The position numbers were made by a program, and so were the translations under genes. Shown piece by piece: positions 1 to 51,036 of a DNA stretch of 51,036 nt. Location: positions 1 through 51,036 of IMG/VR virus record IMGVR_UViG_3300027969_000142. One strand, written 5' to 3'. The notes beneath the pieces were generated by a model that was not told the DNA's origin, did no database searches, and saw nothing but the letters and a program-made list of their open reading frames with translations. The stretch's first letter is position 1; the number at the start of each line of letters is the position of its first letter. This stretch comes from a virus.

Positions 1-364
1 AGGCACAAGCAAAAAAGTGGGTCTTACTGAAGCGTTCGAAGATCGTAACAGCAAAGGATATGCGTGGAACAATCTCATGTTACAGAGATGGTCTGACCAC
101 AATGGACAAGAACATCGTGTGCTAGAAGATTATGAACGCAATCGTCGACTGATTGATCTAAGCCATCAGCCTGATGACATCAAAGAGATAATTGTAAATA
201 CCATCACCACTGCTACCGCTGAACAAAAGAATGTCAGTCAAGTTGGTATAAGATTAATCAAGTTCTGTAATCTATGGGATTTGAAAAAGATTGCGGATCA
301 GGCACAGAGCTATGCAGAACCACTCAACGCCAGATACACGAACTCAGAGATTGTGACATCATGA
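1..364 (+). CDS. C-terminal part of probable RNase H / 5'-3' exonuclease (partial)
   Basis: The reading frame is open at the left edge: the codons before the GTG at 17 are also sense (GTSKK), so this is the 3' end of a gene that begins outside the window. The visible 121 residues contain ERNRRLIDL followed by an acidic, helical tail ending PLNARY. This recalls the helical C-terminal arch region of phage FEN-type nucleases such as T4 RNase H, where an NxxLIDL element is followed by I-x-I helices. The catalytic acidic residues would lie upstream and cannot be checked. The stop overlaps no real start: the ATGA at 361 is probably not used, because a better start with a Shine-Dalgarno lies at 385. 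The family call is tentative. Confidence 0.45.
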   Translation, partial: GTSKKVGLTEAFEDRNSKGYAWNNLMLQRWSDHNGQEHRVLEDYERNRRLIDLSHQPDDIKEIIVNTITTATAEQKNVSQVGIRLIKFCNLWDLKKIADQAQSYAEPLNARYTNSEIVTS

Positions 365-384
365 TCACACCACAGGAGATAGGA

Positions 385-861
385 ATGACAGACATCCACG
401 CAAAACCCATAATCGCAAATAAATTTTGGATTGTAGAAGAGAACGGTGAGAAAGTTGCCACTCTGAGAAAAGACGATGACAATAGATTTTTCATGAGCAA
501 CGAGTCAGGCGTGACCATCTATGAAACCAAAGACAGCCTCACTCGGCAGTTTGGTAAAAAGTTTTTCACTGTAAAGATTGTCAAAGAAGCAGACACAGCA
601 CTACCTAATGAAGTTCATGGTTATGCCACAAGTACCGAACCGCACAACGCCATGTTTGACATTAGAAAAAAATTACCTCTATTTACAAAAAGCAGCGATT
701 CAAAAAGTCTTTACTGTGCAGGATATTACTGTATCAAATTTGACAAGGGTTGGGTAAAGAGTTTTTGTCCAAAGAAGATCACTCTTGAGAGGTATCCTTA
801 CAAAGGACCGTTCAAAACAGATTTAGAAATGAAACAGGTGCTGGCTAATGTCACAAAATAA
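385..861 (+). CDS. Conserved phage hypothetical protein, 158 aa
   Basis: The start at 385 (MTDIHAKP) is chosen because AGGAG lies 8 bases before it; the in-frame ATG at 361 lacks such a site. The protein has no signal peptide or membrane segment. It opens with an aromatic segment (NKFWIVEENGEKVATL) that looks like a beta hairpin, and its second half contains YCAGYYCIKF and WVKSFCPKK, so three cysteines lie in about 20 residues. I recognise the general pattern as a T4-like marine phage protein of unknown function. It overlaps the next gene by 14 bases, implying translational coupling. Confidence 0.75.
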   Translation: MTDIHAKPIIANKFWIVEENGEKVATLRKDDDNRFFMSNESGVTIYETKDSLTRQFGKKFFTVKIVKEADTALPNEVHGYATSTEPHNAMFDIRKKLPLFTKSSDSKSLYCAGYYCIKFDKGWVKSFCPKKITLERYPYKGPFKTDLEMKQVLANVTK

Positions 862-1096
862 CTTACCGGACACACTGCCAACTATACAGAAGCTTATTCA
901 ACGTACCCAGGTAGCTGAACGCAGCCAACAAAAAGAAATACGGATTAGTCTGCAAGAAGCACGTGATCTAACCACAGAGTTAGCACTGATGACATCTAAA
1001 CTAGGTCAAACGATCAGCGAAATACATCAAATGCTGGCAGCGATCAAAGAATCTACCACACAAATAGACGTTAAATTCGACGGCGGTCAGTTCTAA
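848..1096 (+). CDS. Small coiled-coil phage protein, 82 aa
   Basis: This 82-residue protein is almost entirely helical by composition, with heptad-like hydrophobic spacing from about residue 10 to 70 (IQKLIQRT, ELALMTSKL, IHQMLAAI). It ends in VKFDGGQF, a tail I associate with a family of small T4-like cyanophage proteins of unknown function. The ATG at 848 lies inside the previous gene. No enzyme motif is present; a coiled-coil adaptor or assembly role is possible but unproven. Confidence 0.7.
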   Translation: MSQNNLPDTLPTIQKLIQRTQVAERSQQKEIRISLQEARDLTTELALMTSKLGQTISEIHQMLAAIKESTTQIDVKFDGGQF

Positions 1097-1100
1097 AAAA

Positions 1101-1108
1101 CATAAATA
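1101..1108 (+). promoter_or_regulatory. T4-like late promoter -10 variant (CATAAATA)
   Basis: CATAAATA differs in one base from the T4 late -10 element TATAAATA. It lies in the 40-base gap before the gene at 1137. By T4 spacing, transcription would start near 1114, inside the left arm of the adjacent inverted repeat. Confidence 0.5.
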
Positions 1109-1137
1109 TATACGTGGTTAATTAGGAAACACGTATA
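1109..1137 (+). promoter_or_regulatory. Inverted repeat around the ribosome-binding site of the 1137 gene
   Basis: TATACGTG (1109-1116) and CACGTATA (1130-1137) are perfect 8-base complements. The 13-base loop contains the Shine-Dalgarno AGGA (1124-1127), and the right arm ends on the A of the start codon. A read-through mRNA could fold this hairpin; an mRNA starting at the late promoter just upstream would lack most of the left arm. Confidence 0.6.
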
Positions 1138-1421
1138 TGAGTAGGCCCAAGCCAAAAATTCTTTTAGAATATGCCAGTAAAGAAACCTACAAGGTCGAGC
1201 AGATCCTTGACTCAGAAGCCATCTGGGCTGTGTTCTACAACGGCCAGCCATTCAATCTCAAAAGCGGTAGTCTTGTAGCCAGCTACCCTGGACCAAAATA
1301 TAAAAAAGTTTCATTTTCAAATCCTGGTCACGCACACAATCTTGCCAAAAAGTTGAATAGGCTGTTTAAGACCAAAGACTTTGCAGTTTTCAAGCTCACT
1401 GCTGGCGAAGAGATTAAATGA
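1137..1421 (+). CDS. Conserved phage hypothetical protein, 94 aa
   Basis: The protein starts MSRPKPKILLEY and carries a run of conserved-looking motifs: IWAVFYNGQPFNL, YPGPKYKKVSFSNPGHA and a basic helix KKLNRLFKTKDF. This pattern is widespread among T4-like cyanophages, with no known function. The Shine-Dalgarno AGGAAA sits in the loop of a hairpin that touches the start codon, so translation is probably controlled. The stop TGA at 1419-1421 is one base from the next ATG. Confidence 0.8.
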   Translation: MSRPKPKILLEYASKETYKVEQILDSEAIWAVFYNGQPFNLKSGSLVASYPGPKYKKVSFSNPGHAHNLAKKLNRLFKTKDFAVFKLTAGEEIK

Positions 1422-1422
1422 C

Positions 1423-1821
1423 ATGAACAAAGATGCCTATACCAAGGCGTTCTTGCAGGCAGCAGAATTACCCGTTGATGAAAAAACAATCAAAGAATAC
1501 AAGGCCGTATGGTGGTGGAGTTTCCGAAACAAAGATCAAGGCGGTTTACGATTAACTGACCAGGCCTTGAAATTTATTGAAGAATATGCTAAAATAAAAA
1601 CTTACAAGATAGAATTTCCCAAAGAATTTGCATTTACTCCGCAAGTGCTGCTTTGGTTAGACAATTATATCGATTCACCCTTTTTTGTCAATAAAAAACA
1701 CATCATAGTTATGAAAGAAAAAGCTGCATTTGAGCTGTATCTACTCAGTGGTGATGTTAGAAAGCTAGGTCACAACAGAGCCATGAGCAAAAGACTTAGC
1801 CAAGAATCCACCCCCGAATAA
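1423..1821 (+). CDS. Conserved phage hypothetical protein, 132 aa
   Basis: The start is the ATG at 1423 (MNKDAYTKAFLQAA), immediately after the preceding stop; earlier in-frame TTG codons are inside that gene. The protein has a WWW cluster (KAVWWWSFRN), a LRLTDQAL segment and a C-terminal half FELYLLSGDV. The pattern recurs directly after the 1137-type gene in related phages, which suggests a functional pair. No catalytic motif is visible. Confidence 0.8.
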   Translation: MNKDAYTKAFLQAAELPVDEKTIKEYKAVWWWSFRNKDQGGLRLTDQALKFIEEYAKIKTYKIEFPKEFAFTPQVLLWLDNYIDSPFFVNKKHIIVMKEKAAFELYLLSGDVRKLGHNRAMSKRLSQESTPE

Positions 1822-1829
1822 TCCCCCTG

Positions 1830-1837
1830 TATAAATA
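1830..1837 (+). promoter_or_regulatory. T4-like late promoter (TATAAATA)
   Basis: An exact TATAAATA lies 8 bases before the ATG at 1846. T4 late promoters start about six bases after this element, which would leave a leader of only a few bases. No Shine-Dalgarno is present before 1846. Confidence 0.6.
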
Positions 1838-1845
1838 TTTTCACT

Positions 1846-2115
1846 ATGTTTGACCTTAATCCAATGGACGTACTACAACAGCGCAAGCTGAAGACTGTGG
1901 CCCCACATTTTACTGAATTGAATATTTCAGATTCTGAAATATTTGAAGGTATCGAAGATTGGATCAAAGTCAAGCTCAAAGGCAGATATTATATCTGTAA
2001 AAAACCTGCTCTGGACAAGAGTGGCAATCTCAGATCCACAAACTTTGTGGGATTTGAAGATCAAAAAGAATTGACCTATTTCATGCTTGCATGCCCACAC
2101 CTAAGGAGAAACTAA
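1846..2115 (+). CDS. Conserved phage hypothetical protein, 89 aa
   Basis: The protein ends in a characteristic stretch, VGFEDQKELTYFMLACPHL, that I recognise from small proteins of T4-like marine phages of unknown function. Its N-terminal half is acidic with a beta-rich WIKVKLKGRYYICKKP core. There is no Shine-Dalgarno; a TATAAATA element ends 8 bases before the ATG. The stop overlaps the next start as TAATG at 2113-2117. Confidence 0.78.
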   Translation: MFDLNPMDVLQQRKLKTVAPHFTELNISDSEIFEGIEDWIKVKLKGRYYICKKPALDKSGNLRSTNFVGFEDQKELTYFMLACPHLRRN

Positions 2116-2348
2116 TGTCAGAAGAAGTCAAAGAAACAGCAGTACCCGCCGAAGCCGCAGCACCGGCAGCAGAAGCACCCGCAGCACAAGGTCCTGATCT
2201 CAATATCAGTGATTTGTTGGCTGTGAAAAATATCATAGAAGTTGCAACAAGCAGAGGAGCGTTCAAAGCAGCAGAATTGGAAGCAGTTGGTAAAAGTTTC
2301 AATAAACTAAATTCCTTCCTTGAAGCTGTATCTAAAAAGGAAGCCTAA
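2115..2348 (+). CDS. Small phage protein with Ala/Pro-rich N-terminus, 77 aa
   Basis: The start at 2115 has a strong AGGAGA site at 2104-2109; an earlier in-frame ATG at 2091 lies within the upstream gene. The first 28 residues are a low-complexity Ala/Pro/Glu linker. They are followed by a compact helical domain (DLLAVKNIIEVATSRGAFKAAELEAVGKSFNKL). The helical part matches a recurrent T4-like cyanophage family of unknown function, where the linker varies. The product is cytoplasmic, with no membrane segment. Confidence 0.75.
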   Translation: MSEEVKETAVPAEAAAPAAEAPAAQGPDLNISDLLAVKNIIEVATSRGAFKAAELEAVGKSFNKLNSFLEAVSKKEA

Positions 2349-2999
2349 ATGAGAAGCTTAAAACACATAGGAAGGATTCAAAACACAGGTGCCAAGGTAT
2401 TGGTAGTGTTTAGAACTCTGCCCGGAGAGTCAAATATGGCTCTGGTATTACCTGTGGCGCAGTTGCCAGATCAATATCATGATTCAATCATGACTTTGGT
2501 AGAAACCGAACAGGCACAGGATGCATTTGAGTTTGGCGAAATCATGCACATACGCCCATTTCCGGATGGCAGACCTATGTTGCGGGCCATGCAGGCAGAT
2601 AATAGACTGGTAAAAGTAGCTACAGATACCGTGATGATGACTCCTACTACCAACGACACTGTGGTTTTGGCCAATCTCAACACACTAATAGCAGAACAGA
2701 AAAATTGTACTGTAGATGATCTATGCACTTTTGTGTCAGGAGCTCCTAAAGAAAAAGTCGAAGTCACTGATGTAGCTTCAGTAAATGACACAGCACCCGC
2801 AGTTGATTCCGATATTCCTGCACCTATCAGAGCACAAGCTAATACTAACTCTGCACTCAGTGACAAGGATCTAGCAAAGTCATATCGCAGTCAGGCAGAT
2901 GCCATGTACAAAGAAGCAGCAAGATTACGTAAAGAAGCAGAAGATCTTGATCCCACAGTCAAGAAGGTTAAAAAGGCAGAAGAAACTGCCGATGCCTAA
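2349..2999 (+). CDS. Conserved phage hypothetical protein, 216 aa
   Basis: It begins directly after the preceding stop (TAAATG). The N-terminus MRSLKHIGRI and a following beta-rich domain to about residue 120 fit a family common in T4-like cyanophages, typically next to the 2115-type and 2992-type genes. Residues 130 to 216 are a charged, Ala/Asp/Lys-rich tail, probably a disordered linker plus a helix (YRSQADAMYKEAARLRKEAEDL). Function is unknown. The tail overlaps the next gene by 8 bases. Confidence 0.75.
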   Translation: MRSLKHIGRIQNTGAKVLVVFRTLPGESNMALVLPVAQLPDQYHDSIMTLVETEQAQDAFEFGEIMHIRPFPDGRPMLRAMQADNRLVKVATDTVMMTPTTNDTVVLANLNTLIAEQKNCTVDDLCTFVSGAPKEKVEVTDVASVNDTAPAVDSDIPAPIRAQANTNSALSDKDLAKSYRSQADAMYKEAARLRKEAEDLDPTVKKVKKAEETADA

Positions 3000-3297
3000 T
3001 CCGCTATTCAAACCTCCGCGCCACCTTGTAAAAGAATGGCCGGAGGTTTTTGAAGACCTCTACATGAACACCATGCCTGTGGCCTATCTGGATTCAGTGA
3101 GACTGGATTTCACGGATGGCAGAGTGTGGGAGATCGATGTGAAGAATGAATTGATCAAACAGACTCCGGACGGCATTGCCGAGGTACTGCTCAACACACT
3201 CAATGAATACAAAGACGAAATCAAAAAGATTGATTTCAAAGTCGATGTAACCCGGCTAAAAATCGATATTGCCAGTGAAACTAATAAACTATTTTAA
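2992..3297 (+). CDS. Conserved phage hypothetical protein, 101 aa
   Basis: The start is the ATG at 2992 (MPNPLFKPP), inside the end of the previous gene; upstream in-frame codons belong to that gene's shadow. Notable segments are KEWPEVFEDLYMNTMPVAYL and a C-terminal IDFKVDVTRLKIDI. I recognise the opening as a conserved small T4-like phage protein, sometimes found near structural genes, with no established role. It is the last gene of the conserved left block; the next genes differ in base composition. Confidence 0.75.
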   Translation: MPNPLFKPPRHLVKEWPEVFEDLYMNTMPVAYLDSVRLDFTDGRVWEIDVKNELIKQTPDGIAEVLLNTLNEYKDEIKKIDFKVDVTRLKIDIASETNKLF

Positions 3298-3341
3298 CTG
3301 CCATGACAAAAAAGCATTGTTAGTTGGCTGCGGATCTACTA

Positions 3342-4247
3342 ATGACAAAATCTGTATTAATAATTGGCGGAAATGGGTATATTGGTTCAAAACTAATATA
3401 CGATTTACATAATACCTATAATATACACAGCGTTGACATTTGTTGGTTTAACACCCCGGATGCACATATTGAAGTCCGTGACTACCGACAGCTAACTAAA
3501 CAAGACTTATCCAAATATGATGCAGTTGTTTTACTAGCAGGTCATTCATCAGTTAAAATGTGTGACGGTCCAGTGTTAGCTAGTTGGATCAATAATGTTA
3601 ATAATTTTATTAATTTAGTTAGCAAGTTAGATAAATCACAAACATTAATTTATGCCAGTAGTGGTAGCGTATATGGTTCTGGAAATATTACCTCCATCGA
3701 AGATGTTACACTACAGTTTAAACCAATCAATAATTACGACCTAACAAAATATTCCCTTGATGTGCAAGCTGAACGATTTATTAAAGACGGCTACAAGATA
3801 ATAGGGTTAAGATTTGGAACAGTCAATGGATGGAGTCCAAATCTTAGAGAAGAGCTAATGATAAATTCGATGACTAAAAAATCATTGTATGATAACACAA
3901 TCTCAATTAACAATAAAACAATCACCCGTCCAATTTTGGGTATAAATGATATATCTCGTGCTGTTGTTGCTATAGTAGAAACTCCAGTATCTGGAATTTA
4001 TAATCTAGCCAGCTTCGCTGACACGGTAGAAAACATTAGTGGATGCGTTGGCAAACTATTGAATGCAACTATACAAGAAACTATTAATGTGTCTGGAGCA
4101 TATGATTTTGTAATGGATACTAGAAAATTTGAAAGAACATACAATTTTAAATTTAATGAATCAGTAGAATCAATTGTCAAAGAGATGGTTAATAAGTTTG
4201 AAAAAACAAATTTTACAAATCGCAACCATTTTATCAAATATGAATAA
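3342..4247 (+). CDS. NAD(P)-dependent epimerase/dehydratase (extended SDR)
   Basis: The start at 3342 (MTKSVLIIGG) puts the Rossmann fold at the N-terminus; the TTG at 3324 is a less likely start. The nucleotide-binding loop GGNGYIG is at residues 9-15. The catalytic serine lies in ASSGSVYG and the catalytic pair is Y132-xxx-K136. RFGTVNG follows, as in nucleotide-sugar epimerases and dehydratases. Its 301 residues are normal for the family. It probably acts on an NDP-sugar, but the substrate cannot be read. It overlaps the C-methyltransferase gene by 8 bases, so the two likely act in one sugar pathway. Confidence 0.88.
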   Translation: MTKSVLIIGGNGYIGSKLIYDLHNTYNIHSVDICWFNTPDAHIEVRDYRQLTKQDLSKYDAVVLLAGHSSVKMCDGPVLASWINNVNNFINLVSKLDKSQTLIYASSGSVYGSGNITSIEDVTLQFKPINNYDLTKYSLDVQAERFIKDGYKIIGLRFGTVNGWSPNLREELMINSMTKKSLYDNTISINNKTITRPILGINDISRAVVAIVETPVSGIYNLASFADTVENISGCVGKLLNATIQETINVSGAYDFVMDTRKFERTYNFKFNESVESIVKEMVNKFEKTNFTNRNHFIKYE

Positions 4248-5445
4248 CGCGATAGAAAATAAGTCTTGTCTTGCATGCGGCAGCAATAACCTAGCAGCAT
4301 CGTTAGATCTAGGCCATCATCCTTTAGCTAATAATTTGAAGAATGAACCTTCAATACAGAACATCTATCCGCTAGCAGTAAATTTGTGTACAGATTGCTA
4401 TCACCTGCAATTAACACACACTGTTGATCCTGCAATCATTTATTCAAATTATCTGTATGTGGCAGGTACAAGTAAAACTCTTGACCAATACAGCGATTGG
4501 TTTGCTGGCTATGTTTCTGAAACATTAGAACGTAAAACCTGTAATGTGCTAGACATCGGATGCAATGACGGAACTCAATTAAATCATTTTAAGAGTCGAG
4601 GATTTAATACCCATGGCATTGACCCTGCAGAAAATATCTATCCTACTAGTTCAAAGAATCATAATGTTATTTGTGATTTCTTTGGTCCCGGTATAGTAGA
4701 AAAAGTTCATCACAACTTCGATGCTATCACGGCACAGAATGTATTCGCACATAATCCAAACCCTTTAGAGTTTTTAGAAACAGTTAAAAAGTTAATGAGT
4801 GAACATACCCTAGTGTTTATTCAAACTAGCCAAGCAGACATGGTGTTGAACAATGAGTTTGATACCATCTATCACGAACATGTAAACTTCTTTAATGTTA
4901 ATAGTATGAACAAGATAGTTAACAGAGCAGGGTTAGAATTAATTGATGTGATTAAAACACCAATACACGGAAACAGTTACATATTTGTTATAGGTATAAA
5001 AGGCAAAGCATACAATATTAAAAATCTAATCAGCATGGAGTCAAAACTTACAGATATGCAGACCTACGTAAATTGGCAAATAACTGTAAAAGAAAATACA
5101 ACTGAATTAAAATCAGTTATAAAATCTTATATTGATCAAGGTTACAAAGTTATCGGGTACGGTGCTGCTGCCAAAGGTAATACCTTGCTTAACTACATTA
5201 ATCAACCGTTAGACTTAATTATTGATGACAGTCCTCTAAAGCAGAACATGTATGCTCCGGGTACAAATAGTCCTATTAAATCTATAGAATCTTTAAAAGA
5301 ATTTAGTAAAGAAGATAAAATTTTGTTCATACCACTAGCATGGAACTTTTTTACTGAAATACAACAACGCATCAAAAAAGTTCGTAACGAACCACAAGAT
5401 CGTTTCTTAAAGTATTTTCCAAAGGTAGAAATTAAAAATGTATAA
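4240..5445 (+). CDS. SAM-dependent C-methyltransferase, NDP-sugar type
   Basis: The 401-residue product has the three-part layout of sugar C-methyltransferases such as the TylC3/NovU type. An N-terminal zinc site is formed by C10, C13, C50 and C53. A central SAM fold follows with motif I VLDIGCNDG near residue 105. The C-terminal domain has VIGYGAAAKGNTLLNY. The YHEHVNFF element carries the histidine/glutamate pair typical of this family. The start at 4240 is chosen because the zinc-binding segment begins right after it. The expected reaction is transfer of methyl from SAM to a carbon of a keto-deoxysugar nucleotide. It overlaps both neighbours. Confidence 0.88.
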   Translation: MNNAIENKSCLACGSNNLAASLDLGHHPLANNLKNEPSIQNIYPLAVNLCTDCYHLQLTHTVDPAIIYSNYLYVAGTSKTLDQYSDWFAGYVSETLERKTCNVLDIGCNDGTQLNHFKSRGFNTHGIDPAENIYPTSSKNHNVICDFFGPGIVEKVHHNFDAITAQNVFAHNPNPLEFLETVKKLMSEHTLVFIQTSQADMVLNNEFDTIYHEHVNFFNVNSMNKIVNRAGLELIDVIKTPIHGNSYIFVIGIKGKAYNIKNLISMESKLTDMQTYVNWQITVKENTTELKSVIKSYIDQGYKVIGYGAAAKGNTLLNYINQPLDLIIDDSPLKQNMYAPGTNSPIKSIESLKEFSKEDKILFIPLAWNFFTEIQQRIKKVRNEPQDRFLKYFPKVEIKNV

Positions 5446-5788
5446 GTTTCCAGTAATTGAGTTGGTGGATCGTTATTGTATTGCCAAACTTAAATTTACC
5501 AAGCTAGGTGATAACGAAGAAGAACTAGATTTCTACACTGACCAACTGAAAGATTTAGATTTAAATCTAATCCAAGAAGATCTAGATAGACTCTATAATG
5601 TACATGCCAGAGTCTGGGAGCTTGAAGATGATTTCAAACGTTATACAGTGGAGCACAAGTATAGTTTAGAAGAAGTGGGTCGTCGAGCAATTCATGTGCG
5701 TAACATTTTAAATGAAAGATATATTCTAAAAAATAGAATGGCTGAATTATTAAACGACCCTGTAAGAGAAACTAAGAAGTACGGTTAA
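5438..5788 (+). CDS. Small helical protein of sugar/glycosyltransferase clusters (DUF6165-like pattern)
   Basis: This 116-residue all-helical protein carries DRYCIAKLKF near the start, then VHARVWELEDDFKRY and RRAIHVRNILNERYILKNRM. The layout (a DKxxIxxxK-like opening, an xLWxxED helix and a closing NxxRxxxK helix) resembles small proteins often encoded beside phage glycosyltransferases. That resemblance is from memory. No catalytic residues are evident. It overlaps the methyltransferase gene by 8 bases. Its TAA stop shares bases with the stop of the converging minus-strand gene. Confidence 0.6.
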   Translation: MYKFPVIELVDRYCIAKLKFTKLGDNEEELDFYTDQLKDLDLNLIQEDLDRLYNVHARVWELEDDFKRYTVEHKYSLEEVGRRAIHVRNILNERYILKNRMAELLNDPVRETKKYG

Positions 5789-6978
5789 TTTAGTGGATAG
5801 GTCCACTTGTTCTTACTGGCAAGTACGTTATAGTTGTAGACAACTATCTCTTTAGCAAACTGCAGAAACTCTTTTAACTCTTCAGATTGTAAGGTACACA
5901 ACTTTTTTACTTCTTCCATAATCATAAGAGTTCGTTTGACATCATCTTCTTCTTGATCGTAAGATTCATCAATCCATGGACTGAATGTTTTGTAACCCAA
6001 GTCATGCAGCTCTTCTAATGATCTAGGCATTGCAACTAGAATAAACGGGTGTTGATTTACAATAGCTTTAAATGTTTTCTCACTTAATATCCTACCAGCT
6101 CCTGTAAAGCCTTCATCACTGAAACCGTTGTATGCCGCAGTTTCTGTAACTAAACTGAAGTAACTATTTTCGTACATCGACAAGTGAACTTTGTTCACTT
6201 TAGCAGGATGCACCATATGGTGAGTCTCCGGAGTTGTATCAAGATATATAGGAGTTAATTTACATATATCATCTTTATAGGCACTAAAGAATATACGTAG
6301 TTCTTCTCTATCAATTAACTGATTATACCAGTGCTCTGGATCTTGCGTAGGATTATCCTGTAATCTTACATTGTAACTAACATAGCCACTACGTAATAAA
6401 TTATTGGTCTTTAAAAGAAATTGTATTGCAGTTCTATGTGGCCTCGGTAATCCGTTAAAACTTAAAAACTTTTTAGGATATTCTTTGTATTCTAAAGTAT
6501 TCTTAGCAGTAGTAAATGAATTTATTACTTCTCTAGCCTCTGCTTCAAACTCGATCATAAATTCTGCTTTAATTTGATCACAATTTTTTTCTTTACTTAC
6601 AAATAATATTTCTGCAAGGATGTCTGGGCTGTTTGATAATAACAGTATTTGCTCAGGAGGAATATTATATTTGATAACAACGCAGTTATATATGTCTTCA
6701 ATAATACGGTGGTAACCGTGTTGAGAGTTACAAAGGATAAGTGTTACTTCTTTATTTTTTATTTTTTCTATAATGTCCAATGGTAGTAAACTATCAAGGC
6801 AAAATTTAAAAGAATAAGAATTTGCAAATTCTATAAACCAATAATTTTTATCGTCATAATTTCTTATCCAACTATAACGGGGATGGTGAGATAAGAAGAC
6901 AGTCCAATCAACCGTTGGCGGTTGTTCAAGTGCAGCATGTCGGATGATCGGAACTGCTGTTTTATTTAAAATACTCAT
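5785..6978 (-). CDS. Glycosyltransferase-like protein of marine phages, 397 aa
   Basis: This is the last gene of the minus-strand operon. Recognisable segments are FLSFNGLPRPHRTAIQFLL near residue 170, YFSLVTETA near 280 and RILSEKTFKAIVNQHPFIL near 300. They are followed by a DLGYKTFSPWIDESYD block. The S-E-K-T-F-K and HPF elements recall the C-terminal nucleotide-sugar-binding region of exostosin/fucosyltransferase-like (GT-B) enzymes. Similar proteins are common in uncultured marine phages. Its start overlaps the previous stop as ATGA. The exact donor and acceptor are unknown. Confidence 0.6.
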   Translation of the reverse strand: MSILNKTAVPIIRHAALEQPPTVDWTVFLSHHPRYSWIRNYDDKNYWFIEFANSYSFKFCLDSLLPLDIIEKIKNKEVTLILCNSQHGYHRIIEDIYNCVVIKYNIPPEQILLLSNSPDILAEILFVSKEKNCDQIKAEFMIEFEAEAREVINSFTTAKNTLEYKEYPKKFLSFNGLPRPHRTAIQFLLKTNNLLRSGYVSYNVRLQDNPTQDPEHWYNQLIDREELRIFFSAYKDDICKLTPIYLDTTPETHHMVHPAKVNKVHLSMYENSYFSLVTETAAYNGFSDEGFTGAGRILSEKTFKAIVNQHPFILVAMPRSLEELHDLGYKTFSPWIDESYDQEEDDVKRTLMIMEEVKKLCTLQSEELKEFLQFAKEIVVYNYNVLASKNKWTYPLN

Positions 6979-8225
6979 TTTTTACTTTTGTTATTAATTT
7001 CGTGGGTAAAAATTTTATCTATACTGCTGACTTTTCCACAAGTATCTGCACAGTATGACAAGCGGCCATCTTCGACACGGTCGATGGCCCAGCTATCTGC
7101 AAACACACGATCTAAGTGTCCACCATCTAAAATTTCTTCAAGTGTATGTTTTTCTAAACTAAAATGATCCCATCCGTAATCATTCATGTGCTTATGTAGT
7201 TGGAGCGTTCTTGTATCAGTATACACTCCATTTAAATGTGTACCAATATAGCAGCACGGCATAACACGACCAAAGTTGTCTACAAAGATTTCTTTTCCGT
7301 TATCCCACCCTTTAGATTTACAAGAAATGCTACAACTATTATATTTAGAATTATCTTCTTTTAGAATACGATCTTCGTAGACAGTGTTAACCTGTTCTTG
7401 AAAGTAGTCACCTATATCTTTATTTTCTTTTAACCGTTTGTAGTCTTCAAATTTAAAAGTCTCGATATTCATTGGTTCTACACCTACAGGATTTTCTAAG
7501 TTTCTGTTCTTAGGATTAGTAGGAGCTTCGATGATGTACTCTAGTTCTCCATCTTTATTTAACACAGCCATGGATTGTAAATGTGTACCGTTATCAACAC
7601 CAAGTGACTTTTTAGGAACAAATTCATTGAACTTCATCTTTTTTGAAAGTTCTTGTGCTTCAAGTATTTGATGTTCGTTATGTTTGAAGATTAGGTAATC
7701 CCATATAGCAGTGCCGCCTGCGTCAATAAATGCTTGAGCATTTGCGATAACTGCATTCCATTTAACTTTTCTTCTATATAGATGATTGGTGTTTTCTAAT
7801 CCATCAATACTAAAAGTTACTGACCAATAGTTATGCATACTGCGTGGATATTTAGAAAATAATTTTCCAAGTTCTGCCCACCATTCTGGGTTACGCATGC
7901 CGCCATTAGTGTTTACTCTGACTGCGGTATTTCTAGATACCTCGTTAATGTACTTACAAATTTCTAACATGTCTTTAGCAGTACACGGATCTCCGTGTAC
8001 TCCACAGAATAAAATTAGATTACATTTTTTAATAATTTCGGGAGGAAAGTATTTTTTAAATTGTTCTAATGAAATTTGTCCTATTTCTAAATCTGGTCTA
8101 GTTAGCGGACTGTTGTTGTATGTTCTAACACACATCGGACATGCGGCATTACATGCATTAGTCAATTCAATGTGCATTTGTTTTAATTCGTGTGTATTCC
8201 AAAAATTAGACAATTTATTTTCCAA
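6975..8225 (-). CDS. Radical SAM protein with C-terminal SPASM/twitch-like cysteines
   Basis: The CxxxCxxC of radical SAM enzymes is C25-x3-C29-x2-C32 (CNAACPMC). The glycine motif is GVHGDP instead of the usual GGEP. Beyond residue 290 are further cysteines (NSCSISCKSKG, MPCCYIG and YCADTCGK), a pattern expected for one or two auxiliary iron-sulfur clusters of SPASM/twitch enzymes. Such enzymes modify peptides or small molecules by radical chemistry; no substrate is evident. The frame opens with TTG at 8223-8225, and another TTG follows at 8211-8213 with GGA in front, so the exact start is uncertain. It is the only member of the cluster without N-terminal auxiliary cysteines. Confidence 0.85.
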   Translation of the reverse strand: MENKLSNFWNTHELKQMHIELTNACNAACPMCVRTYNNSPLTRPDLEIGQISLEQFKKYFPPEIIKKCNLILFCGVHGDPCTAKDMLEICKYINEVSRNTAVRVNTNGGMRNPEWWAELGKLFSKYPRSMHNYWSVTFSIDGLENTNHLYRRKVKWNAVIANAQAFIDAGGTAIWDYLIFKHNEHQILEAQELSKKMKFNEFVPKKSLGVDNGTHLQSMAVLNKDGELEYIIEAPTNPKNRNLENPVGVEPMNIETFKFEDYKRLKENKDIGDYFQEQVNTVYEDRILKEDNSKYNSCSISCKSKGWDNGKEIFVDNFGRVMPCCYIGTHLNGVYTDTRTLQLHKHMNDYGWDHFSLEKHTLEEILDGGHLDRVFADSWAIDRVEDGRLSYCADTCGKVSSIDKIFTHEINNKSKK

Positions 8226-9417
8226 CTATAATTGCATATTCTTGGAAAATTTTATAGAAGTCTTGCTTTCTATAGTCGTCGTGTTTTTTAACCACGCTAA
8301 CAAAAAGATCCCATTCATGTTTGTTAAAATTTCCGTTCTTGATAAATCCAATAATTCCTTCTAAGTGGAACCATGCATCGGTATATGATTTTGAAATTGT
8401 ATCTAATTTTTCTAATACTTTTGCTTTGACCTCATCAGGCATAATACTAACATTATAATGTTTAGGCCCATGGACTAAATTTAAATAAAATCCAAATTCA
8501 TTCCAGTTGCTGTAGTACTCGTCGAGAACTTCTGGGAGATAAAATATATTTAGATTACTAAGTGTTATGCACCAGCTTAGTGATAAATTTTTGTGCTCAT
8601 GATTAAACAGAACGGCACTTCTCATATTTGCTTTAACTTCGTCCCACACCGCTGGATGTCGCATGTATTCAAATCGATCACCTATACCATCAATACTAAA
8701 ACTTAAATTTACAGATTTAAAATTTTTAAAAAGTTCTACATCCACTGGCCAAGTTGTACCATTGGTGTTATAGTGTAATTCGATATCATTTGCATACCCT
8801 TTATCAACACATATACGAAGTATTTCCCACATCTTTTTACTTAAGAATGGTTCACCACCATAAAAATCAAATTGTTTAATAGTGGATAAATTTTGTTTCA
8901 AATCTTCCCAGAACGGACTATCTTCATCATATGTTTGATGATACTGTTTCATATTAGCACTATAGTCTTTAAACGTGATAGTTTTATGATTTAGATCGTA
9001 GTCTTCTTTCATCCACATTGAACTAATAGTAGAATGACAAGTTCTACATTTGATATTACATGTGTTCCCCAAGTTTAATTCTAATTTTGCCAATCCTTGG
9101 TAAGGTTGCCTTAGGCCTTTGGATATTTCATGATTATATCTGTCGTTATCTCTGACACGTTTACTTTTTCGGCCGCCATCCTCTTCTTCCCAACATAATC
9201 TACAACCAATGTCTCTAATTCCATTGTTTAAGTTTTCTCTAATAGATAGAGCTTTAGGATTATTAAAATTTTCAAGAATACTAATTTCACCTAATCTATT
9301 CTTACCGCCGTAGTTATTCTGAAACATACAGCACATTTTAGTGCTACCGTCATTGTTTCCGCTCATGCCGTGAACTGCGTTTACACACCATGTATTTTTA
9401 TTTTTTTCATTTATCAT
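8215..9417 (-). CDS. Radical SAM protein with N-terminal twitch-like cysteine domain (A)
   Basis: The N-terminal region has C11, C29, C30, C72 and C75 (CRLCWEEEDGG), matching the auxiliary-cluster domain of twitch radical SAM proteins. The radical SAM motif is C120-x3-C124-x2-C127 (CNIKCRTC), followed by the GGEPFLSK motif. The C-terminal part, FSIDGIGDRFEYMRHPAVW, matches the substrate-side strands shared with its neighbours. Its 400 residues fit the family. It overlaps the previous gene by 11 bases, and the next by 11 if the first TTG there is used. Reaction and substrate are unknown. Confidence 0.85.
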   Translation of the reverse strand: MINEKNKNTWCVNAVHGMSGNNDGSTKMCCMFQNNYGGKNRLGEISILENFNNPKALSIRENLNNGIRDIGCRLCWEEEDGGRKSKRVRDNDRYNHEISKGLRQPYQGLAKLELNLGNTCNIKCRTCHSTISSMWMKEDYDLNHKTITFKDYSANMKQYHQTYDEDSPFWEDLKQNLSTIKQFDFYGGEPFLSKKMWEILRICVDKGYANDIELHYNTNGTTWPVDVELFKNFKSVNLSFSIDGIGDRFEYMRHPAVWDEVKANMRSAVLFNHEHKNLSLSWCITLSNLNIFYLPEVLDEYYSNWNEFGFYLNLVHGPKHYNVSIMPDEVKAKVLEKLDTISKSYTDAWFHLEGIIGFIKNGNFNKHEWDLFVSVVKKHDDYRKQDFYKIFQEYAIIVGK

Positions 9418-10762
9418 AATTTTCGTATGTTTGTTTACATAGCTGGTAAAACTCTTTGTACTCTGGAAATGTCTTTAACAAGTCTGTATTTAATCTCTTA
9501 TCATTTTCTGTAAAGAAGCTATAAAAGTCTCTACGGCCTGCACGAATCTTTTCCTCTGGAATAGTTTTGGCCTTCATGTAATCTGTTACACGTAGGAACT
9601 TTTCATATTCTAAATCACTTAACCATTCACTGTCTTTGATAAACTGCAATGTATCATCCATATGCTGAATGAAATCGTCTGTGAGAATATTAATCATCCA
9701 GTGGGGAGGTTCTTTTAAGTAAGGAGTATCAAACTTAATAGCATCGCGTCCAAATTCTTTTCTCCACTCGATAACTTTTTCTAGCAATGATTTGAAGTTG
9801 GTAACACACAACACATTAAACGTACACATGAAGTTCACACTAGTGCCTGTGGCGAGAACAGCTCGCATGTTACGTTCCCAATGAACGCAATCTAAACCTG
9901 TACGCATATACTCTGCTTGCTCACCCCAGCTATCTATACTGGTATAAAAACTAAAACTACGAATTTTCTTTTGTTTTAACAATGAACCTACACGCTCGAT
10001 TAAACTATCAACTTTAGCAAAGCTAACTCCAAGGTTACTGTTTAATGTAATTTCTAAATCAGGGGCCGGTTCTTTTTCCAATAAGTCAAAGAATTGCATC
10101 GCACCCGGATTCATCAACGGCTCACCTCCTGTGATACGAAGTGTATGTAAATCGTTCCGCAAACTTGGCCACCATTTCCAAAACGCTTCAATGTAAGGAT
10201 TCTCGTCCTTGGGACCGTAGTACGAGCCATTGCTCATAAACTCAATGCCGTATTGATTATAAGTTAGATCATAATTACCGTGTTTTTTAATTTCTTCAGT
10301 CCACATTGTGCTTGCCTGTGGGCAGCAATATCCGCATCTGTAATTGCATCCGTTGCCAAAGCTGACTTCTAAATACCGTGGATTAATGTGTCGATCCCAC
10401 GGAAGTTTAGCAACTTCATCAATAATTGGCACACTATAATCACTGCTACTATGAATCATGCGATCGCTGATATGCTCTCCTGGCAAATCTTCAATGTTCC
10501 AACAATAGTAACATTCGTCAGGGCGGCCGCCTTCTAACATGGTCTTACGTTGTTGTTTTTTCCAACTAGTGTTATGTAATGCACTTGGATCAACTGCAAT
10601 TTCTTCTAAACTAATATGATGCGGTCTAGGGTGATAACAACTATGATTATCTCCTGTGTGCAGATACAATGTTTGATGTAGCCATTTCATGGTGCAGAAT
10701 CCTGGACCTGTGGTGTTTAGTTTGTCTCGTACTGATTTAATATATTGTAGTTTATGATCCAT
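9407..10762 (-). CDS. Radical SAM protein with N-terminal twitch-like cysteine domain (B)
   Basis: N-terminal cysteines C23, C42, C84 and C87 (ECYYCWNIED) precede the radical SAM motif C139-x3-C143-x2-C146 (CNYRCGYC) and the GGEPLMNPG glycine motif. It is a clear paralogue of the next gene upstream: both carry SCYHPR, ALHNT, RPDEC and CWxIED at matching positions, and both end with FYxFFTExDxRxNTD. AAGGA precedes the ATG. The 451-residue length is similar to that of its paralogue. It probably forms two iron-sulfur clusters; the substrate is unknown. Confidence 0.87.
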   Translation of the reverse strand: MDHKLQYIKSVRDKLNTTGPGFCTMKWLHQTLYLHTGDNHSCYHPRPHHISLEEIAVDPSALHNTSWKKQQRKTMLEGGRPDECYYCWNIEDLPGEHISDRMIHSSSDYSVPIIDEVAKLPWDRHINPRYLEVSFGNGCNYRCGYCCPQASTMWTEEIKKHGNYDLTYNQYGIEFMSNGSYYGPKDENPYIEAFWKWWPSLRNDLHTLRITGGEPLMNPGAMQFFDLLEKEPAPDLEITLNSNLGVSFAKVDSLIERVGSLLKQKKIRSFSFYTSIDSWGEQAEYMRTGLDCVHWERNMRAVLATGTSVNFMCTFNVLCVTNFKSLLEKVIEWRKEFGRDAIKFDTPYLKEPPHWMINILTDDFIQHMDDTLQFIKDSEWLSDLEYEKFLRVTDYMKAKTIPEEKIRAGRRDFYSFFTENDKRLNTDLLKTFPEYKEFYQLCKQTYENYDK

Positions 10763-12179
10763 GTGTGTCCTTGCAGTTGTTCCAAAAGTTTGTTAGTTCA
10801 GGAAATGTATTTACAAAATTTGTATTTCTACGACGATCTTGTTCTGTAAAAAACATATAAAAATTTTTCATTGCTTTGTTTTTATCAAAATTAGATTCCT
10901 GTTTGATCCAATCAATTAATCGTTGAACCTTGCTAACTTCGAAATCTTTAAATCCCTTATGGTGATTAAATAATCCTTCAGTGTTTTCTAACATGTATGT
11001 CTTAGCCGTTTCTAGTTCTATAATCATTTCGGGCAATAATTTAGAATTTAAAAAATCAGGGTCTTGTAACTGGGGGATATCAAACCAAATTAATTGACGG
11101 CCTTTACTGAATTGGTTTCTTAATTTGTGAATATTTTTAATATATTCTACAAACCCCGAGTAACTCAAGACATTAAATGTAATAATGAATGTTAAGCTAT
11201 GTTTATCCCCGTTGGCCAAAAAGTCTGTTATGTTCTGGTACAGTAGATCGAAGTCCATACCAGGACGTATATATTCAGCTTGTTTGCCCCAAGAGTCTAA
11301 ACTACAAAACAACATAAAGTGGTCAATTGCTGATTTTTCAGTGATTTTCTTCAATGATATCATGAACTTATTCCACTGATTTCCTGGTGGACAGCAATTT
11401 GATGTTATAGACAGGTTTAAGGCAGGATGTGGGTGCTCGTGTACATAATCAAACATTTTAAAGGTGTTTTTATCCATTAACGGTTCGCCACCAGTCATAC
11501 GGAATGTTTGCAGCTTTGGGTATACTACTGGCATCCAATCCCAAAATGCTTTTAGGTACGGATTGTCTGGTCCGTTATCGATATTAAGTTTCTTAACCCA
11601 AGTAAGGTCATTATGCCACCGATCTGCCAATATAATGGCTCCATGTTGTTCGATGTCTTGTTGCCACGCTGTGCTTAAATGTGGACTACAATAACTGCAT
11701 TTAAAATTGCAGGCCTGATTAAAATTTACTTCTACATATCGAGGTATTGCATTACCTTCAAACCCTAAAGCTCTAGCTTCGTCTATCAACCCTTCTTCAT
11801 AGACATCTTTACTACGATAAGCACGATCACTTAATTGATTTCCACTGTCTTCTATCTGCCAACAAAAATTGCACTCGTCTGGTCTCTGGCCGTCTAACAT
11901 TAATTTGCGTTGTTCTTTTTTGTGTTTAGTATTATGTAATGCACTTACATCTATTTGAATTTCTTCTAACGGAACTTTATGACTACGGGGATGATAACAA
12001 CTATGTGTTTGCCCGGTCGGAATATGTATGCTCACATTAAACCATTTTGCTAGACAAAAACTAGGACTGACTTCATTTAATTCTTCAAACACTTTTCCAG
12101 CATCGTGAAAATACTTAGACTGGTATCGTCCATTAATTTTAACCAACTCGTTGCCTTTTATGTTTTCATTTAGAGGCAT
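10752..12179 (-). CDS. Radical SAM protein with N-terminal twitch-like cysteine domain (C)
   Basis: The start at 12179 (MPLNENIKG) is chosen because AAGGA lies 8 bases before it; the in-frame ATG at 12209 is deeper in the upstream gene and lacks a site. Counting from this start, auxiliary cysteines are C42, C61, C103 and C106, and the radical SAM motif is C157-x3-C161-x2-C164 (CNFKCSYC). The glycine motif is TGGEPLMDK. The neighbour at 9407 is its paralogue across the whole length, which points to tandem duplication. Its 475 residues fit the family. Confidence 0.87.
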   Translation of the reverse strand: MPLNENIKGNELVKINGRYQSKYFHDAGKVFEELNEVSPSFCLAKWFNVSIHIPTGQTHSCYHPRSHKVPLEEIQIDVSALHNTKHKKEQRKLMLDGQRPDECNFCWQIEDSGNQLSDRAYRSKDVYEEGLIDEARALGFEGNAIPRYVEVNFNQACNFKCSYCSPHLSTAWQQDIEQHGAIILADRWHNDLTWVKKLNIDNGPDNPYLKAFWDWMPVVYPKLQTFRMTGGEPLMDKNTFKMFDYVHEHPHPALNLSITSNCCPPGNQWNKFMISLKKITEKSAIDHFMLFCSLDSWGKQAEYIRPGMDFDLLYQNITDFLANGDKHSLTFIITFNVLSYSGFVEYIKNIHKLRNQFSKGRQLIWFDIPQLQDPDFLNSKLLPEMIIELETAKTYMLENTEGLFNHHKGFKDFEVSKVQRLIDWIKQESNFDKNKAMKNFYMFFTEQDRRRNTNFVNTFPELTNFWNNCKDTHGS

Positions 12180-14793
12180 CAAATTTTTCCTTAATCCAAT
12201 CAAAGTCATTGATTCGTCTTAACTCTTCTAGATTGTTTTTATTGTCTAACCCATATTGGCGGCCGGCCTTTGCTCCTGCTATAGCGTATTCACCAAACGG
12301 CGCTGCTTGTCCTATAGTACACCACACATCTAAACGTTGTTGTGTTTCTTCTTCGAACTGTCTTTCAATAGTGCGGCTAGCCAATTTACAACATTCTCTA
12401 AATGCTGATCGCCATGTAGTGAATTCATCGGTGTTAAACGAATTAATGTTAGATACTTTATCCACAGCTTTAAACTTTTTAGATATACTAGTTGTCATGT
12501 CAGATGTATTAACATCCATATTCAATGTTAAATGACGGGGTAATAGTTTAACTCCGCCATTGCCATATTCTAAATTGTTGATGGGATTCCGACTTCTCCA
12601 TACATGCACACAGTCTATATCATAACTTGACATAACTAAATCAAAATTAAAATCATCTTCAATGACCGCATCGCCATCGACTACCCATATCATATCAGTG
12701 TCACACATCTTTGCTGCATTAATATGAGCGTTGTGAATTCCTTTTATACCATGCACTCTTTTTGCTCTAGGACATATATCAAGCAATCTAAGATAATTTT
12801 CTTCAGCGTTGGCTTCATTATAAGATATAAACACCACATCATATATATGATGCTTAGATACTATAACATCGTGTTCTTTTTTCTCAATTAAAAACCTGTG
12901 ATTAAACTCTCTCTGGCCGATAAGTTTGTCTTTAGAAAATAAAATAACACCATTATTGTAAATTTCTGAGTCGTTAAACATGTGTTTAAATGTATGGTTT
13001 TCTTTACGATCGTGATCGTACTTTCCATCGTTGGGATCAAAGTATAAATTAAAAACTGTATTATCAGTAACTTCTATTTCAGGCCATATTCCCCAAAACA
13101 TAGGTTGTGGTTCATTGTTGGCAATTTCTACATATTCATCGTAGGATGATAAAACGTATTTGTTGTACCTATACCGACTAACGACTAATGGATGTTCTTT
13201 TTTATCAATTAGGTATCTACGATTAAATTCTCGTTCTGAAATTATTTTTGTTGTAGAAAATAAAACTAGTCCACACAAATATGTTTCTTTGTCATTACAC
13301 AAGTTTTTAAACACATGGTTTTCTTTACGATCGTGGTCATATTTTCCATCATTAGGATCAAAGTATAAGTCAAAAACAGTTTTATCGATTACATTTATTT
13401 CCGGCCATATTCCCCAAAACATTAGTTGTGGTTCATTGTTGGCAATTTCTAAGTATGCATGGTAAGATGATAAAATGTATGTGTTGTATCTATAGCGACT
13501 AACAACCAAATCATGTTCTTTTTTATCAATTAGGTATCTACGATTAAATTCTCTTTCAGAAATAATTTTTTCTTTTGAAAACAAAACTAGTCCACACAAA
13601 TATGTTTCTTTGTCATTACACAAATTTTTAAACGCATGATTTTCTCTACGATCGTGATCGTACTTTCCATCGTTGGGATCAAAGTATAAATTAAAAACTG
13701 TATTATCAGTAACTTCTATTTCAGGCCATATTCCCCAAAACATAGGTTGAGATTCGTTTTCAAAAATCTGTAGGTATTCATCATAGGTTGTTAAATTATA
13801 TCTAGGGTAAACATAACGGCTAACAATCAAATCATGTTCTTTTTTATCAATTAGATATCTACGATTAAATTCTCGTTCTGAAATTATTTTTGTTGTAGAA
13901 AATAAAACTAGTCCACTTAGATATGATTCTTTATCATTACACAAATTTTTAAACACATGATTTTCTGATCTATCATAATCAAAAGTTGGGTTATTAGGTT
14001 TAAAATAAAGATCAAAAATAGATATATCTATTATTTCTATTCCAGACCAAACGCACCAAAACATGGGCTGCTGGCTAGTATTAATAATTTCTAAATATTC
14101 AGCGTAATTATTAATAGTATAAACAGGATATTCAAATTTACAAACTACTATATCATGTTCTTTTTTGTCAACGACATATTGTCTCATAAATTCTTTTTTG
14201 GACAACGGTTTAAATTTACTGCAAAGAATTATACCAGTTAGGTAAAGCTCTTCGCCGTTGCACAAGTTTTTAAAAACATGATTTTCTCTACGATCATAAC
14301 TGTTATGATGACTAAAATATAAATTAAAAATTTCGTTGTTTAAAATCTTGATTCCAGAAGACACTATCCAAAACATGTCATCTGTAATTGTTTGGTATTC
14401 CTCAAACGTCGAAGGATAATATTTTTTATATTGCTTTGGTGTACTAGCAACTGTATCAATTTCTTTTTTTTCTATAAAAAATCTGTTAGAGAATTCTCTT
14501 TGAGAAACTGTTAATGATTTAGGAAATAAACACACTCCGTCATAGTGTTCACCGTTTTTAAAAACATGAACATACATGTCGTCCCACTTGGTAACATTGT
14601 AATCTAGCAAATTAAATGACGTTAACTCTACATCGTCCCAGATAACCCAGAACATTTTTGTAAAAGATTTAGATTGTATTTCTTTGTATGATTTTATGTT
14701 TGTGAGTTGTTGAGCAAGAGGATACCTAGACTTTATTGTTTTCCAGTCCTTGTCATTTCCGTTGCTTGCCGAAACATAAAAAATATCATACAT
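12166..14793 (-). CDS. Tandem degenerate glycosyltransferase-repeat protein with C-terminal GT-A-like domain
   Basis: The 875-residue protein has two parts. Residues about 46 to 645 are six tandem units, starting at residues 46, 139, 243, 350, 457 and 564. Each opens with (P/D/L/K)MFW and contains an HxFKN strand, a GxxLFS strand and a REFxxRxxIxKKEH helix; units 3 to 5 are exactly 107 residues. Residues about 648 to 870 form a GT-A-like domain (YDVVFISYNE, then WVVDGDA near residue 703, then YGNGGVKLLP) homologous to the product of the gene at 14786. The repeats align with the core of that domain, but the DGDA metal motif has become WPEI, WDDV or similar. Only the C-terminal copy looks catalytic. 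Confidence 0.8.
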   Translation of the reverse strand: MYDIFYVSASNGNDKDWKTIKSRYPLAQQLTNIKSYKEIQSKSFTKMFWVIWDDVELTSFNLLDYNVTKWDDMYVHVFKNGEHYDGVCLFPKSLTVSQREFSNRFFIEKKEIDTVASTPKQYKKYYPSTFEEYQTITDDMFWIVSSGIKILNNEIFNLYFSHHNSYDRRENHVFKNLCNGEELYLTGIILCSKFKPLSKKEFMRQYVVDKKEHDIVVCKFEYPVYTINNYAEYLEIINTSQQPMFWCVWSGIEIIDISIFDLYFKPNNPTFDYDRSENHVFKNLCNDKESYLSGLVLFSTTKIISEREFNRRYLIDKKEHDLIVSRYVYPRYNLTTYDEYLQIFENESQPMFWGIWPEIEVTDNTVFNLYFDPNDGKYDHDRRENHAFKNLCNDKETYLCGLVLFSKEKIISEREFNRRYLIDKKEHDLVVSRYRYNTYILSSYHAYLEIANNEPQLMFWGIWPEINVIDKTVFDLYFDPNDGKYDHDRKENHVFKNLCNDKETYLCGLVLFSTTKIISEREFNRRYLIDKKEHPLVVSRYRYNKYVLSSYDEYVEIANNEPQPMFWGIWPEIEVTDNTVFNLYFDPNDGKYDHDRKENHTFKHMFNDSEIYNNGVILFSKDKLIGQREFNHRFLIEKKEHDVIVSKHHIYDVVFISYNEANAEENYLRLLDICPRAKRVHGIKGIHNAHINAAKMCDTDMIWVVDGDAVIEDDFNFDLVMSSYDIDCVHVWRSRNPINNLEYGNGGVKLLPRHLTLNMDVNTSDMTTSISKKFKAVDKVSNINSFNTDEFTTWRSAFRECCKLASRTIERQFEEETQQRLDVWCTIGQAAPFGEYAIAGAKAGRQYGLDNKNNLEELRRINDFDWIKEKFDASK
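13105..14067 (-). repeat. Three exact-length 321-bp tandem units in the glycosyltransferase-repeat gene
   Basis: Unit boundaries on the minus strand fall at 14067, 13746, 13425 and 13104, giving three units of 321 bases (107 codons). Shorter, more divergent units flank them (14658-14380, 279 bases; 14379-14068, 312 bases; and one starting at 13104 that merges into the catalytic domain). Nucleotide identity is high and patchy, consistent with recent duplication plus recombination between units. Confidence 0.9.
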
Positions 14794-15703
14794 TCGCAGG
14801 TACCGGCATCTTAAAATAAGTGTCGTTTAAACTCATGGTTTCATTATACAAATCTAAAGTAAATTTACTTTGCTGTGCGTCAAGGAACGGCCAATCTAAT
14901 CCTAGACCCATTTTTATTTTTTCGCCTAAATTTTTAATTTCTTCTACTAGACCAGTGCCGCTAACATCTTCATATGGTTTGCCGTATTGAAAATAAATGT
15001 CTCTAAGGATTTCAAAATCTCGAACATCGACATAATTCCATTGTGTGCAGTTGGCCATCCATGTTCCTAATCTAGCACCGTACACAGCATAAATTCCGTT
15101 TTCTTCGTGAGCACCAACTGTTGACCACATGCGCAGTCTATGGATATTGTGCCACCATATGCGTTCTTTGATTTCCATAGGTGGAACTTTGACACCGTCA
15201 AGTAAGGTCATTTTAACACCTTCACGAAATCCTGCTCGCCATGCCTGAAATGGTGATCCCGTAATAACACTTTCACTGAACGCCAATGGAAAATTTCTAT
15301 ATCCATCTTCCCAACAAAAATCTACCTGGCCACGATCGCTGTTGGAATTTTCATGTGTCTTCATGTTGAGAACAAAATCTTTACGCCAGATTTTCAATCC
15401 ACCATTACCGTAACGTAATCCGTTGATTGCATTTCTACCGCACCAACCGTAGACCTGTATCTTAGGATCACTCATATCAAGGTCGATGTTAAAAAATCTA
15501 GGATCTACAATGTTGTCAGCATCAACAGTAATAAACCAATCTGTTTCACTGGCCTCTGCTGCGGCTTTATGGGCGTGGTCTGATCCTTTGACTCCGTGAA
15601 TACGTTTAGCCCAAGGAACTTTGTTGCATAGATCCGCATAATGCACATCAGCATTAGGTTCGTCATAGCTAAGGAAAATCACATCAAATTCTATAACTTT
15701 CAT
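14786..15703 (-). CDS. GT-A-like glycosyltransferase, 305 aa
   Basis: The N-terminus FDVIFLSYDEPNAD is a Rossmann-like first strand and is followed by WFITVDADN, which places a DxD metal-binding motif at residues 61-63. RYGNGGLKIW and GFREGVK follow. All these elements match the C-terminal domain of the neighbouring repeat protein, so the two genes are paralogues. No membrane segment or signal peptide is present. It overlaps both neighbours (4 and 8 bases). It probably transfers a sugar from a nucleotide donor; the specificity is unknown. Confidence 0.75.
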   Translation of the reverse strand: MKVIEFDVIFLSYDEPNADVHYADLCNKVPWAKRIHGVKGSDHAHKAAAEASETDWFITVDADNIVDPRFFNIDLDMSDPKIQVYGWCGRNAINGLRYGNGGLKIWRKDFVLNMKTHENSNSDRGQVDFCWEDGYRNFPLAFSESVITGSPFQAWRAGFREGVKMTLLDGVKVPPMEIKERIWWHNIHRLRMWSTVGAHEENGIYAVYGARLGTWMANCTQWNYVDVRDFEILRDIYFQYGKPYEDVSGTGLVEEIKNLGEKIKMGLGLDWPFLDAQQSKFTLDLYNETMSLNDTYFKMPVPANV

Positions 15704-16317
15704 TTATATTCTATCAAATAGTTTTTAAACAATCTACGTGTATACACGCTGAATCTATCATATTCTATGTTTTTAATTGTTACATTATGACCTACTAATT
15801 CATTTAGTTTAACAGAAAACATCTCAAAAATCAAGTTAGGATCGTTGTAATCGGTGATTAAAAAATCCATGTCGGTAGTACCGTCCCAAATAAAGTTTCT
15901 TGCGTTGACACTGCCTTTGTGTTTTTTGGTGCCGCCATATTCAGCAGACAGCTGAACTTTCAAACATTTGCTTTTTGAATTATATGTTAGATGTATGTCA
16001 GATTTGAGTTCTTCCGAATATTTGATGTCGAGAATTCTGTGCAACATATCATCTAATTTATTCAGTGTCTTTTTTTCAGCTATCTCTAACTGTCCTGACT
16101 CTGCATTTATTTGACAATTGTGTATCTGTGTTTCAGCTGTGATTATAGATTCAGCAATTTCTTGTGGTATCTTCACTACATTCTTTTGATCTGTAAAAGC
16201 ATGATCTGGTCCTACACTGATCACTTGACCTGTGCTTGGATCAAACACCGCTACGTACTGTGTGATCGGTTGTTTGTATTCTCTTAGCCAGTTGTCAAAA
16301 TCTTCTATAGTTTCCAT
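15700..16317 (-). CDS. Unknown protein within the glycosyltransferase operon, 205 aa
   Basis: The start at 16317 (METIEDFDNWL) is chosen because GGAGA lies 8 bases before it; an in-frame ATG at 16344 is deeper in the upstream gene. The first 60 residues (QYVAVFDPSTGQVISVGP) look like a beta hairpin domain. The middle is helical with EKKTLNKLDDMLHRILDI, and the end is NARNFIWDGTTDMDFLITDYNDPN. I do not recognise the family. Overlapping both flanking glycosyltransferase genes, it may encode an accessory or virion protein. Confidence 0.65.
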   Translation of the reverse strand: METIEDFDNWLREYKQPITQYVAVFDPSTGQVISVGPDHAFTDQKNVVKIPQEIAESIITAETQIHNCQINAESGQLEIAEKKTLNKLDDMLHRILDIKYSEELKSDIHLTYNSKSKCLKVQLSAEYGGTKKHKGSVNARNFIWDGTTDMDFLITDYNDPNLIFEMFSVKLNELVGHNVTIKNIEYDRFSVYTRRLFKNYLIEYK

Positions 16318-17144
16318 GCTTTGGTCTCCAAGATATGTATGCACTCATCTGTGATTTTATTTTTCTCCACATAATGCACAATATCATTTTGTTGAAAATT
16401 TCCTATCTTTAATTTAGCATCTGCATTGAGATAAAATCCCACATGGTCACTCCAGGTGTCGGCGGGCCAAGGCCAGTTTTGCAACATTGGTTTCATATGA
16501 ACTACCCGAGGAAAAGGTAGATCGTACGCAATGTCATCAGTGATATCTAGTATTTTAGCAGCCAGGGCAAACGCCTCATCTGTGCCAATCACCTTGGGTC
16601 TGTGTTCACTTAAAAACTGATTAGTGAATTCACAGGGATTTTTTAAAATCTGTCGTCCTAATTCGAAAAATTCTCGGCATAGCACAGATTCTTTAGAGAA
16701 AAAAGTCCACATGGAGTATAAATCTGGTAGGCAATTTCTGTCAAAAGTTTTTCTATATGTGCGATCTGTGATTGATTCACCTCTGTAGGTGTAGACCTGA
16801 TTGGCCACATATAACTCGCTGTTGGCAATAAAATAATCAATCCAGTGACTGTAATCTCGTAGGAATAACATGTCAGCATCAAGACAAACTGTGTGATCAA
16901 ACGGAGACAGTTGGTCCATCCACGATCTACCATCCCAATATTTCTCTTGGTCCCACTCAATTACAGTGTCAAACACCCACGGACTTAACAGTGTCGCAAG
17001 TGATTCTTTGTTGTCAATTATCAGTGCCACCCTGTCATAACCTGGTTTTTGTGTGGTTTTTATACTCAGAGCCAGAGCATAGGCGCACTTGAGATAATCA
17101 ATGTCATCATTGTGTGATACAAATAACAGATATCCAAAATTCAT
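16305..17144 (-). CDS. GT8-like glycosyltransferase, 279 aa
   Basis: The first strand FGYLLFVSHND, the helix ALALSIKTTQKPGYDRVALII and the motif VCLDADML (D89-x-D91) match the start of GT-A glycosyltransferases, closest in layout to GT8-type glycogenin/galactosyl enzymes. GTDEAFALAAKIL near residue 190 matches the conserved D-E pair that follows in that fold, and VVHMKP supplies a late histidine/lysine. GGAG precedes the ATG by 6 bases, and the start overlaps the preceding stop as ATGA. The product is cytoplasmic; donor and acceptor are unknown. Confidence 0.75.
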   Translation of the reverse strand: MNFGYLLFVSHNDDIDYLKCAYALALSIKTTQKPGYDRVALIIDNKESLATLLSPWVFDTVIEWDQEKYWDGRSWMDQLSPFDHTVCLDADMLFLRDYSHWIDYFIANSELYVANQVYTYRGESITDRTYRKTFDRNCLPDLYSMWTFFSKESVLCREFFELGRQILKNPCEFTNQFLSEHRPKVIGTDEAFALAAKILDITDDIAYDLPFPRVVHMKPMLQNWPWPADTWSDHVGFYLNADAKLKIGNFQQNDIVHYVEKNKITDECIHILETKAWKL

Positions 17145-18001
17145 ATCAACTCCATTAACTGTTGTTGATGTCTCAATATACTTTGTTTATTCATCACATG
17201 TATATCAACTCCAGTCACTGATGCTGCACAATATGTGGCATCCAATCGATGATCAATCAAGAATATTAATTTGTCCTTGTCGACAGCTGTGAGTATATCT
17301 TTGTCCATCACTGATAACACAGGTGGCAGTGTCGGTGTGTGCATGTTCTCAAATCCATCTAGCATGTGTTTGGCAACACTGAACGCAATGTCATTTCTAT
17401 ACTGTCTGTGATCGAATTGAAAGACATCAGCATAGTGCTTGTAATTTTCTTTGATTAAATTCACAGTGTCAAAAAACAGTTTGGATTGTGGATTTTTTGT
17501 GAACATCACCGTGGTTGCCCAATACATTTTACAACTGGTTTCACAAACATATCTATCAAGGTATCCTAATCTATCTTTGCTGTAGATATCGTTGATTGAA
17601 TCACCTATCATTACGTCAGCTTCCACATTCCAATATTTGTTTAGATTGTCACTGAATATTAAAAAATCACTGTCTATCAGCAGTGTTCTATCATAAGGCG
17701 TGAGGTCCCATACAGAGTGTCTGTTGGTATTACAAAATGGTATTTTTTTATTGATTACACCGTCGTGTAATCCACGTTGATTATCCGTAACAGGTTTGTC
17801 TACAATTATAACATGTTCAAATACTGTTTCAACCTGCTGCCATGTGCGTGATTCGATCAACCATTCCTTGGTGCTGAGATCTGTGACCAATGACACTGGT
17901 ACATGAAGATGTTTTTTTGCAAGCCCGCCACTGATCACTGCTAATAATCCGTAATCTACTTCACGATTATTGTGCGCGAAAATTAAAATACCATTGGTCA
18001 T
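17141..18001 (-). CDS. GT-A-like glycosyltransferase, 286 aa
   Basis: The N-terminus ILIFAHNNREVDYGLLAVISGGLAKK and the metal motif LLIDSDFLIF (D110-x-D112) define a GT-A-type fold, similar in order to the neighbour at 16305 but clearly divergent. A later segment, YRNDIAFSVAKHMLDGF, carries the conserved acidic residue of GT8-like enzymes. IHVMNK near the end supplies the late histidine. The gene overlaps the next by an ATGA. It follows the short first gene of the operon and probably shares its late promoter. Confidence 0.72.
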   Translation of the reverse strand: MTNGILIFAHNNREVDYGLLAVISGGLAKKHLHVPVSLVTDLSTKEWLIESRTWQQVETVFEHVIIVDKPVTDNQRGLHDGVINKKIPFCNTNRHSVWDLTPYDRTLLIDSDFLIFSDNLNKYWNVEADVMIGDSINDIYSKDRLGYLDRYVCETSCKMYWATTVMFTKNPQSKLFFDTVNLIKENYKHYADVFQFDHRQYRNDIAFSVAKHMLDGFENMHTPTLPPVLSVMDKDILTAVDKDKLIFLIDHRLDATYCAASVTGVDIHVMNKQSILRHQQQLMELI

Positions 18002-18348
18002 TGTGAAATAAGTTTTTCTACAGATCTAGATTTCTTGATCTTATCAAATTCTTGAAAGTATTCATTAGTGACTTCGAAATATCTACTGAAGATTTCATCA
18101 CGAAACGTTTCTAGATTCTCTATCAATATGGGATTTTCGTTGCTGTCCAACAGCACAGTTCCAGAAACTCTTCCTTTGGTACACAACATTTCAACAAATG
18201 TCAACAGGGTTCTATCAATAGTAAATAGACCCCCAGAAAAACCATACATTAGTTTGGCAGCTGTGCGTTCTTTGAGAATTTTTTTATGTATTGAAAAAGT
18301 TTGCTGATAATTAGCAAAATCCAATACAGCTTTCAGCTGTGCATTCAT
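17998..18348 (-). CDS. Conserved phage hypothetical protein, 116 aa; first gene of the operon
   Basis: This is a mostly helical protein (QLKAVLDFANYQQTFSIHKKILKERT) with a central beta hairpin GGLFTIDRTLLTFVEML. The pattern is familiar from T4-like cyanophages, where it has no assigned function. It has the best-marked start in the minus-strand run: AAGGAG at 18354-18359 and a TATAAATA late promoter about 30 bases upstream. As the first gene of the run of eleven it may set expression of the downstream glycosyltransferase and radical SAM genes. Confidence 0.78.
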   Translation of the reverse strand: MNAQLKAVLDFANYQQTFSIHKKILKERTAAKLMYGFSGGLFTIDRTLLTFVEMLCTKGRVSGTVLLDSNENPILIENLETFRDEIFSRYFEVTNEYFQEFDKIKKSRSVEKLISQ

Positions 18349-18351
18349 GAG

Positions 18352-18388
18352 TTCTCCTTGATAAACTGCGTAGTTTATTTATAGAGAA
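18352..18388 (-). promoter_or_regulatory. Two-part inverted repeat enclosing late promoter and touching the Shine-Dalgarno
   Basis: On the minus strand an inner stem ATAAACT/AGTTTAT (18378-18372 with 18367-18361) is enclosed by TTCTC/GAGAA (18388-18384 with 18356-18352). The outer stem would pair the last three bases of the AAGGAG ribosome-binding site. The late promoter lies in the left arm, so a late transcript would lack that arm. Confidence 0.55.
18376..18383 (-). promoter_or_regulatory. T4-like late promoter (TATAAATA)
   Basis: An exact TATAAATA on the minus strand lies in the 58-base gap between 18348 and 18407. The expected start point is near 18370, giving a leader of about 20 bases that contains AAGGAG. 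It is the only clear promoter before the eleven-gene minus-strand run. Confidence 0.75.
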
Positions 18389-18406
18389 TCGTGTGGTGTG
18401 GAAAAA

Positions 18407-19378
18407 TTACGAGCCAGTGACAGCGCCGATTGCAATTGTGGGTTGAACCACTGTGAATGCTGCGCTGCTGGGAACCATGATACCTGTGGCAAATAGTGTA
18501 GAAACACTCACAGAGAGAGTACCATCTATCACATCACCCGGCGGTGGGTTGGGGTCAAATCCTGCTCCCGAGTCTGTGTATCCGTCTGTGAACAATACTC
18601 GTATTTCACCGCTAGCCGCTGTGCCTCCGCTGTTCGACGTTACATCAACACATCTGGTTTGTAGGCGGTAGTTGTTGGATCCATAAGGACTGCTGGCTGT
18701 AGCTGTGTAAAATGTCTGGAAAGTGCTAGTGGTTTTATACCAATTGGTGCCATCGTTAGGGGTGGTTCCTGTGCTAGGCACAGCGCCACCAAAGTTCTGT
18801 GTGCCTGCGGCGCTGAGAAGAGTTGTCCAACTGGTGTTTTGAGCAGTGCCTGCTCCGCCAGTTCGGTTAGCACTGATCCTAATTTTACCGCCGCTGTTGA
18901 ACCAATATCTAGCATCATTGGCATTACTCCAATAAAACTGTATGACACATTCGCATTGACTAACCCATGATGTGGTTCTGTTTGATGTGGTCACCGCAGT
19001 GGTAGCTGATTCACTGCCAGCCACTGTGAATCTGTTGGTGGTGATATTGTCTGCCCAATCATCATATTGTTTCTGTGGTACATCAAGGCTTCCGGTATCA
19101 GGAGTAAATGAACCGGTATATCGGATAGTGTTGCCTTCTGAAACCACAGCTGTAGTCGGATTAGATCCGTTGATGTGCTTGTAGGCATTGATGATGTCAA
19201 ATCGTAGATTTGCCCACTCATTAATAGTGACTTTGGTGCCTTCTGCCACAGCCGTAGATACTATTCTAGCCTGTTGACCATAGCCAGAATTTCCACTGCC
19301 GTTGCCTAACACAGCAATAACTTTGTTTCTAATTGAATTGTAGTCTGCTTGGACTATTATACTGTTAACAGCTGGCAT
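18407..19378 (-). CDS. Virion structural protein (paralogue 1), 323 aa
   Basis: It shares with the product of the next gene upstream an N-terminal helix, the motif GYGQ, an LRFDIIN segment and a central beta domain. The beta domain contains YWFNSGGKIRIS and SPYGSNNYRL. The C-terminal end is a beta region, GDVIDGTLSVSVS. This layout is familiar from structural proteins of T4-like marine phages; the position in the virion is not known. It is Thr/Ser/Gly-rich, as expected for a beta-rich tail appendage. No Shine-Dalgarno is visible; a TTAAATA element ends 6 bases before the ATG. Confidence 0.72.
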   Translation of the reverse strand: MPAVNSIIVQADYNSIRNKVIAVLGNGSGNSGYGQQARIVSTAVAEGTKVTINEWANLRFDIINAYKHINGSNPTTAVVSEGNTIRYTGSFTPDTGSLDVPQKQYDDWADNITTNRFTVAGSESATTAVTTSNRTTSWVSQCECVIQFYWSNANDARYWFNSGGKIRISANRTGGAGTAQNTSWTTLLSAAGTQNFGGAVPSTGTTPNDGTNWYKTTSTFQTFYTATASSPYGSNNYRLQTRCVDVTSNSGGTAASGEIRVLFTDGYTDSGAGFDPNPPPGDVIDGTLSVSVSTLFATGIMVPSSAAFTVVQPTIAIGAVTGS

Positions 19379-19384
19379 GAGAAT

Positions 19385-19391
19385 ATTTAAG
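19385..19391 (-). promoter_or_regulatory. Possible late promoter variant (TTAAATA)
   Basis: TTAAATA on the minus strand lies 6 bases before the ATG at 19378, in the 16-base gap. It matches six of seven bases of ATAAATA. The geometry is like that before 1846, with no Shine-Dalgarno. Confidence 0.3.
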
Positions 19392-19394
19392 AGA

Positions 19395-20291
19395 TTATGA
19401 CGCTACAATGCTTGAAAGTGAATACGATGGACCTGTGACTGTGAAACTGCCCGATGGTTGTAACAGTCCTGAGGCTTTGACTTCAGCTACATTTACAGTC
19501 AACGTGCCTTCAACAGAATCGCCCGGAGCGGTTGCAGGAAATGGATCCACATACGCATCAGACAGAGTGATACGTATCTGCACTTGGGTAGCTGTGCCTG
19601 TGGAATTATTAGAAACATCGGTTTTGGCTTCTAGTCTATAATTGTTAGCAGAATAAGGACTACTAAGTGAATCTTGATAGAATATCTGGTATACATTAGT
19701 CAATGTATAGTAATTGATAATTGGATCCGTACCGGCTCCGAAGCTGCGTGTGCCAACACTGGCTAAAAAATTCACCCAGGCGTTGACCTGCGGAGTTGCT
19801 GCGCCAGCTATGAACAGAGGTGTGATTCTGATTTTTCCTCCACTGTTGAAAAAATGTCTAGCTACGGTAGCGTTCGAGAAGTTACACGTTAGAGTGGTCT
19901 GTGCTTGTGTTGACCAAGGAGTGCTATATGTCTGCGTGGCCTTGGCAGTGACTACGGATTGATTATCGGCGACATTGAATCGATTTGCAATAGCCTGTTC
20001 TAACAATATGTCGTAATTTGTATTTGGCGAGCCTGGTCCAAACCCAATTGGATCACCGACGGCGACTTGGACAACCGGAGGAATTATCCCATCCTGATGC
20101 AGTTTTATATTGATAACATCGAATCTCAACAGATCCCATTGTGCTTTGGTAATTGAATTGCCGATGAAAACATCTGCAGATTGCACTGTCTGACCATATC
20201 CCCTAGTGGCAGATCCGGTGCCTAACAAAGACTCAGCTTTGTCTTGTATAGTCACATACTGTGAAGCAAATACCGATGTTCCGCTAGTCAT
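19395..20291 (-). CDS. Virion structural protein (paralogue 2), 298 aa
   Basis: It is the tandem paralogue of the product at 18407: GYGQTVQS, LLRFDVINIKLHQDG, HFFNSGGKIRIT, SPYSANNYRLEAK and GDSVEGTLTVNV align in the same order. It is beta-rich, with no enzyme motif or membrane segment. The start codon overlaps the stop of the upstream fibre gene (TAATG), so the two are probably co-translated. Its place after the fibres suggests an adhesin or fibre-associated role, but this is inference. Confidence 0.72.
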   Translation of the reverse strand: MTSGTSVFASQYVTIQDKAESLLGTGSATRGYGQTVQSADVFIGNSITKAQWDLLRFDVINIKLHQDGIIPPVVQVAVGDPIGFGPGSPNTNYDILLEQAIANRFNVADNQSVVTAKATQTYSTPWSTQAQTTLTCNFSNATVARHFFNSGGKIRITPLFIAGAATPQVNAWVNFLASVGTRSFGAGTDPIINYYTLTNVYQIFYQDSLSSPYSANNYRLEAKTDVSNNSTGTATQVQIRITLSDAYVDPFPATAPGDSVEGTLTVNVAEVKASGLLQPSGSFTVTGPSYSLSSIVAS

Positions 20292-22093
20292 TACAGCACC
20301 AATACTTCAATTGTGTTATCGGCCCGTGCGCCTGTTGATTCCAAGGCAATAGCAAACACATTAGCATAGTTACCGTGAGCTGCCATAGATGTACCGTCTG
20401 GTCCAGCAATCAATCTATCGCCTTTCTGCACCGAACCGTAGGTCTTGCATGGTACCCTGCCTTTGAGAGCAATATATATTCCACCCTCGAGATCTTTGTT
20501 CATCATAAAAGCAGGATCTGCACTGACTACTCCGATAGCGCGAGTGTTAACATCGCTGGCTGTGACTTCTTTGGAGCCGCCTATTATAACCACTGTGCCT
20601 GGCACATAATCTTTATCTGCTAGATATTTTTCTGCTAAATCAGCATAACGAGCAGCTGTGGCTGTGCCATTAAAAATGTTTGCTGTGATATTACCACTAA
20701 CATCTCTTGCTGCGATACTGTATGCTGTTGCAGTGAGTCTAGCGGTTCTATACTGTGTACTAACAGTGCTGTCATTCCATGTAGGATCAACTCTTGCGTT
20801 GATTCTATCAATAAAAGTTCTATCAACATTATCTGCAATACCAACAAATTGATTTGCAACTAAATTACCGCTGGAGTTTCTCACAGCTATTGTTGAAATC
20901 GCTGTTCCTGGCACAGTAGCACTGGGTTCCAAATTGTTCAGTTGACTGGCGTTTACCGCTGTTGAAGCAGACCCTGTGACTGATCCAGTAAGAGTACCAA
21001 CAATGTTAGCACCAGCAAATCCTATCTGTTTTGTTGCCGCATCTATCATTGCTGTGTTGTCATTGGCCAGCACATTGCCTTTGTGACTGCCTGTGGTATT
21101 ACCAGTAACTGCTCCAACCAACGAGCCGTTAAATGTAGTAGCATATACATTGCTCCACAGTTTTGTAGTTGACCCTAATGTGTATGCGTTGGTAATACCA
21201 GGTTCTACCCCTGTGGATTTCACCACGGCAATGTCTCTTTCATCGGTGATATCTGTCACTGTGATTCTAAATGTTATATCATTGCCTAGCCGATTTTCAA
21301 CAATTACATCGCTACCGTCTTCGACTCGTATTCTAAGGTCATTGCCATCGCCGACTTGAAATCCAGGGTCACCAAAACTAACTTCTGAAATGAATGCACT
21401 TTCTCCCGTTTTAATATATTGATCGGCTGTGAAACCACCTAGTTTACTGGCATTAGATGCAGTGCCCCAAAAGACAAAATCATCTGAAGATACACCAGTC
21501 TGTGATTTAACTAAAGTTATACCTTTCTTGATCACTGTGAAATCGTCAATGGTATTTTTAGCAGAGTCAAGAGTGAATGCAGTCTTGCTGATCACAGCTA
21601 TGGTTTTGCTGTCTGCTATGACTTTGAGTATGGTGTGAGGACCCTCTGCAGTGGCCAGTGTTCCATATACCACTGCGGGACTGATAATTGATGTGCCTAG
21701 ATCTGGGCTGGCGATAGGACCAATTAAAGTGAACTCAGAACCGGTATATGTGTATAATTGTTTGGCAGCTGTGTCCCACCAAAAATCTCCCACTGACAAT
21801 CCGCTGGGAGCTGACGCACTAGCTTCTGCCCCACCTGCTGTTTTAAACTTGGCTCCATCATAGAACTTGAGTTTTTTTGCAGCTGTGTCAAACCAAATTT
21901 GTCCGGTTATGGCTTTTGGCGGTGCTGTGATATTTGCGAAATTTTCCAATAGATGCACAAAATTTTCATTCTGCACTTCACCGTAGCCTGCGTAATTTTT
22001 TCCCACCAATCTAAGATCAGTAGTGGTGTCTATTGTACCGTCAGCTACAGACGTTATAAATACCCCATTAAATTTGTTGACTTCGTATGCCAT
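20291..22093 (-). CDS. Tail fibre-like protein, 600 aa
   Basis: Residues 1 to about 120 are the shared fibre module: MAYEVNKFNG, LVGKNYAGYGE, NENFVHLLENFA, then two GQIWFDT/GDFWWDT repeats. The middle is a Thr/Ser/Ala-rich shaft with a repeating pattern (GSLVGAVTGNTTGS, GTLTGSVTGSAS). The last 110 residues, from AEKYLADKDYVPGTVV through KGRVPCKTYGSVQKGDRL, form a distal domain found on many phage fibres. That domain is likely the trimerisation or receptor-side tip. A late-promoter-like AATAAATA lies 22 bases upstream of the start. Confidence 0.82.
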   Translation of the reverse strand: MAYEVNKFNGVFITSVADGTIDTTTDLRLVGKNYAGYGEVQNENFVHLLENFANITAPPKAITGQIWFDTAAKKLKFYDGAKFKTAGGAEASASAPSGLSVGDFWWDTAAKQLYTYTGSEFTLIGPIASPDLGTSIISPAVVYGTLATAEGPHTILKVIADSKTIAVISKTAFTLDSAKNTIDDFTVIKKGITLVKSQTGVSSDDFVFWGTASNASKLGGFTADQYIKTGESAFISEVSFGDPGFQVGDGNDLRIRVEDGSDVIVENRLGNDITFRITVTDITDERDIAVVKSTGVEPGITNAYTLGSTTKLWSNVYATTFNGSLVGAVTGNTTGSHKGNVLANDNTAMIDAATKQIGFAGANIVGTLTGSVTGSASTAVNASQLNNLEPSATVPGTAISTIAVRNSSGNLVANQFVGIADNVDRTFIDRINARVDPTWNDSTVSTQYRTARLTATAYSIAARDVSGNITANIFNGTATAARYADLAEKYLADKDYVPGTVVIIGGSKEVTASDVNTRAIGVVSADPAFMMNKDLEGGIYIALKGRVPCKTYGSVQKGDRLIAGPDGTSMAAHGNYANVFAIALESTGARADNTIEVLVL

Positions 22094-22115
22094 GCTGTGG
22101 ACCCCTAATATCTTG

Positions 22116-22123
22116 TATTTATT
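22116..22123 (-). promoter_or_regulatory. Possible late promoter variant (AATAAATA)
   Basis: AATAAATA on the minus strand precedes the fibre gene starting at 22093. It contains the TAA stop (22119-22121) of the upstream gene. Confidence 0.4.
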
Positions 22124-22484
22124 GCTGTGATACTACACGAGCTGCTGCGGCTTCACGCTGCTGTTCGAGTTGTATGTATTCTGTATCTGATAGACTTGTG
22201 GCGATATTCAGTGCTTTCTGCCTTAAATGTCTAAGAATCTTCCAATCTGTGTTATTTAAAAATTCGCGTTCTTGTGCGTTAGCCAATTCCGTTGTCTTTT
22301 GTGCTGCAACATTCTCTGCTACTGGTTTGACAGTGCTATCAGCAACATCAAAATAATGTGTTTGTGCTCTAAGTTGCTCGGCCTGGGGATCTGTGATTTC
22401 CTGCAGCCTTACAGTGCTAGGAACACTAGGTAGATAATTTAATATCGCTACTACGGTGTTATTTTCTATACAGACATAATGCAT
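22119..22484 (-). CDS. Putative tail fibre assembly chaperone, 121 aa
   Basis: The start at 22484 (MHYVCIENNTVV) is preferred over an ATG at 22496 inside the upstream gene. The C-terminal half, EREFLNNTDWKILRHLRQKALNIATSLSDTEYIQLEQQREAA, matches the layout of phage tail-fibre assembly proteins. That layout is an aromatic TDW element followed by a helical LT-EEY-xL-xxR region. It sits between two fibre genes, where such chaperones are usual. It would help fold or trimerise one of the adjacent fibres. The identification rests on pattern and position. Confidence 0.6.
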   Translation of the reverse strand: MHYVCIENNTVVAILNYLPSVPSTVRLQEITDPQAEQLRAQTHYFDVADSTVKPVAENVAAQKTTELANAQEREFLNNTDWKILRHLRQKALNIATSLSDTEYIQLEQQREAAAARVVSQQ

Positions 22485-22486
22485 GA

Positions 22487-25096
22487 TTAACTCCAAATGG
22501 CCAAATAATTTGCTGCAGGTGTAGACCTCTGTTCTGTATTCTGCACGTATACCCTGATTCTATCAGCGAGATAAGAATATGTGCATCTTATCGAATCATT
22601 ACCGTCGACCCCGCCGGCATAATGAATTACATGTATAGACGGTATGAATGCTATAATATTTCCCATACTTTTTCCTGCTGGGGGGAATACATCAAAAAAG
22701 TTTGCACCATCGTTGAATGATCCGACTTGATTAGTGAATCCCGACGTGCTGTATGACACGCCGGATATGAATGTAGGCAATGTCGGTGGCGTTGAGATGT
22801 CTGCTAGCGTAGCAACTCTACGCCAACCACTCCACTCAGATGTGTTACTAGTGTCATCATTGACTCTGAAATACAATCCCGAAGGAGCGGATTCTTCAGA
22901 ATTCCAATTGAATGCTAACTGTCCAGAATATACTCCACTAGGACCGTTTACAGTCACTCCTCCAAAATATGCGCCTGGAAAATCAGTGCTTGAATAAGCT
23001 GAAAATCCTCTAATTGTTCTTTCTGGAAAACTCTGTGGCCCAGGACTTTGAATTCCATTAGAAAATACATCAAAGTATTTTGCCGACGAAACTACCGTGT
23101 CCACATAAGTTTTATTAGCAACATGGCTGCCCGATGTCGGTGTTGCGGCAGCAGTAATATTGCCCCTAGTAATTAAAACTCCGCCGGCAGCATCTAATTC
23201 GATAATGTCGTCGGCATCATTGTTTACATATAGTCTTAGCCTTTGAGCTTCACCGCCGCCGGAATACATATCAATTCTTCCAACATCACTGCCCCCTCCA
23301 AATTGATCATTTGGCCAGCTTATTACACCGCTGGTAGGCAAACTTAAATTTGCTGATACTGTGCCTGCTGAAAAATTGCCGCTGGCATCACGTGCTACCA
23401 CTTTGCTGGCTGTGTTAGCTGATGTCGCATCTACAGATATTGTCACAGGTACTGTAGAATTAAATAGGTTCACACTACCGCTGGTAGTGCTGTTGACCAT
23501 GTTGATAAAGCTGCCTTTGTTCAACTGCTCTAAGGTCAGTGGTTCCCATGCCGGACCACCGGGTCTAGCTCGTAGAACATAGTTGTCTGCGCCTAGTCCC
23601 AAGAATCCTGTGTTACTTGTACTAGTCTGCACGGGTATAGCACCGAGACCTCCGCCTGCTAGGTTGGTCGCACGTAGAGATAACGTGGCTGAATCAGCAT
23701 TACCGAAAAAATTGTCTGCATAGATATCAGCAAATCTGTATCCTGGAATTCCAAGATTAGTGGTGTTACCACCAATCAACGCAGGCGATTCCGGGCCGCC
23801 CAAACTCAATGATGTTGCAGAGTCTACAAAGTTTATGTCTGGTCCAGTTGGCCCCATGTCAAAATTCAATCTTCCTGTGACTGATCTAATTGTAGGTATA
23901 CTTGAGTCCACCGACAATCTTAACTGACTTCCACTACCCACAAATATACCGCTATCATTCACTGTCAATGAATCTAATGTGCCCACTTGTGTTAGCGCAC
24001 TCAATGTCACGGAGTTGTTAAGACTGTTACCAGTCAATGTTCCGGCACTAGCTGTGACGGTGATGTTAGAAGATCCGTCGAATCCCACACCATTTATAGT
24101 TCTAGTGGTGGCTAATCTTGTGGCCGAGGCTGAATTTCCAGACAACTGTGCGCCAATAAATTGCGTGGCCTGAACAGTATTGAAAGTACTGATTCCGCTA
24201 GTTGCCGTTACATTGCCAGTAAGATCTCCAACAAAATCTGCTGTTATTGTACCTGCTGAAAATCCACCCTGTGAGTTTCTGGCAACTATCTTGCCTATGA
24301 GATTAGCGGACGATGCATCCACATTCCACGTTCTTTCTACCGCACCATTGAAATCTGATCCTAGAATGTAATCACCTTTTTTCAATGTATTGGTGGTGTT
24401 TGCTGTGATTGTGATATCTGACGCAGCTGAAAATGGTACTCCGTTGATTAATCTAGCTGTTGCTAACTGATCAGCCGTGGCAGCATTGCCGGTTATACTA
24501 CCATTGATCTTAGCCGTGCTAGAAAGATTGATTCCTATGAATAGACTGTTGCTGAAACCTGCAACTGGGTTGTTTGTATTGATAGTAAAAGCAGCCGCAG
24601 TGCAGATAGCAAATATCACGTCATTGGTTTCTAAAAATATCACTGGACGAGGATTACCGGTGCTGTCATCCAAGGTCCCTGATCTTGCTTTGGTAGACCC
24701 AAATCCAGTAACAGATTCTGGTCCTATCAATTTCCACTCTGTGCCGGTATATGCAAACAGTTGATTGATAGGAGTCTTAAACCATAGAGCACCGGCGTTG
24801 GTGTTTGTAGGAGCTGTCGGACTTACACTGGCAGATCCTATGGGGTTCCATTGTGCGCCATCATAACTGTACGCGGTGTTGTCTGTGGTGCTGAACCATA
24901 TCTGACCAACTAATGGCCTTGATGGTGGCGAATCGTTGGCAAAATTTTCCAAGAGAAACACAAAATTTTCATTCTGGGTTTCTCCATAGCCCACATAGTT
25001 TCTACCAACCAATCCAAGACTGGTGGTGGTATCCAGGGTGCCGTCTGACAGCACCACCAGTTGTTCACCATTGAACTTGTTAATTACATAGGCCAT
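22487..25096 (-). CDS. Tail fibre-like protein, 869 aa
   Basis: It opens with the shared fibre module (MAYVINKFNGEQLV, LVGRNYVGYGE, GQIWFST, GALWFKT). A long shaft of Gly/Thr/Ser-rich beta repeats follows, with TADFVGDLTGNVTA-type motifs. It has one ANKTYVDTVVSSA element near residue 665. The last 150 residues, from SGLYFRVNDDTSNTSEWSGWRRVATLADI on, form a distinct tip with WSGWRR and several aromatic strands. AGGAG lies 7 bases before the ATG. It is larger than its neighbours and carries no collar domain. Confidence 0.8.
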   Translation of the reverse strand: MAYVINKFNGEQLVVLSDGTLDTTTSLGLVGRNYVGYGETQNENFVFLLENFANDSPPSRPLVGQIWFSTTDNTAYSYDGAQWNPIGSASVSPTAPTNTNAGALWFKTPINQLFAYTGTEWKLIGPESVTGFGSTKARSGTLDDSTGNPRPVIFLETNDVIFAICTAAAFTINTNNPVAGFSNSLFIGINLSSTAKINGSITGNAATADQLATARLINGVPFSAASDITITANTTNTLKKGDYILGSDFNGAVERTWNVDASSANLIGKIVARNSQGGFSAGTITADFVGDLTGNVTATSGISTFNTVQATQFIGAQLSGNSASATRLATTRTINGVGFDGSSNITVTASAGTLTGNSLNNSVTLSALTQVGTLDSLTVNDSGIFVGSGSQLRLSVDSSIPTIRSVTGRLNFDMGPTGPDINFVDSATSLSLGGPESPALIGGNTTNLGIPGYRFADIYADNFFGNADSATLSLRATNLAGGGLGAIPVQTSTSNTGFLGLGADNYVLRARPGGPAWEPLTLEQLNKGSFINMVNSTTSGSVNLFNSTVPVTISVDATSANTASKVVARDASGNFSAGTVSANLSLPTSGVISWPNDQFGGGSDVGRIDMYSGGGEAQRLRLYVNNDADDIIELDAAGGVLITRGNITAAATPTSGSHVANKTYVDTVVSSAKYFDVFSNGIQSPGPQSFPERTIRGFSAYSSTDFPGAYFGGVTVNGPSGVYSGQLAFNWNSEESAPSGLYFRVNDDTSNTSEWSGWRRVATLADISTPPTLPTFISGVSYSTSGFTNQVGSFNDGANFFDVFPPAGKSMGNIIAFIPSIHVIHYAGGVDGNDSIRCTYSYLADRIRVYVQNTEQRSTPAANYLAIWS

Positions 25097-25115
25097 TTAT
25101 GCCGCTCCTAGTTCA

Positions 25116-25484
25116 TTATGGAGGTAATGATAGATCTGACTGCCATGTCCACACTCCTCCAGATATTTGAAATTCTTTGATAATTCTTGTTACCGATACA
25201 CTTGCCGCAGCTATAGTTGCTGTGGGGAAACTGATGTTAGTGATTGCTAGACTACTGGCTCCACCTAGAGTAGTTAGAAATGCCGCTGTGGAAATTGCCG
25301 GTGGCAAAGAATTAATTTCCAAAGACTGCGTATTATTGCTGATTAAGTTACATAAGATCCTAGCATATGTACCTGCTCTATACTCACTCACAGGAGCAAG
25401 ATTATTTAATATATTTGCAATAATGTAAGAATTAGATTTACCGTCAGACAAATCAATAGCAAAAATCAAAGGTCTCGATTCCAC
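25116..25484 (-). CDS. C-terminal fibre domain separated by an in-frame TAA, 122 aa
   Basis: This reading frame is in phase with the gene at 25503 and is separated from it only by TAA at 25503-25505. The junction reads DAAY-stop-EYADNK, where related fibre proteins carry an uninterrupted DAATKxYVDN element followed by a domain like this one (RPLIFAIDLSDG, GTYARIL, VWTWQSDL). The only start in frame near its beginning is GTG at 25484, without a Shine-Dalgarno at proper distance. It is therefore probably the cut-off C-terminus of the upstream gene: a nonsense mutation, a readthrough product or a sequence error. Independent expression is less likely. Confidence 0.65.
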   Translation of the reverse strand: MESRPLIFAIDLSDGKSNSYIIANILNNLAPVSEYRAGTYARILCNLISNNTQSLEINSLPPAISTAAFLTTLGGASSLAITNISFPTATIAAASVSVTRIIKEFQISGGVWTWQSDLSLPP

Positions 25485-25502
25485 TTTGTTATCTGCATAC
25501 TC

Positions 25503-26930
25503 TTAGTAGGCAGCGTCTTGGGCAGATACAGGGTCTTGCATGCCTGTGATTCTAGGCGAACCGATCAGTGCTACGTTTCCAGAACCATCTGGTTCTAATT
25601 CAATGTCAAAATTTGTGCTTACAGTGCTGATTCTATGGTTTTCCAATCTCATCTGAGTGACTGCCGGAGCCCCTGGTCCGATGTTGACTACAGTCTGAGT
25701 ACCGAAAGAACTAACTCCCGGAATACTTGTGATAGCGGATCCTAGACTGTTACCATCTATTACCTTGGTACCACCAATATACACTGCTCGACCAGCAGCT
25801 AAATTCAGTGTCTCGGATATGTCGAGCCAATTACTACTATTGCTGTAGGCTATGGTTTTGTCTGTAGATGCTTTGATAGTGATGCCTGCACCATCGGCTG
25901 TGACGTTTGTAGGGCTAGCAACATTAGCTATGACTATGTTTTTGTCTTCTATTGCAACTGCGGTAGTGTTTATGGTTGTGGTTGTACCTTCAACTGTAAG
26001 ATTGCCATTTACCACTAGATTTCCACCCGTGGCCACTGTACTATCTATGAATCCTGAATATAGACTCACAGTTCTTGTAGATGCATTGATCTCAAAAGCT
26101 GTTTCCTGCGTAATGCCTTTGCGCACACTGAACTGAATGTTCCTATCCGTCGCAGAATTGCTTAATATCACATTTCCAGTGTTGACAAATAAATTTGCCT
26201 GACCGGCTGAACCTACTACCACACCCAAGTCACTGGTAATCTGTAACTGACCATTTATACTGTTAGATGTATCAGTTCGAACATACGTAGTTGCTGGTGC
26301 TCCTCCTAAACTATCACTGTCAGTGCAGGTTGCACGTATTTTAAAGTTTGCCAAAGACCCGGCATTGAATCCAGGTGCAACACTACCCGTAAATCCTATA
26401 ATTTCTATTTTAGGAGTAAAACTGTCTTTGGAAAAAATTCCTAACAGTACACCATTATTGTACAGACTAGTTACTACTCTAGTCTGGTTGAGTGTATCTA
26501 GAATAGTGTCAATTCTAAGTCCACTAATCCCTTGCACACTGCTGTAGGCTGGTGCAAGCAACACAGCAGTAGTACCATCAAAAAAGTATAATTGTTCCCC
26601 AACATTATCATACCAAAGATCGCCTGCAGCCAGCGTAGCTGGTTGAGAGCTCGATACAGTGGCTGAACTTACAGGAACGAAAGTAACACCGTTGTAAACT
26701 TTTAATTTTGCTTGACTAGAGTCATACCATATTTGGCCTTTTATAGGATGTATAGGTGCAGTGATGCTGGAAAAATGCTCTAACATTCTAATGAGATTTT
26801 CGTTGAATGCTTCACCAAATCCGCTGTAATTTTTTCCTATAAGAGTAATATCAGTAGAAAGACTGTCAATCTGTCCGTCTGCCACAGTTGCTACAATTGT
26901 ACCGTCAGTTTTATTAATTTGATATGCCAT
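25503..26930 (-). CDS. Tail fibre-like protein, truncated by in-frame stop, 475 aa
   Basis: The N-terminal 110 residues are the shared fibre module (MAYQINKTDGT, LIGKNYSGFGE, GQIWYDS, GDLWYDN). The middle is a beta-rich shaft that includes VNGNLTVEGTTTTINTTAVAIEDKNIVIAN, a common repeat of phage and marine fibre proteins. The protein ends abruptly in PRITGMQDPVSAQDAAY and then TAA. In related proteins this element normally continues into a YVDN-type helix and a C-terminal domain, and that domain follows here in the same frame. Total length with the downstream part would be about 604 residues, similar to the neighbouring fibre of 600. Confidence 0.75.
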   Translation of the reverse strand: MAYQINKTDGTIVATVADGQIDSLSTDITLIGKNYSGFGEAFNENLIRMLEHFSSITAPIHPIKGQIWYDSSQAKLKVYNGVTFVPVSSATVSSSQPATLAAGDLWYDNVGEQLYFFDGTTAVLLAPAYSSVQGISGLRIDTILDTLNQTRVVTSLYNNGVLLGIFSKDSFTPKIEIIGFTGSVAPGFNAGSLANFKIRATCTDSDSLGGAPATTYVRTDTSNSINGQLQITSDLGVVVGSAGQANLFVNTGNVILSNSATDRNIQFSVRKGITQETAFEINASTRTVSLYSGFIDSTVATGGNLVVNGNLTVEGTTTTINTTAVAIEDKNIVIANVASPTNVTADGAGITIKASTDKTIAYSNSSNWLDISETLNLAAGRAVYIGGTKVIDGNSLGSAITSIPGVSSFGTQTVVNIGPGAPAVTQMRLENHRISTVSTNFDIELEPDGSGNVALIGSPRITGMQDPVSAQDAAY

Positions 26931-26941
26931 ATTTTACTCTG

Positions 26942-29059
26942 TTAAAAAGCTGGTGGTCCTGATCTTATGATATAATTCAATGCCAAGAAAGGATTCATCA
27001 ATCCTACTGGTGTAGCTAATGTCACACCCAAGGGTTTTTTTACTCCGCCACTGTCTTTGAGATATTGCGCTTGTCCAGGGGCTGTTGGCCCAAGTCCGGA
27101 AGTTGCCAATGGATCCAGTGTTGTAGTTAACGCCACTGCCGAATAATCTTGTGTAGAGGTCGACAGAGTATGACTGTGTTCTGGTAAATTTGATAACGCT
27201 AGTGTGATAGAACTTTGTCCTGCTGCTCCGCCAAGAATCGTTGCTTGGACGTCAGGAACACGACCCGCCGTGCCACCTCCTGAATCCACATAACCGCCCG
27301 TTACAATCGGCACGGTGCCTGCATTATCCATGTTGTCTCTGCCAAGTGGAAATCTACCCCTAAGATCAGGAACTCGAAATGTGTTTACTCCTACTAATGC
27401 CGCAGAACCATTATATCCGTTACCGATGATGTCAAACAGATCTGAGAATTTTGCTCGTTCAATTTCTGCTCCGTCACAAAGTAAATAACCGCTAGGAGCA
27501 TTTGCCCCTGCATAAGGTAGAATAGCTCCTATTGGTACTGCTAGATCGCCAAGAAAAACTTCTCTGGTTTGTTTAAGTAGACCAGAACTAGCCAACGTAC
27601 TTTCACTAGGTCTGTAGGTTAAAACAAAATCGCCTTTTTTGCCAATATTAGGTGTGGGGGTATCTTTTCCTGCAATAATGTTCGCAGTAAGAGTGGCATT
27701 AAGAATTTTTGTAGAACTGCCTACTTGGCCGTCAAATTGCACAGCAGGTGAAATAACATCACCTGCTAATTGAAAACTAGTAGTTGTGCTGAGCGCAGTA
27801 GCAGTATTGGCGTTGCCACTGATGTTGCCCTCAAGCACTCCCTGTATGGTGTCTGCTATAATTGTTTTGGCACGTATGTTGTTATAGCGTCGTGTAACGG
27901 TGCCTATATCATATGTGTTAGTGGTTTTTGGAACGATGATATTTGTCTGCAGGGGACCTGTGACGTCAGCGCCATCACCAACAATAATATTTTTAGCGAC
28001 CGCAATGCCGCCTTGTGTAATGATACTGCCATTATTCAAATTGGTACTAGCAGCAGTATTAGTAGTGATAAAGGATCCTGTAATTTTGGCATTGCCTTGT
28101 ATATCCAACACCTCCAGTGGATTACTTTGATTAATACCGATTTTGTCGTCGACGATCCTCAAGATTGTTGCCGGAATACCATTGCGGTTTGTCTGAATAT
28201 CAATAGAACTACCAGCAGATGAGTTATAGATATTACTAGACGTTGCAGTAGCCGATAACTTGAATGTTTCGTCGGCTCCGATTGAAATACCGTTGTTGTT
28301 TTTTATTTTAATTTCAAAATTTGTGGTATTAATTACGTCTGATCTAAGAAATTTGCCTGCTTGTACTTCTACACCAGAAATAGATAGTGCTTCTGCATTT
28401 CTTGCTGTACCATTCAGCACAGGTAAAAACCCTCCCACGAAATTTGCGATTTCGCCCGAAGTAGCAGGAGCACTGATGTTTATACCGGATTTAATAATAT
28501 CAAATCCTGTTATCAAAGTCTTTGGTGTAAAACTGTCTTTACTGAATACAATCACAGGAATGTCAGCAATATAAAATGTGAGAATAAATCTGTCTAAATT
28601 ATCAGCATCGGCAATTTTTTCTATTACCGGTCCGTATCTCAGGCCGCCGACTGAACTCTCAACCGGTCCAACTAATATCCATCTAGTACCTGTAAATATA
28701 CGCAGTTGTTGATTAGTAGTATCTACCCATAGCTCTCCTAGTTTGCTGGTTTCTACTGAAGGTTGACTAACTCCTTTTTGTATTCCGGATGCAGCTTTCC
28801 ATGCAGTATTATCCCATATTTTTAGAGTCTGTGTGCCACCTGTGCTGTCATACCAAAGCTGTCCTTCTACAGGATTTACGGGCTGGTTGGTAGATGCAAA
28901 ATTTTCTAAAAGTGATAAAAAATTCTCTGCGATGATCTGACCGTAACCTGTGACGTTTCTTCCAGGAAATGTCAAGCTGGTGTCTGTGCTAGAAGTATTA
29001 TCAAATACCGTAATTGGACTTTTATTTTCTTTGTCTGTAAAATTAACAATATATGGCAT
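26942..29059 (-). CDS. Tail fibre protein with phage tail collar domain, 705 aa
   Basis: It begins with a divergent form of the fibre module (MPYIVNFTDKEN, FPGRNVTGYGQ, GQLWYDS, GELWVDT). The shaft contains VSNPLEVLDIQGNAKITG-type repeats. From about residue 525 a tail collar domain is clear: AVPIGAILPYAGANAPSGYLLCDG, then FSDLFDIIGNGY and FRVPDLRGRFPLG. This domain is characteristic of T4 gp12 short fibres and many other fibre tips. A C-terminal HSHT-containing segment (NLPEHSHTLST) matches the histidine-rich metal-binding part of such tips. GAGAT precedes the ATG. It is probably a short tail fibre analogue. Confidence 0.87.
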   Translation of the reverse strand: MPYIVNFTDKENKSPITVFDNTSSTDTSLTFPGRNVTGYGQIIAENFLSLLENFASTNQPVNPVEGQLWYDSTGGTQTLKIWDNTAWKAASGIQKGVSQPSVETSKLGELWVDTTNQQLRIFTGTRWILVGPVESSVGGLRYGPVIEKIADADNLDRFILTFYIADIPVIVFSKDSFTPKTLITGFDIIKSGINISAPATSGEIANFVGGFLPVLNGTARNAEALSISGVEVQAGKFLRSDVINTTNFEIKIKNNNGISIGADETFKLSATATSSNIYNSSAGSSIDIQTNRNGIPATILRIVDDKIGINQSNPLEVLDIQGNAKITGSFITTNTAASTNLNNGSIITQGGIAVAKNIIVGDGADVTGPLQTNIIVPKTTNTYDIGTVTRRYNNIRAKTIIADTIQGVLEGNISGNANTATALSTTTSFQLAGDVISPAVQFDGQVGSSTKILNATLTANIIAGKDTPTPNIGKKGDFVLTYRPSESTLASSGLLKQTREVFLGDLAVPIGAILPYAGANAPSGYLLCDGAEIERAKFSDLFDIIGNGYNGSAALVGVNTFRVPDLRGRFPLGRDNMDNAGTVPIVTGGYVDSGGGTAGRVPDVQATILGGAAGQSSITLALSNLPEHSHTLSTSTQDYSAVALTTTLDPLATSGLGPTAPGQAQYLKDSGGVKKPLGVTLATPVGLMNPFLALNYIIRSGPPAF

Positions 29060-29061
29060 GA

Positions 29062-29712
29062 TTATATCTCAGTGAATCCGGTCAAACTCTGCACACGGAT
29101 AGTGTAGTCAATTTGAAGCAGTCTGTTAAGACTTTTCTGCACGGGATGAAATACCACATGTGTGAGTAATTTTCCTTCAGAACCATCTTGGCCAATGCTT
29201 TTTAGTCCTAATTCATCGAACACAAATTCACCATTCATGTCAACACTGTTATCAAATGCTTCTTGTTCTAATGGTTCGCCGTAATCTAACAGGCAGCTGA
29301 TCACAATATCACTGTAAGTTGCGCCGCTGATATGCCTAATTTCCATTTTATTTCTTACAGGATCTTGATTTTCAATAGCGTTTTGATCAACTACTTTTTG
29401 ATAAGTTTGATTATAAAGACTAGAGTTAACACCAATAGTATTTGGTGTAAGGTAAGTTATAAGACCTGTAGGGTCTACAGTGGTTCCACCTGTGCCAAAA
29501 ATCATCTGATATACGGTACCGTATCCTTGATTGCTAAGGCTGTTTACCATAGCTACGCTCATATTTTCATAGTGTATAGCGTTGCGTTTATCAACAAAAA
29601 TTTCTTTTGTTTCAGGATCATGAATTTTGATGTGGCCTTCAAAATTAAATCCTCCTGTTTCATTAGGACGAGATTGTGTGTTTTGAACTGATTGATCTTG
29701 ATTATTTGGCAT
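29062..29712 (-). CDS. Conserved virion structural protein, 216 aa
   Basis: The start at 29712 (MPNNQDQ) is preferred because GAG lies about 7 bases before it and the preceding 20 residues overlap the giant gene; ATGs at 29733 and 29736 are alternatives. The protein has a disordered N-terminus, then GHIKIHDPETKEIFVDKRNAIHYENMS and YQMIFGTGG. Its C-terminal half contains FVFDELGLKS and LLTHVVFHPVQKSLNRLLQIDY. The pattern is one I know from structural proteins of T4-like marine phages placed after the wedge genes. Exact virion position is not known. Confidence 0.8.
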   Translation of the reverse strand: MPNNQDQSVQNTQSRPNETGGFNFEGHIKIHDPETKEIFVDKRNAIHYENMSVAMVNSLSNQGYGTVYQMIFGTGGTTVDPTGLITYLTPNTIGVNSSLYNQTYQKVVDQNAIENQDPVRNKMEIRHISGATYSDIVISCLLDYGEPLEQEAFDNSVDMNGEFVFDELGLKSIGQDGSEGKLLTHVVFHPVQKSLNRLLQIDYTIRVQSLTGFTEI

Positions 29713-29737
29713 TTTTATCTCTTTTTGTTCCATCATG

Positions 29738-29745
29738 TATTTATT
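29738..29745 (-). promoter_or_regulatory. Possible late promoter variant (AATAAATA)
   Basis: AATAAATA on the minus strand ends 25 bases before the ATG at 29712 and contains the TAA stop (29741-29743) of the giant gene. One base differs from TATAAATA. Confidence 0.4.
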
Positions 29746-32700
29746 CAGGTATCGTGGTAGTCTTTTCCACAATGAATTTAGCTATAGGAGTTGCAGTGTC
29801 TAATAAACTTATACCATCTGCTGCTGTGGTATTGCCCCTGGCATGCCAAGTTTGTCCTAGTCGTCTAATCACCGTCACCCTAGTTCCGGCAGGTAAAGCA
29901 GCGGTTAATCTAATTTGTTGTGAAATGCCGTCAACACTGAATTCCGCCTCTTGAGTTTGATCTGCCTCGGGACTTGCTGCTCCGTTGATTTCTAGATAGA
30001 CATCCTGAGGATCTTTTTTCAATCTACGACCACCTGCAAATACTTCTATCTGATCGCAGGGCCCGTGTGTAGAAGGGATAGTATCTCTATACCAATCACC
30101 GATTCTTGTGCCTTTTAAGGGGATGAAATCTAATGGACCGATTAATAATGTGCTACCGTCGCTGGTAAAATCAATCCTCTGCTGATTTTCATTATACGGA
30201 ATAACTTCACCGTACCCAACTTCAGCCAATACTGTGTCTATCGCATAGTTTTCCGCTATGCTTGTTCCTTGCACACCCCTGCGTAGCTGTCCAAGCACAT
30301 TTCCTGTCTTGGTCATATATTCAATTCGCTCACCCCCAATAAACACAATGCCTGGTAAATTTCTAGATACAATTGGCTGGCCTAGTTCACTTGCATCCGA
30401 CACTTCTATAGTGGTATCAAAATATCTTAATGGTTTAGTGAGTTTGCATGATGCTTTTGAAAATCTGTTAAAGTGGAATACATTTAACATGTCTTTGTGT
30501 ATTTCATAAGCCGAAGGCAATTTAAAAATATCATTACCAAAAATTATAATTTTAACTCTGTCCTCGGGTATGGTCACGACATTGAGATATACTACAGCTC
30601 TTGGCAAATTTACAAAATAATCTTTTTCTTGGTGAAGTCTAGTGCCATTTACATATACCCATACATAACTTGCCGAGACAGGAATCTGAGCAAGTTGGTA
30701 ATTAACTTTGCCGCCAGCAGTTTCATCCTGGATAATATTCATAGAAGGATATTCACCAAACCATGTGACAATCACAGAAGGATATGTCGAATCAGACAAT
30801 GTGGAATCACCAGGAAACCCAAAATCAAATTCACTGTCAATTATTATATTATTTCCTTGTATAGAATACTGTGCATTCAAACTGTTTTCAATTTTTATTT
30901 TATCGCCTAATACTAATCTTTCTGGTTTGACTATCAATACCTTGTCGGGACCGTTGAATGTATAATCTATAACAAATACCCTAAGAATATTATTAATGTA
31001 TACTTTGATGTCAGCAGGCAATATACTGCCTCCAGATACAAATGGGTCTGTACCAAGGGTGAACTGATTGTTTGTACCGTCATATATTACATAATTTGTG
31101 TCTGGTCCTATAAGCACTTGTCCATTCACTTCAACTATTGTTGAACCAAGCGATGACCCTCTTGCAAGCTCACTGAATCCATTGAGATCAAAACTACGTG
31201 TGCTGCCTTCATAATAAAAGGTCTGTGTGTTTACCTGAACTAGAGACACCCCCGACGAATCCACATCCGATGATGCTGATAGGCATGCTATTTTAATTAC
31301 ATCACCTAGTTGTGGAGTAACTGCAAATTCAACCAACGTTTTTCCTACGGCATCTATGATTTCAGTGCTGTTGCGAAATCCAACATCAACTTGAGATCCA
31401 TTAAGTGTAACAAATACAGCACTAGTAACATCATACCCTGCATTGGTAAGAAATAATCCAGTTGTACCGTCGGCTACATAATTTTGATAGTCTAGTATAC
31501 CAACACCACCGATCCCTATGCTTAAAATTTCAACCAATTCGCCGTCTGCTGGTGCTGAGATAAAATCTACATTTGCAGCAGTGAAATCTATGGTGTAGTG
31601 TTGTCCAAGAATTTTTGCAGTATTATCTACATAAACAAATATTGAAGAGTTTTCTAACACTGTTTGTCCCACAGCAAATACAGTGTCTTGACCGTTGGCA
31701 GTTGTAATCTTTGATTGTAATGCAGCTGCTCCGGACGGCTTGTTGTTATATACTTTGATAGATACGCTGTCTATCACCTGTCCCGGTATATTTTCTTCAG
31801 GTGCTGGAACATTTTCTTTGTCGATGAATTTTCCACCTGTAATGGCAATTTCTTCTGCAGTTGTGCCTGTGGCTGTAGCATAAGCAGCACTGATGGCTGA
31901 CAACGATCCGCCGCTGAGTTTGGTATCTAAAATATTCTCATCGGTAATTGACACACTGCCATCACTTTCTTCAGGACGGAAAATCAACGTATCTCCATTG
32001 TTTACTAATAGATACTGACCTATTTGAATACCATCAGTGACACCGTTGCCTACGAATGTTGGCATTTCCGCTGCTGAATTAGTGCCTGTGCTTGAATCTA
32101 AAATACTGCTGCCGTCTACACCATACTGAATATAATTTTCATCATCTACCCGTACAGTGATGTTGGTATCTTTGCGTTTGATGTAAATGTTAATTTTCTG
32201 ATCGGCAGCCGGTACATACGGTAATCTCACTGTGAATATTTCCCAGAACGCTTGCCACTCTTCTGATATAGTCGGGATGATTATGTTTCCTGCGGCGTCT
32301 ACGCTGTCTTTCAGTGCTTTGTACAACACCCCATTAACTTCTAGAATTTCATTTTTCAAATATATTACTGTGGAATCTACAAATACCGTAATACCATCTA
32401 CTATGAAATAGTAATCTGCGCTGGCTTCAACTGAATCCCAGCTGTCGGTAAACCACGGCAAGGCATCCCAACCACCAGTGACATCAAATGTTGTGCCTTG
32501 TATTCTCACGCCACCAAAATCAATACCTGTCATTAGTTGGTTCAGTTCTTTTCCTAGCATGCCTGCTTTTGGCGTGTAGATCTGTTGGATCCTGTTTACC
32601 GCATCAAACAATTCTATGTTTTTGTCATATATTACAGTGATTTCATCACCTATCAACGGGGCTTGATTAAACACTAGCTTTCCACGCAGCAATTTGTAAC

Positions 32701-35700
32701 CACCAGTGTTTTGATAATACAATGATATCTGGAATTCACTGCCTAGAACCACTTGTGTTTTTTGTGTGGTGAATATTTTTCTAGTGACTCTGATTCGATT
32801 TTTATCATTCGTCGGTGCATAATTCAAAAAGAATACAGCACTACTGCCACTGGCAGTAAATGTCTGTGTCTGCGAAAAATTCTCATAGATCCCGTTGGTA
32901 GAAAGTCTATCAAATTTCAAAGACACATCAAACACACGCACTTGAGAATTGCCTATGATTGCAGTGGCTCGAGCGGGCACGGCAGTAGATGAGTTTCCTC
33001 CTACTAATGTAACTGTCGGAGCTGTGAGATATCCCATGCCTTGAGTCAACATCTGTATACCAGACACTCTACCATTTGAAATAAATGCACGGGCTGTTGC
33101 TCCGACACCGTTTCCTTCTATCAATACCTTGGGTGGAGTGAGATATTCTGTGCCTTGCTGGTACACTTCTATAGCTGTAACTTCGAAGCCTTTATTATCT
33201 GTCCACCATTTCCATGGGTACTGTGATATTTCAAAAGACGTAGAATTGACCGGGTTGGCTCGGCCGTCAAATATAGAATATGCTGGTGGTAAATCAAAGT
33301 CAGCTACCGCTGATGCATATGATTCTGGTTGGTCATATCGACTTACATATTCTCTAACTGTGGTTCTAAAAGGTTTAACTTCGTTGATATACTCCTGATA
33401 ACTTGATAAATTATCATTCTTATAACTTGGCGGGCTTGCTAGTGGTCCTATATTATGTGTGGCGTTGAGAAAACTGGTCTTGAAAACCCAATCAACATAT
33501 TGTTGCTCGCTGAGAACATGTCTAATAGAGGCAAAGAACAGCTTATTCCATTCAACCGCATAATCCCCCACAAATATATTTTCTTTTACTGCTGCGAAAA
33601 TATTTCTGAGTTCTTGCGAATTTTCAATGTCATAGGTTGTGGTATCAAATGCCTGGGTGTTGTCGAACCCTACCCCGGTTACCCCTGCATTGTATAGTGC
33701 AGAGTCAAGTTGTATCGTGCCATTTTGTCTACCAACCAATAGATACTTGTCTAAAAACGTTTGACCCGTTTCTTGTATTCTTTCAAATATTGCCCATCCG
33801 CCTGCGGCATATTCTTTAACTTTTATTATATCGCCTATAATTACAAGGTCATCAATTACTTCAAAAATATTAGAATATTCTCTGATAACACGTAGATTTA
33901 CACTGTATCCAAGTTTAAACCAATCTACTTTATTCCAATATGTTGTTGTGTCATATGCTTGTGATCTACTACGGAAATATGTCTTGCGTTGATCATCCCA
34001 AGAATATATGCTCCAGAAATTATTCAGCGTTGCATCATTGTTTACTAACACAGAAAAATATCTTACCTCAACTTTGATCACGCTGTATTTCTTACCACGA
34101 TTAGTAACTACTACAGCAATTACCCTGCCTTGTCCATCAATGTGACATATTGCGGTGGCATTCAATCCATCGCCGGTGATTATCACTGGAGGACCGATAT
34201 AAATTCCAGATTGTTCTTGATCAAATAATTCTTTAGGCTTGTAACCATATCCCGGATCTATTATATCTATTGTGTCTAATTCGCCATTGATTAAATTACC
34301 ACGAAGCACAGCACGTTTTGTATTCACCGTGCCGACTGTCTGCAGATCTATTTCAGTGTCTACTGCAATATCATATATATTGAGAACAGCACTAGGAGCT
34401 GCATCTACTTTGTTTAAATTGATGTATTCTATGGTTTCAGCAAAGGTTTCATTTATCAATATCTTATTGATATATTCTATAACAATTTGTAATGCCAACA
34501 GCCTATTCACAAACATAGACTGACGTGGCCTAAAATCTATACCATATTTTTGTTTAGCTGGAAGATTTATATCAGGTATTGTATTTCCAACTATATCCGA
34601 ACCAACAAGACTGTCAATCCATTTATTCTCTAACTTAGCAGAAGGCACATTATCAGCCACTCCCTCTGTGAGCAGTTGGTATTCGTTATGGATCGGATTC
34701 TGTGATTCCAAGCTGTTGTTTATTTGTAGGTTGAGCAATGCTGTATCGGACAGCATTATGGTTTTGAAATTGTATGTAAGGAACTTATTGGATTCTATCA
34801 ATGCTACAAAAGCAAGGTTCGATCCTGCTGGATTAGAAATTAATCCAGCCACATCTGCGGCAGATTTTGTTCTGCCTGGCATGTTGTTGGGAATAACCGC
34901 TTTGCTTCTTACCCAATAATAATATAATGTTTCCGCTACAAGTCCAGTAGTTGGGCTAAAGAAAAATTTTACACTGTAAACATCATTGTTAGGATATAAC
35001 GGTTGACCGCTAATTCCTTGAACAAGTCCTGCATTTGTATCTGCTAAAGCTGCCCATTCGTTGGGCAACAGCACTGTCTCAACCCATTCATACACATCTA
35101 TGCTTGAGCCCGTTACCTGTTGATTCCAATTCCCTGTTTTATACGCAGAGTCTTTTTGTTCTGCATATTGAAATTTTGCAGTGCTGGTATTCCACCATAG
35201 TTTTCCTACATTTTTTTCTAGCCAGTTTATAGTCGTATCTACTACCACTTCAGCTGTGCCTATTGAATACACCGCAGGATCGTATGGTGTTTTATACTTA
35301 ATTTCTTGTTCTGCAATATTGAGAATTTTTCCCCTTGCAGCGTCAATGAAATCTATGTCTTGTATCTTTACATTTTTTACATTATCATAGAGTTCAATTT
35401 TTTTAATTTTTCTTAAATCTACCAATGGTTGTTGGCTTGTAAGCACAGACCAACTTGCATCTGCACTGGCTGTAAACAAACGAGCTGTGCCTTCATATGC
35501 GTTTGAGTCTGTGTTTTTAAAGTATGGCGATCCTACTAGTAATTTTGTACCTACACAGTCTATGCTGTGCCCGAATGATTCATCTGCCTGTAAATCACTG
35601 TCTAGTTTTTCTGTGAGAAAGAACAACTGATCTTTGTTGTCAAATACATAGACACCGCCAGTGAACCCTTGCTCGATGTAAAATCTTGTTCTTGCATTAT

Positions 35701-38700
35701 CAAATGTTGTGCCTTCTAATATATCAAAACTAATAGGAAAAGGAGTTTTGGTATTTCTAGCACCAACTGCTATTTTGGACTTGTCTGGACTTATCGAAAC
35801 AGCAAAACCAAAATATTCGTTGGCGTAGATTTCATAACTCTGCAGGCGCTGTTTAACACGGAATTCAGTTGTTTGTTGATCTAGTTCTAGAACATAAACA
35901 GCACCCTGGTCTTGATAATTCACATCCGACCTTGGACTAGAAACCACAAGAGTGTTTCCGTTGGAATCTAGATCCATAGCAAAGCCAAATTGATCTCCTG
36001 TGCTTATCACCAGTCCAGAATCTATATCAGTAAATGATGACAGTGTGCCTGCATTGATCATCTGAACAAATTCATATGAATCATACACTGTTTTCTTGTA
36101 AACAAAAATTTTACCACTTGATGTTGTGGTGCTGTCTCCTACCTGTTGCCAATTGGCACTCGATGAAGGATCTTCATTGTAGCTGCGGTATGTGCTGTCT
36201 GGGCCTAAAAATGCATCTCCCAATTGATAATATTGATAAGCAGTGCCAGGCGATCCCTGGAATCTCACTGTTTCTCCTTCTACATATTCAACATCAGCTC
36301 GCCATACTCCGCGATAATTAGCAAAGTATTGTCCATCGCTGTCTGGAGCGCCTATAACTAAAATGCTGCCGTCCCTACTCATGGCCATAGAATATCCAAA
36401 CTGGTCGCCCTGCTTGATTAATTCTGCTTTTTGTGAATTAGTTAATAGGCCTGTGGTAGTAAACTCCTGGGTAGATCCGTCGTCTTCTACAGAGATGTTA
36501 GTTGGTAGAGAGCAATGCGTTGATATATCGCTGACTTTGAGCCAATTCTGTGAATCAAGTGTGATGGTGCTGCCATCTGATGTTGACCCGTCTAGACTCT
36601 GCCATAGATTACCTCGCACTGTTTCTGAAATAGGATCTTGTGCTGCCTGCCATACTATTTCATCTTGCTTGTAGGAATCGGTTAGATTGTAGATACCTCT
36701 GTAAAGAGGATTCTCCATGTGTGTCCACTCTGTGCCTGTGTGCTTGATAAGATATACTCTGCCTGTGTTATTGTACGATCCTACAGCAGATACTGCTAGA
36801 TAATATTCGGTTCCGTTTACACCAATGGTAATTTCAGATCCAAATTTTTCATTGTCTATTGGTCTCGGGCTCACAAATGTTTCGATGTTAACATATCTTC
36901 CGCTGACAAATTCGTATACAGCAACCATGCCCTGTTGATAATAACCGGGGTTGGGTGCTGACGTTTCAGCAGGGATAACAGTGGTATGTGGAACCCAGTC
37001 ATCTGAATTTATAGCTATTTCTGAACTGCCGTCGACGGCTGCTGTGTTAGCGTTTAGTGCTCGATATAATCTACCACTGTACAACACAATGTCGTCCTGT
37101 GCATAAAACACGTCCACTGCCCATTCGCCTCGGTATCTGTTGGTTACTCCGCTGGCTCTAGGAGCGCCTATTATTAGATATCTGCCGTCCGGACTGACTG
37201 CCATCTTTTCACCAAATGACCCCAGTGCTGCTTCATAAAAGCCTACCGGTGGTGCAATAATCTGTTTTAACACCAGTCCGGTGTCGTCTTCAACATACAC
37301 GTTGACAAATCCTGAATTTGGAATAGCCACAATCGTGTGTCTATTAACATTGTCATAAATTACCTTTGTGCCTGCACCTAGTGGGGCAGATAGTCCAACG
37401 TTGTCTATGTTTTTTGCTGAATAAATCTTATTCTTTTCAACAACTTCCCATTGATTGTTGCCGTTGTTGTCTACGAAAACCAAAGATTTGTTTTTTAACA
37501 GTGCTGCGGCCTGTTGATCTACATCGGAGTAATCAACAAATCTAGCAACAGTCAATAACTGCAGATTAGCTGTGGTGCTGCTGTCTATTTCAGGATCTTC
37601 TATGTCTGCGTTCACTGTGACTGTGATAGTTGTATTAGTTACTGAACTAACTTTGAAAAATCCTTTTAGATTGAAAATTTCACGAATACCTATAAAATCA
37701 TCAACTGCTATAGAATGCGGACGATTCAATGTCAATGTAACTGTGGTATCATCTATTCTAACCACTTCCAAAACATAAAGAAGCACAGATTCATTTACTC
37801 GTAGCACTTGCCACGAATCTTGATAAAATGTCACCCAGATGTGATCAGCTTCATTGACCGTGTCGATATCTAGTGTGGTCAAGGCATCTAGATTTTTAAC
37901 AGTGTGTTGGCACTGGTCGGCACTGACATAGCCTGCTGTAAACAACGGCTCGGTATCGAGTGTGGTGGGTAAAAAATCCACTGTATAAGGCACAGGAGCA
38001 ATGGTGAAATCGTTAGCGGTGATACGATAATACGGATCTAAAACAGTGTCGCTTATTGAAAGACTGGAAATATGCAGTTGAGGAGTTAGTTTAAATTTAT
38101 TTTTTTCCAACTGTATTTCAACTTCTGTGAATTGATCTGTGCCACCCATCTGACCCAGTCTAAATGCCCACTCTTCGTTGAGAACAATACTGCCTGAGCC
38201 AGATCTACTCAGCTTGTCGAATATTTTGGTAATGCTGTTCGATGTGCCCTTTTCTCTAATAAATCCTTGATACAGTTGAAATTGGCTTACACTGTCTTCT
38301 GCTAGGTTCTGCAGATAATCTCTCTGTTGATATCCCACGGCGTGTCTAGCAAGTTCACGTTGACTTTGATTTATACCTTGTGATGTAGTTTCAAAATAAT
38401 CGCTGAACTGATTAATCTTGTAATCAAAATTTGAAACAAGTTGCTTAACTGGCGTAGAGTCTAATTTAGCCCATGACGAATTAATAAATATTTCCGAACC
38501 TAATTGGTTGACCAGGCTGGTATAATTGTTAGATTTGTAAGATACTATATCACCGAGTTTATAATCTTTAAATGGCTTCCACACATCTATATTAACATTG
38601 TCAAATATAAAACCTGGACTAGTATAATCTCCGTCCCAGTCCACGGTTCGGAATGCCTGCATTTTTATGCGTCCTTGCCGATATCCTGTAGATTTATCGT

Positions 38701-41700
38701 AAATTATGTCATTAAACACTGTGCGATCATCGAACACGGTGACATGCTCTTTAATCACATAATGCAATCGTGCGTAATATATACCGTCGGTGGTGTTAGT
38801 AGTTTCTAATTTTATATTCTGAAAACTTCTATTGACATTTAGGAATCTTGGAGCCAGTGCGGTTCCGTCGCCTTTGAATATCTGGTAATCATAAAATCCA
38901 TCTACGAGATTATCTGCGGTACCGACAGCTACAGAAATTTCTAATTTTTGTGCTGCGGGGCTTAGTGCTATGATTGCTCCCGATTCCCAATTGTGCTTGG
39001 TCCAGAACATAAACTCTTTTGAAGCACTAAGCCAGTCTTGGCTGGTGGCATTTTGAGCATCATAATTATCAAATATAATCCCTTGTGTTTTGAGATAACT
39101 TTCATAGCCCAACAGCAGATCTACCACTTGTTGTATACTTGTAAGTAGTGTGCCGTAGCTGAGTTGTCTCACTGTGATGGTATTAAATATACGTCGACGC
39201 CTTGCTTCTACAGCGCCTATCTTTGGTACATCTCTTAGTTTCTGCCATTGCGCACGGTCAAAATCTCCGCTACTTCGATGTGTTTTTAATGCACGGTAAA
39301 AATTGCTTTGGTATCGCACCAACGCCCCATTGTTATAGTTTTTTTCTTCTATCCAATCTGTGAACGGCTCGCTCACACCACCAACAGAAATCACAGGATC
39401 TTTTTCACTGGCCTGAGGCGAATGATAGTTAAAGTAGGGATGTATATCATCATACCCTGCTGCTATCCAACCACCTGTGGTTTTTTCTAATCTCACTCCA
39501 CTATAATTAATCGTGGTTATCGGGCTGCTTACATTGAATATGATGTCATAGTTTTCAGGAGGTATGAAAATACTAGCAGTTGTTGACGCAGGATTTTTAG
39601 AGTCTAATAAATATTTCTGCTGTTGTTGGTCGACAAACCCACTCATTCTAAAACTAAGAGCCACATCTAGTTTTTCAACTTTTTCCTGCAGACTGTCTGC
39701 AGATAATCCTTGTGCTTTTGTGTAACTAATGAGGTATTTGACCAAGCCTACTGAGTTAACATCTAAAACATTTGACGCAATATCATCCACTGTAACAAAT
39801 AACCCTGTGTTTGTATTGATGTATTGATCTAGTTTATTTTTGGTAATTCTCGACCGATCAAAGTTATCAGGAATATACTCAAATGGTTTCATGAGACACA
39901 TAGCTGAGACAATCGCAAAAGGCCATTCTGCACTAGATCGCCAAGCATATTCAACCGGAGATACATCACCTAGCACAAATGTTCCGCGATTATTGATCAA
40001 AGAAAAATCTTGCGCAAGATTGGAATCCAACGGACTTAATAACACGCCATCACCGTCTACAGGGATATGCGATAGAAGGCCAGGGCGCTTGTATCTATCA
40101 TGCCTGCCAGCTCGGGTGCCTTGGCGAATAATTCCTGCTTCGAGATCTTCCCATAGGATTAAATTGTTGTTGGTGTACGGAGAAGGACCATATTCTGCTT
40201 GCCACCAATCAGGTTGTTCGCTGAACCCCAACATTTCCCAGGGGCAACGATGAGGTCTATCTGTGTCATAGAAATGCTGATACACTCCCCTCCAGTAACC
40301 GGGAATATTCTTAGTTTTAGTGGGGTCTGTCATATTTGAATATGTGTACGTGAAGGAGTTTTCACTGTCGAAATATTCATTTAATGTGTAATTTATATTG
40401 GTGTTTTGTATCCATTTTAGAAAATCTTGGACTACTATGCTGTCTAATTGTTTTTTGTTATATTCACCGACGCCATAATGTCCAGCTAGTATTTTATCTA
40501 TGTCAAATACCGCAGGATTGTATTCCTGCTTGATATTGTTGTAGATACGCAATTCCAATTCCAACAATAGGTCATCTCTAAAATCACCGAACGCCGCTGT
40601 GATACTACCGTCGTGGCCTTGTATCACATGTCTAGGCTCTTGGTATGTGTCATCAAGAAACTTCTTAGGAGTGTATTTTTTGTACAGCCCCATAGATGTA
40701 GGAGTGGGTGGTATATGATTAGTAGCTGTGCTGAGATATTCTCTAATTTCGATTACATCTGATACTTCTAGTGTCACTAGTAATTTCACAAAGCTAAATG
40801 TGTTGTCAAACGCATAATCAACATTATTCAATAATTGTATGCCATTCTTATACACATACACTGCTGTGGTGCTGGGCTTTGTTAAATCAAATTGTTGTGA
40901 TAGACTAAATGTTGATATTCCTGTGTCTTCTACCACTGTGGTTAACGCAGTAAACGCTCCCGTGCCTATCATGTCCGAATTAGCGAAGGCATCCTGTTCA
41001 GTTTTTACAGCTGTGAGACTGTTGACGATGTCGTCTACAAAGTCATTTACTGTGTCATTGTAATCAATTTCCGTAGATCTTTGCAAGAAATTATTTTTAA
41101 AAACTGTGTATTCTTTTTTGGCATGTTGTATCGCTTTGAATATGTTATGTGTTTTATCACACAATGTCATCACTGCCAAAGGAGTATTACCGCTGTGCTT
41201 TAAAAACCTTGAAGCATACAATCTGTAGTCTTGCAGGTCTCTGAGGTTACTTAGTCCCGGCAAAACTCCAGTAAAATCTTTCGACCATTCTACCGCACTT
41301 ACAATATGATCAGTTGCTTGCCCTAGAGTAAAAGACTCGATCGCTGTGTTAAGAGGATTTTTTTCTATACCCGTTGGCATTTCATAATAACCTTGATCGG
41401 GTTCTATGTCAGCAATTATCTTTATCACAACCACATCTTTGGAAGCAAACGTTTTGTCAAATACAAACGTACCTCTATTTCTTGTCCAGGTGCCTTGGTA
41501 TTTGCTTCCGTTTAGATAAAAATTTATTTCTGGTTCAGCTGTGAGACTTTCCCAGCTCACCGTTCTAAAAGTCAAGGTATCAGTTGCAGTGTCTATTATT
41601 CGATTATCTATTATTGGTTGTGTATACTTTGCGTCTAATTTCTGCCAACCATTGGCAAATACATTAGATCCAACTTTATAAAAACCAGTAGAAATTTTTT

Positions 41701-43729
41701 GTGCTACAGGAGTTTTATCAACGTTGTATCGAAATAGTTGTGTCTCCCAATTCCAATTAAATTCAATGTCTCCAATATTGTCTATATTGAGATAACTTAG
41801 TCTAAAACCTAACTCGTTGTCAATCCTACCATTGCCAGGTTTATAACTAAGTATAGGCGAACCAAAAAACTCTGTATCGGAATAGCTGTCAGAATCCCCA
41901 AAACTTGTTCCAGTACCATCGAATACATCAAATAATGGTGGCTGATTCACTGTGATTTTTTGTTGGCTAACTACCCAATTTAAACCGTCAAAGTGATACA
42001 TTAACCCTTTGTTTTTATTGCCTCGGGTAACAGACACGCCCTGTCCAAGTATTGATTCAGTATCTTCAGTTTCCTGTAAATGTATCTGTGTGGAATTATT
42101 ATGTGTGATAAATTGCACTGAGTATATTTTATTATTTGATAATCTGTCAGTGTCGGCTACTACTAGAATTCTTGCACCGTTAAATAAAAATTCACCGTCT
42201 ATGTTGTACCCAGGTGATCCTTCTATGGTCGAGAACACGTCCGTGGTCACTGAGTCAATATAATCCACAGATAGCTTTGCTGTGGTTCCGTGATTAAACA
42301 GTTGTAGATTGGGTAAAAATTCAATTATAGGCCGTTTGGCTCTTGAGGTTTCTGTGGCTGGAAAATCTTCTCCCCGTAATTTATAGGCTTTTTCCAATAC
42401 TGATCTATGAAACCAACGATTGTACCTACTCCACGGATTGTTGTCTGCACTGTTTCTAGAAATAGTGATATAATCTTTAAATGCAGCATATTCCGAAGCG
42501 TCATCGAACGGTTGGGTATCGAATCCCTCATTGTCAAACAATACTTCAGGCACACCTGCACTCAACGCAGGCACCGTTAAATCTCTGAATCTAGTCAATG
42601 TAATAGCTGTTCCAACTCCTTCTATCAACCAGGAATCGTTAGCATATTTTGTAGGCATTACCTTGCCAGTAAATTCCACAATCATACCGTTTGAGAATTC
42701 AATACCATTACCGCTGGTATATGTAATTTTTCCAATTATTTCTAATTCTACATTGACAAATGTATTTTCTTCTATGTCGGCGATAACAAATCTGCCAAAA
42801 GCATCAGCAGTAATTTTACTCTGATAATACAAAACATCAGGTGCGTCATACGGTACAGTAAAACTCAATGTGCCATTTTCAATCCCGTTGTTTGTCACTC
42901 CTTTGTCGAATATCAATGCTGTGCCTTGATTGGCAGATTCTACAAATTGCCAGTCTTCGCTGTCTATGGTGATTGAACTGGCATCTAGCACTGTGATATC
43001 ACGAACTGCTCGCCATAGTTTAGAATCATATACAGCAAAACTACCTGCTCGATATAATTGATTAGGTCTAAACAGCAACGATCCTGCATCATAATTTGTG
43101 CGTATGCTGAATCCTTCTCCTGGAGCATTTATTTTAAATTGATAAGTTTGGCCACGAAATAAAGTTACTGTGGGATTATTTGTATAACTGTCGGGGCTAA
43201 AAACAAATGAATTTTTTGTGGTGCCTAGAACAACTTTATATGTGCTGACAGTTTCTGCAGATTGGCCTGCGATATTAATACTACGTGGGCCTAGTGGTTC
43301 CCAATAGTATTCACGATAGTTTATAAATTTATCCCAATCTATTGGAGGATTCCACGAGTAGTGAGTTTGACCGGTTATCTTATCATCTCGTTCAATAGTA
43401 TTTCCAAAAAATTTCAGTTGATTTTTTACATCTATATAATCATAGAAATTTTCTATTTTATCATGATTTTTAAATATCACTCCAGGTTCAAGTTGATAAC
43501 TGCTTCTCAATGTAGCATCTGTGTCAACATAAACATCGTTGCCGTTATAGGTTTTATCGTATCTACGGCCTAGGTATCCTACAACTTTATCCAACACACC
43601 GGGTTGTATAAGTGGATCAACTACAGCAGATAAAAATTTATCGTTGGCAGGAGTTTGAAAAATTACAGGGAGTAGTTCTACTGATCTGCGTATAGGCAAT
43701 CCGCTTTTGGGGAATTTATCAGCAGCCAT
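29741..43729 (-). CDS. Giant baseplate/tail protein at the gp7 position, 4,662 aa
   Basis: The uninterrupted 13,989-base gene follows gp6, where T4 has gp7 (1,032 residues). The N-terminus, SVELLPVIFQTPANDKFLSA with QLEPGV, GNTIERDDK and WNPPIDWDKFINYREYYWEP, matches giant structural proteins of marine phages. Carbohydrate-binding-like modules (Y-x-x-G-x-x-V-x-Y, aromatic, terminal W) occur near residues 220, 1460, 1715, 2200, 2345 and 2470, perhaps also near 3780. An FG-GAP-like beta-propeller occupies about 2109-2764. Gly-Tyr modules lie near 3143-3225 and 3509-3583. The last 800 residues repeat a xVxVNGxxL-xxxxDY-xxxxGDxIxI strand pattern. GGAGGA precedes the ATG. It may form wedge arms or receptor-binding appendages. 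Confidence 0.85.
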   Translation of the reverse strand: MAADKFPKSGLPIRRSVELLPVIFQTPANDKFLSAVVDPLIQPGVLDKVVGYLGRRYDKTYNGNDVYVDTDATLRSSYQLEPGVIFKNHDKIENFYDYIDVKNQLKFFGNTIERDDKITGQTHYSWNPPIDWDKFINYREYYWEPLGPRSINIAGQSAETVSTYKVVLGTTKNSFVFSPDSYTNNPTVTLFRGQTYQFKINAPGEGFSIRTNYDAGSLLFRPNQLYRAGSFAVYDSKLWRAVRDITVLDASSITIDSEDWQFVESANQGTALIFDKGVTNNGIENGTLSFTVPYDAPDVLYYQSKITADAFGRFVIADIEENTFVNVELEIIGKITYTSGNGIEFSNGMIVEFTGKVMPTKYANDSWLIEGVGTAITLTRFRDLTVPALSAGVPEVLFDNEGFDTQPFDDASEYAAFKDYITISRNSADNNPWSRYNRWFHRSVLEKAYKLRGEDFPATETSRAKRPIIEFLPNLQLFNHGTTAKLSVDYIDSVTTDVFSTIEGSPGYNIDGEFLFNGARILVVADTDRLSNNKIYSVQFITHNNSTQIHLQETEDTESILGQGVSVTRGNKNKGLMYHFDGLNWVVSQQKITVNQPPLFDVFDGTGTSFGDSDSYSDTEFFGSPILSYKPGNGRIDNELGFRLSYLNIDNIGDIEFNWNWETQLFRYNVDKTPVAQKISTGFYKVGSNVFANGWQKLDAKYTQPIIDNRIIDTATDTLTFRTVSWESLTAEPEINFYLNGSKYQGTWTRNRGTFVFDKTFASKDVVVIKIIADIEPDQGYYEMPTGIEKNPLNTAIESFTLGQATDHIVSAVEWSKDFTGVLPGLSNLRDLQDYRLYASRFLKHSGNTPLAVMTLCDKTHNIFKAIQHAKKEYTVFKNNFLQRSTEIDYNDTVNDFVDDIVNSLTAVKTEQDAFANSDMIGTGAFTALTTVVEDTGISTFSLSQQFDLTKPSTTAVYVYKNGIQLLNNVDYAFDNTFSFVKLLVTLEVSDVIEIREYLSTATNHIPPTPTSMGLYKKYTPKKFLDDTYQEPRHVIQGHDGSITAAFGDFRDDLLLELELRIYNNIKQEYNPAVFDIDKILAGHYGVGEYNKKQLDSIVVQDFLKWIQNTNINYTLNEYFDSENSFTYTYSNMTDPTKTKNIPGYWRGVYQHFYDTDRPHRCPWEMLGFSEQPDWWQAEYGPSPYTNNNLILWEDLEAGIIRQGTRAGRHDRYKRPGLLSHIPVDGDGVLLSPLDSNLAQDFSLINNRGTFVLGDVSPVEYAWRSSAEWPFAIVSAMCLMKPFEYIPDNFDRSRITKNKLDQYINTNTGLFVTVDDIASNVLDVNSVGLVKYLISYTKAQGLSADSLQEKVEKLDVALSFRMSGFVDQQQQKYLLDSKNPASTTASIFIPPENYDIIFNVSSPITTINYSGVRLEKTTGGWIAAGYDDIHPYFNYHSPQASEKDPVISVGGVSEPFTDWIEEKNYNNGALVRYQSNFYRALKTHRSSGDFDRAQWQKLRDVPKIGAVEARRRRIFNTITVRQLSYGTLLTSIQQVVDLLLGYESYLKTQGIIFDNYDAQNATSQDWLSASKEFMFWTKHNWESGAIIALSPAAQKLEISVAVGTADNLVDGFYDYQIFKGDGTALAPRFLNVNRSFQNIKLETTNTTDGIYYARLHYVIKEHVTVFDDRTVFNDIIYDKSTGYRQGRIKMQAFRTVDWDGDYTSPGFIFDNVNIDVWKPFKDYKLGDIVSYKSNNYTSLVNQLGSEIFINSSWAKLDSTPVKQLVSNFDYKINQFSDYFETTSQGINQSQRELARHAVGYQQRDYLQNLAEDSVSQFQLYQGFIREKGTSNSITKIFDKLSRSGSGSIVLNEEWAFRLGQMGGTDQFTEVEIQLEKNKFKLTPQLHISSLSISDTVLDPYYRITANDFTIAPVPYTVDFLPTTLDTEPLFTAGYVSADQCQHTVKNLDALTTLDIDTVNEADHIWVTFYQDSWQVLRVNESVLLYVLEVVRIDDTTVTLTLNRPHSIAVDDFIGIREIFNLKGFFKVSSVTNTTITVTVNADIEDPEIDSSTTANLQLLTVARFVDYSDVDQQAAALLKNKSLVFVDNNGNNQWEVVEKNKIYSAKNIDNVGLSAPLGAGTKVIYDNVNRHTIVAIPNSGFVNVYVEDDTGLVLKQIIAPPVGFYEAALGSFGEKMAVSPDGRYLIIGAPRASGVTNRYRGEWAVDVFYAQDDIVLYSGRLYRALNANTAAVDGSSEIAINSDDWVPHTTVIPAETSAPNPGYYQQGMVAVYEFVSGRYVNIETFVSPRPIDNEKFGSEITIGVNGTEYYLAVSAVGSYNNTGRVYLIKHTGTEWTHMENPLYRGIYNLTDSYKQDEIVWQAAQDPISETVRGNLWQSLDGSTSDGSTITLDSQNWLKVSDISTHCSLPTNISVEDDGSTQEFTTTGLLTNSQKAELIKQGDQFGYSMAMSRDGSILVIGAPDSDGQYFANYRGVWRADVEYVEGETVRFQGSPGTAYQYYQLGDAFLGPDSTYRSYNEDPSSSANWQQVGDSTTTSSGKIFVYKKTVYDSYEFVQMINAGTLSSFTDIDSGLVISTGDQFGFAMDLDSNGNTLVVSSPRSDVNYQDQGAVYVLELDQQTTEFRVKQRLQSYEIYANEYFGFAVSISPDKSKIAVGARNTKTPFPISFDILEGTTFDNARTRFYIEQGFTGGVYVFDNKDQLFFLTEKLDSDLQADESFGHSIDCVGTKLLVGSPYFKNTDSNAYEGTARLFTASADASWSVLTSQQPLVDLRKIKKIELYDNVKNVKIQDIDFIDAARGKILNIAEQEIKYKTPYDPAVYSIGTAEVVVDTTINWLEKNVGKLWWNTSTAKFQYAEQKDSAYKTGNWNQQVTGSSIDVYEWVETVLLPNEWAALADTNAGLVQGISGQPLYPNNDVYSVKFFFSPTTGLVAETLYYYWVRSKAVIPNNMPGRTKSAADVAGLISNPAGSNLAFVALIESNKFLTYNFKTIMLSDTALLNLQINNSLESQNPIHNEYQLLTEGVADNVPSAKLENKWIDSLVGSDIVGNTIPDINLPAKQKYGIDFRPRQSMFVNRLLALQIVIEYINKILINETFAETIEYINLNKVDAAPSAVLNIYDIAVDTEIDLQTVGTVNTKRAVLRGNLINGELDTIDIIDPGYGYKPKELFDQEQSGIYIGPPVIITGDGLNATAICHIDGQGRVIAVVVTNRGKKYSVIKVEVRYFSVLVNNDATLNNFWSIYSWDDQRKTYFRSRSQAYDTTTYWNKVDWFKLGYSVNLRVIREYSNIFEVIDDLVIIGDIIKVKEYAAGGWAIFERIQETGQTFLDKYLLVGRQNGTIQLDSALYNAGVTGVGFDNTQAFDTTTYDIENSQELRNIFAAVKENIFVGDYAVEWNKLFFASIRHVLSEQQYVDWVFKTSFLNATHNIGPLASPPSYKNDNLSSYQEYINEVKPFRTTVREYVSRYDQPESYASAVADFDLPPAYSIFDGRANPVNSTSFEISQYPWKWWTDNKGFEVTAIEVYQQGTEYLTPPKVLIEGNGVGATARAFISNGRVSGIQMLTQGMGYLTAPTVTLVGGNSSTAVPARATAIIGNSQVRVFDVSLKFDRLSTNGIYENFSQTQTFTASGSSAVFFLNYAPTNDKNRIRVTRKIFTTQKTQVVLGSEFQISLYYQNTGGYKLLRGKLVFNQAPLIGDEITVIYDKNIELFDAVNRIQQIYTPKAGMLGKELNQLMTGIDFGGVRIQGTTFDVTGGWDALPWFTDSWDSVEASADYYFIVDGITVFVDSTVIYLKNEILEVNGVLYKALKDSVDAAGNIIIPTISEEWQAFWEIFTVRLPYVPAADQKINIYIKRKDTNITVRVDDENYIQYGVDGSSILDSSTGTNSAAEMPTFVGNGVTDGIQIGQYLLVNNGDTLIFRPEESDGSVSITDENILDTKLSGGSLSAISAAYATATGTTAEEIAITGGKFIDKENVPAPEENIPGQVIDSVSIKVYNNKPSGAAALQSKITTANGQDTVFAVGQTVLENSSIFVYVDNTAKILGQHYTIDFTAANVDFISAPADGELVEILSIGIGGVGILDYQNYVADGTTGLFLTNAGYDVTSAVFVTLNGSQVDVGFRNSTEIIDAVGKTLVEFAVTPQLGDVIKIACLSASSDVDSSGVSLVQVNTQTFYYEGSTRSFDLNGFSELARGSSLGSTIVEVNGQVLIGPDTNYVIYDGTNNQFTLGTDPFVSGGSILPADIKVYINNILRVFVIDYTFNGPDKVLIVKPERLVLGDKIKIENSLNAQYSIQGNNIIIDSEFDFGFPGDSTLSDSTYPSVIVTWFGEYPSMNIIQDETAGGKVNYQLAQIPVSASYVWVYVNGTRLHQEKDYFVNLPRAVVYLNVVTIPEDRVKIIIFGNDIFKLPSAYEIHKDMLNVFHFNRFSKASCKLTKPLRYFDTTIEVSDASELGQPIVSRNLPGIVFIGGERIEYMTKTGNVLGQLRRGVQGTSIAENYAIDTVLAEVGYGEVIPYNENQQRIDFTSDGSTLLIGPLDFIPLKGTRIGDWYRDTIPSTHGPCDQIEVFAGGRRLKKDPQDVYLEINGAASPEADQTQEAEFSVDGISQQIRLTAALPAGTRVTVIRRLGQTWHARGNTTAADGISLLDTATPIAKFIVEKTTTIPE

Positions 43730-43731
43730 TA

Positions 43732-46700
43732 TTAGTATCCTCCACTGCTATATGTTGTGGTCTGAATATTTTCAGACTGCACACTTGTGTTTGTTCTTAC
43801 GCCTATTTCAGACGCAGTGATTGCGGACACAATTTCTATGTCATCCACGGTAGCGGCACTGATTAAAATTTCATCAGGATTGCTTTGTATTTCAAATAGG
43901 CTGCCAAATGCTTGACTAGATTGTCTTGGAATAATAACAATATTTGCTAAATCCGGTGCTACTGTATTCAAGATATAGGTAGTAAGTTCACCCATGTAGA
44001 ATCTGTCTCCAAAATCCCAATTATTGATATCAAAGAAATTATTAATTGCTGAAATAATTCTTACCTTGAGATCGTTGTCATTGATAGATAAATTTTGATT
44101 TTTAACAACTTTAAATATCGCTTGGAGTGCAGGATCTGCTTTGGCTCCAAACAAAATTTTGTATTTGACGGGATGATATATTATATCATCACTTATGCTT
44201 TTTATCGAGGACAATGCAGAACCGAATGTTGTTCTCAACGCCTCGCTGGTAGGAGCTACTGGCTGTATGTCTGTGCCGCCGGCCAGATATATTCTATAAC
44301 TCTCATCATAGCTTCTAATTAATAGAAAAATGTCAATAATATTGCTTGAAGAGGGATCTATTCTTCTATCAACGCTGGCGTTGTGTATATATTGGAATTT
44401 AAGATTTCTTCTACCCACAACTGCAGAATATTCATTGGCAATGTCTAGAGTATTGGTTATTCGATTCACACGTTTAATTATATTCTCACTGGTGTCATAA
44501 AAATAAATTAGCTGTTGGTCGGGGTATGTTAAAGAATCTGTTAGATCTACGTTGGTCTGTTTGTTTCTTATTAATATAAGATCTGACGAGTTATCAACTA
44601 ATGTGTTGATTCTACTGCCGTATATATCGTTCGAGGTTTTGAAAAATAAAAAATTTAAATCTGTGTCAACTCCTACTATATTTTCAAATGATTCAGGATT
44701 ATCTATCACACCGTCGTCGTCAGAATCTCTAAAACTCAATTTGATTTCACTGGTGCTTTCATATCCGTCATCAAACTTCAGTGTATCACTGATTTCAAAT
44801 GCAAAATCCTGAATCAACTGTGTGACAAAATCTTTTCCGGTATTAACACCAAGAACCTTGATTTGGTCTTTGACTACTGCTCCTATCTGATCATTGTAAC
44901 GTTTTTCATTTTTATCAAAATAAAATCTATTTTGATTCACGCTACCAAAAATATAACCAAGCCTTCTAATTCTCACAGTGTAGCTGTCAGGTTGTCTCAC
45001 AAAAGCCACTATCCACGAACTGTCGACGTTGGTACTCGTGGTGTCTCCGGCCTTACCGAGGATAAAATCATCTACAAGATTAAGATTGTTGCTAGTAACC
45101 AGCTTCCACTGTGATTCAGTAGATTCGTACCTCAAGCCAAAATTTTGATTTTCAAATATCTGATTGACAATTTCTGTTTCGAGAGCTAAGGGCAAATCGT
45201 TGATAAATCTTGGCAATATCCTAGTGGCAATGGCTCCTGTCGGTACAGCAACATTCAATAATACAGGGCCAAGACCTTTGGTATAAGTTCCGTCTCCTGT
45301 GACTTTGATTATTTTAGTCCATATATAATCTGTTTGATCTGCGTTATTGGCATCGGCTGGGACTATTTTTCCTTTTTCAAATCTACTGCCTGTGGGGGCT
45401 GTAAATTTCACTGCTGCATTAGTTAACACATATTTTAGATTGCTGGTCGAATACACTCCGACCGGCAACTGCGAATTATCTATAATATTTTTAAAATAAC
45501 CTGTACTGGTTGCTGTGGAAACAGATTGCCATACGGTATTAGCATCAGTGAATAATATTTTATCAAATTTTGTAAAATAAAAATTATAAACTTCAGAATC
45601 AGTGAATACAGGTTCTAGATTTCGTCTAATAAAATTAATAATATCTATTCTATTTGTAAATTTAAACGACAGCACAGATTCATCTTGTTGTTTATAAATG
45701 TATCCGTCACTGCCAAACACATTGATACTGCTGTACTTGCCAGTGGCATCAAGAATATCAAAATTTCTACTGATGCCGCTGCTAGTTCTGTTTACTGCCT
45801 TGATTTTTACAATGTTCTGTGACCCTAGCAGTGGTGCAAGATTATAATCTTCTGCGGTGATCATTCTATTTTGAGTGTAATAGACTGCAGGAGCATTGGC
45901 ACGAATGGTATCTATATCTTCCGAGGCTGCGGAATTGGCCACTGTGTTTTGTAGAGCAAGGCCAATAGTCAGTGTATGTTCTACGTTATTTTTGTTGCGA
46001 TACACTACAGAAATATTGATTCCTTTCAATTCATTCGGATATATGGTATATGATAAACCATTGCTGGTTCTATAAAATACTCTGAACGATCCCTGTGGCA
46101 GATTACCGTAGACGCCGTCGGCGAACACAAGATCGATGTTGTCATTTTCTTTGGTGTTGATAGCATAAATGTTACGTATGTCTTGTGTTATGCTGTTATA
46201 TGCTATGTTGTTGCCTACTAGAGACGATACCTTAGTCCATTCCTCTAACTGAGCACCCTGTGAATTTAAAGAAAACAACCATACGTCATCATTGTTGATG
46301 TTGCCTGCGTCTACAGCAATTTTTTCATTGGTAGTCGGCACTGTTACTGTAAAATCTGCTAATTCCAAGCTGCCCTGTTTAAACAATATAAAAAATCCTG
46401 TGTTGGCACTTCCTGGTCCCGATCCATCATTCTTATACACAAATCCTAGTTGGTTACCCGGCACTGGGGGTTCTTCATATATATTTTCACTGTTTTTAAA
46501 AGCTGTGCTTACGATTTCAAAATTCACACTTCTGCTGGCCACAGTTTTAGAGAATGAAAACAAAGGCACATCAGAGTTTGCTGTGCGGAATCTATATTGT
46601 TCTGTGGCAATGCCTTGTATGGTTGCAGATCCTTGACTGCGACCAAATTCTGTGTTGTCTGCCATAGACGAGTTCAGCACAGTGAGAAATTGTTCCAGCC

Positions 46701-47154
46701 AGTTAGCGTTGGTAGGATCGTTCCAGGTTATTAATTGTTGAGCAAGATTTTTTCCATTGCTGTCTAAGATATTGTCGGTGGTTCTAACTGTAGAAAATTT
46801 CAATAAACCGCTTGCAGCCACAGTGCGTTTGGCATTATAACTCAGCATGCGAGCTATGCGCAGCACACTTTCTTTGGTTTCTGCAAGTTCAATGAAATTT
46901 TCTCTGCTGGCAAGATCTATACGGAATGCCAGGCTTTGTCCTAGAAATGCTACTGCATCAATCAATGCCATGTATTCAGAACTTTCTATGTAGTCATTGA
47001 AATCTTCTGGATAATTTTCACGTAGATGTGTGATGATGACTCTGCGCAGATTTTCAAAGTCGTAGCTGCGGAAGTCAGCGTTTTTAAACGTCTGATAGAT
47101 TCTGGTCCAATCTTGATTCAGTATGAGGTTGTTTTGTCTGCTGGTTGTGGTCAT
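43732..47154 (-). CDS. gp6: Baseplate wedge protein, gp6-like, 1,140 aa
   Basis: Residues 30 to 115 (YDFENLRRVIITHLRENYPEDFNDYIESSEYMALIDAVAFLGQSLAFRIDLASRENF) match the N-terminal part of T4-like gp6, which resembles the baseplate J family. It has gp25 directly before it and the giant gene directly after it, as in T4. In T4, gp6 dimers form the inner ring holding the wedges together. At 1,140 residues it is much longer than T4 gp6 (660), which is usual for marine relatives. A GTAAATA element ends 5 bases before the ATG, with no proper Shine-Dalgarno. Confidence 0.88.
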   Translation of the reverse strand: MTTTSRQNNLILNQDWTRIYQTFKNADFRSYDFENLRRVIITHLRENYPEDFNDYIESSEYMALIDAVAFLGQSLAFRIDLASRENFIELAETKESVLRIARMLSYNAKRTVAASGLLKFSTVRTTDNILDSNGKNLAQQLITWNDPTNANWLEQFLTVLNSSMADNTEFGRSQGSATIQGIATEQYRFRTANSDVPLFSFSKTVASRSVNFEIVSTAFKNSENIYEEPPVPGNQLGFVYKNDGSGPGSANTGFFILFKQGSLELADFTVTVPTTNEKIAVDAGNINNDDVWLFSLNSQGAQLEEWTKVSSLVGNNIAYNSITQDIRNIYAINTKENDNIDLVFADGVYGNLPQGSFRVFYRTSNGLSYTIYPNELKGINISVVYRNKNNVEHTLTIGLALQNTVANSAASEDIDTIRANAPAVYYTQNRMITAEDYNLAPLLGSQNIVKIKAVNRTSSGISRNFDILDATGKYSSINVFGSDGYIYKQQDESVLSFKFTNRIDIINFIRRNLEPVFTDSEVYNFYFTKFDKILFTDANTVWQSVSTATSTGYFKNIIDNSQLPVGVYSTSNLKYVLTNAAVKFTAPTGSRFEKGKIVPADANNADQTDYIWTKIIKVTGDGTYTKGLGPVLLNVAVPTGAIATRILPRFINDLPLALETEIVNQIFENQNFGLRYESTESQWKLVTSNNLNLVDDFILGKAGDTTSTNVDSSWIVAFVRQPDSYTVRIRRLGYIFGSVNQNRFYFDKNEKRYNDQIGAVVKDQIKVLGVNTGKDFVTQLIQDFAFEISDTLKFDDGYESTSEIKLSFRDSDDDGVIDNPESFENIVGVDTDLNFLFFKTSNDIYGSRINTLVDNSSDLILIRNKQTNVDLTDSLTYPDQQLIYFYDTSENIIKRVNRITNTLDIANEYSAVVGRRNLKFQYIHNASVDRRIDPSSSNIIDIFLLIRSYDESYRIYLAGGTDIQPVAPTSEALRTTFGSALSSIKSISDDIIYHPVKYKILFGAKADPALQAIFKVVKNQNLSINDNDLKVRIISAINNFFDINNWDFGDRFYMGELTTYILNTVAPDLANIVIIPRQSSQAFGSLFEIQSNPDEILISAATVDDIEIVSAITASEIGVRTNTSVQSENIQTTTYSSGGY

Positions 47155-47159
47155 ACCAA

Positions 47160-47166
47160 TATTTAC
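47160..47166 (-). promoter_or_regulatory. Possible late promoter variant (GTAAATA)
   Basis: GTAAATA on the minus strand lies 5 bases before the gp6-like ATG, in the 29-base gap after gp25. As at 1846 and 19378, the spacing would give a nearly leaderless transcript. Weak match, reported because of the shared geometry. Confidence 0.25.
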
Positions 47167-47183
47167 CCTTAAAAATAAACTGC

Positions 47184-47621
47184 TTAGTTAATCACTCTAT
47201 TGTTTTTGTCAAAATTCAAGGTCATGCGTTCTGTGATGTTGAATGGAATGTAGACTAAATCTGCCTGAATTCGCATGCCTTGATCTGTGCTGTCTATGTT
47301 GATTTCGGTGACTGCAAATCTAGGATCATAGTTGATGATAGCTTCTACATCCTTGGCTATGATTTCTTTGACATCTGGTGTGAAAGGTTCAAACAGCATG
47401 TCCCAGATTACTGTGCCAAATTCTGGGTTTTCTAACTTTTCGCCCTTGCGGATATAAAAATGATTGATTAAATCCTGTTTGACAAGATTAATATCGTATA
47501 GTTTGAAGTTCTTGCTGGCTTCGCTGGAACTGAATCCCTTGTAGGTGAATTGTCCTTGATTCTGCGTCACTGTGGCAGAACGTTGCGCTGCTGTCTGTTG
47601 ATTGTATAATCTCGTTGCCAT
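47184..47621 (-). CDS. gp25: Baseplate wedge protein, gp25-like, 145 aa
   Basis: The central region FKLYDINLVKQDLINHFYIRKGEKLENPEFGTVIWDMLFEP is the hallmark of the gp25/GPW family: INLVKxDLxNHFxxxxGExxxxPxFG. Its 145 residues fit the family (T4 gp25 has 132). The protein joins the baseplate inner ring to the tail tube or sheath start. AGGA lies upstream of the ATG. It is followed by the gp6-like gene after a 29-base gap, matching the T4 baseplate order. The call is firm. Confidence 0.95.
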   Translation of the reverse strand: MATRLYNQQTAAQRSATVTQNQGQFTYKGFSSSEASKNFKLYDINLVKQDLINHFYIRKGEKLENPEFGTVIWDMLFEPFTPDVKEIIAKDVEAIINYDPRFAVTEINIDSTDQGMRIQADLVYIPFNITERMTLNFDKNNRVIN

Positions 47622-47623
47622 GA

Positions 47624-49219
47624 TTAGGTGTTCCTGTCAGTTTTATCTGGTGTTAGCAGATCTGGTGCTCGGTGTTCATGCAGAGCCCAAGGTTCATGCA
47701 TGGGTATGCGTTTCATGAAGCTCTTCACAATGCCTGCTTGATAACGCTGATCCCAACCTGCTGCTGTGCTGGTAGCTGGGTTATCTCTGAGATCGTATGG
47801 TCTTACAAAATCAGCGGGCGCAGCAGTTTCTGCATTGTTTGGGCCATTGAAATTGATTTTAGTACCGTTGAGTTTGAGCTCAGATCCACTACCAAGATTT
47901 ATGTCTGAAGTAGAGCTGATCTTAGTTTCTGCTCCGGATGCAATATCTAAATCGTTGTTGGTGGATATTTTAGTCTTGGCTCCTACTAGTATGTCAAGAT
48001 CGGCACCCACTGTGAGCTTGGCATCTGCGTTGATTAAAAACTCCATGTCTGTGGCAATTTCCGCATGCCACTTGCCTGTTTCAGTTCTCATATTGATATT
48101 TCTACCGGCTTCTAGATTTATGTCTCGGTCAGCACGTATGTTGAGATCCTGTTGAGTATGCACACTGATGCTGTCTTCGGCATACACATCTATCTTACCG
48201 TTACTGGTAAGTTCTATCCATGCTGTTCCTCTAGCATTGGCAATATAGATTAGGTCTTCTGAATTATGCATTAAGATCTGATGCCCAGTCCTAGTTCTTA
48301 CTCTAAAGTATTCACTGGCTGGGATAGTTGCAGAACCAGTATCACCTTTTCGTTGATTTTCTGCGTCTAATAGATCAATGTACTTTACCGGTCCGTCAGC
48401 AGCAGATGTAGCTCTATGAAATCTATCATTGCCGTCATCCATGACCAACTGTGTGCCACCTAGTCTACTCACAGGCACCGTGGCCAAACTGTCTGACTTG
48501 CCTATCTGCTGTTTTTTTGCACCAACTCTGCGATCAAGAGGACCCGGAGTAGATATACCAAACACCATGCTAGGAGCTTCCCGTCTTGGTGATGAAGTAG
48601 TAAAACCCCTAACATCATCTTCTAATAATCCTTGCTCGAGAAATCTATCTGCGATAGGATGCACTACTCTGGGGAATTTTTCGGGATCGATCTGTTGCTC
48701 ATCGCCGTTGATGCGTTTGTTGATTTCAGCCACAGGCAAGGGCAATGAGGTATCACCGTATCTTTTTTTATCTTCAGCATCAAGAGTGTTCACAGTGCTA
48801 CCGGCAATAGCTGGAACCATGTGGTTAATATTAACGCCCGGCACACAGGCAAACCAAAATCCTGCGGCAGGATCTCCATTCACAAACAACACCAATACAT
48901 TGACTCCTACATCAGGTGGTACAAACCACATACCATATGATTTCTGGGTGTCATTGAATCCGTCTATGGTTGATTTAGTTCCATCATTCTTGCCCATGAA
49001 CTCAAATGGCGTGTATCCAAAAAATGGCGATGCGTACTTGACAATAAAAGTTTGACTGTCCTCGCCGGATGTATTTGACTGGTCCTTTAACAAGTTGACT
49101 TCGATTGACCCATTGAATGAAGGATCAAGATGACTGATCACCCTGGCAATATAGATACCAGTGGTTAATCCACCACTCCTGTCTGCGTCGTCAACTGACG
49201 GTCTTGATAATTCAGCCAT
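47624..49219 (-). CDS. gp5: Baseplate spike protein, gp5/VgrG-like, 531 aa
   Basis: Residues 20 to 140 form an OB-fold-like domain (GIYIARVISHLDPSFNGSIEVNLLKDQ, then GMWFVPPDVGVNVLVLFVNGDPAAGFWFACVPG), as at the N-terminus of T4 gp5. From about 345 to 470 runs a regular beta-helix: repeated I-x-I/L-x-A/S-x-x-D/G units such as DLNIRADRDINLEAGRNINM and GAETKISSTSDINLGSGSELKL. That is the membrane-piercing spike fold. The lysozyme domain found between these in T4 gp5 is not seen. The start overlaps the upstream stop (TAATG) and AGGA precedes it. Confidence 0.88.
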   Translation of the reverse strand: MAELSRPSVDDADRSGGLTTGIYIARVISHLDPSFNGSIEVNLLKDQSNTSGEDSQTFIVKYASPFFGYTPFEFMGKNDGTKSTIDGFNDTQKSYGMWFVPPDVGVNVLVLFVNGDPAAGFWFACVPGVNINHMVPAIAGSTVNTLDAEDKKRYGDTSLPLPVAEINKRINGDEQQIDPEKFPRVVHPIADRFLEQGLLEDDVRGFTTSSPRREAPSMVFGISTPGPLDRRVGAKKQQIGKSDSLATVPVSRLGGTQLVMDDGNDRFHRATSAADGPVKYIDLLDAENQRKGDTGSATIPASEYFRVRTRTGHQILMHNSEDLIYIANARGTAWIELTSNGKIDVYAEDSISVHTQQDLNIRADRDINLEAGRNINMRTETGKWHAEIATDMEFLINADAKLTVGADLDILVGAKTKISTNNDLDIASGAETKISSTSDINLGSGSELKLNGTKINFNGPNNAETAAPADFVRPYDLRDNPATSTAAGWDQRYQAGIVKSFMKRIPMHEPWALHEHRAPDLLTPDKTDRNT

Positions 49220-51036
49220 TAATTTTTTCCTAGATCTCGATAATACCTAAATCCAACTCTTCTTTGAGATTGGTTCGGGGCAGCACTCGTAACGGGTGCA
49301 GCACTTGTAGCAGGTGCAGCAGCATTCGCAACAGAGTCGGCGCCAACATTAGAATTACCGGAACTGTTGTCTACAACAGATGTCTTTGGTGGTTCTTTCT
49401 CACCTATTTCAGTGGCTGGAGTATCAGCCTTGGTCGTCACCACCAACTTGTCATATTCTTCTCCAGTTTCTGGGTTAATGGCTCTTACAGTCTCAGGTCC
49501 TTGCGGTCCTGGCATTCTTATACATTTTAATTTTTGTTTCCAATTTCCATCATTGAATGTATTTTCACAGGATACCACCCTATATATACCACCAAATGCA
49601 CTTTCCTTTCCCGATATTGAAAAATCATATAAACCTGTTTCTTGGTTTATATCGGCTGGAGTTCTGAATGTCATGTAGATGTAAACGTTGCCGCTTTCGT
49701 AATTCATTGTGCCATCATCTGTGATCTGGGCTGTGGGTGAAGCAGCACCCACAAAATAGTTACTCATTCCCGAATCTATCAACCAATAAGGATCACCAAG
49801 TATTTCAAGGTTTACTGTGACCATGTCAGCACTGCTGCCGCTGATAAATGCTTCTTGAAAATTTTCTGCAACGTTTTGTTCAACTGTTTTGTAGTCAGAC
49901 CCACCTTTGAATCCTTTCAATAGTCTAGGATCACGCATTGGTCTGGATCTACCAGTTTGAGCACCTTGCACTTTTTGGCCGGCCTGTCCTTTACCTGTTT
50001 GGGTAGAAGAATTTTTTGTTTCAGATCCGAATTGATCTTGTGCGGCAGTTTTAGCAGCATCAGCTTCTGGTTTAGGATTTGCTCCTGCATAAAATAAATT
50101 ATTGATGTCGATACTGAAACTAAGGATGTCGACATTTTGTCCGGTATAGATATATTGATATTCTTTGACAACATCTTTCATGAGTTCTGCATATCCTACT
50201 GGTGCGGACGTGGCATTGGCAAATATGCTTTGATGTACTAGATATGGCACAACTCTGTAAGTGATCTTTTTTGCGTAATCGCCTGTGAGCTTGTCAGGTT
50301 TTAATAGCTCTAGTTGCACATCTAGTTTGAACCACTTGATGAATCCCTGTGGTGTGAGATTTTGTGGCTTCAATGCATTTGTGGCATATTCTGAACTGAG
50401 AATAATTTGGTTGATGATTGCGGTCAATGACTGGCTCTGGCCGAATTGAAAGGCTCGAGTTTTTGGATCTATGGTCATGCCATCTCTAATTAACACCCCT
50501 GTTTTTTCATCGTATTGATCACCAGCTCGCTTGAAAACGGCTTTACCACCGGAACTTTGATTAAATCCTAGACTCGCAGAGGCTATATAGTTCTGGTCTA
50601 GCAGTTGAGGATCTTTTTTAATCACATCGGCTGGCACTGCTGCTATCTTCACTTCTTTGCCAGGGTCTGTTGTGGCTCTTTTTATTTCTGCCTGACTTCC
50701 TGCTGAACTTTGCCAGTCACTGGAAAGTATGGGAAACTGTATCACATATTCATCTGTTTCAGTGATTTTGCCGTCGGCTTTTAATTTTTTTTCATTGTCG
50801 TTGAGATAGGCTACGAGACTGCCTTCGCTGCCTGACAACAGATCAAACACAAGACCAGGGCCGCTGGCAACTAGTTTTACATCACTGTAAGTGGTGTTGA
50901 TGACATCAGAAAATCCTTGATGGTTATACGGTATGGCTTCTACCTTGTATACACTGCCTCCTTCATTGACCGTGAATTTAGTAGACGATAATTTCATTAC
51001 AAAATACTTGGGTTTTATCTGAGATAAGTTCTGCCC
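49219..51036 (-). CDS. Baseplate hub-like virion protein (5' end outside window)
   Basis: The ATG at 50997 is not the true start. The 13 codons from it to the window edge are all sense (ending PKYFV), and the next residues, VYKVEAIPYNHQGFS, are an internal segment of the family in related phages. The gene therefore begins beyond 51036. Visible parts include a helical insertion (QSLTAIINQIILSSEYATNAL), YRVVPYLVHQSIF and KEYQYIYTGQNVDILSFSIDINNLFYAG. A Gln/Gly/Ser linker follows near residue 320. It is a structural protein of T4-like marine phages, placed before the spike, so a hub (gp27-like) role is likely but not proven. Confidence 0.75.
   Translation of the reverse strand, partial: GQNLSQIKPKYFVMKLSSTKFTVNEGGSVYKVEAIPYNHQGFSDVINTTYSDVKLVASGPGLVFDLLSGSEGSLVAYLNDNEKKLKADGKITETDEYVIQFPILSSDWQSSAGSQAEIKRATTDPGKEVKIAAVPADVIKKDPQLLDQNYIASASLGFNQSSGGKAVFKRAGDQYDEKTGVLIRDGMTIDPKTRAFQFGQSQSLTAIINQIILSSEYATNALKPQNLTPQGFIKWFKLDVQLELLKPDKLTGDYAKKITYRVVPYLVHQSIFANATSAPVGYAELMKDVVKEYQYIYTGQNVDILSFSIDINNLFYAGANPKPEADAAKTAAQDQFGSETKNSSTQTGKGQAGQKVQGAQTGRSRPMRDPRLLKGFKGGSDYKTVEQNVAENFQEAFISGSSADMVTVNLEILGDPYWLIDSGMSNYFVGAASPTAQITDDGTMNYESGNVYIYMTFRTPADINQETGLYDFSISGKESAFGGIYRVVSCENTFNDGNWKQKLKCIRMPGPQGPETVRAINPETGEEYDKLVVTTKADTPATEIGEKEPPKTSVVDNSSGNSNVGADSVANAAAPATSAAPVTSAAPNQSQRRVGFRYYRDLGKN

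Follow-up and report, generated by a model that had tools for sequence, protein, structure and literature searches.

A fibre-linked operon of glycosyltransferase-like and radical SAM genes behind a predicted hairpin-gated late promoter in aquatic jumbo phages

The window analyzed here is the whole 51,036-nt stretch (positions 1 to 51,036) of a virus record from IMG/VR, IMGVR_UViG_3300027969_000142. The first-pass annotation had described an operon of eleven minus-strand genes in the 5785-18383 region, lying right after tail fibre genes, and we found all eleven open reading frames where it had put them (Table 1). With the longest start codons, the junctions overlap by 4, 4, 40, 4, 8, 44, 11, 11, 11, and 4 bases. 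Internal ATGs in g4 (16317) and g7 (12179) shrink the overlaps of 40 and 44 to 13 and 14, and given these starts, the nine junctions claimed to overlap by 4 to 14 bases are right. The junction at 8215/8225 depends, as had been said, on the TTG used, since the first gives an 11-base overlap and TTG 8213 a 1-base gap. Counts of sigma-70 promoters and intrinsic terminators within the operon were not clearly above those in shuffles. A Kyte-Doolittle scan (19-residue mean) detected no hydrophobic stretch above 1.5 in any operon protein, which fits soluble enzymes.

Table 1. Coordinates of the operon, its leader, and the flanking genes in the window.
Feature	Position	Strand	Description	Basis
Epimerase	3324..4247	+	NAD-dependent epimerase/dehydratase, nucleotide-sugar type	recurs with g11 in L205
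C-methyltransferase	4174..5445	+	sugar C-methyltransferase-type protein	Methyltransf_13/23/14; recurs with g11 in L205
x116	5438..5788	+	convergent gene of the g11 cassette	4-base overlap with g11
g11	5785..6978	-	397 aa, probable glycosyltransferase	sequence pattern only
g10	6975..8225	-	416 aa, radical SAM protein	Pfam Radical_SAM, 32.5 bits vs cut-off 29.5
g9	8215..9417	-	400 aa, N-terminal twitch radical SAM enzyme	NF033640, 307 bits
g8	9407..10762	-	451 aa, N-terminal twitch radical SAM enzyme	NF033640, 296 bits
g7	10752..12209	-	485 aa (475 from ATG 12179), N-terminal twitch radical SAM enzyme	NF033640, 313 bits
g6	12166..14793	-	875 aa	C-terminal GT-A/GT2 domain, about residues 650-875; DGD 706-708
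g5	14786..15703	-	305 aa, GT2-like glycosyltransferase	homology to g6 core; invariant DxD
g4	15700..16344	-	214 aa (205 from ATG 16317), beta-rich protein	conservation, predicted structure
g3	16305..17144	-	279 aa, GT8-like protein	invariant DxD at 89-91; phrog_1903
g2	17141..18001	-	286 aa, GT8-like glycosyltransferase	invariant DxD at 110-112
g1	17998..18348	-	116 aa, always first in operon	conserved family
Inverted repeat	18349..18390	-	encloses the promoter	fold energy and conservation, covariation in relatives
Late promoter	18376..18383	-	T4-type, TATAAATA	position conserved among relatives
Fibre-like virion genes (two)	18407-19378, 19395-20291	-	directly upstream of operon	PA5oct gp360 homology

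The PA5oct homologue of the two upstream genes, gp360, is marked ESI-MS/MS among other mass-spectrometry-marked structural genes. A virion-type fibre gene stands immediately upstream of g1 in 164 of 167 distinct g1 genes, which bears out the placement of the operon behind tail fibre genes. PA5oct itself has a collinear fibre block without any operon gene; thus, this fibre family does not need them. Adjacency alone can also mislead, because large phages gather cargo in their hypervariable fibre regions.

The first-pass annotation had counted at least five glycosyltransferase-like proteins, and these differ in what identifies them. While g5 and g6 are GT-A/GT2-like, g2 matched glycogenin (GT8) weakly (E 0.019), g3 gave no meaningful match and has the DxD as its sole glycosyltransferase trait, and g11, called on its sequence pattern, returned no match in family and PDB searches. 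The g5 protein aligned with the core of g6 with an hhalign probability of 100% (E 2e-90), and this homology, together with an invariant DxD (D61, D63), places it in the predicted GT2-type (GT-A fold) class. For g6, the invariant D706 and D708 and the modeled fold point to the same class; Foldseek matched it to RmlT, SunS, and GalNAc-T (E 7e-5 to 1e-3), with low TM-scores and a medium-confidence model. In the window, six units of ~107 amino acids precede the C-terminal domain of g6, and relatives carry 0 to 8; the one-unit form of L017 is 348 aa long. These units are degenerate copies of the protein's own glycosyltransferase core, a homology taken from profile comparison rather than from the full model because the latter is of medium confidence (62.6).

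CxxxCxxC motifs in four operon proteins agree with the claim of four radical SAM proteins. Membership of the NF033640 twitch family was assigned at >170 bits over the full model together with CxxxCxxC, and g7, g8, and g9 all matched near full length and above the cut-off of 170. The best conserved of the four is g8, with 68-96% identity among the relatives aligned. The match of g10 to NF033640 was partial and, at 45 bits, below the cut-off of 170; by these profile scores, g10 is predicted to be a radical SAM protein of another subfamily, and its C terminus reads as a SPASM-like cysteine pattern. An identity with the anti-phage viperins was rejected, as the radical SAM proteins match pVip at 21-31 bits through the shared superfamily core only.

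Searches of Pfam, PHROG, and NCBIfam with g1, g4, and g11 returned nothing usable. The structure model of g4 (pLDDT 81, good) had no significant PDB match, its viral structure matches were unnamed proteins, and a match to a tail-fibre-assembly protein (E 0.13) is a lead only. In some divergent relatives, a different short ORF occupies the g4 slot.

The window has 3 copies of the motif TATAAATA where chance would give 5.3, and we therefore rejected its tally as proof of a late promoter. Because the promoter is not significant by itself, we turned to positional conservation. The distance from TATAAATA to the ATG of g1 is 27 bases (its first base lies 35 upstream). Of 62 distinct relatives, 53 have TAAATA ~33 bases ahead of g1, as compared to a match in 17 of 1240 random 40-base windows. 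Judged by position, the predicted late promoter of g1 is real; what had been called one clear T4-like late promoter is thus upheld by its conserved place and not by its count.

The inverted repeat enclosing this promoter is predicted to act on the ribosome site of g1. The 3' arm of the repeat spans 18349-18357, including GGAG at 18354-18357, and pairs with 18383-18390 in read-through RNA, whereas a transcript begun at the promoter, with a start site taken by analogy with T4, is without the 5' arm. The hairpin of the window folds at -10.2 kcal/mol (z -3.3; 1 of 200 shuffles equally good) and the truncated RNA at -1.6; it is weaker here than among relatives, yet present. In the relatives' folds, the ribosome site was paired in 47 of 53 read-through RNAs but in only 1 of 53 promoter-started ones. 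Covariation was assessed by arm-swap permutation and not by a per-pair count: own arms gave -809 kcal/mol versus -520 (sd 21) for swapped arms, with 0 of 5000 permutations as good. Two marks of a T4 gene e-type switch, the promoter position and compensating pairing at the ribosome site, thus appear in the g1 leader. For this phage, the earlier claim of late expression gains support from the conserved promoter, which lies within a hairpin predicted to hide the ribosome-binding site. The claim does not extend to a marine branch, in which TTGACA/TATAAT (sigma-70-type) promoters lie upstream of g1, so late timing is not universal.

The locus block recurs behind tail-fibre-like genes in hundreds of uncultured aquatic giant phages, in the nearly constant order fibre-g1-g2-g3-(g4)-g5-(g6)-rSAM. 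Every independent g5 cluster whose downstream sequence is long enough (137/137) has radical SAM genes in its locus, across three branches ~46-50% identical in g5. In the window's branch, a radical SAM gene follows directly downstream on the same strand in 60 of 67 g5 clusters, and one relative (L037) has a glycosyltransferase and a radical SAM protein fused as one reading frame. Radical SAM blocks also occur away from g1-g6 (L157, L198, L206, and L049). The order, the co-occurrence, and the fusion strongly support the idea of a single system, which passed the co-occurrence search among related phages proposed for it. The remark that such a combination would be unusual for a phage finds no support in aquatic jumbo phages, where it is common, and radical SAM cassettes beside fibre-linked glycosyltransferases are known from pelagimyophages (PMC7029224). 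Among 50,697 phage records, g1, g3, g5, g6, g7, and g11 had no match, and g9 had only distant ones in Vibrio phages K566/K567, where no comparable gene arrangement was seen. A 75% identical 'Flavobacteriales' MAG contig (L057) was discarded as a host clue, since it is probably a mis-binned phage contig.

All eleven genes are present in the window, but the conserved core comprises only g1-g5 and at least one radical SAM gene. Because g9-g11 form an exchangeable cassette, the 'eleven-gene operon' is better described as core plus cargo. The exchangeable part begins with g9, for which 33-35% identical homologues substitute in near relatives; g11 has homologues in 84 of the loci analyzed and is often carried as cargo in related ones, and x116 has a 91% identical counterpart in L205 with the same neighbors alongside. 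In relatives, the neighboring cargo consists of genes of the glycan-tailoring kind, among them those for a carbamoyltransferase, a CmcI-like O-methyltransferase, GDSL/SGNH-like proteins, and B12-radical SAM.

The best explanation, and one we regard as evenly poised between right and wrong, is that soluble enzymes glycosylate and radically tailor the neighboring fibres. The operon would then be a phage-encoded, fibre-linked glycoconjugate pathway, in which the soluble GT-A enzymes g2, g3, g5, g6, and probably g11 would assemble a short sugar chain on an acceptor in the cytoplasm, the likeliest being the fibre-like virion proteins whose genes stand directly upstream. Radical chemistry by g7, g8, g9, and g10 would follow on the sugar or the acceptor peptide, while the convergent epimerase and C-methyltransferase may supply or alter an unusual nucleotide sugar. 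In this phage, expression would be confined to the late phase: in read-through RNA, the hairpin would cover the ribosome site of g1, a start of transcription at the late promoter would break it and free the site, and the overlapping frames would hand the gate on to the downstream genes via translational coupling. In the marine branch, sigma-70-type promoters do not favor such assembly-time use. A more tentative proposal, which we consider possible, is a widespread pathway in which the fibres carry a phage-made glycan or glycosylated peptide and a number of radical SAM enzymes rebuild it, with the glycosyltransferase-like modules of g6, taken to be inactive, serving as a variable-number sugar-binding array that sets enzyme-chain engagement.

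Alternatively, the operon might remodel the surface glycan of the infected host (O-antigen or capsule), for example, to exclude rival phages or to keep released virions off debris. This role has been published for fibre-adjacent GT8 genes of pelagimyophages (PMC7029224), and clusters for surface polysaccharides typically hold genes like those found here as cargo (epimerase, C-methyltransferase, carbamoyltransferase, and O-methyltransferase). The sigma-70-type promoters of the marine branch agree with expression at an earlier stage, and a bacterial twitch radical SAM homologue (L069) lies, judged by eye, near apparent ABC-export and sugar-pathway genes. However, no flippase, polymerase, priming transferase, or membrane-anchored glycosyltransferase was seen in the block, membrane segments are absent from all operon proteins, the late gate of the freshwater branches makes superinfection exclusion less useful, and near-universal linkage to a fibre gene would not be expected. 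We consider host-surface remodeling possible but unlikely.

Radical SAM enzymes of the twitch/SPASM kind are known above all for maturing peptides. The operon enzymes show weak similarities to such maturases, and Foldseek placed two peptide S-glycosyltransferases, SunS and ThuS, among the neighbors of g6. The two sets of proteins could thus be at work on a ribosomal peptide or small molecule (RiPP-like or signaling) unrelated to virion or surface, either making it or modifying it. We find this improbable, as the block is without a precursor-like small gene or exporter, and the conserved g1 and g4 proteins look folded and show no leader-core pattern. It is highly improbable that the whole locus is only hypervariable cargo, that is, unrelated morons piled up behind fibre genes. 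Fibre regions are known to be plastic (PMC7029224), and g9-g11 and the plus-strand sugar genes are exchanged among relatives, but g1-g5 followed by radical SAM genes keep their order across the divergent branches, and the hairpin-gated promoter is kept at g1 while missing from most other late-type genes tested. The 137/137 co-occurrence contradicts a cargo origin for the core; for the cassette, it is true. That the glycosyltransferases instead modify phage DNA (hypermodified bases), with radical SAM enzymes making the base, is extremely unlikely. Phages are known to encode glycosyltransferases that act on DNA (cited in PMC12619734), but the late gate and the fibre linkage speak against such a role here, no genes for base modification were seen in the block, and the enzymes resemble the GT2 and GT8 families, not T4 alpha/beta-gt.

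Most likely, the operon makes an unusual, so far uncharacterized sugar structure that decorates phage fibres or the host surface. Host range is set by phage fibres, and if the operon is tied to them, receptor-binding parts would carry chemistry that cannot be read from the fibre gene alone. The fixed combination of glycosyltransferase and radical SAM genes spans many uncultured freshwater and marine jumbo phages and is a source of numerous unstudied radical SAM enzymes that probably act on sugars or glycopeptides.

No description of the operon was found in the literature searched. Its closest likeness is to the host recognition cluster of pelagimyophages, a hypervariable region at tail-fibre genes with GT8-type glycosyltransferases and added radical SAM cassettes (PMC7029224). 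That cluster is a large non-syntenic island with scattered glycosyltransferases, whereas the operon keeps a fixed order across several jumbo-phage branches, a conserved first gene, and a predicted gated promoter. In Bdellovibrio-like bacteria, NF033640 homologues are 36-45% identical to g8, and six such genomes have 8-26 matches of any strength each, some above the cut-off in every one; unlike the phage genes, these form chromosomal arrays without g1-g6 genes in the loci inspected. By analogy, the operon probably works like mycobacteriophage virion glycosylation, in which phage-encoded glycosyltransferases modify virion proteins (Freeman et al. 2023, via PMC12619734). As cited there, that system is without radical SAM enzymes and its virion glycans are proven, while those of the operon are proposed. 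Last, in T4 e, soc, 49, and I-TevI, a hairpin hides the Shine-Dalgarno site of read-through RNA, and because its 5' arm or its loop contains the late promoter, promoter-started RNA is free (PMC3014915, PMC2988022). The g1 leader, with its late promoter within a hairpin over the ribosome site, is a clear predicted example of such gating outside T-even phages. Unlike the T4 switch genes, the predicted gate serves a multi-gene glycan and radical SAM operon, and its pairing is kept while the sequence drifts.

All eleven minus-strand genes (g1 to g11, in transcription order) are genuine open frames with overlapping ends. The longest start codons produce two overlaps of 40 and 44 bases and internal ATGs reduce these to 13 and 14, which match the spacing claimed by the first-pass annotation and bear out its eleven tightly packed genes. 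The four proteins that it had called radical SAM all belong to this class; however, they do not form one family. A family profile search placed g7, g8, and g9, each at full length, in NF033640, a family of N-terminal twitch radical SAM proteins; g10 falls outside it and has a C-terminal cysteine pattern that, as read off the alignment, resembles SPASM. Among the glycosyltransferases, g5 is homologous to the C-terminal 230 residues of g6 (hhalign E 2e-90), and the g6 model matches RmlT, SunS, and GalNAc-T, which are GT2-type enzymes with a GT-A fold. This model, of medium confidence (62.6), supports a GT-A fold of the GT2 kind for the C-terminal domain but not an acceptor. The DxD motif is invariant in both g2, which matches glycogenin weakly, and g3, and the sequence pattern of g11 suggests a glycosyltransferase. 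Family membership was not found for g1 and g4, and none of the operon proteins carries a membrane-like hydrophobic stretch.

The catalytic domain of g6 is preceded by six units of ~107 residues, three to four of which form a 321-base tandem array with 77-84% matches. In relatives, the length of g6 varies in ~106-residue steps from a bare core (about 230) to 1084 residues, corresponding to zero to eight units; three loci (L006-L008) carry one unit more than the window, and their neighbouring genes are 96-100% identical to it. A profile of 129 units aligned with the glycosyltransferase core profile over 79 columns (97.9% probability, E 5e-13), and DxD was kept in none of the scorable units (0 of 129; 19 not scorable). 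The units look like catalytically dead copies of g6's own core; a role in sugar binding or spacing is our guess.

Searches with g7 and g9 returned 34 and 18 viral loci, nearly all in the order fibB-fibA-g1-g2-g3-g4-g5-g6-g7-g8, where fibA and fibB are the fibre-like genes upstream of g1. Because this sample was anchored on radical SAM genes, a second sampling was anchored on the glycosyltransferase g5, with co-occurrence counted over independent clusters with enough sequence. Each locus scan covered the best 80 loci, many contigs being fragments. In the window's branch, whose g5 set also takes in loci obtained via radical SAM genes, a radical SAM gene lay nearby in 67 of 67 clusters among the matches listed, and in 60 of these 67 it followed g5 immediately and in the same orientation. 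Two further branches, with g5 ~46% identical to that of the window and sampled with their own g5 alone, gave 44/44 and 26/26 among the matches listed. The proposal of a single system, checked against independent occurrence of its genes in relatives, is thus supported by all 137 clusters among the matches listed. One reading frame in L037 joins a glycosyltransferase core to the N-terminal part of g7; since the remaining radical SAM domain sits in a second frame, this is a single suggestive fusion rather than a proven protein. A few loci of the window's branch have an inverted radical SAM block; in L104, L110, L112, L142, L143, and L147, this block is inverted and convergent to that of the glycosyltransferases, which allows the two halves to be transcribed separately. 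The g7-g10 quartet can also occur without g1-g6 (L157, L198, L206, and L049).

The operon is real and larger than first claimed, although not as a fixed set of eleven genes. Its core is g1, g2, g3, (g4), and g5 plus one to several radical SAM genes; g6 is frequently inserted between g5 and g7, and near relatives have distant homologues or different genes in place of g9, g10, and g11. The cassette of g11 and three convergent plus-strand genes (x116, C-methyltransferase, and epimerase) recurs in L205, from a different g5 branch (43%, 91%, 74%, and 63% identical), indicating that sugar genes travel with the operon. Cargo in other relatives includes carbamoyltransferase, CmcI-like O-methyltransferase, GDSL/SGNH-like proteins, a B12-type radical SAM protein, and DUF6492 proteins. 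The combination of glycosyltransferases and radical SAM enzymes, presumed unusual for a phage, is no rarity among aquatic jumbo phages. Radical SAM cassettes next to glycosyltransferase-rich fibre regions have been noted in pelagimyophages (PMC7029224). A published account of this conserved operon was not found in the literature searched. Separately, Bdellovibrio-like genomes (L058, L060, L061, L067, L069, and L070) gave 8 to 26 NF033640-type hits each, many below cut-off and often in tandem arrays.

Features of the 51,036-base IMG/VR virus record (window) and of two relatives
Feature	Location	Strand	Remarks
Late-type promoter TATAAATA	18376-18383	-	position conserved in relatives
Leader CATAAATATATACGTGGTTAATTAGGAAACACGTAT with late-type motif	1080-1140	+	upstream of gene 1137-1421; nearly unchanged at same gene in many relatives; conservation exceeds a promoter's needs
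125-aa protein	22119-22496	-	matches tail-fibre-assembly families phrog_188, phrog_8716; between two large fibre-type genes
Structural protein, 4662 aa	29741-43729	-	PA5oct counterpart position: 11.6-kb mass-spectrometry-marked gene
Baseplate protein	43732-47154		32-36% identity to jumbo myovirus counterparts (e.g. Sinorhizobium phage Phosso, Salicola SCTP-2, Agrobacterium Atu_ph07, Klebsiella/Salmonella jumbo phages)
241-aa gene outside operon	L157:2832-3557		promoter-in-hairpin, z -8.8
Second cluster: several radical SAM genes, SGNH-like protein, sugar-type dehydrogenases	L225 (281,658-base contig) 233500-253000		far from fibre operon of same phage

Immediately before g1 there is a fibre-like gene in 62/63, 56/57, and 46/47 distinct cases, by branch, among the matches listed. 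The two upstream proteins of the window have no Pfam or PHROG match; they match gp360 of Pseudomonas phage PA5oct (profile E 1e-38), which is ESI-MS/MS-marked in its record and shares a collinear block with a tail-fibre protein that is also marked. The two fibre blocks are alike and collinear, but the PA5oct stretch contains no glycosyltransferase or radical SAM gene, and thus the operon was either acquired or lost behind a fibre block that is similar in other respects. The operon is best read as encoding a fibre-linked glycan pathway that includes radical tailoring, with acceptor and product putative; the main rival reading is that it modifies the host surface.

Late expression, as claimed by the first-pass annotation, is supported for part of the family. 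The count of TATAAATA in the window is not significant; yet in 53 of 62 distinct relatives TAAATA precedes g1 by ~33 bases, compared to 17 of 1240 random windows. The motif sits inside an inverted repeat, with the ribosome site in the 3' arm. Folds of read-through RNA pair this site in 47 of 53 cases (mean -15.9 kcal/mol, mean z -4.3), those of promoter-started RNA in only 1 of 53 (mean -0.7), taking the start ~five bases past TAAATA by analogy with T4. When arms were swapped between phages, the total was -520 kcal/mol (sd 21) as compared to -809 for own arms, with 0 of 5000 permutations as good, indicating that the arms go on pairing as their sequences diverge. In the window itself the hairpin is genuine, although weaker than in relatives (-10.2 kcal/mol, z -3.3, 1/200 shuffles as good). 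Other TAAATA-bearing genes tested showed no such arrangement, except one in L157. With this layout, g1 would stay untranslated in read-through RNA from the fibre genes or in earlier transcripts, and the overlapping starts would carry this gate on to g2-g11. In contrast, marine-branch loci (L217, L220, L222, and L307-L385) mostly have TTGACA/TATAAT-type promoters upstream of g1, mostly TTGACA with TATAAT or TATACT in the L222-type branch, so late timing is a trait of some branches and not of the operon itself. In L220 and L222, a hairpin predicted to hide the ribosome site encloses the -10 element, apparently the same gating logic with another promoter type. The promoter-in-hairpin layout found here matches that of the T4 genes e, soc, 49, and I-TevI, for which this late-promoter/hairpin arrangement has been described (PMC3014915, PMC2988022).
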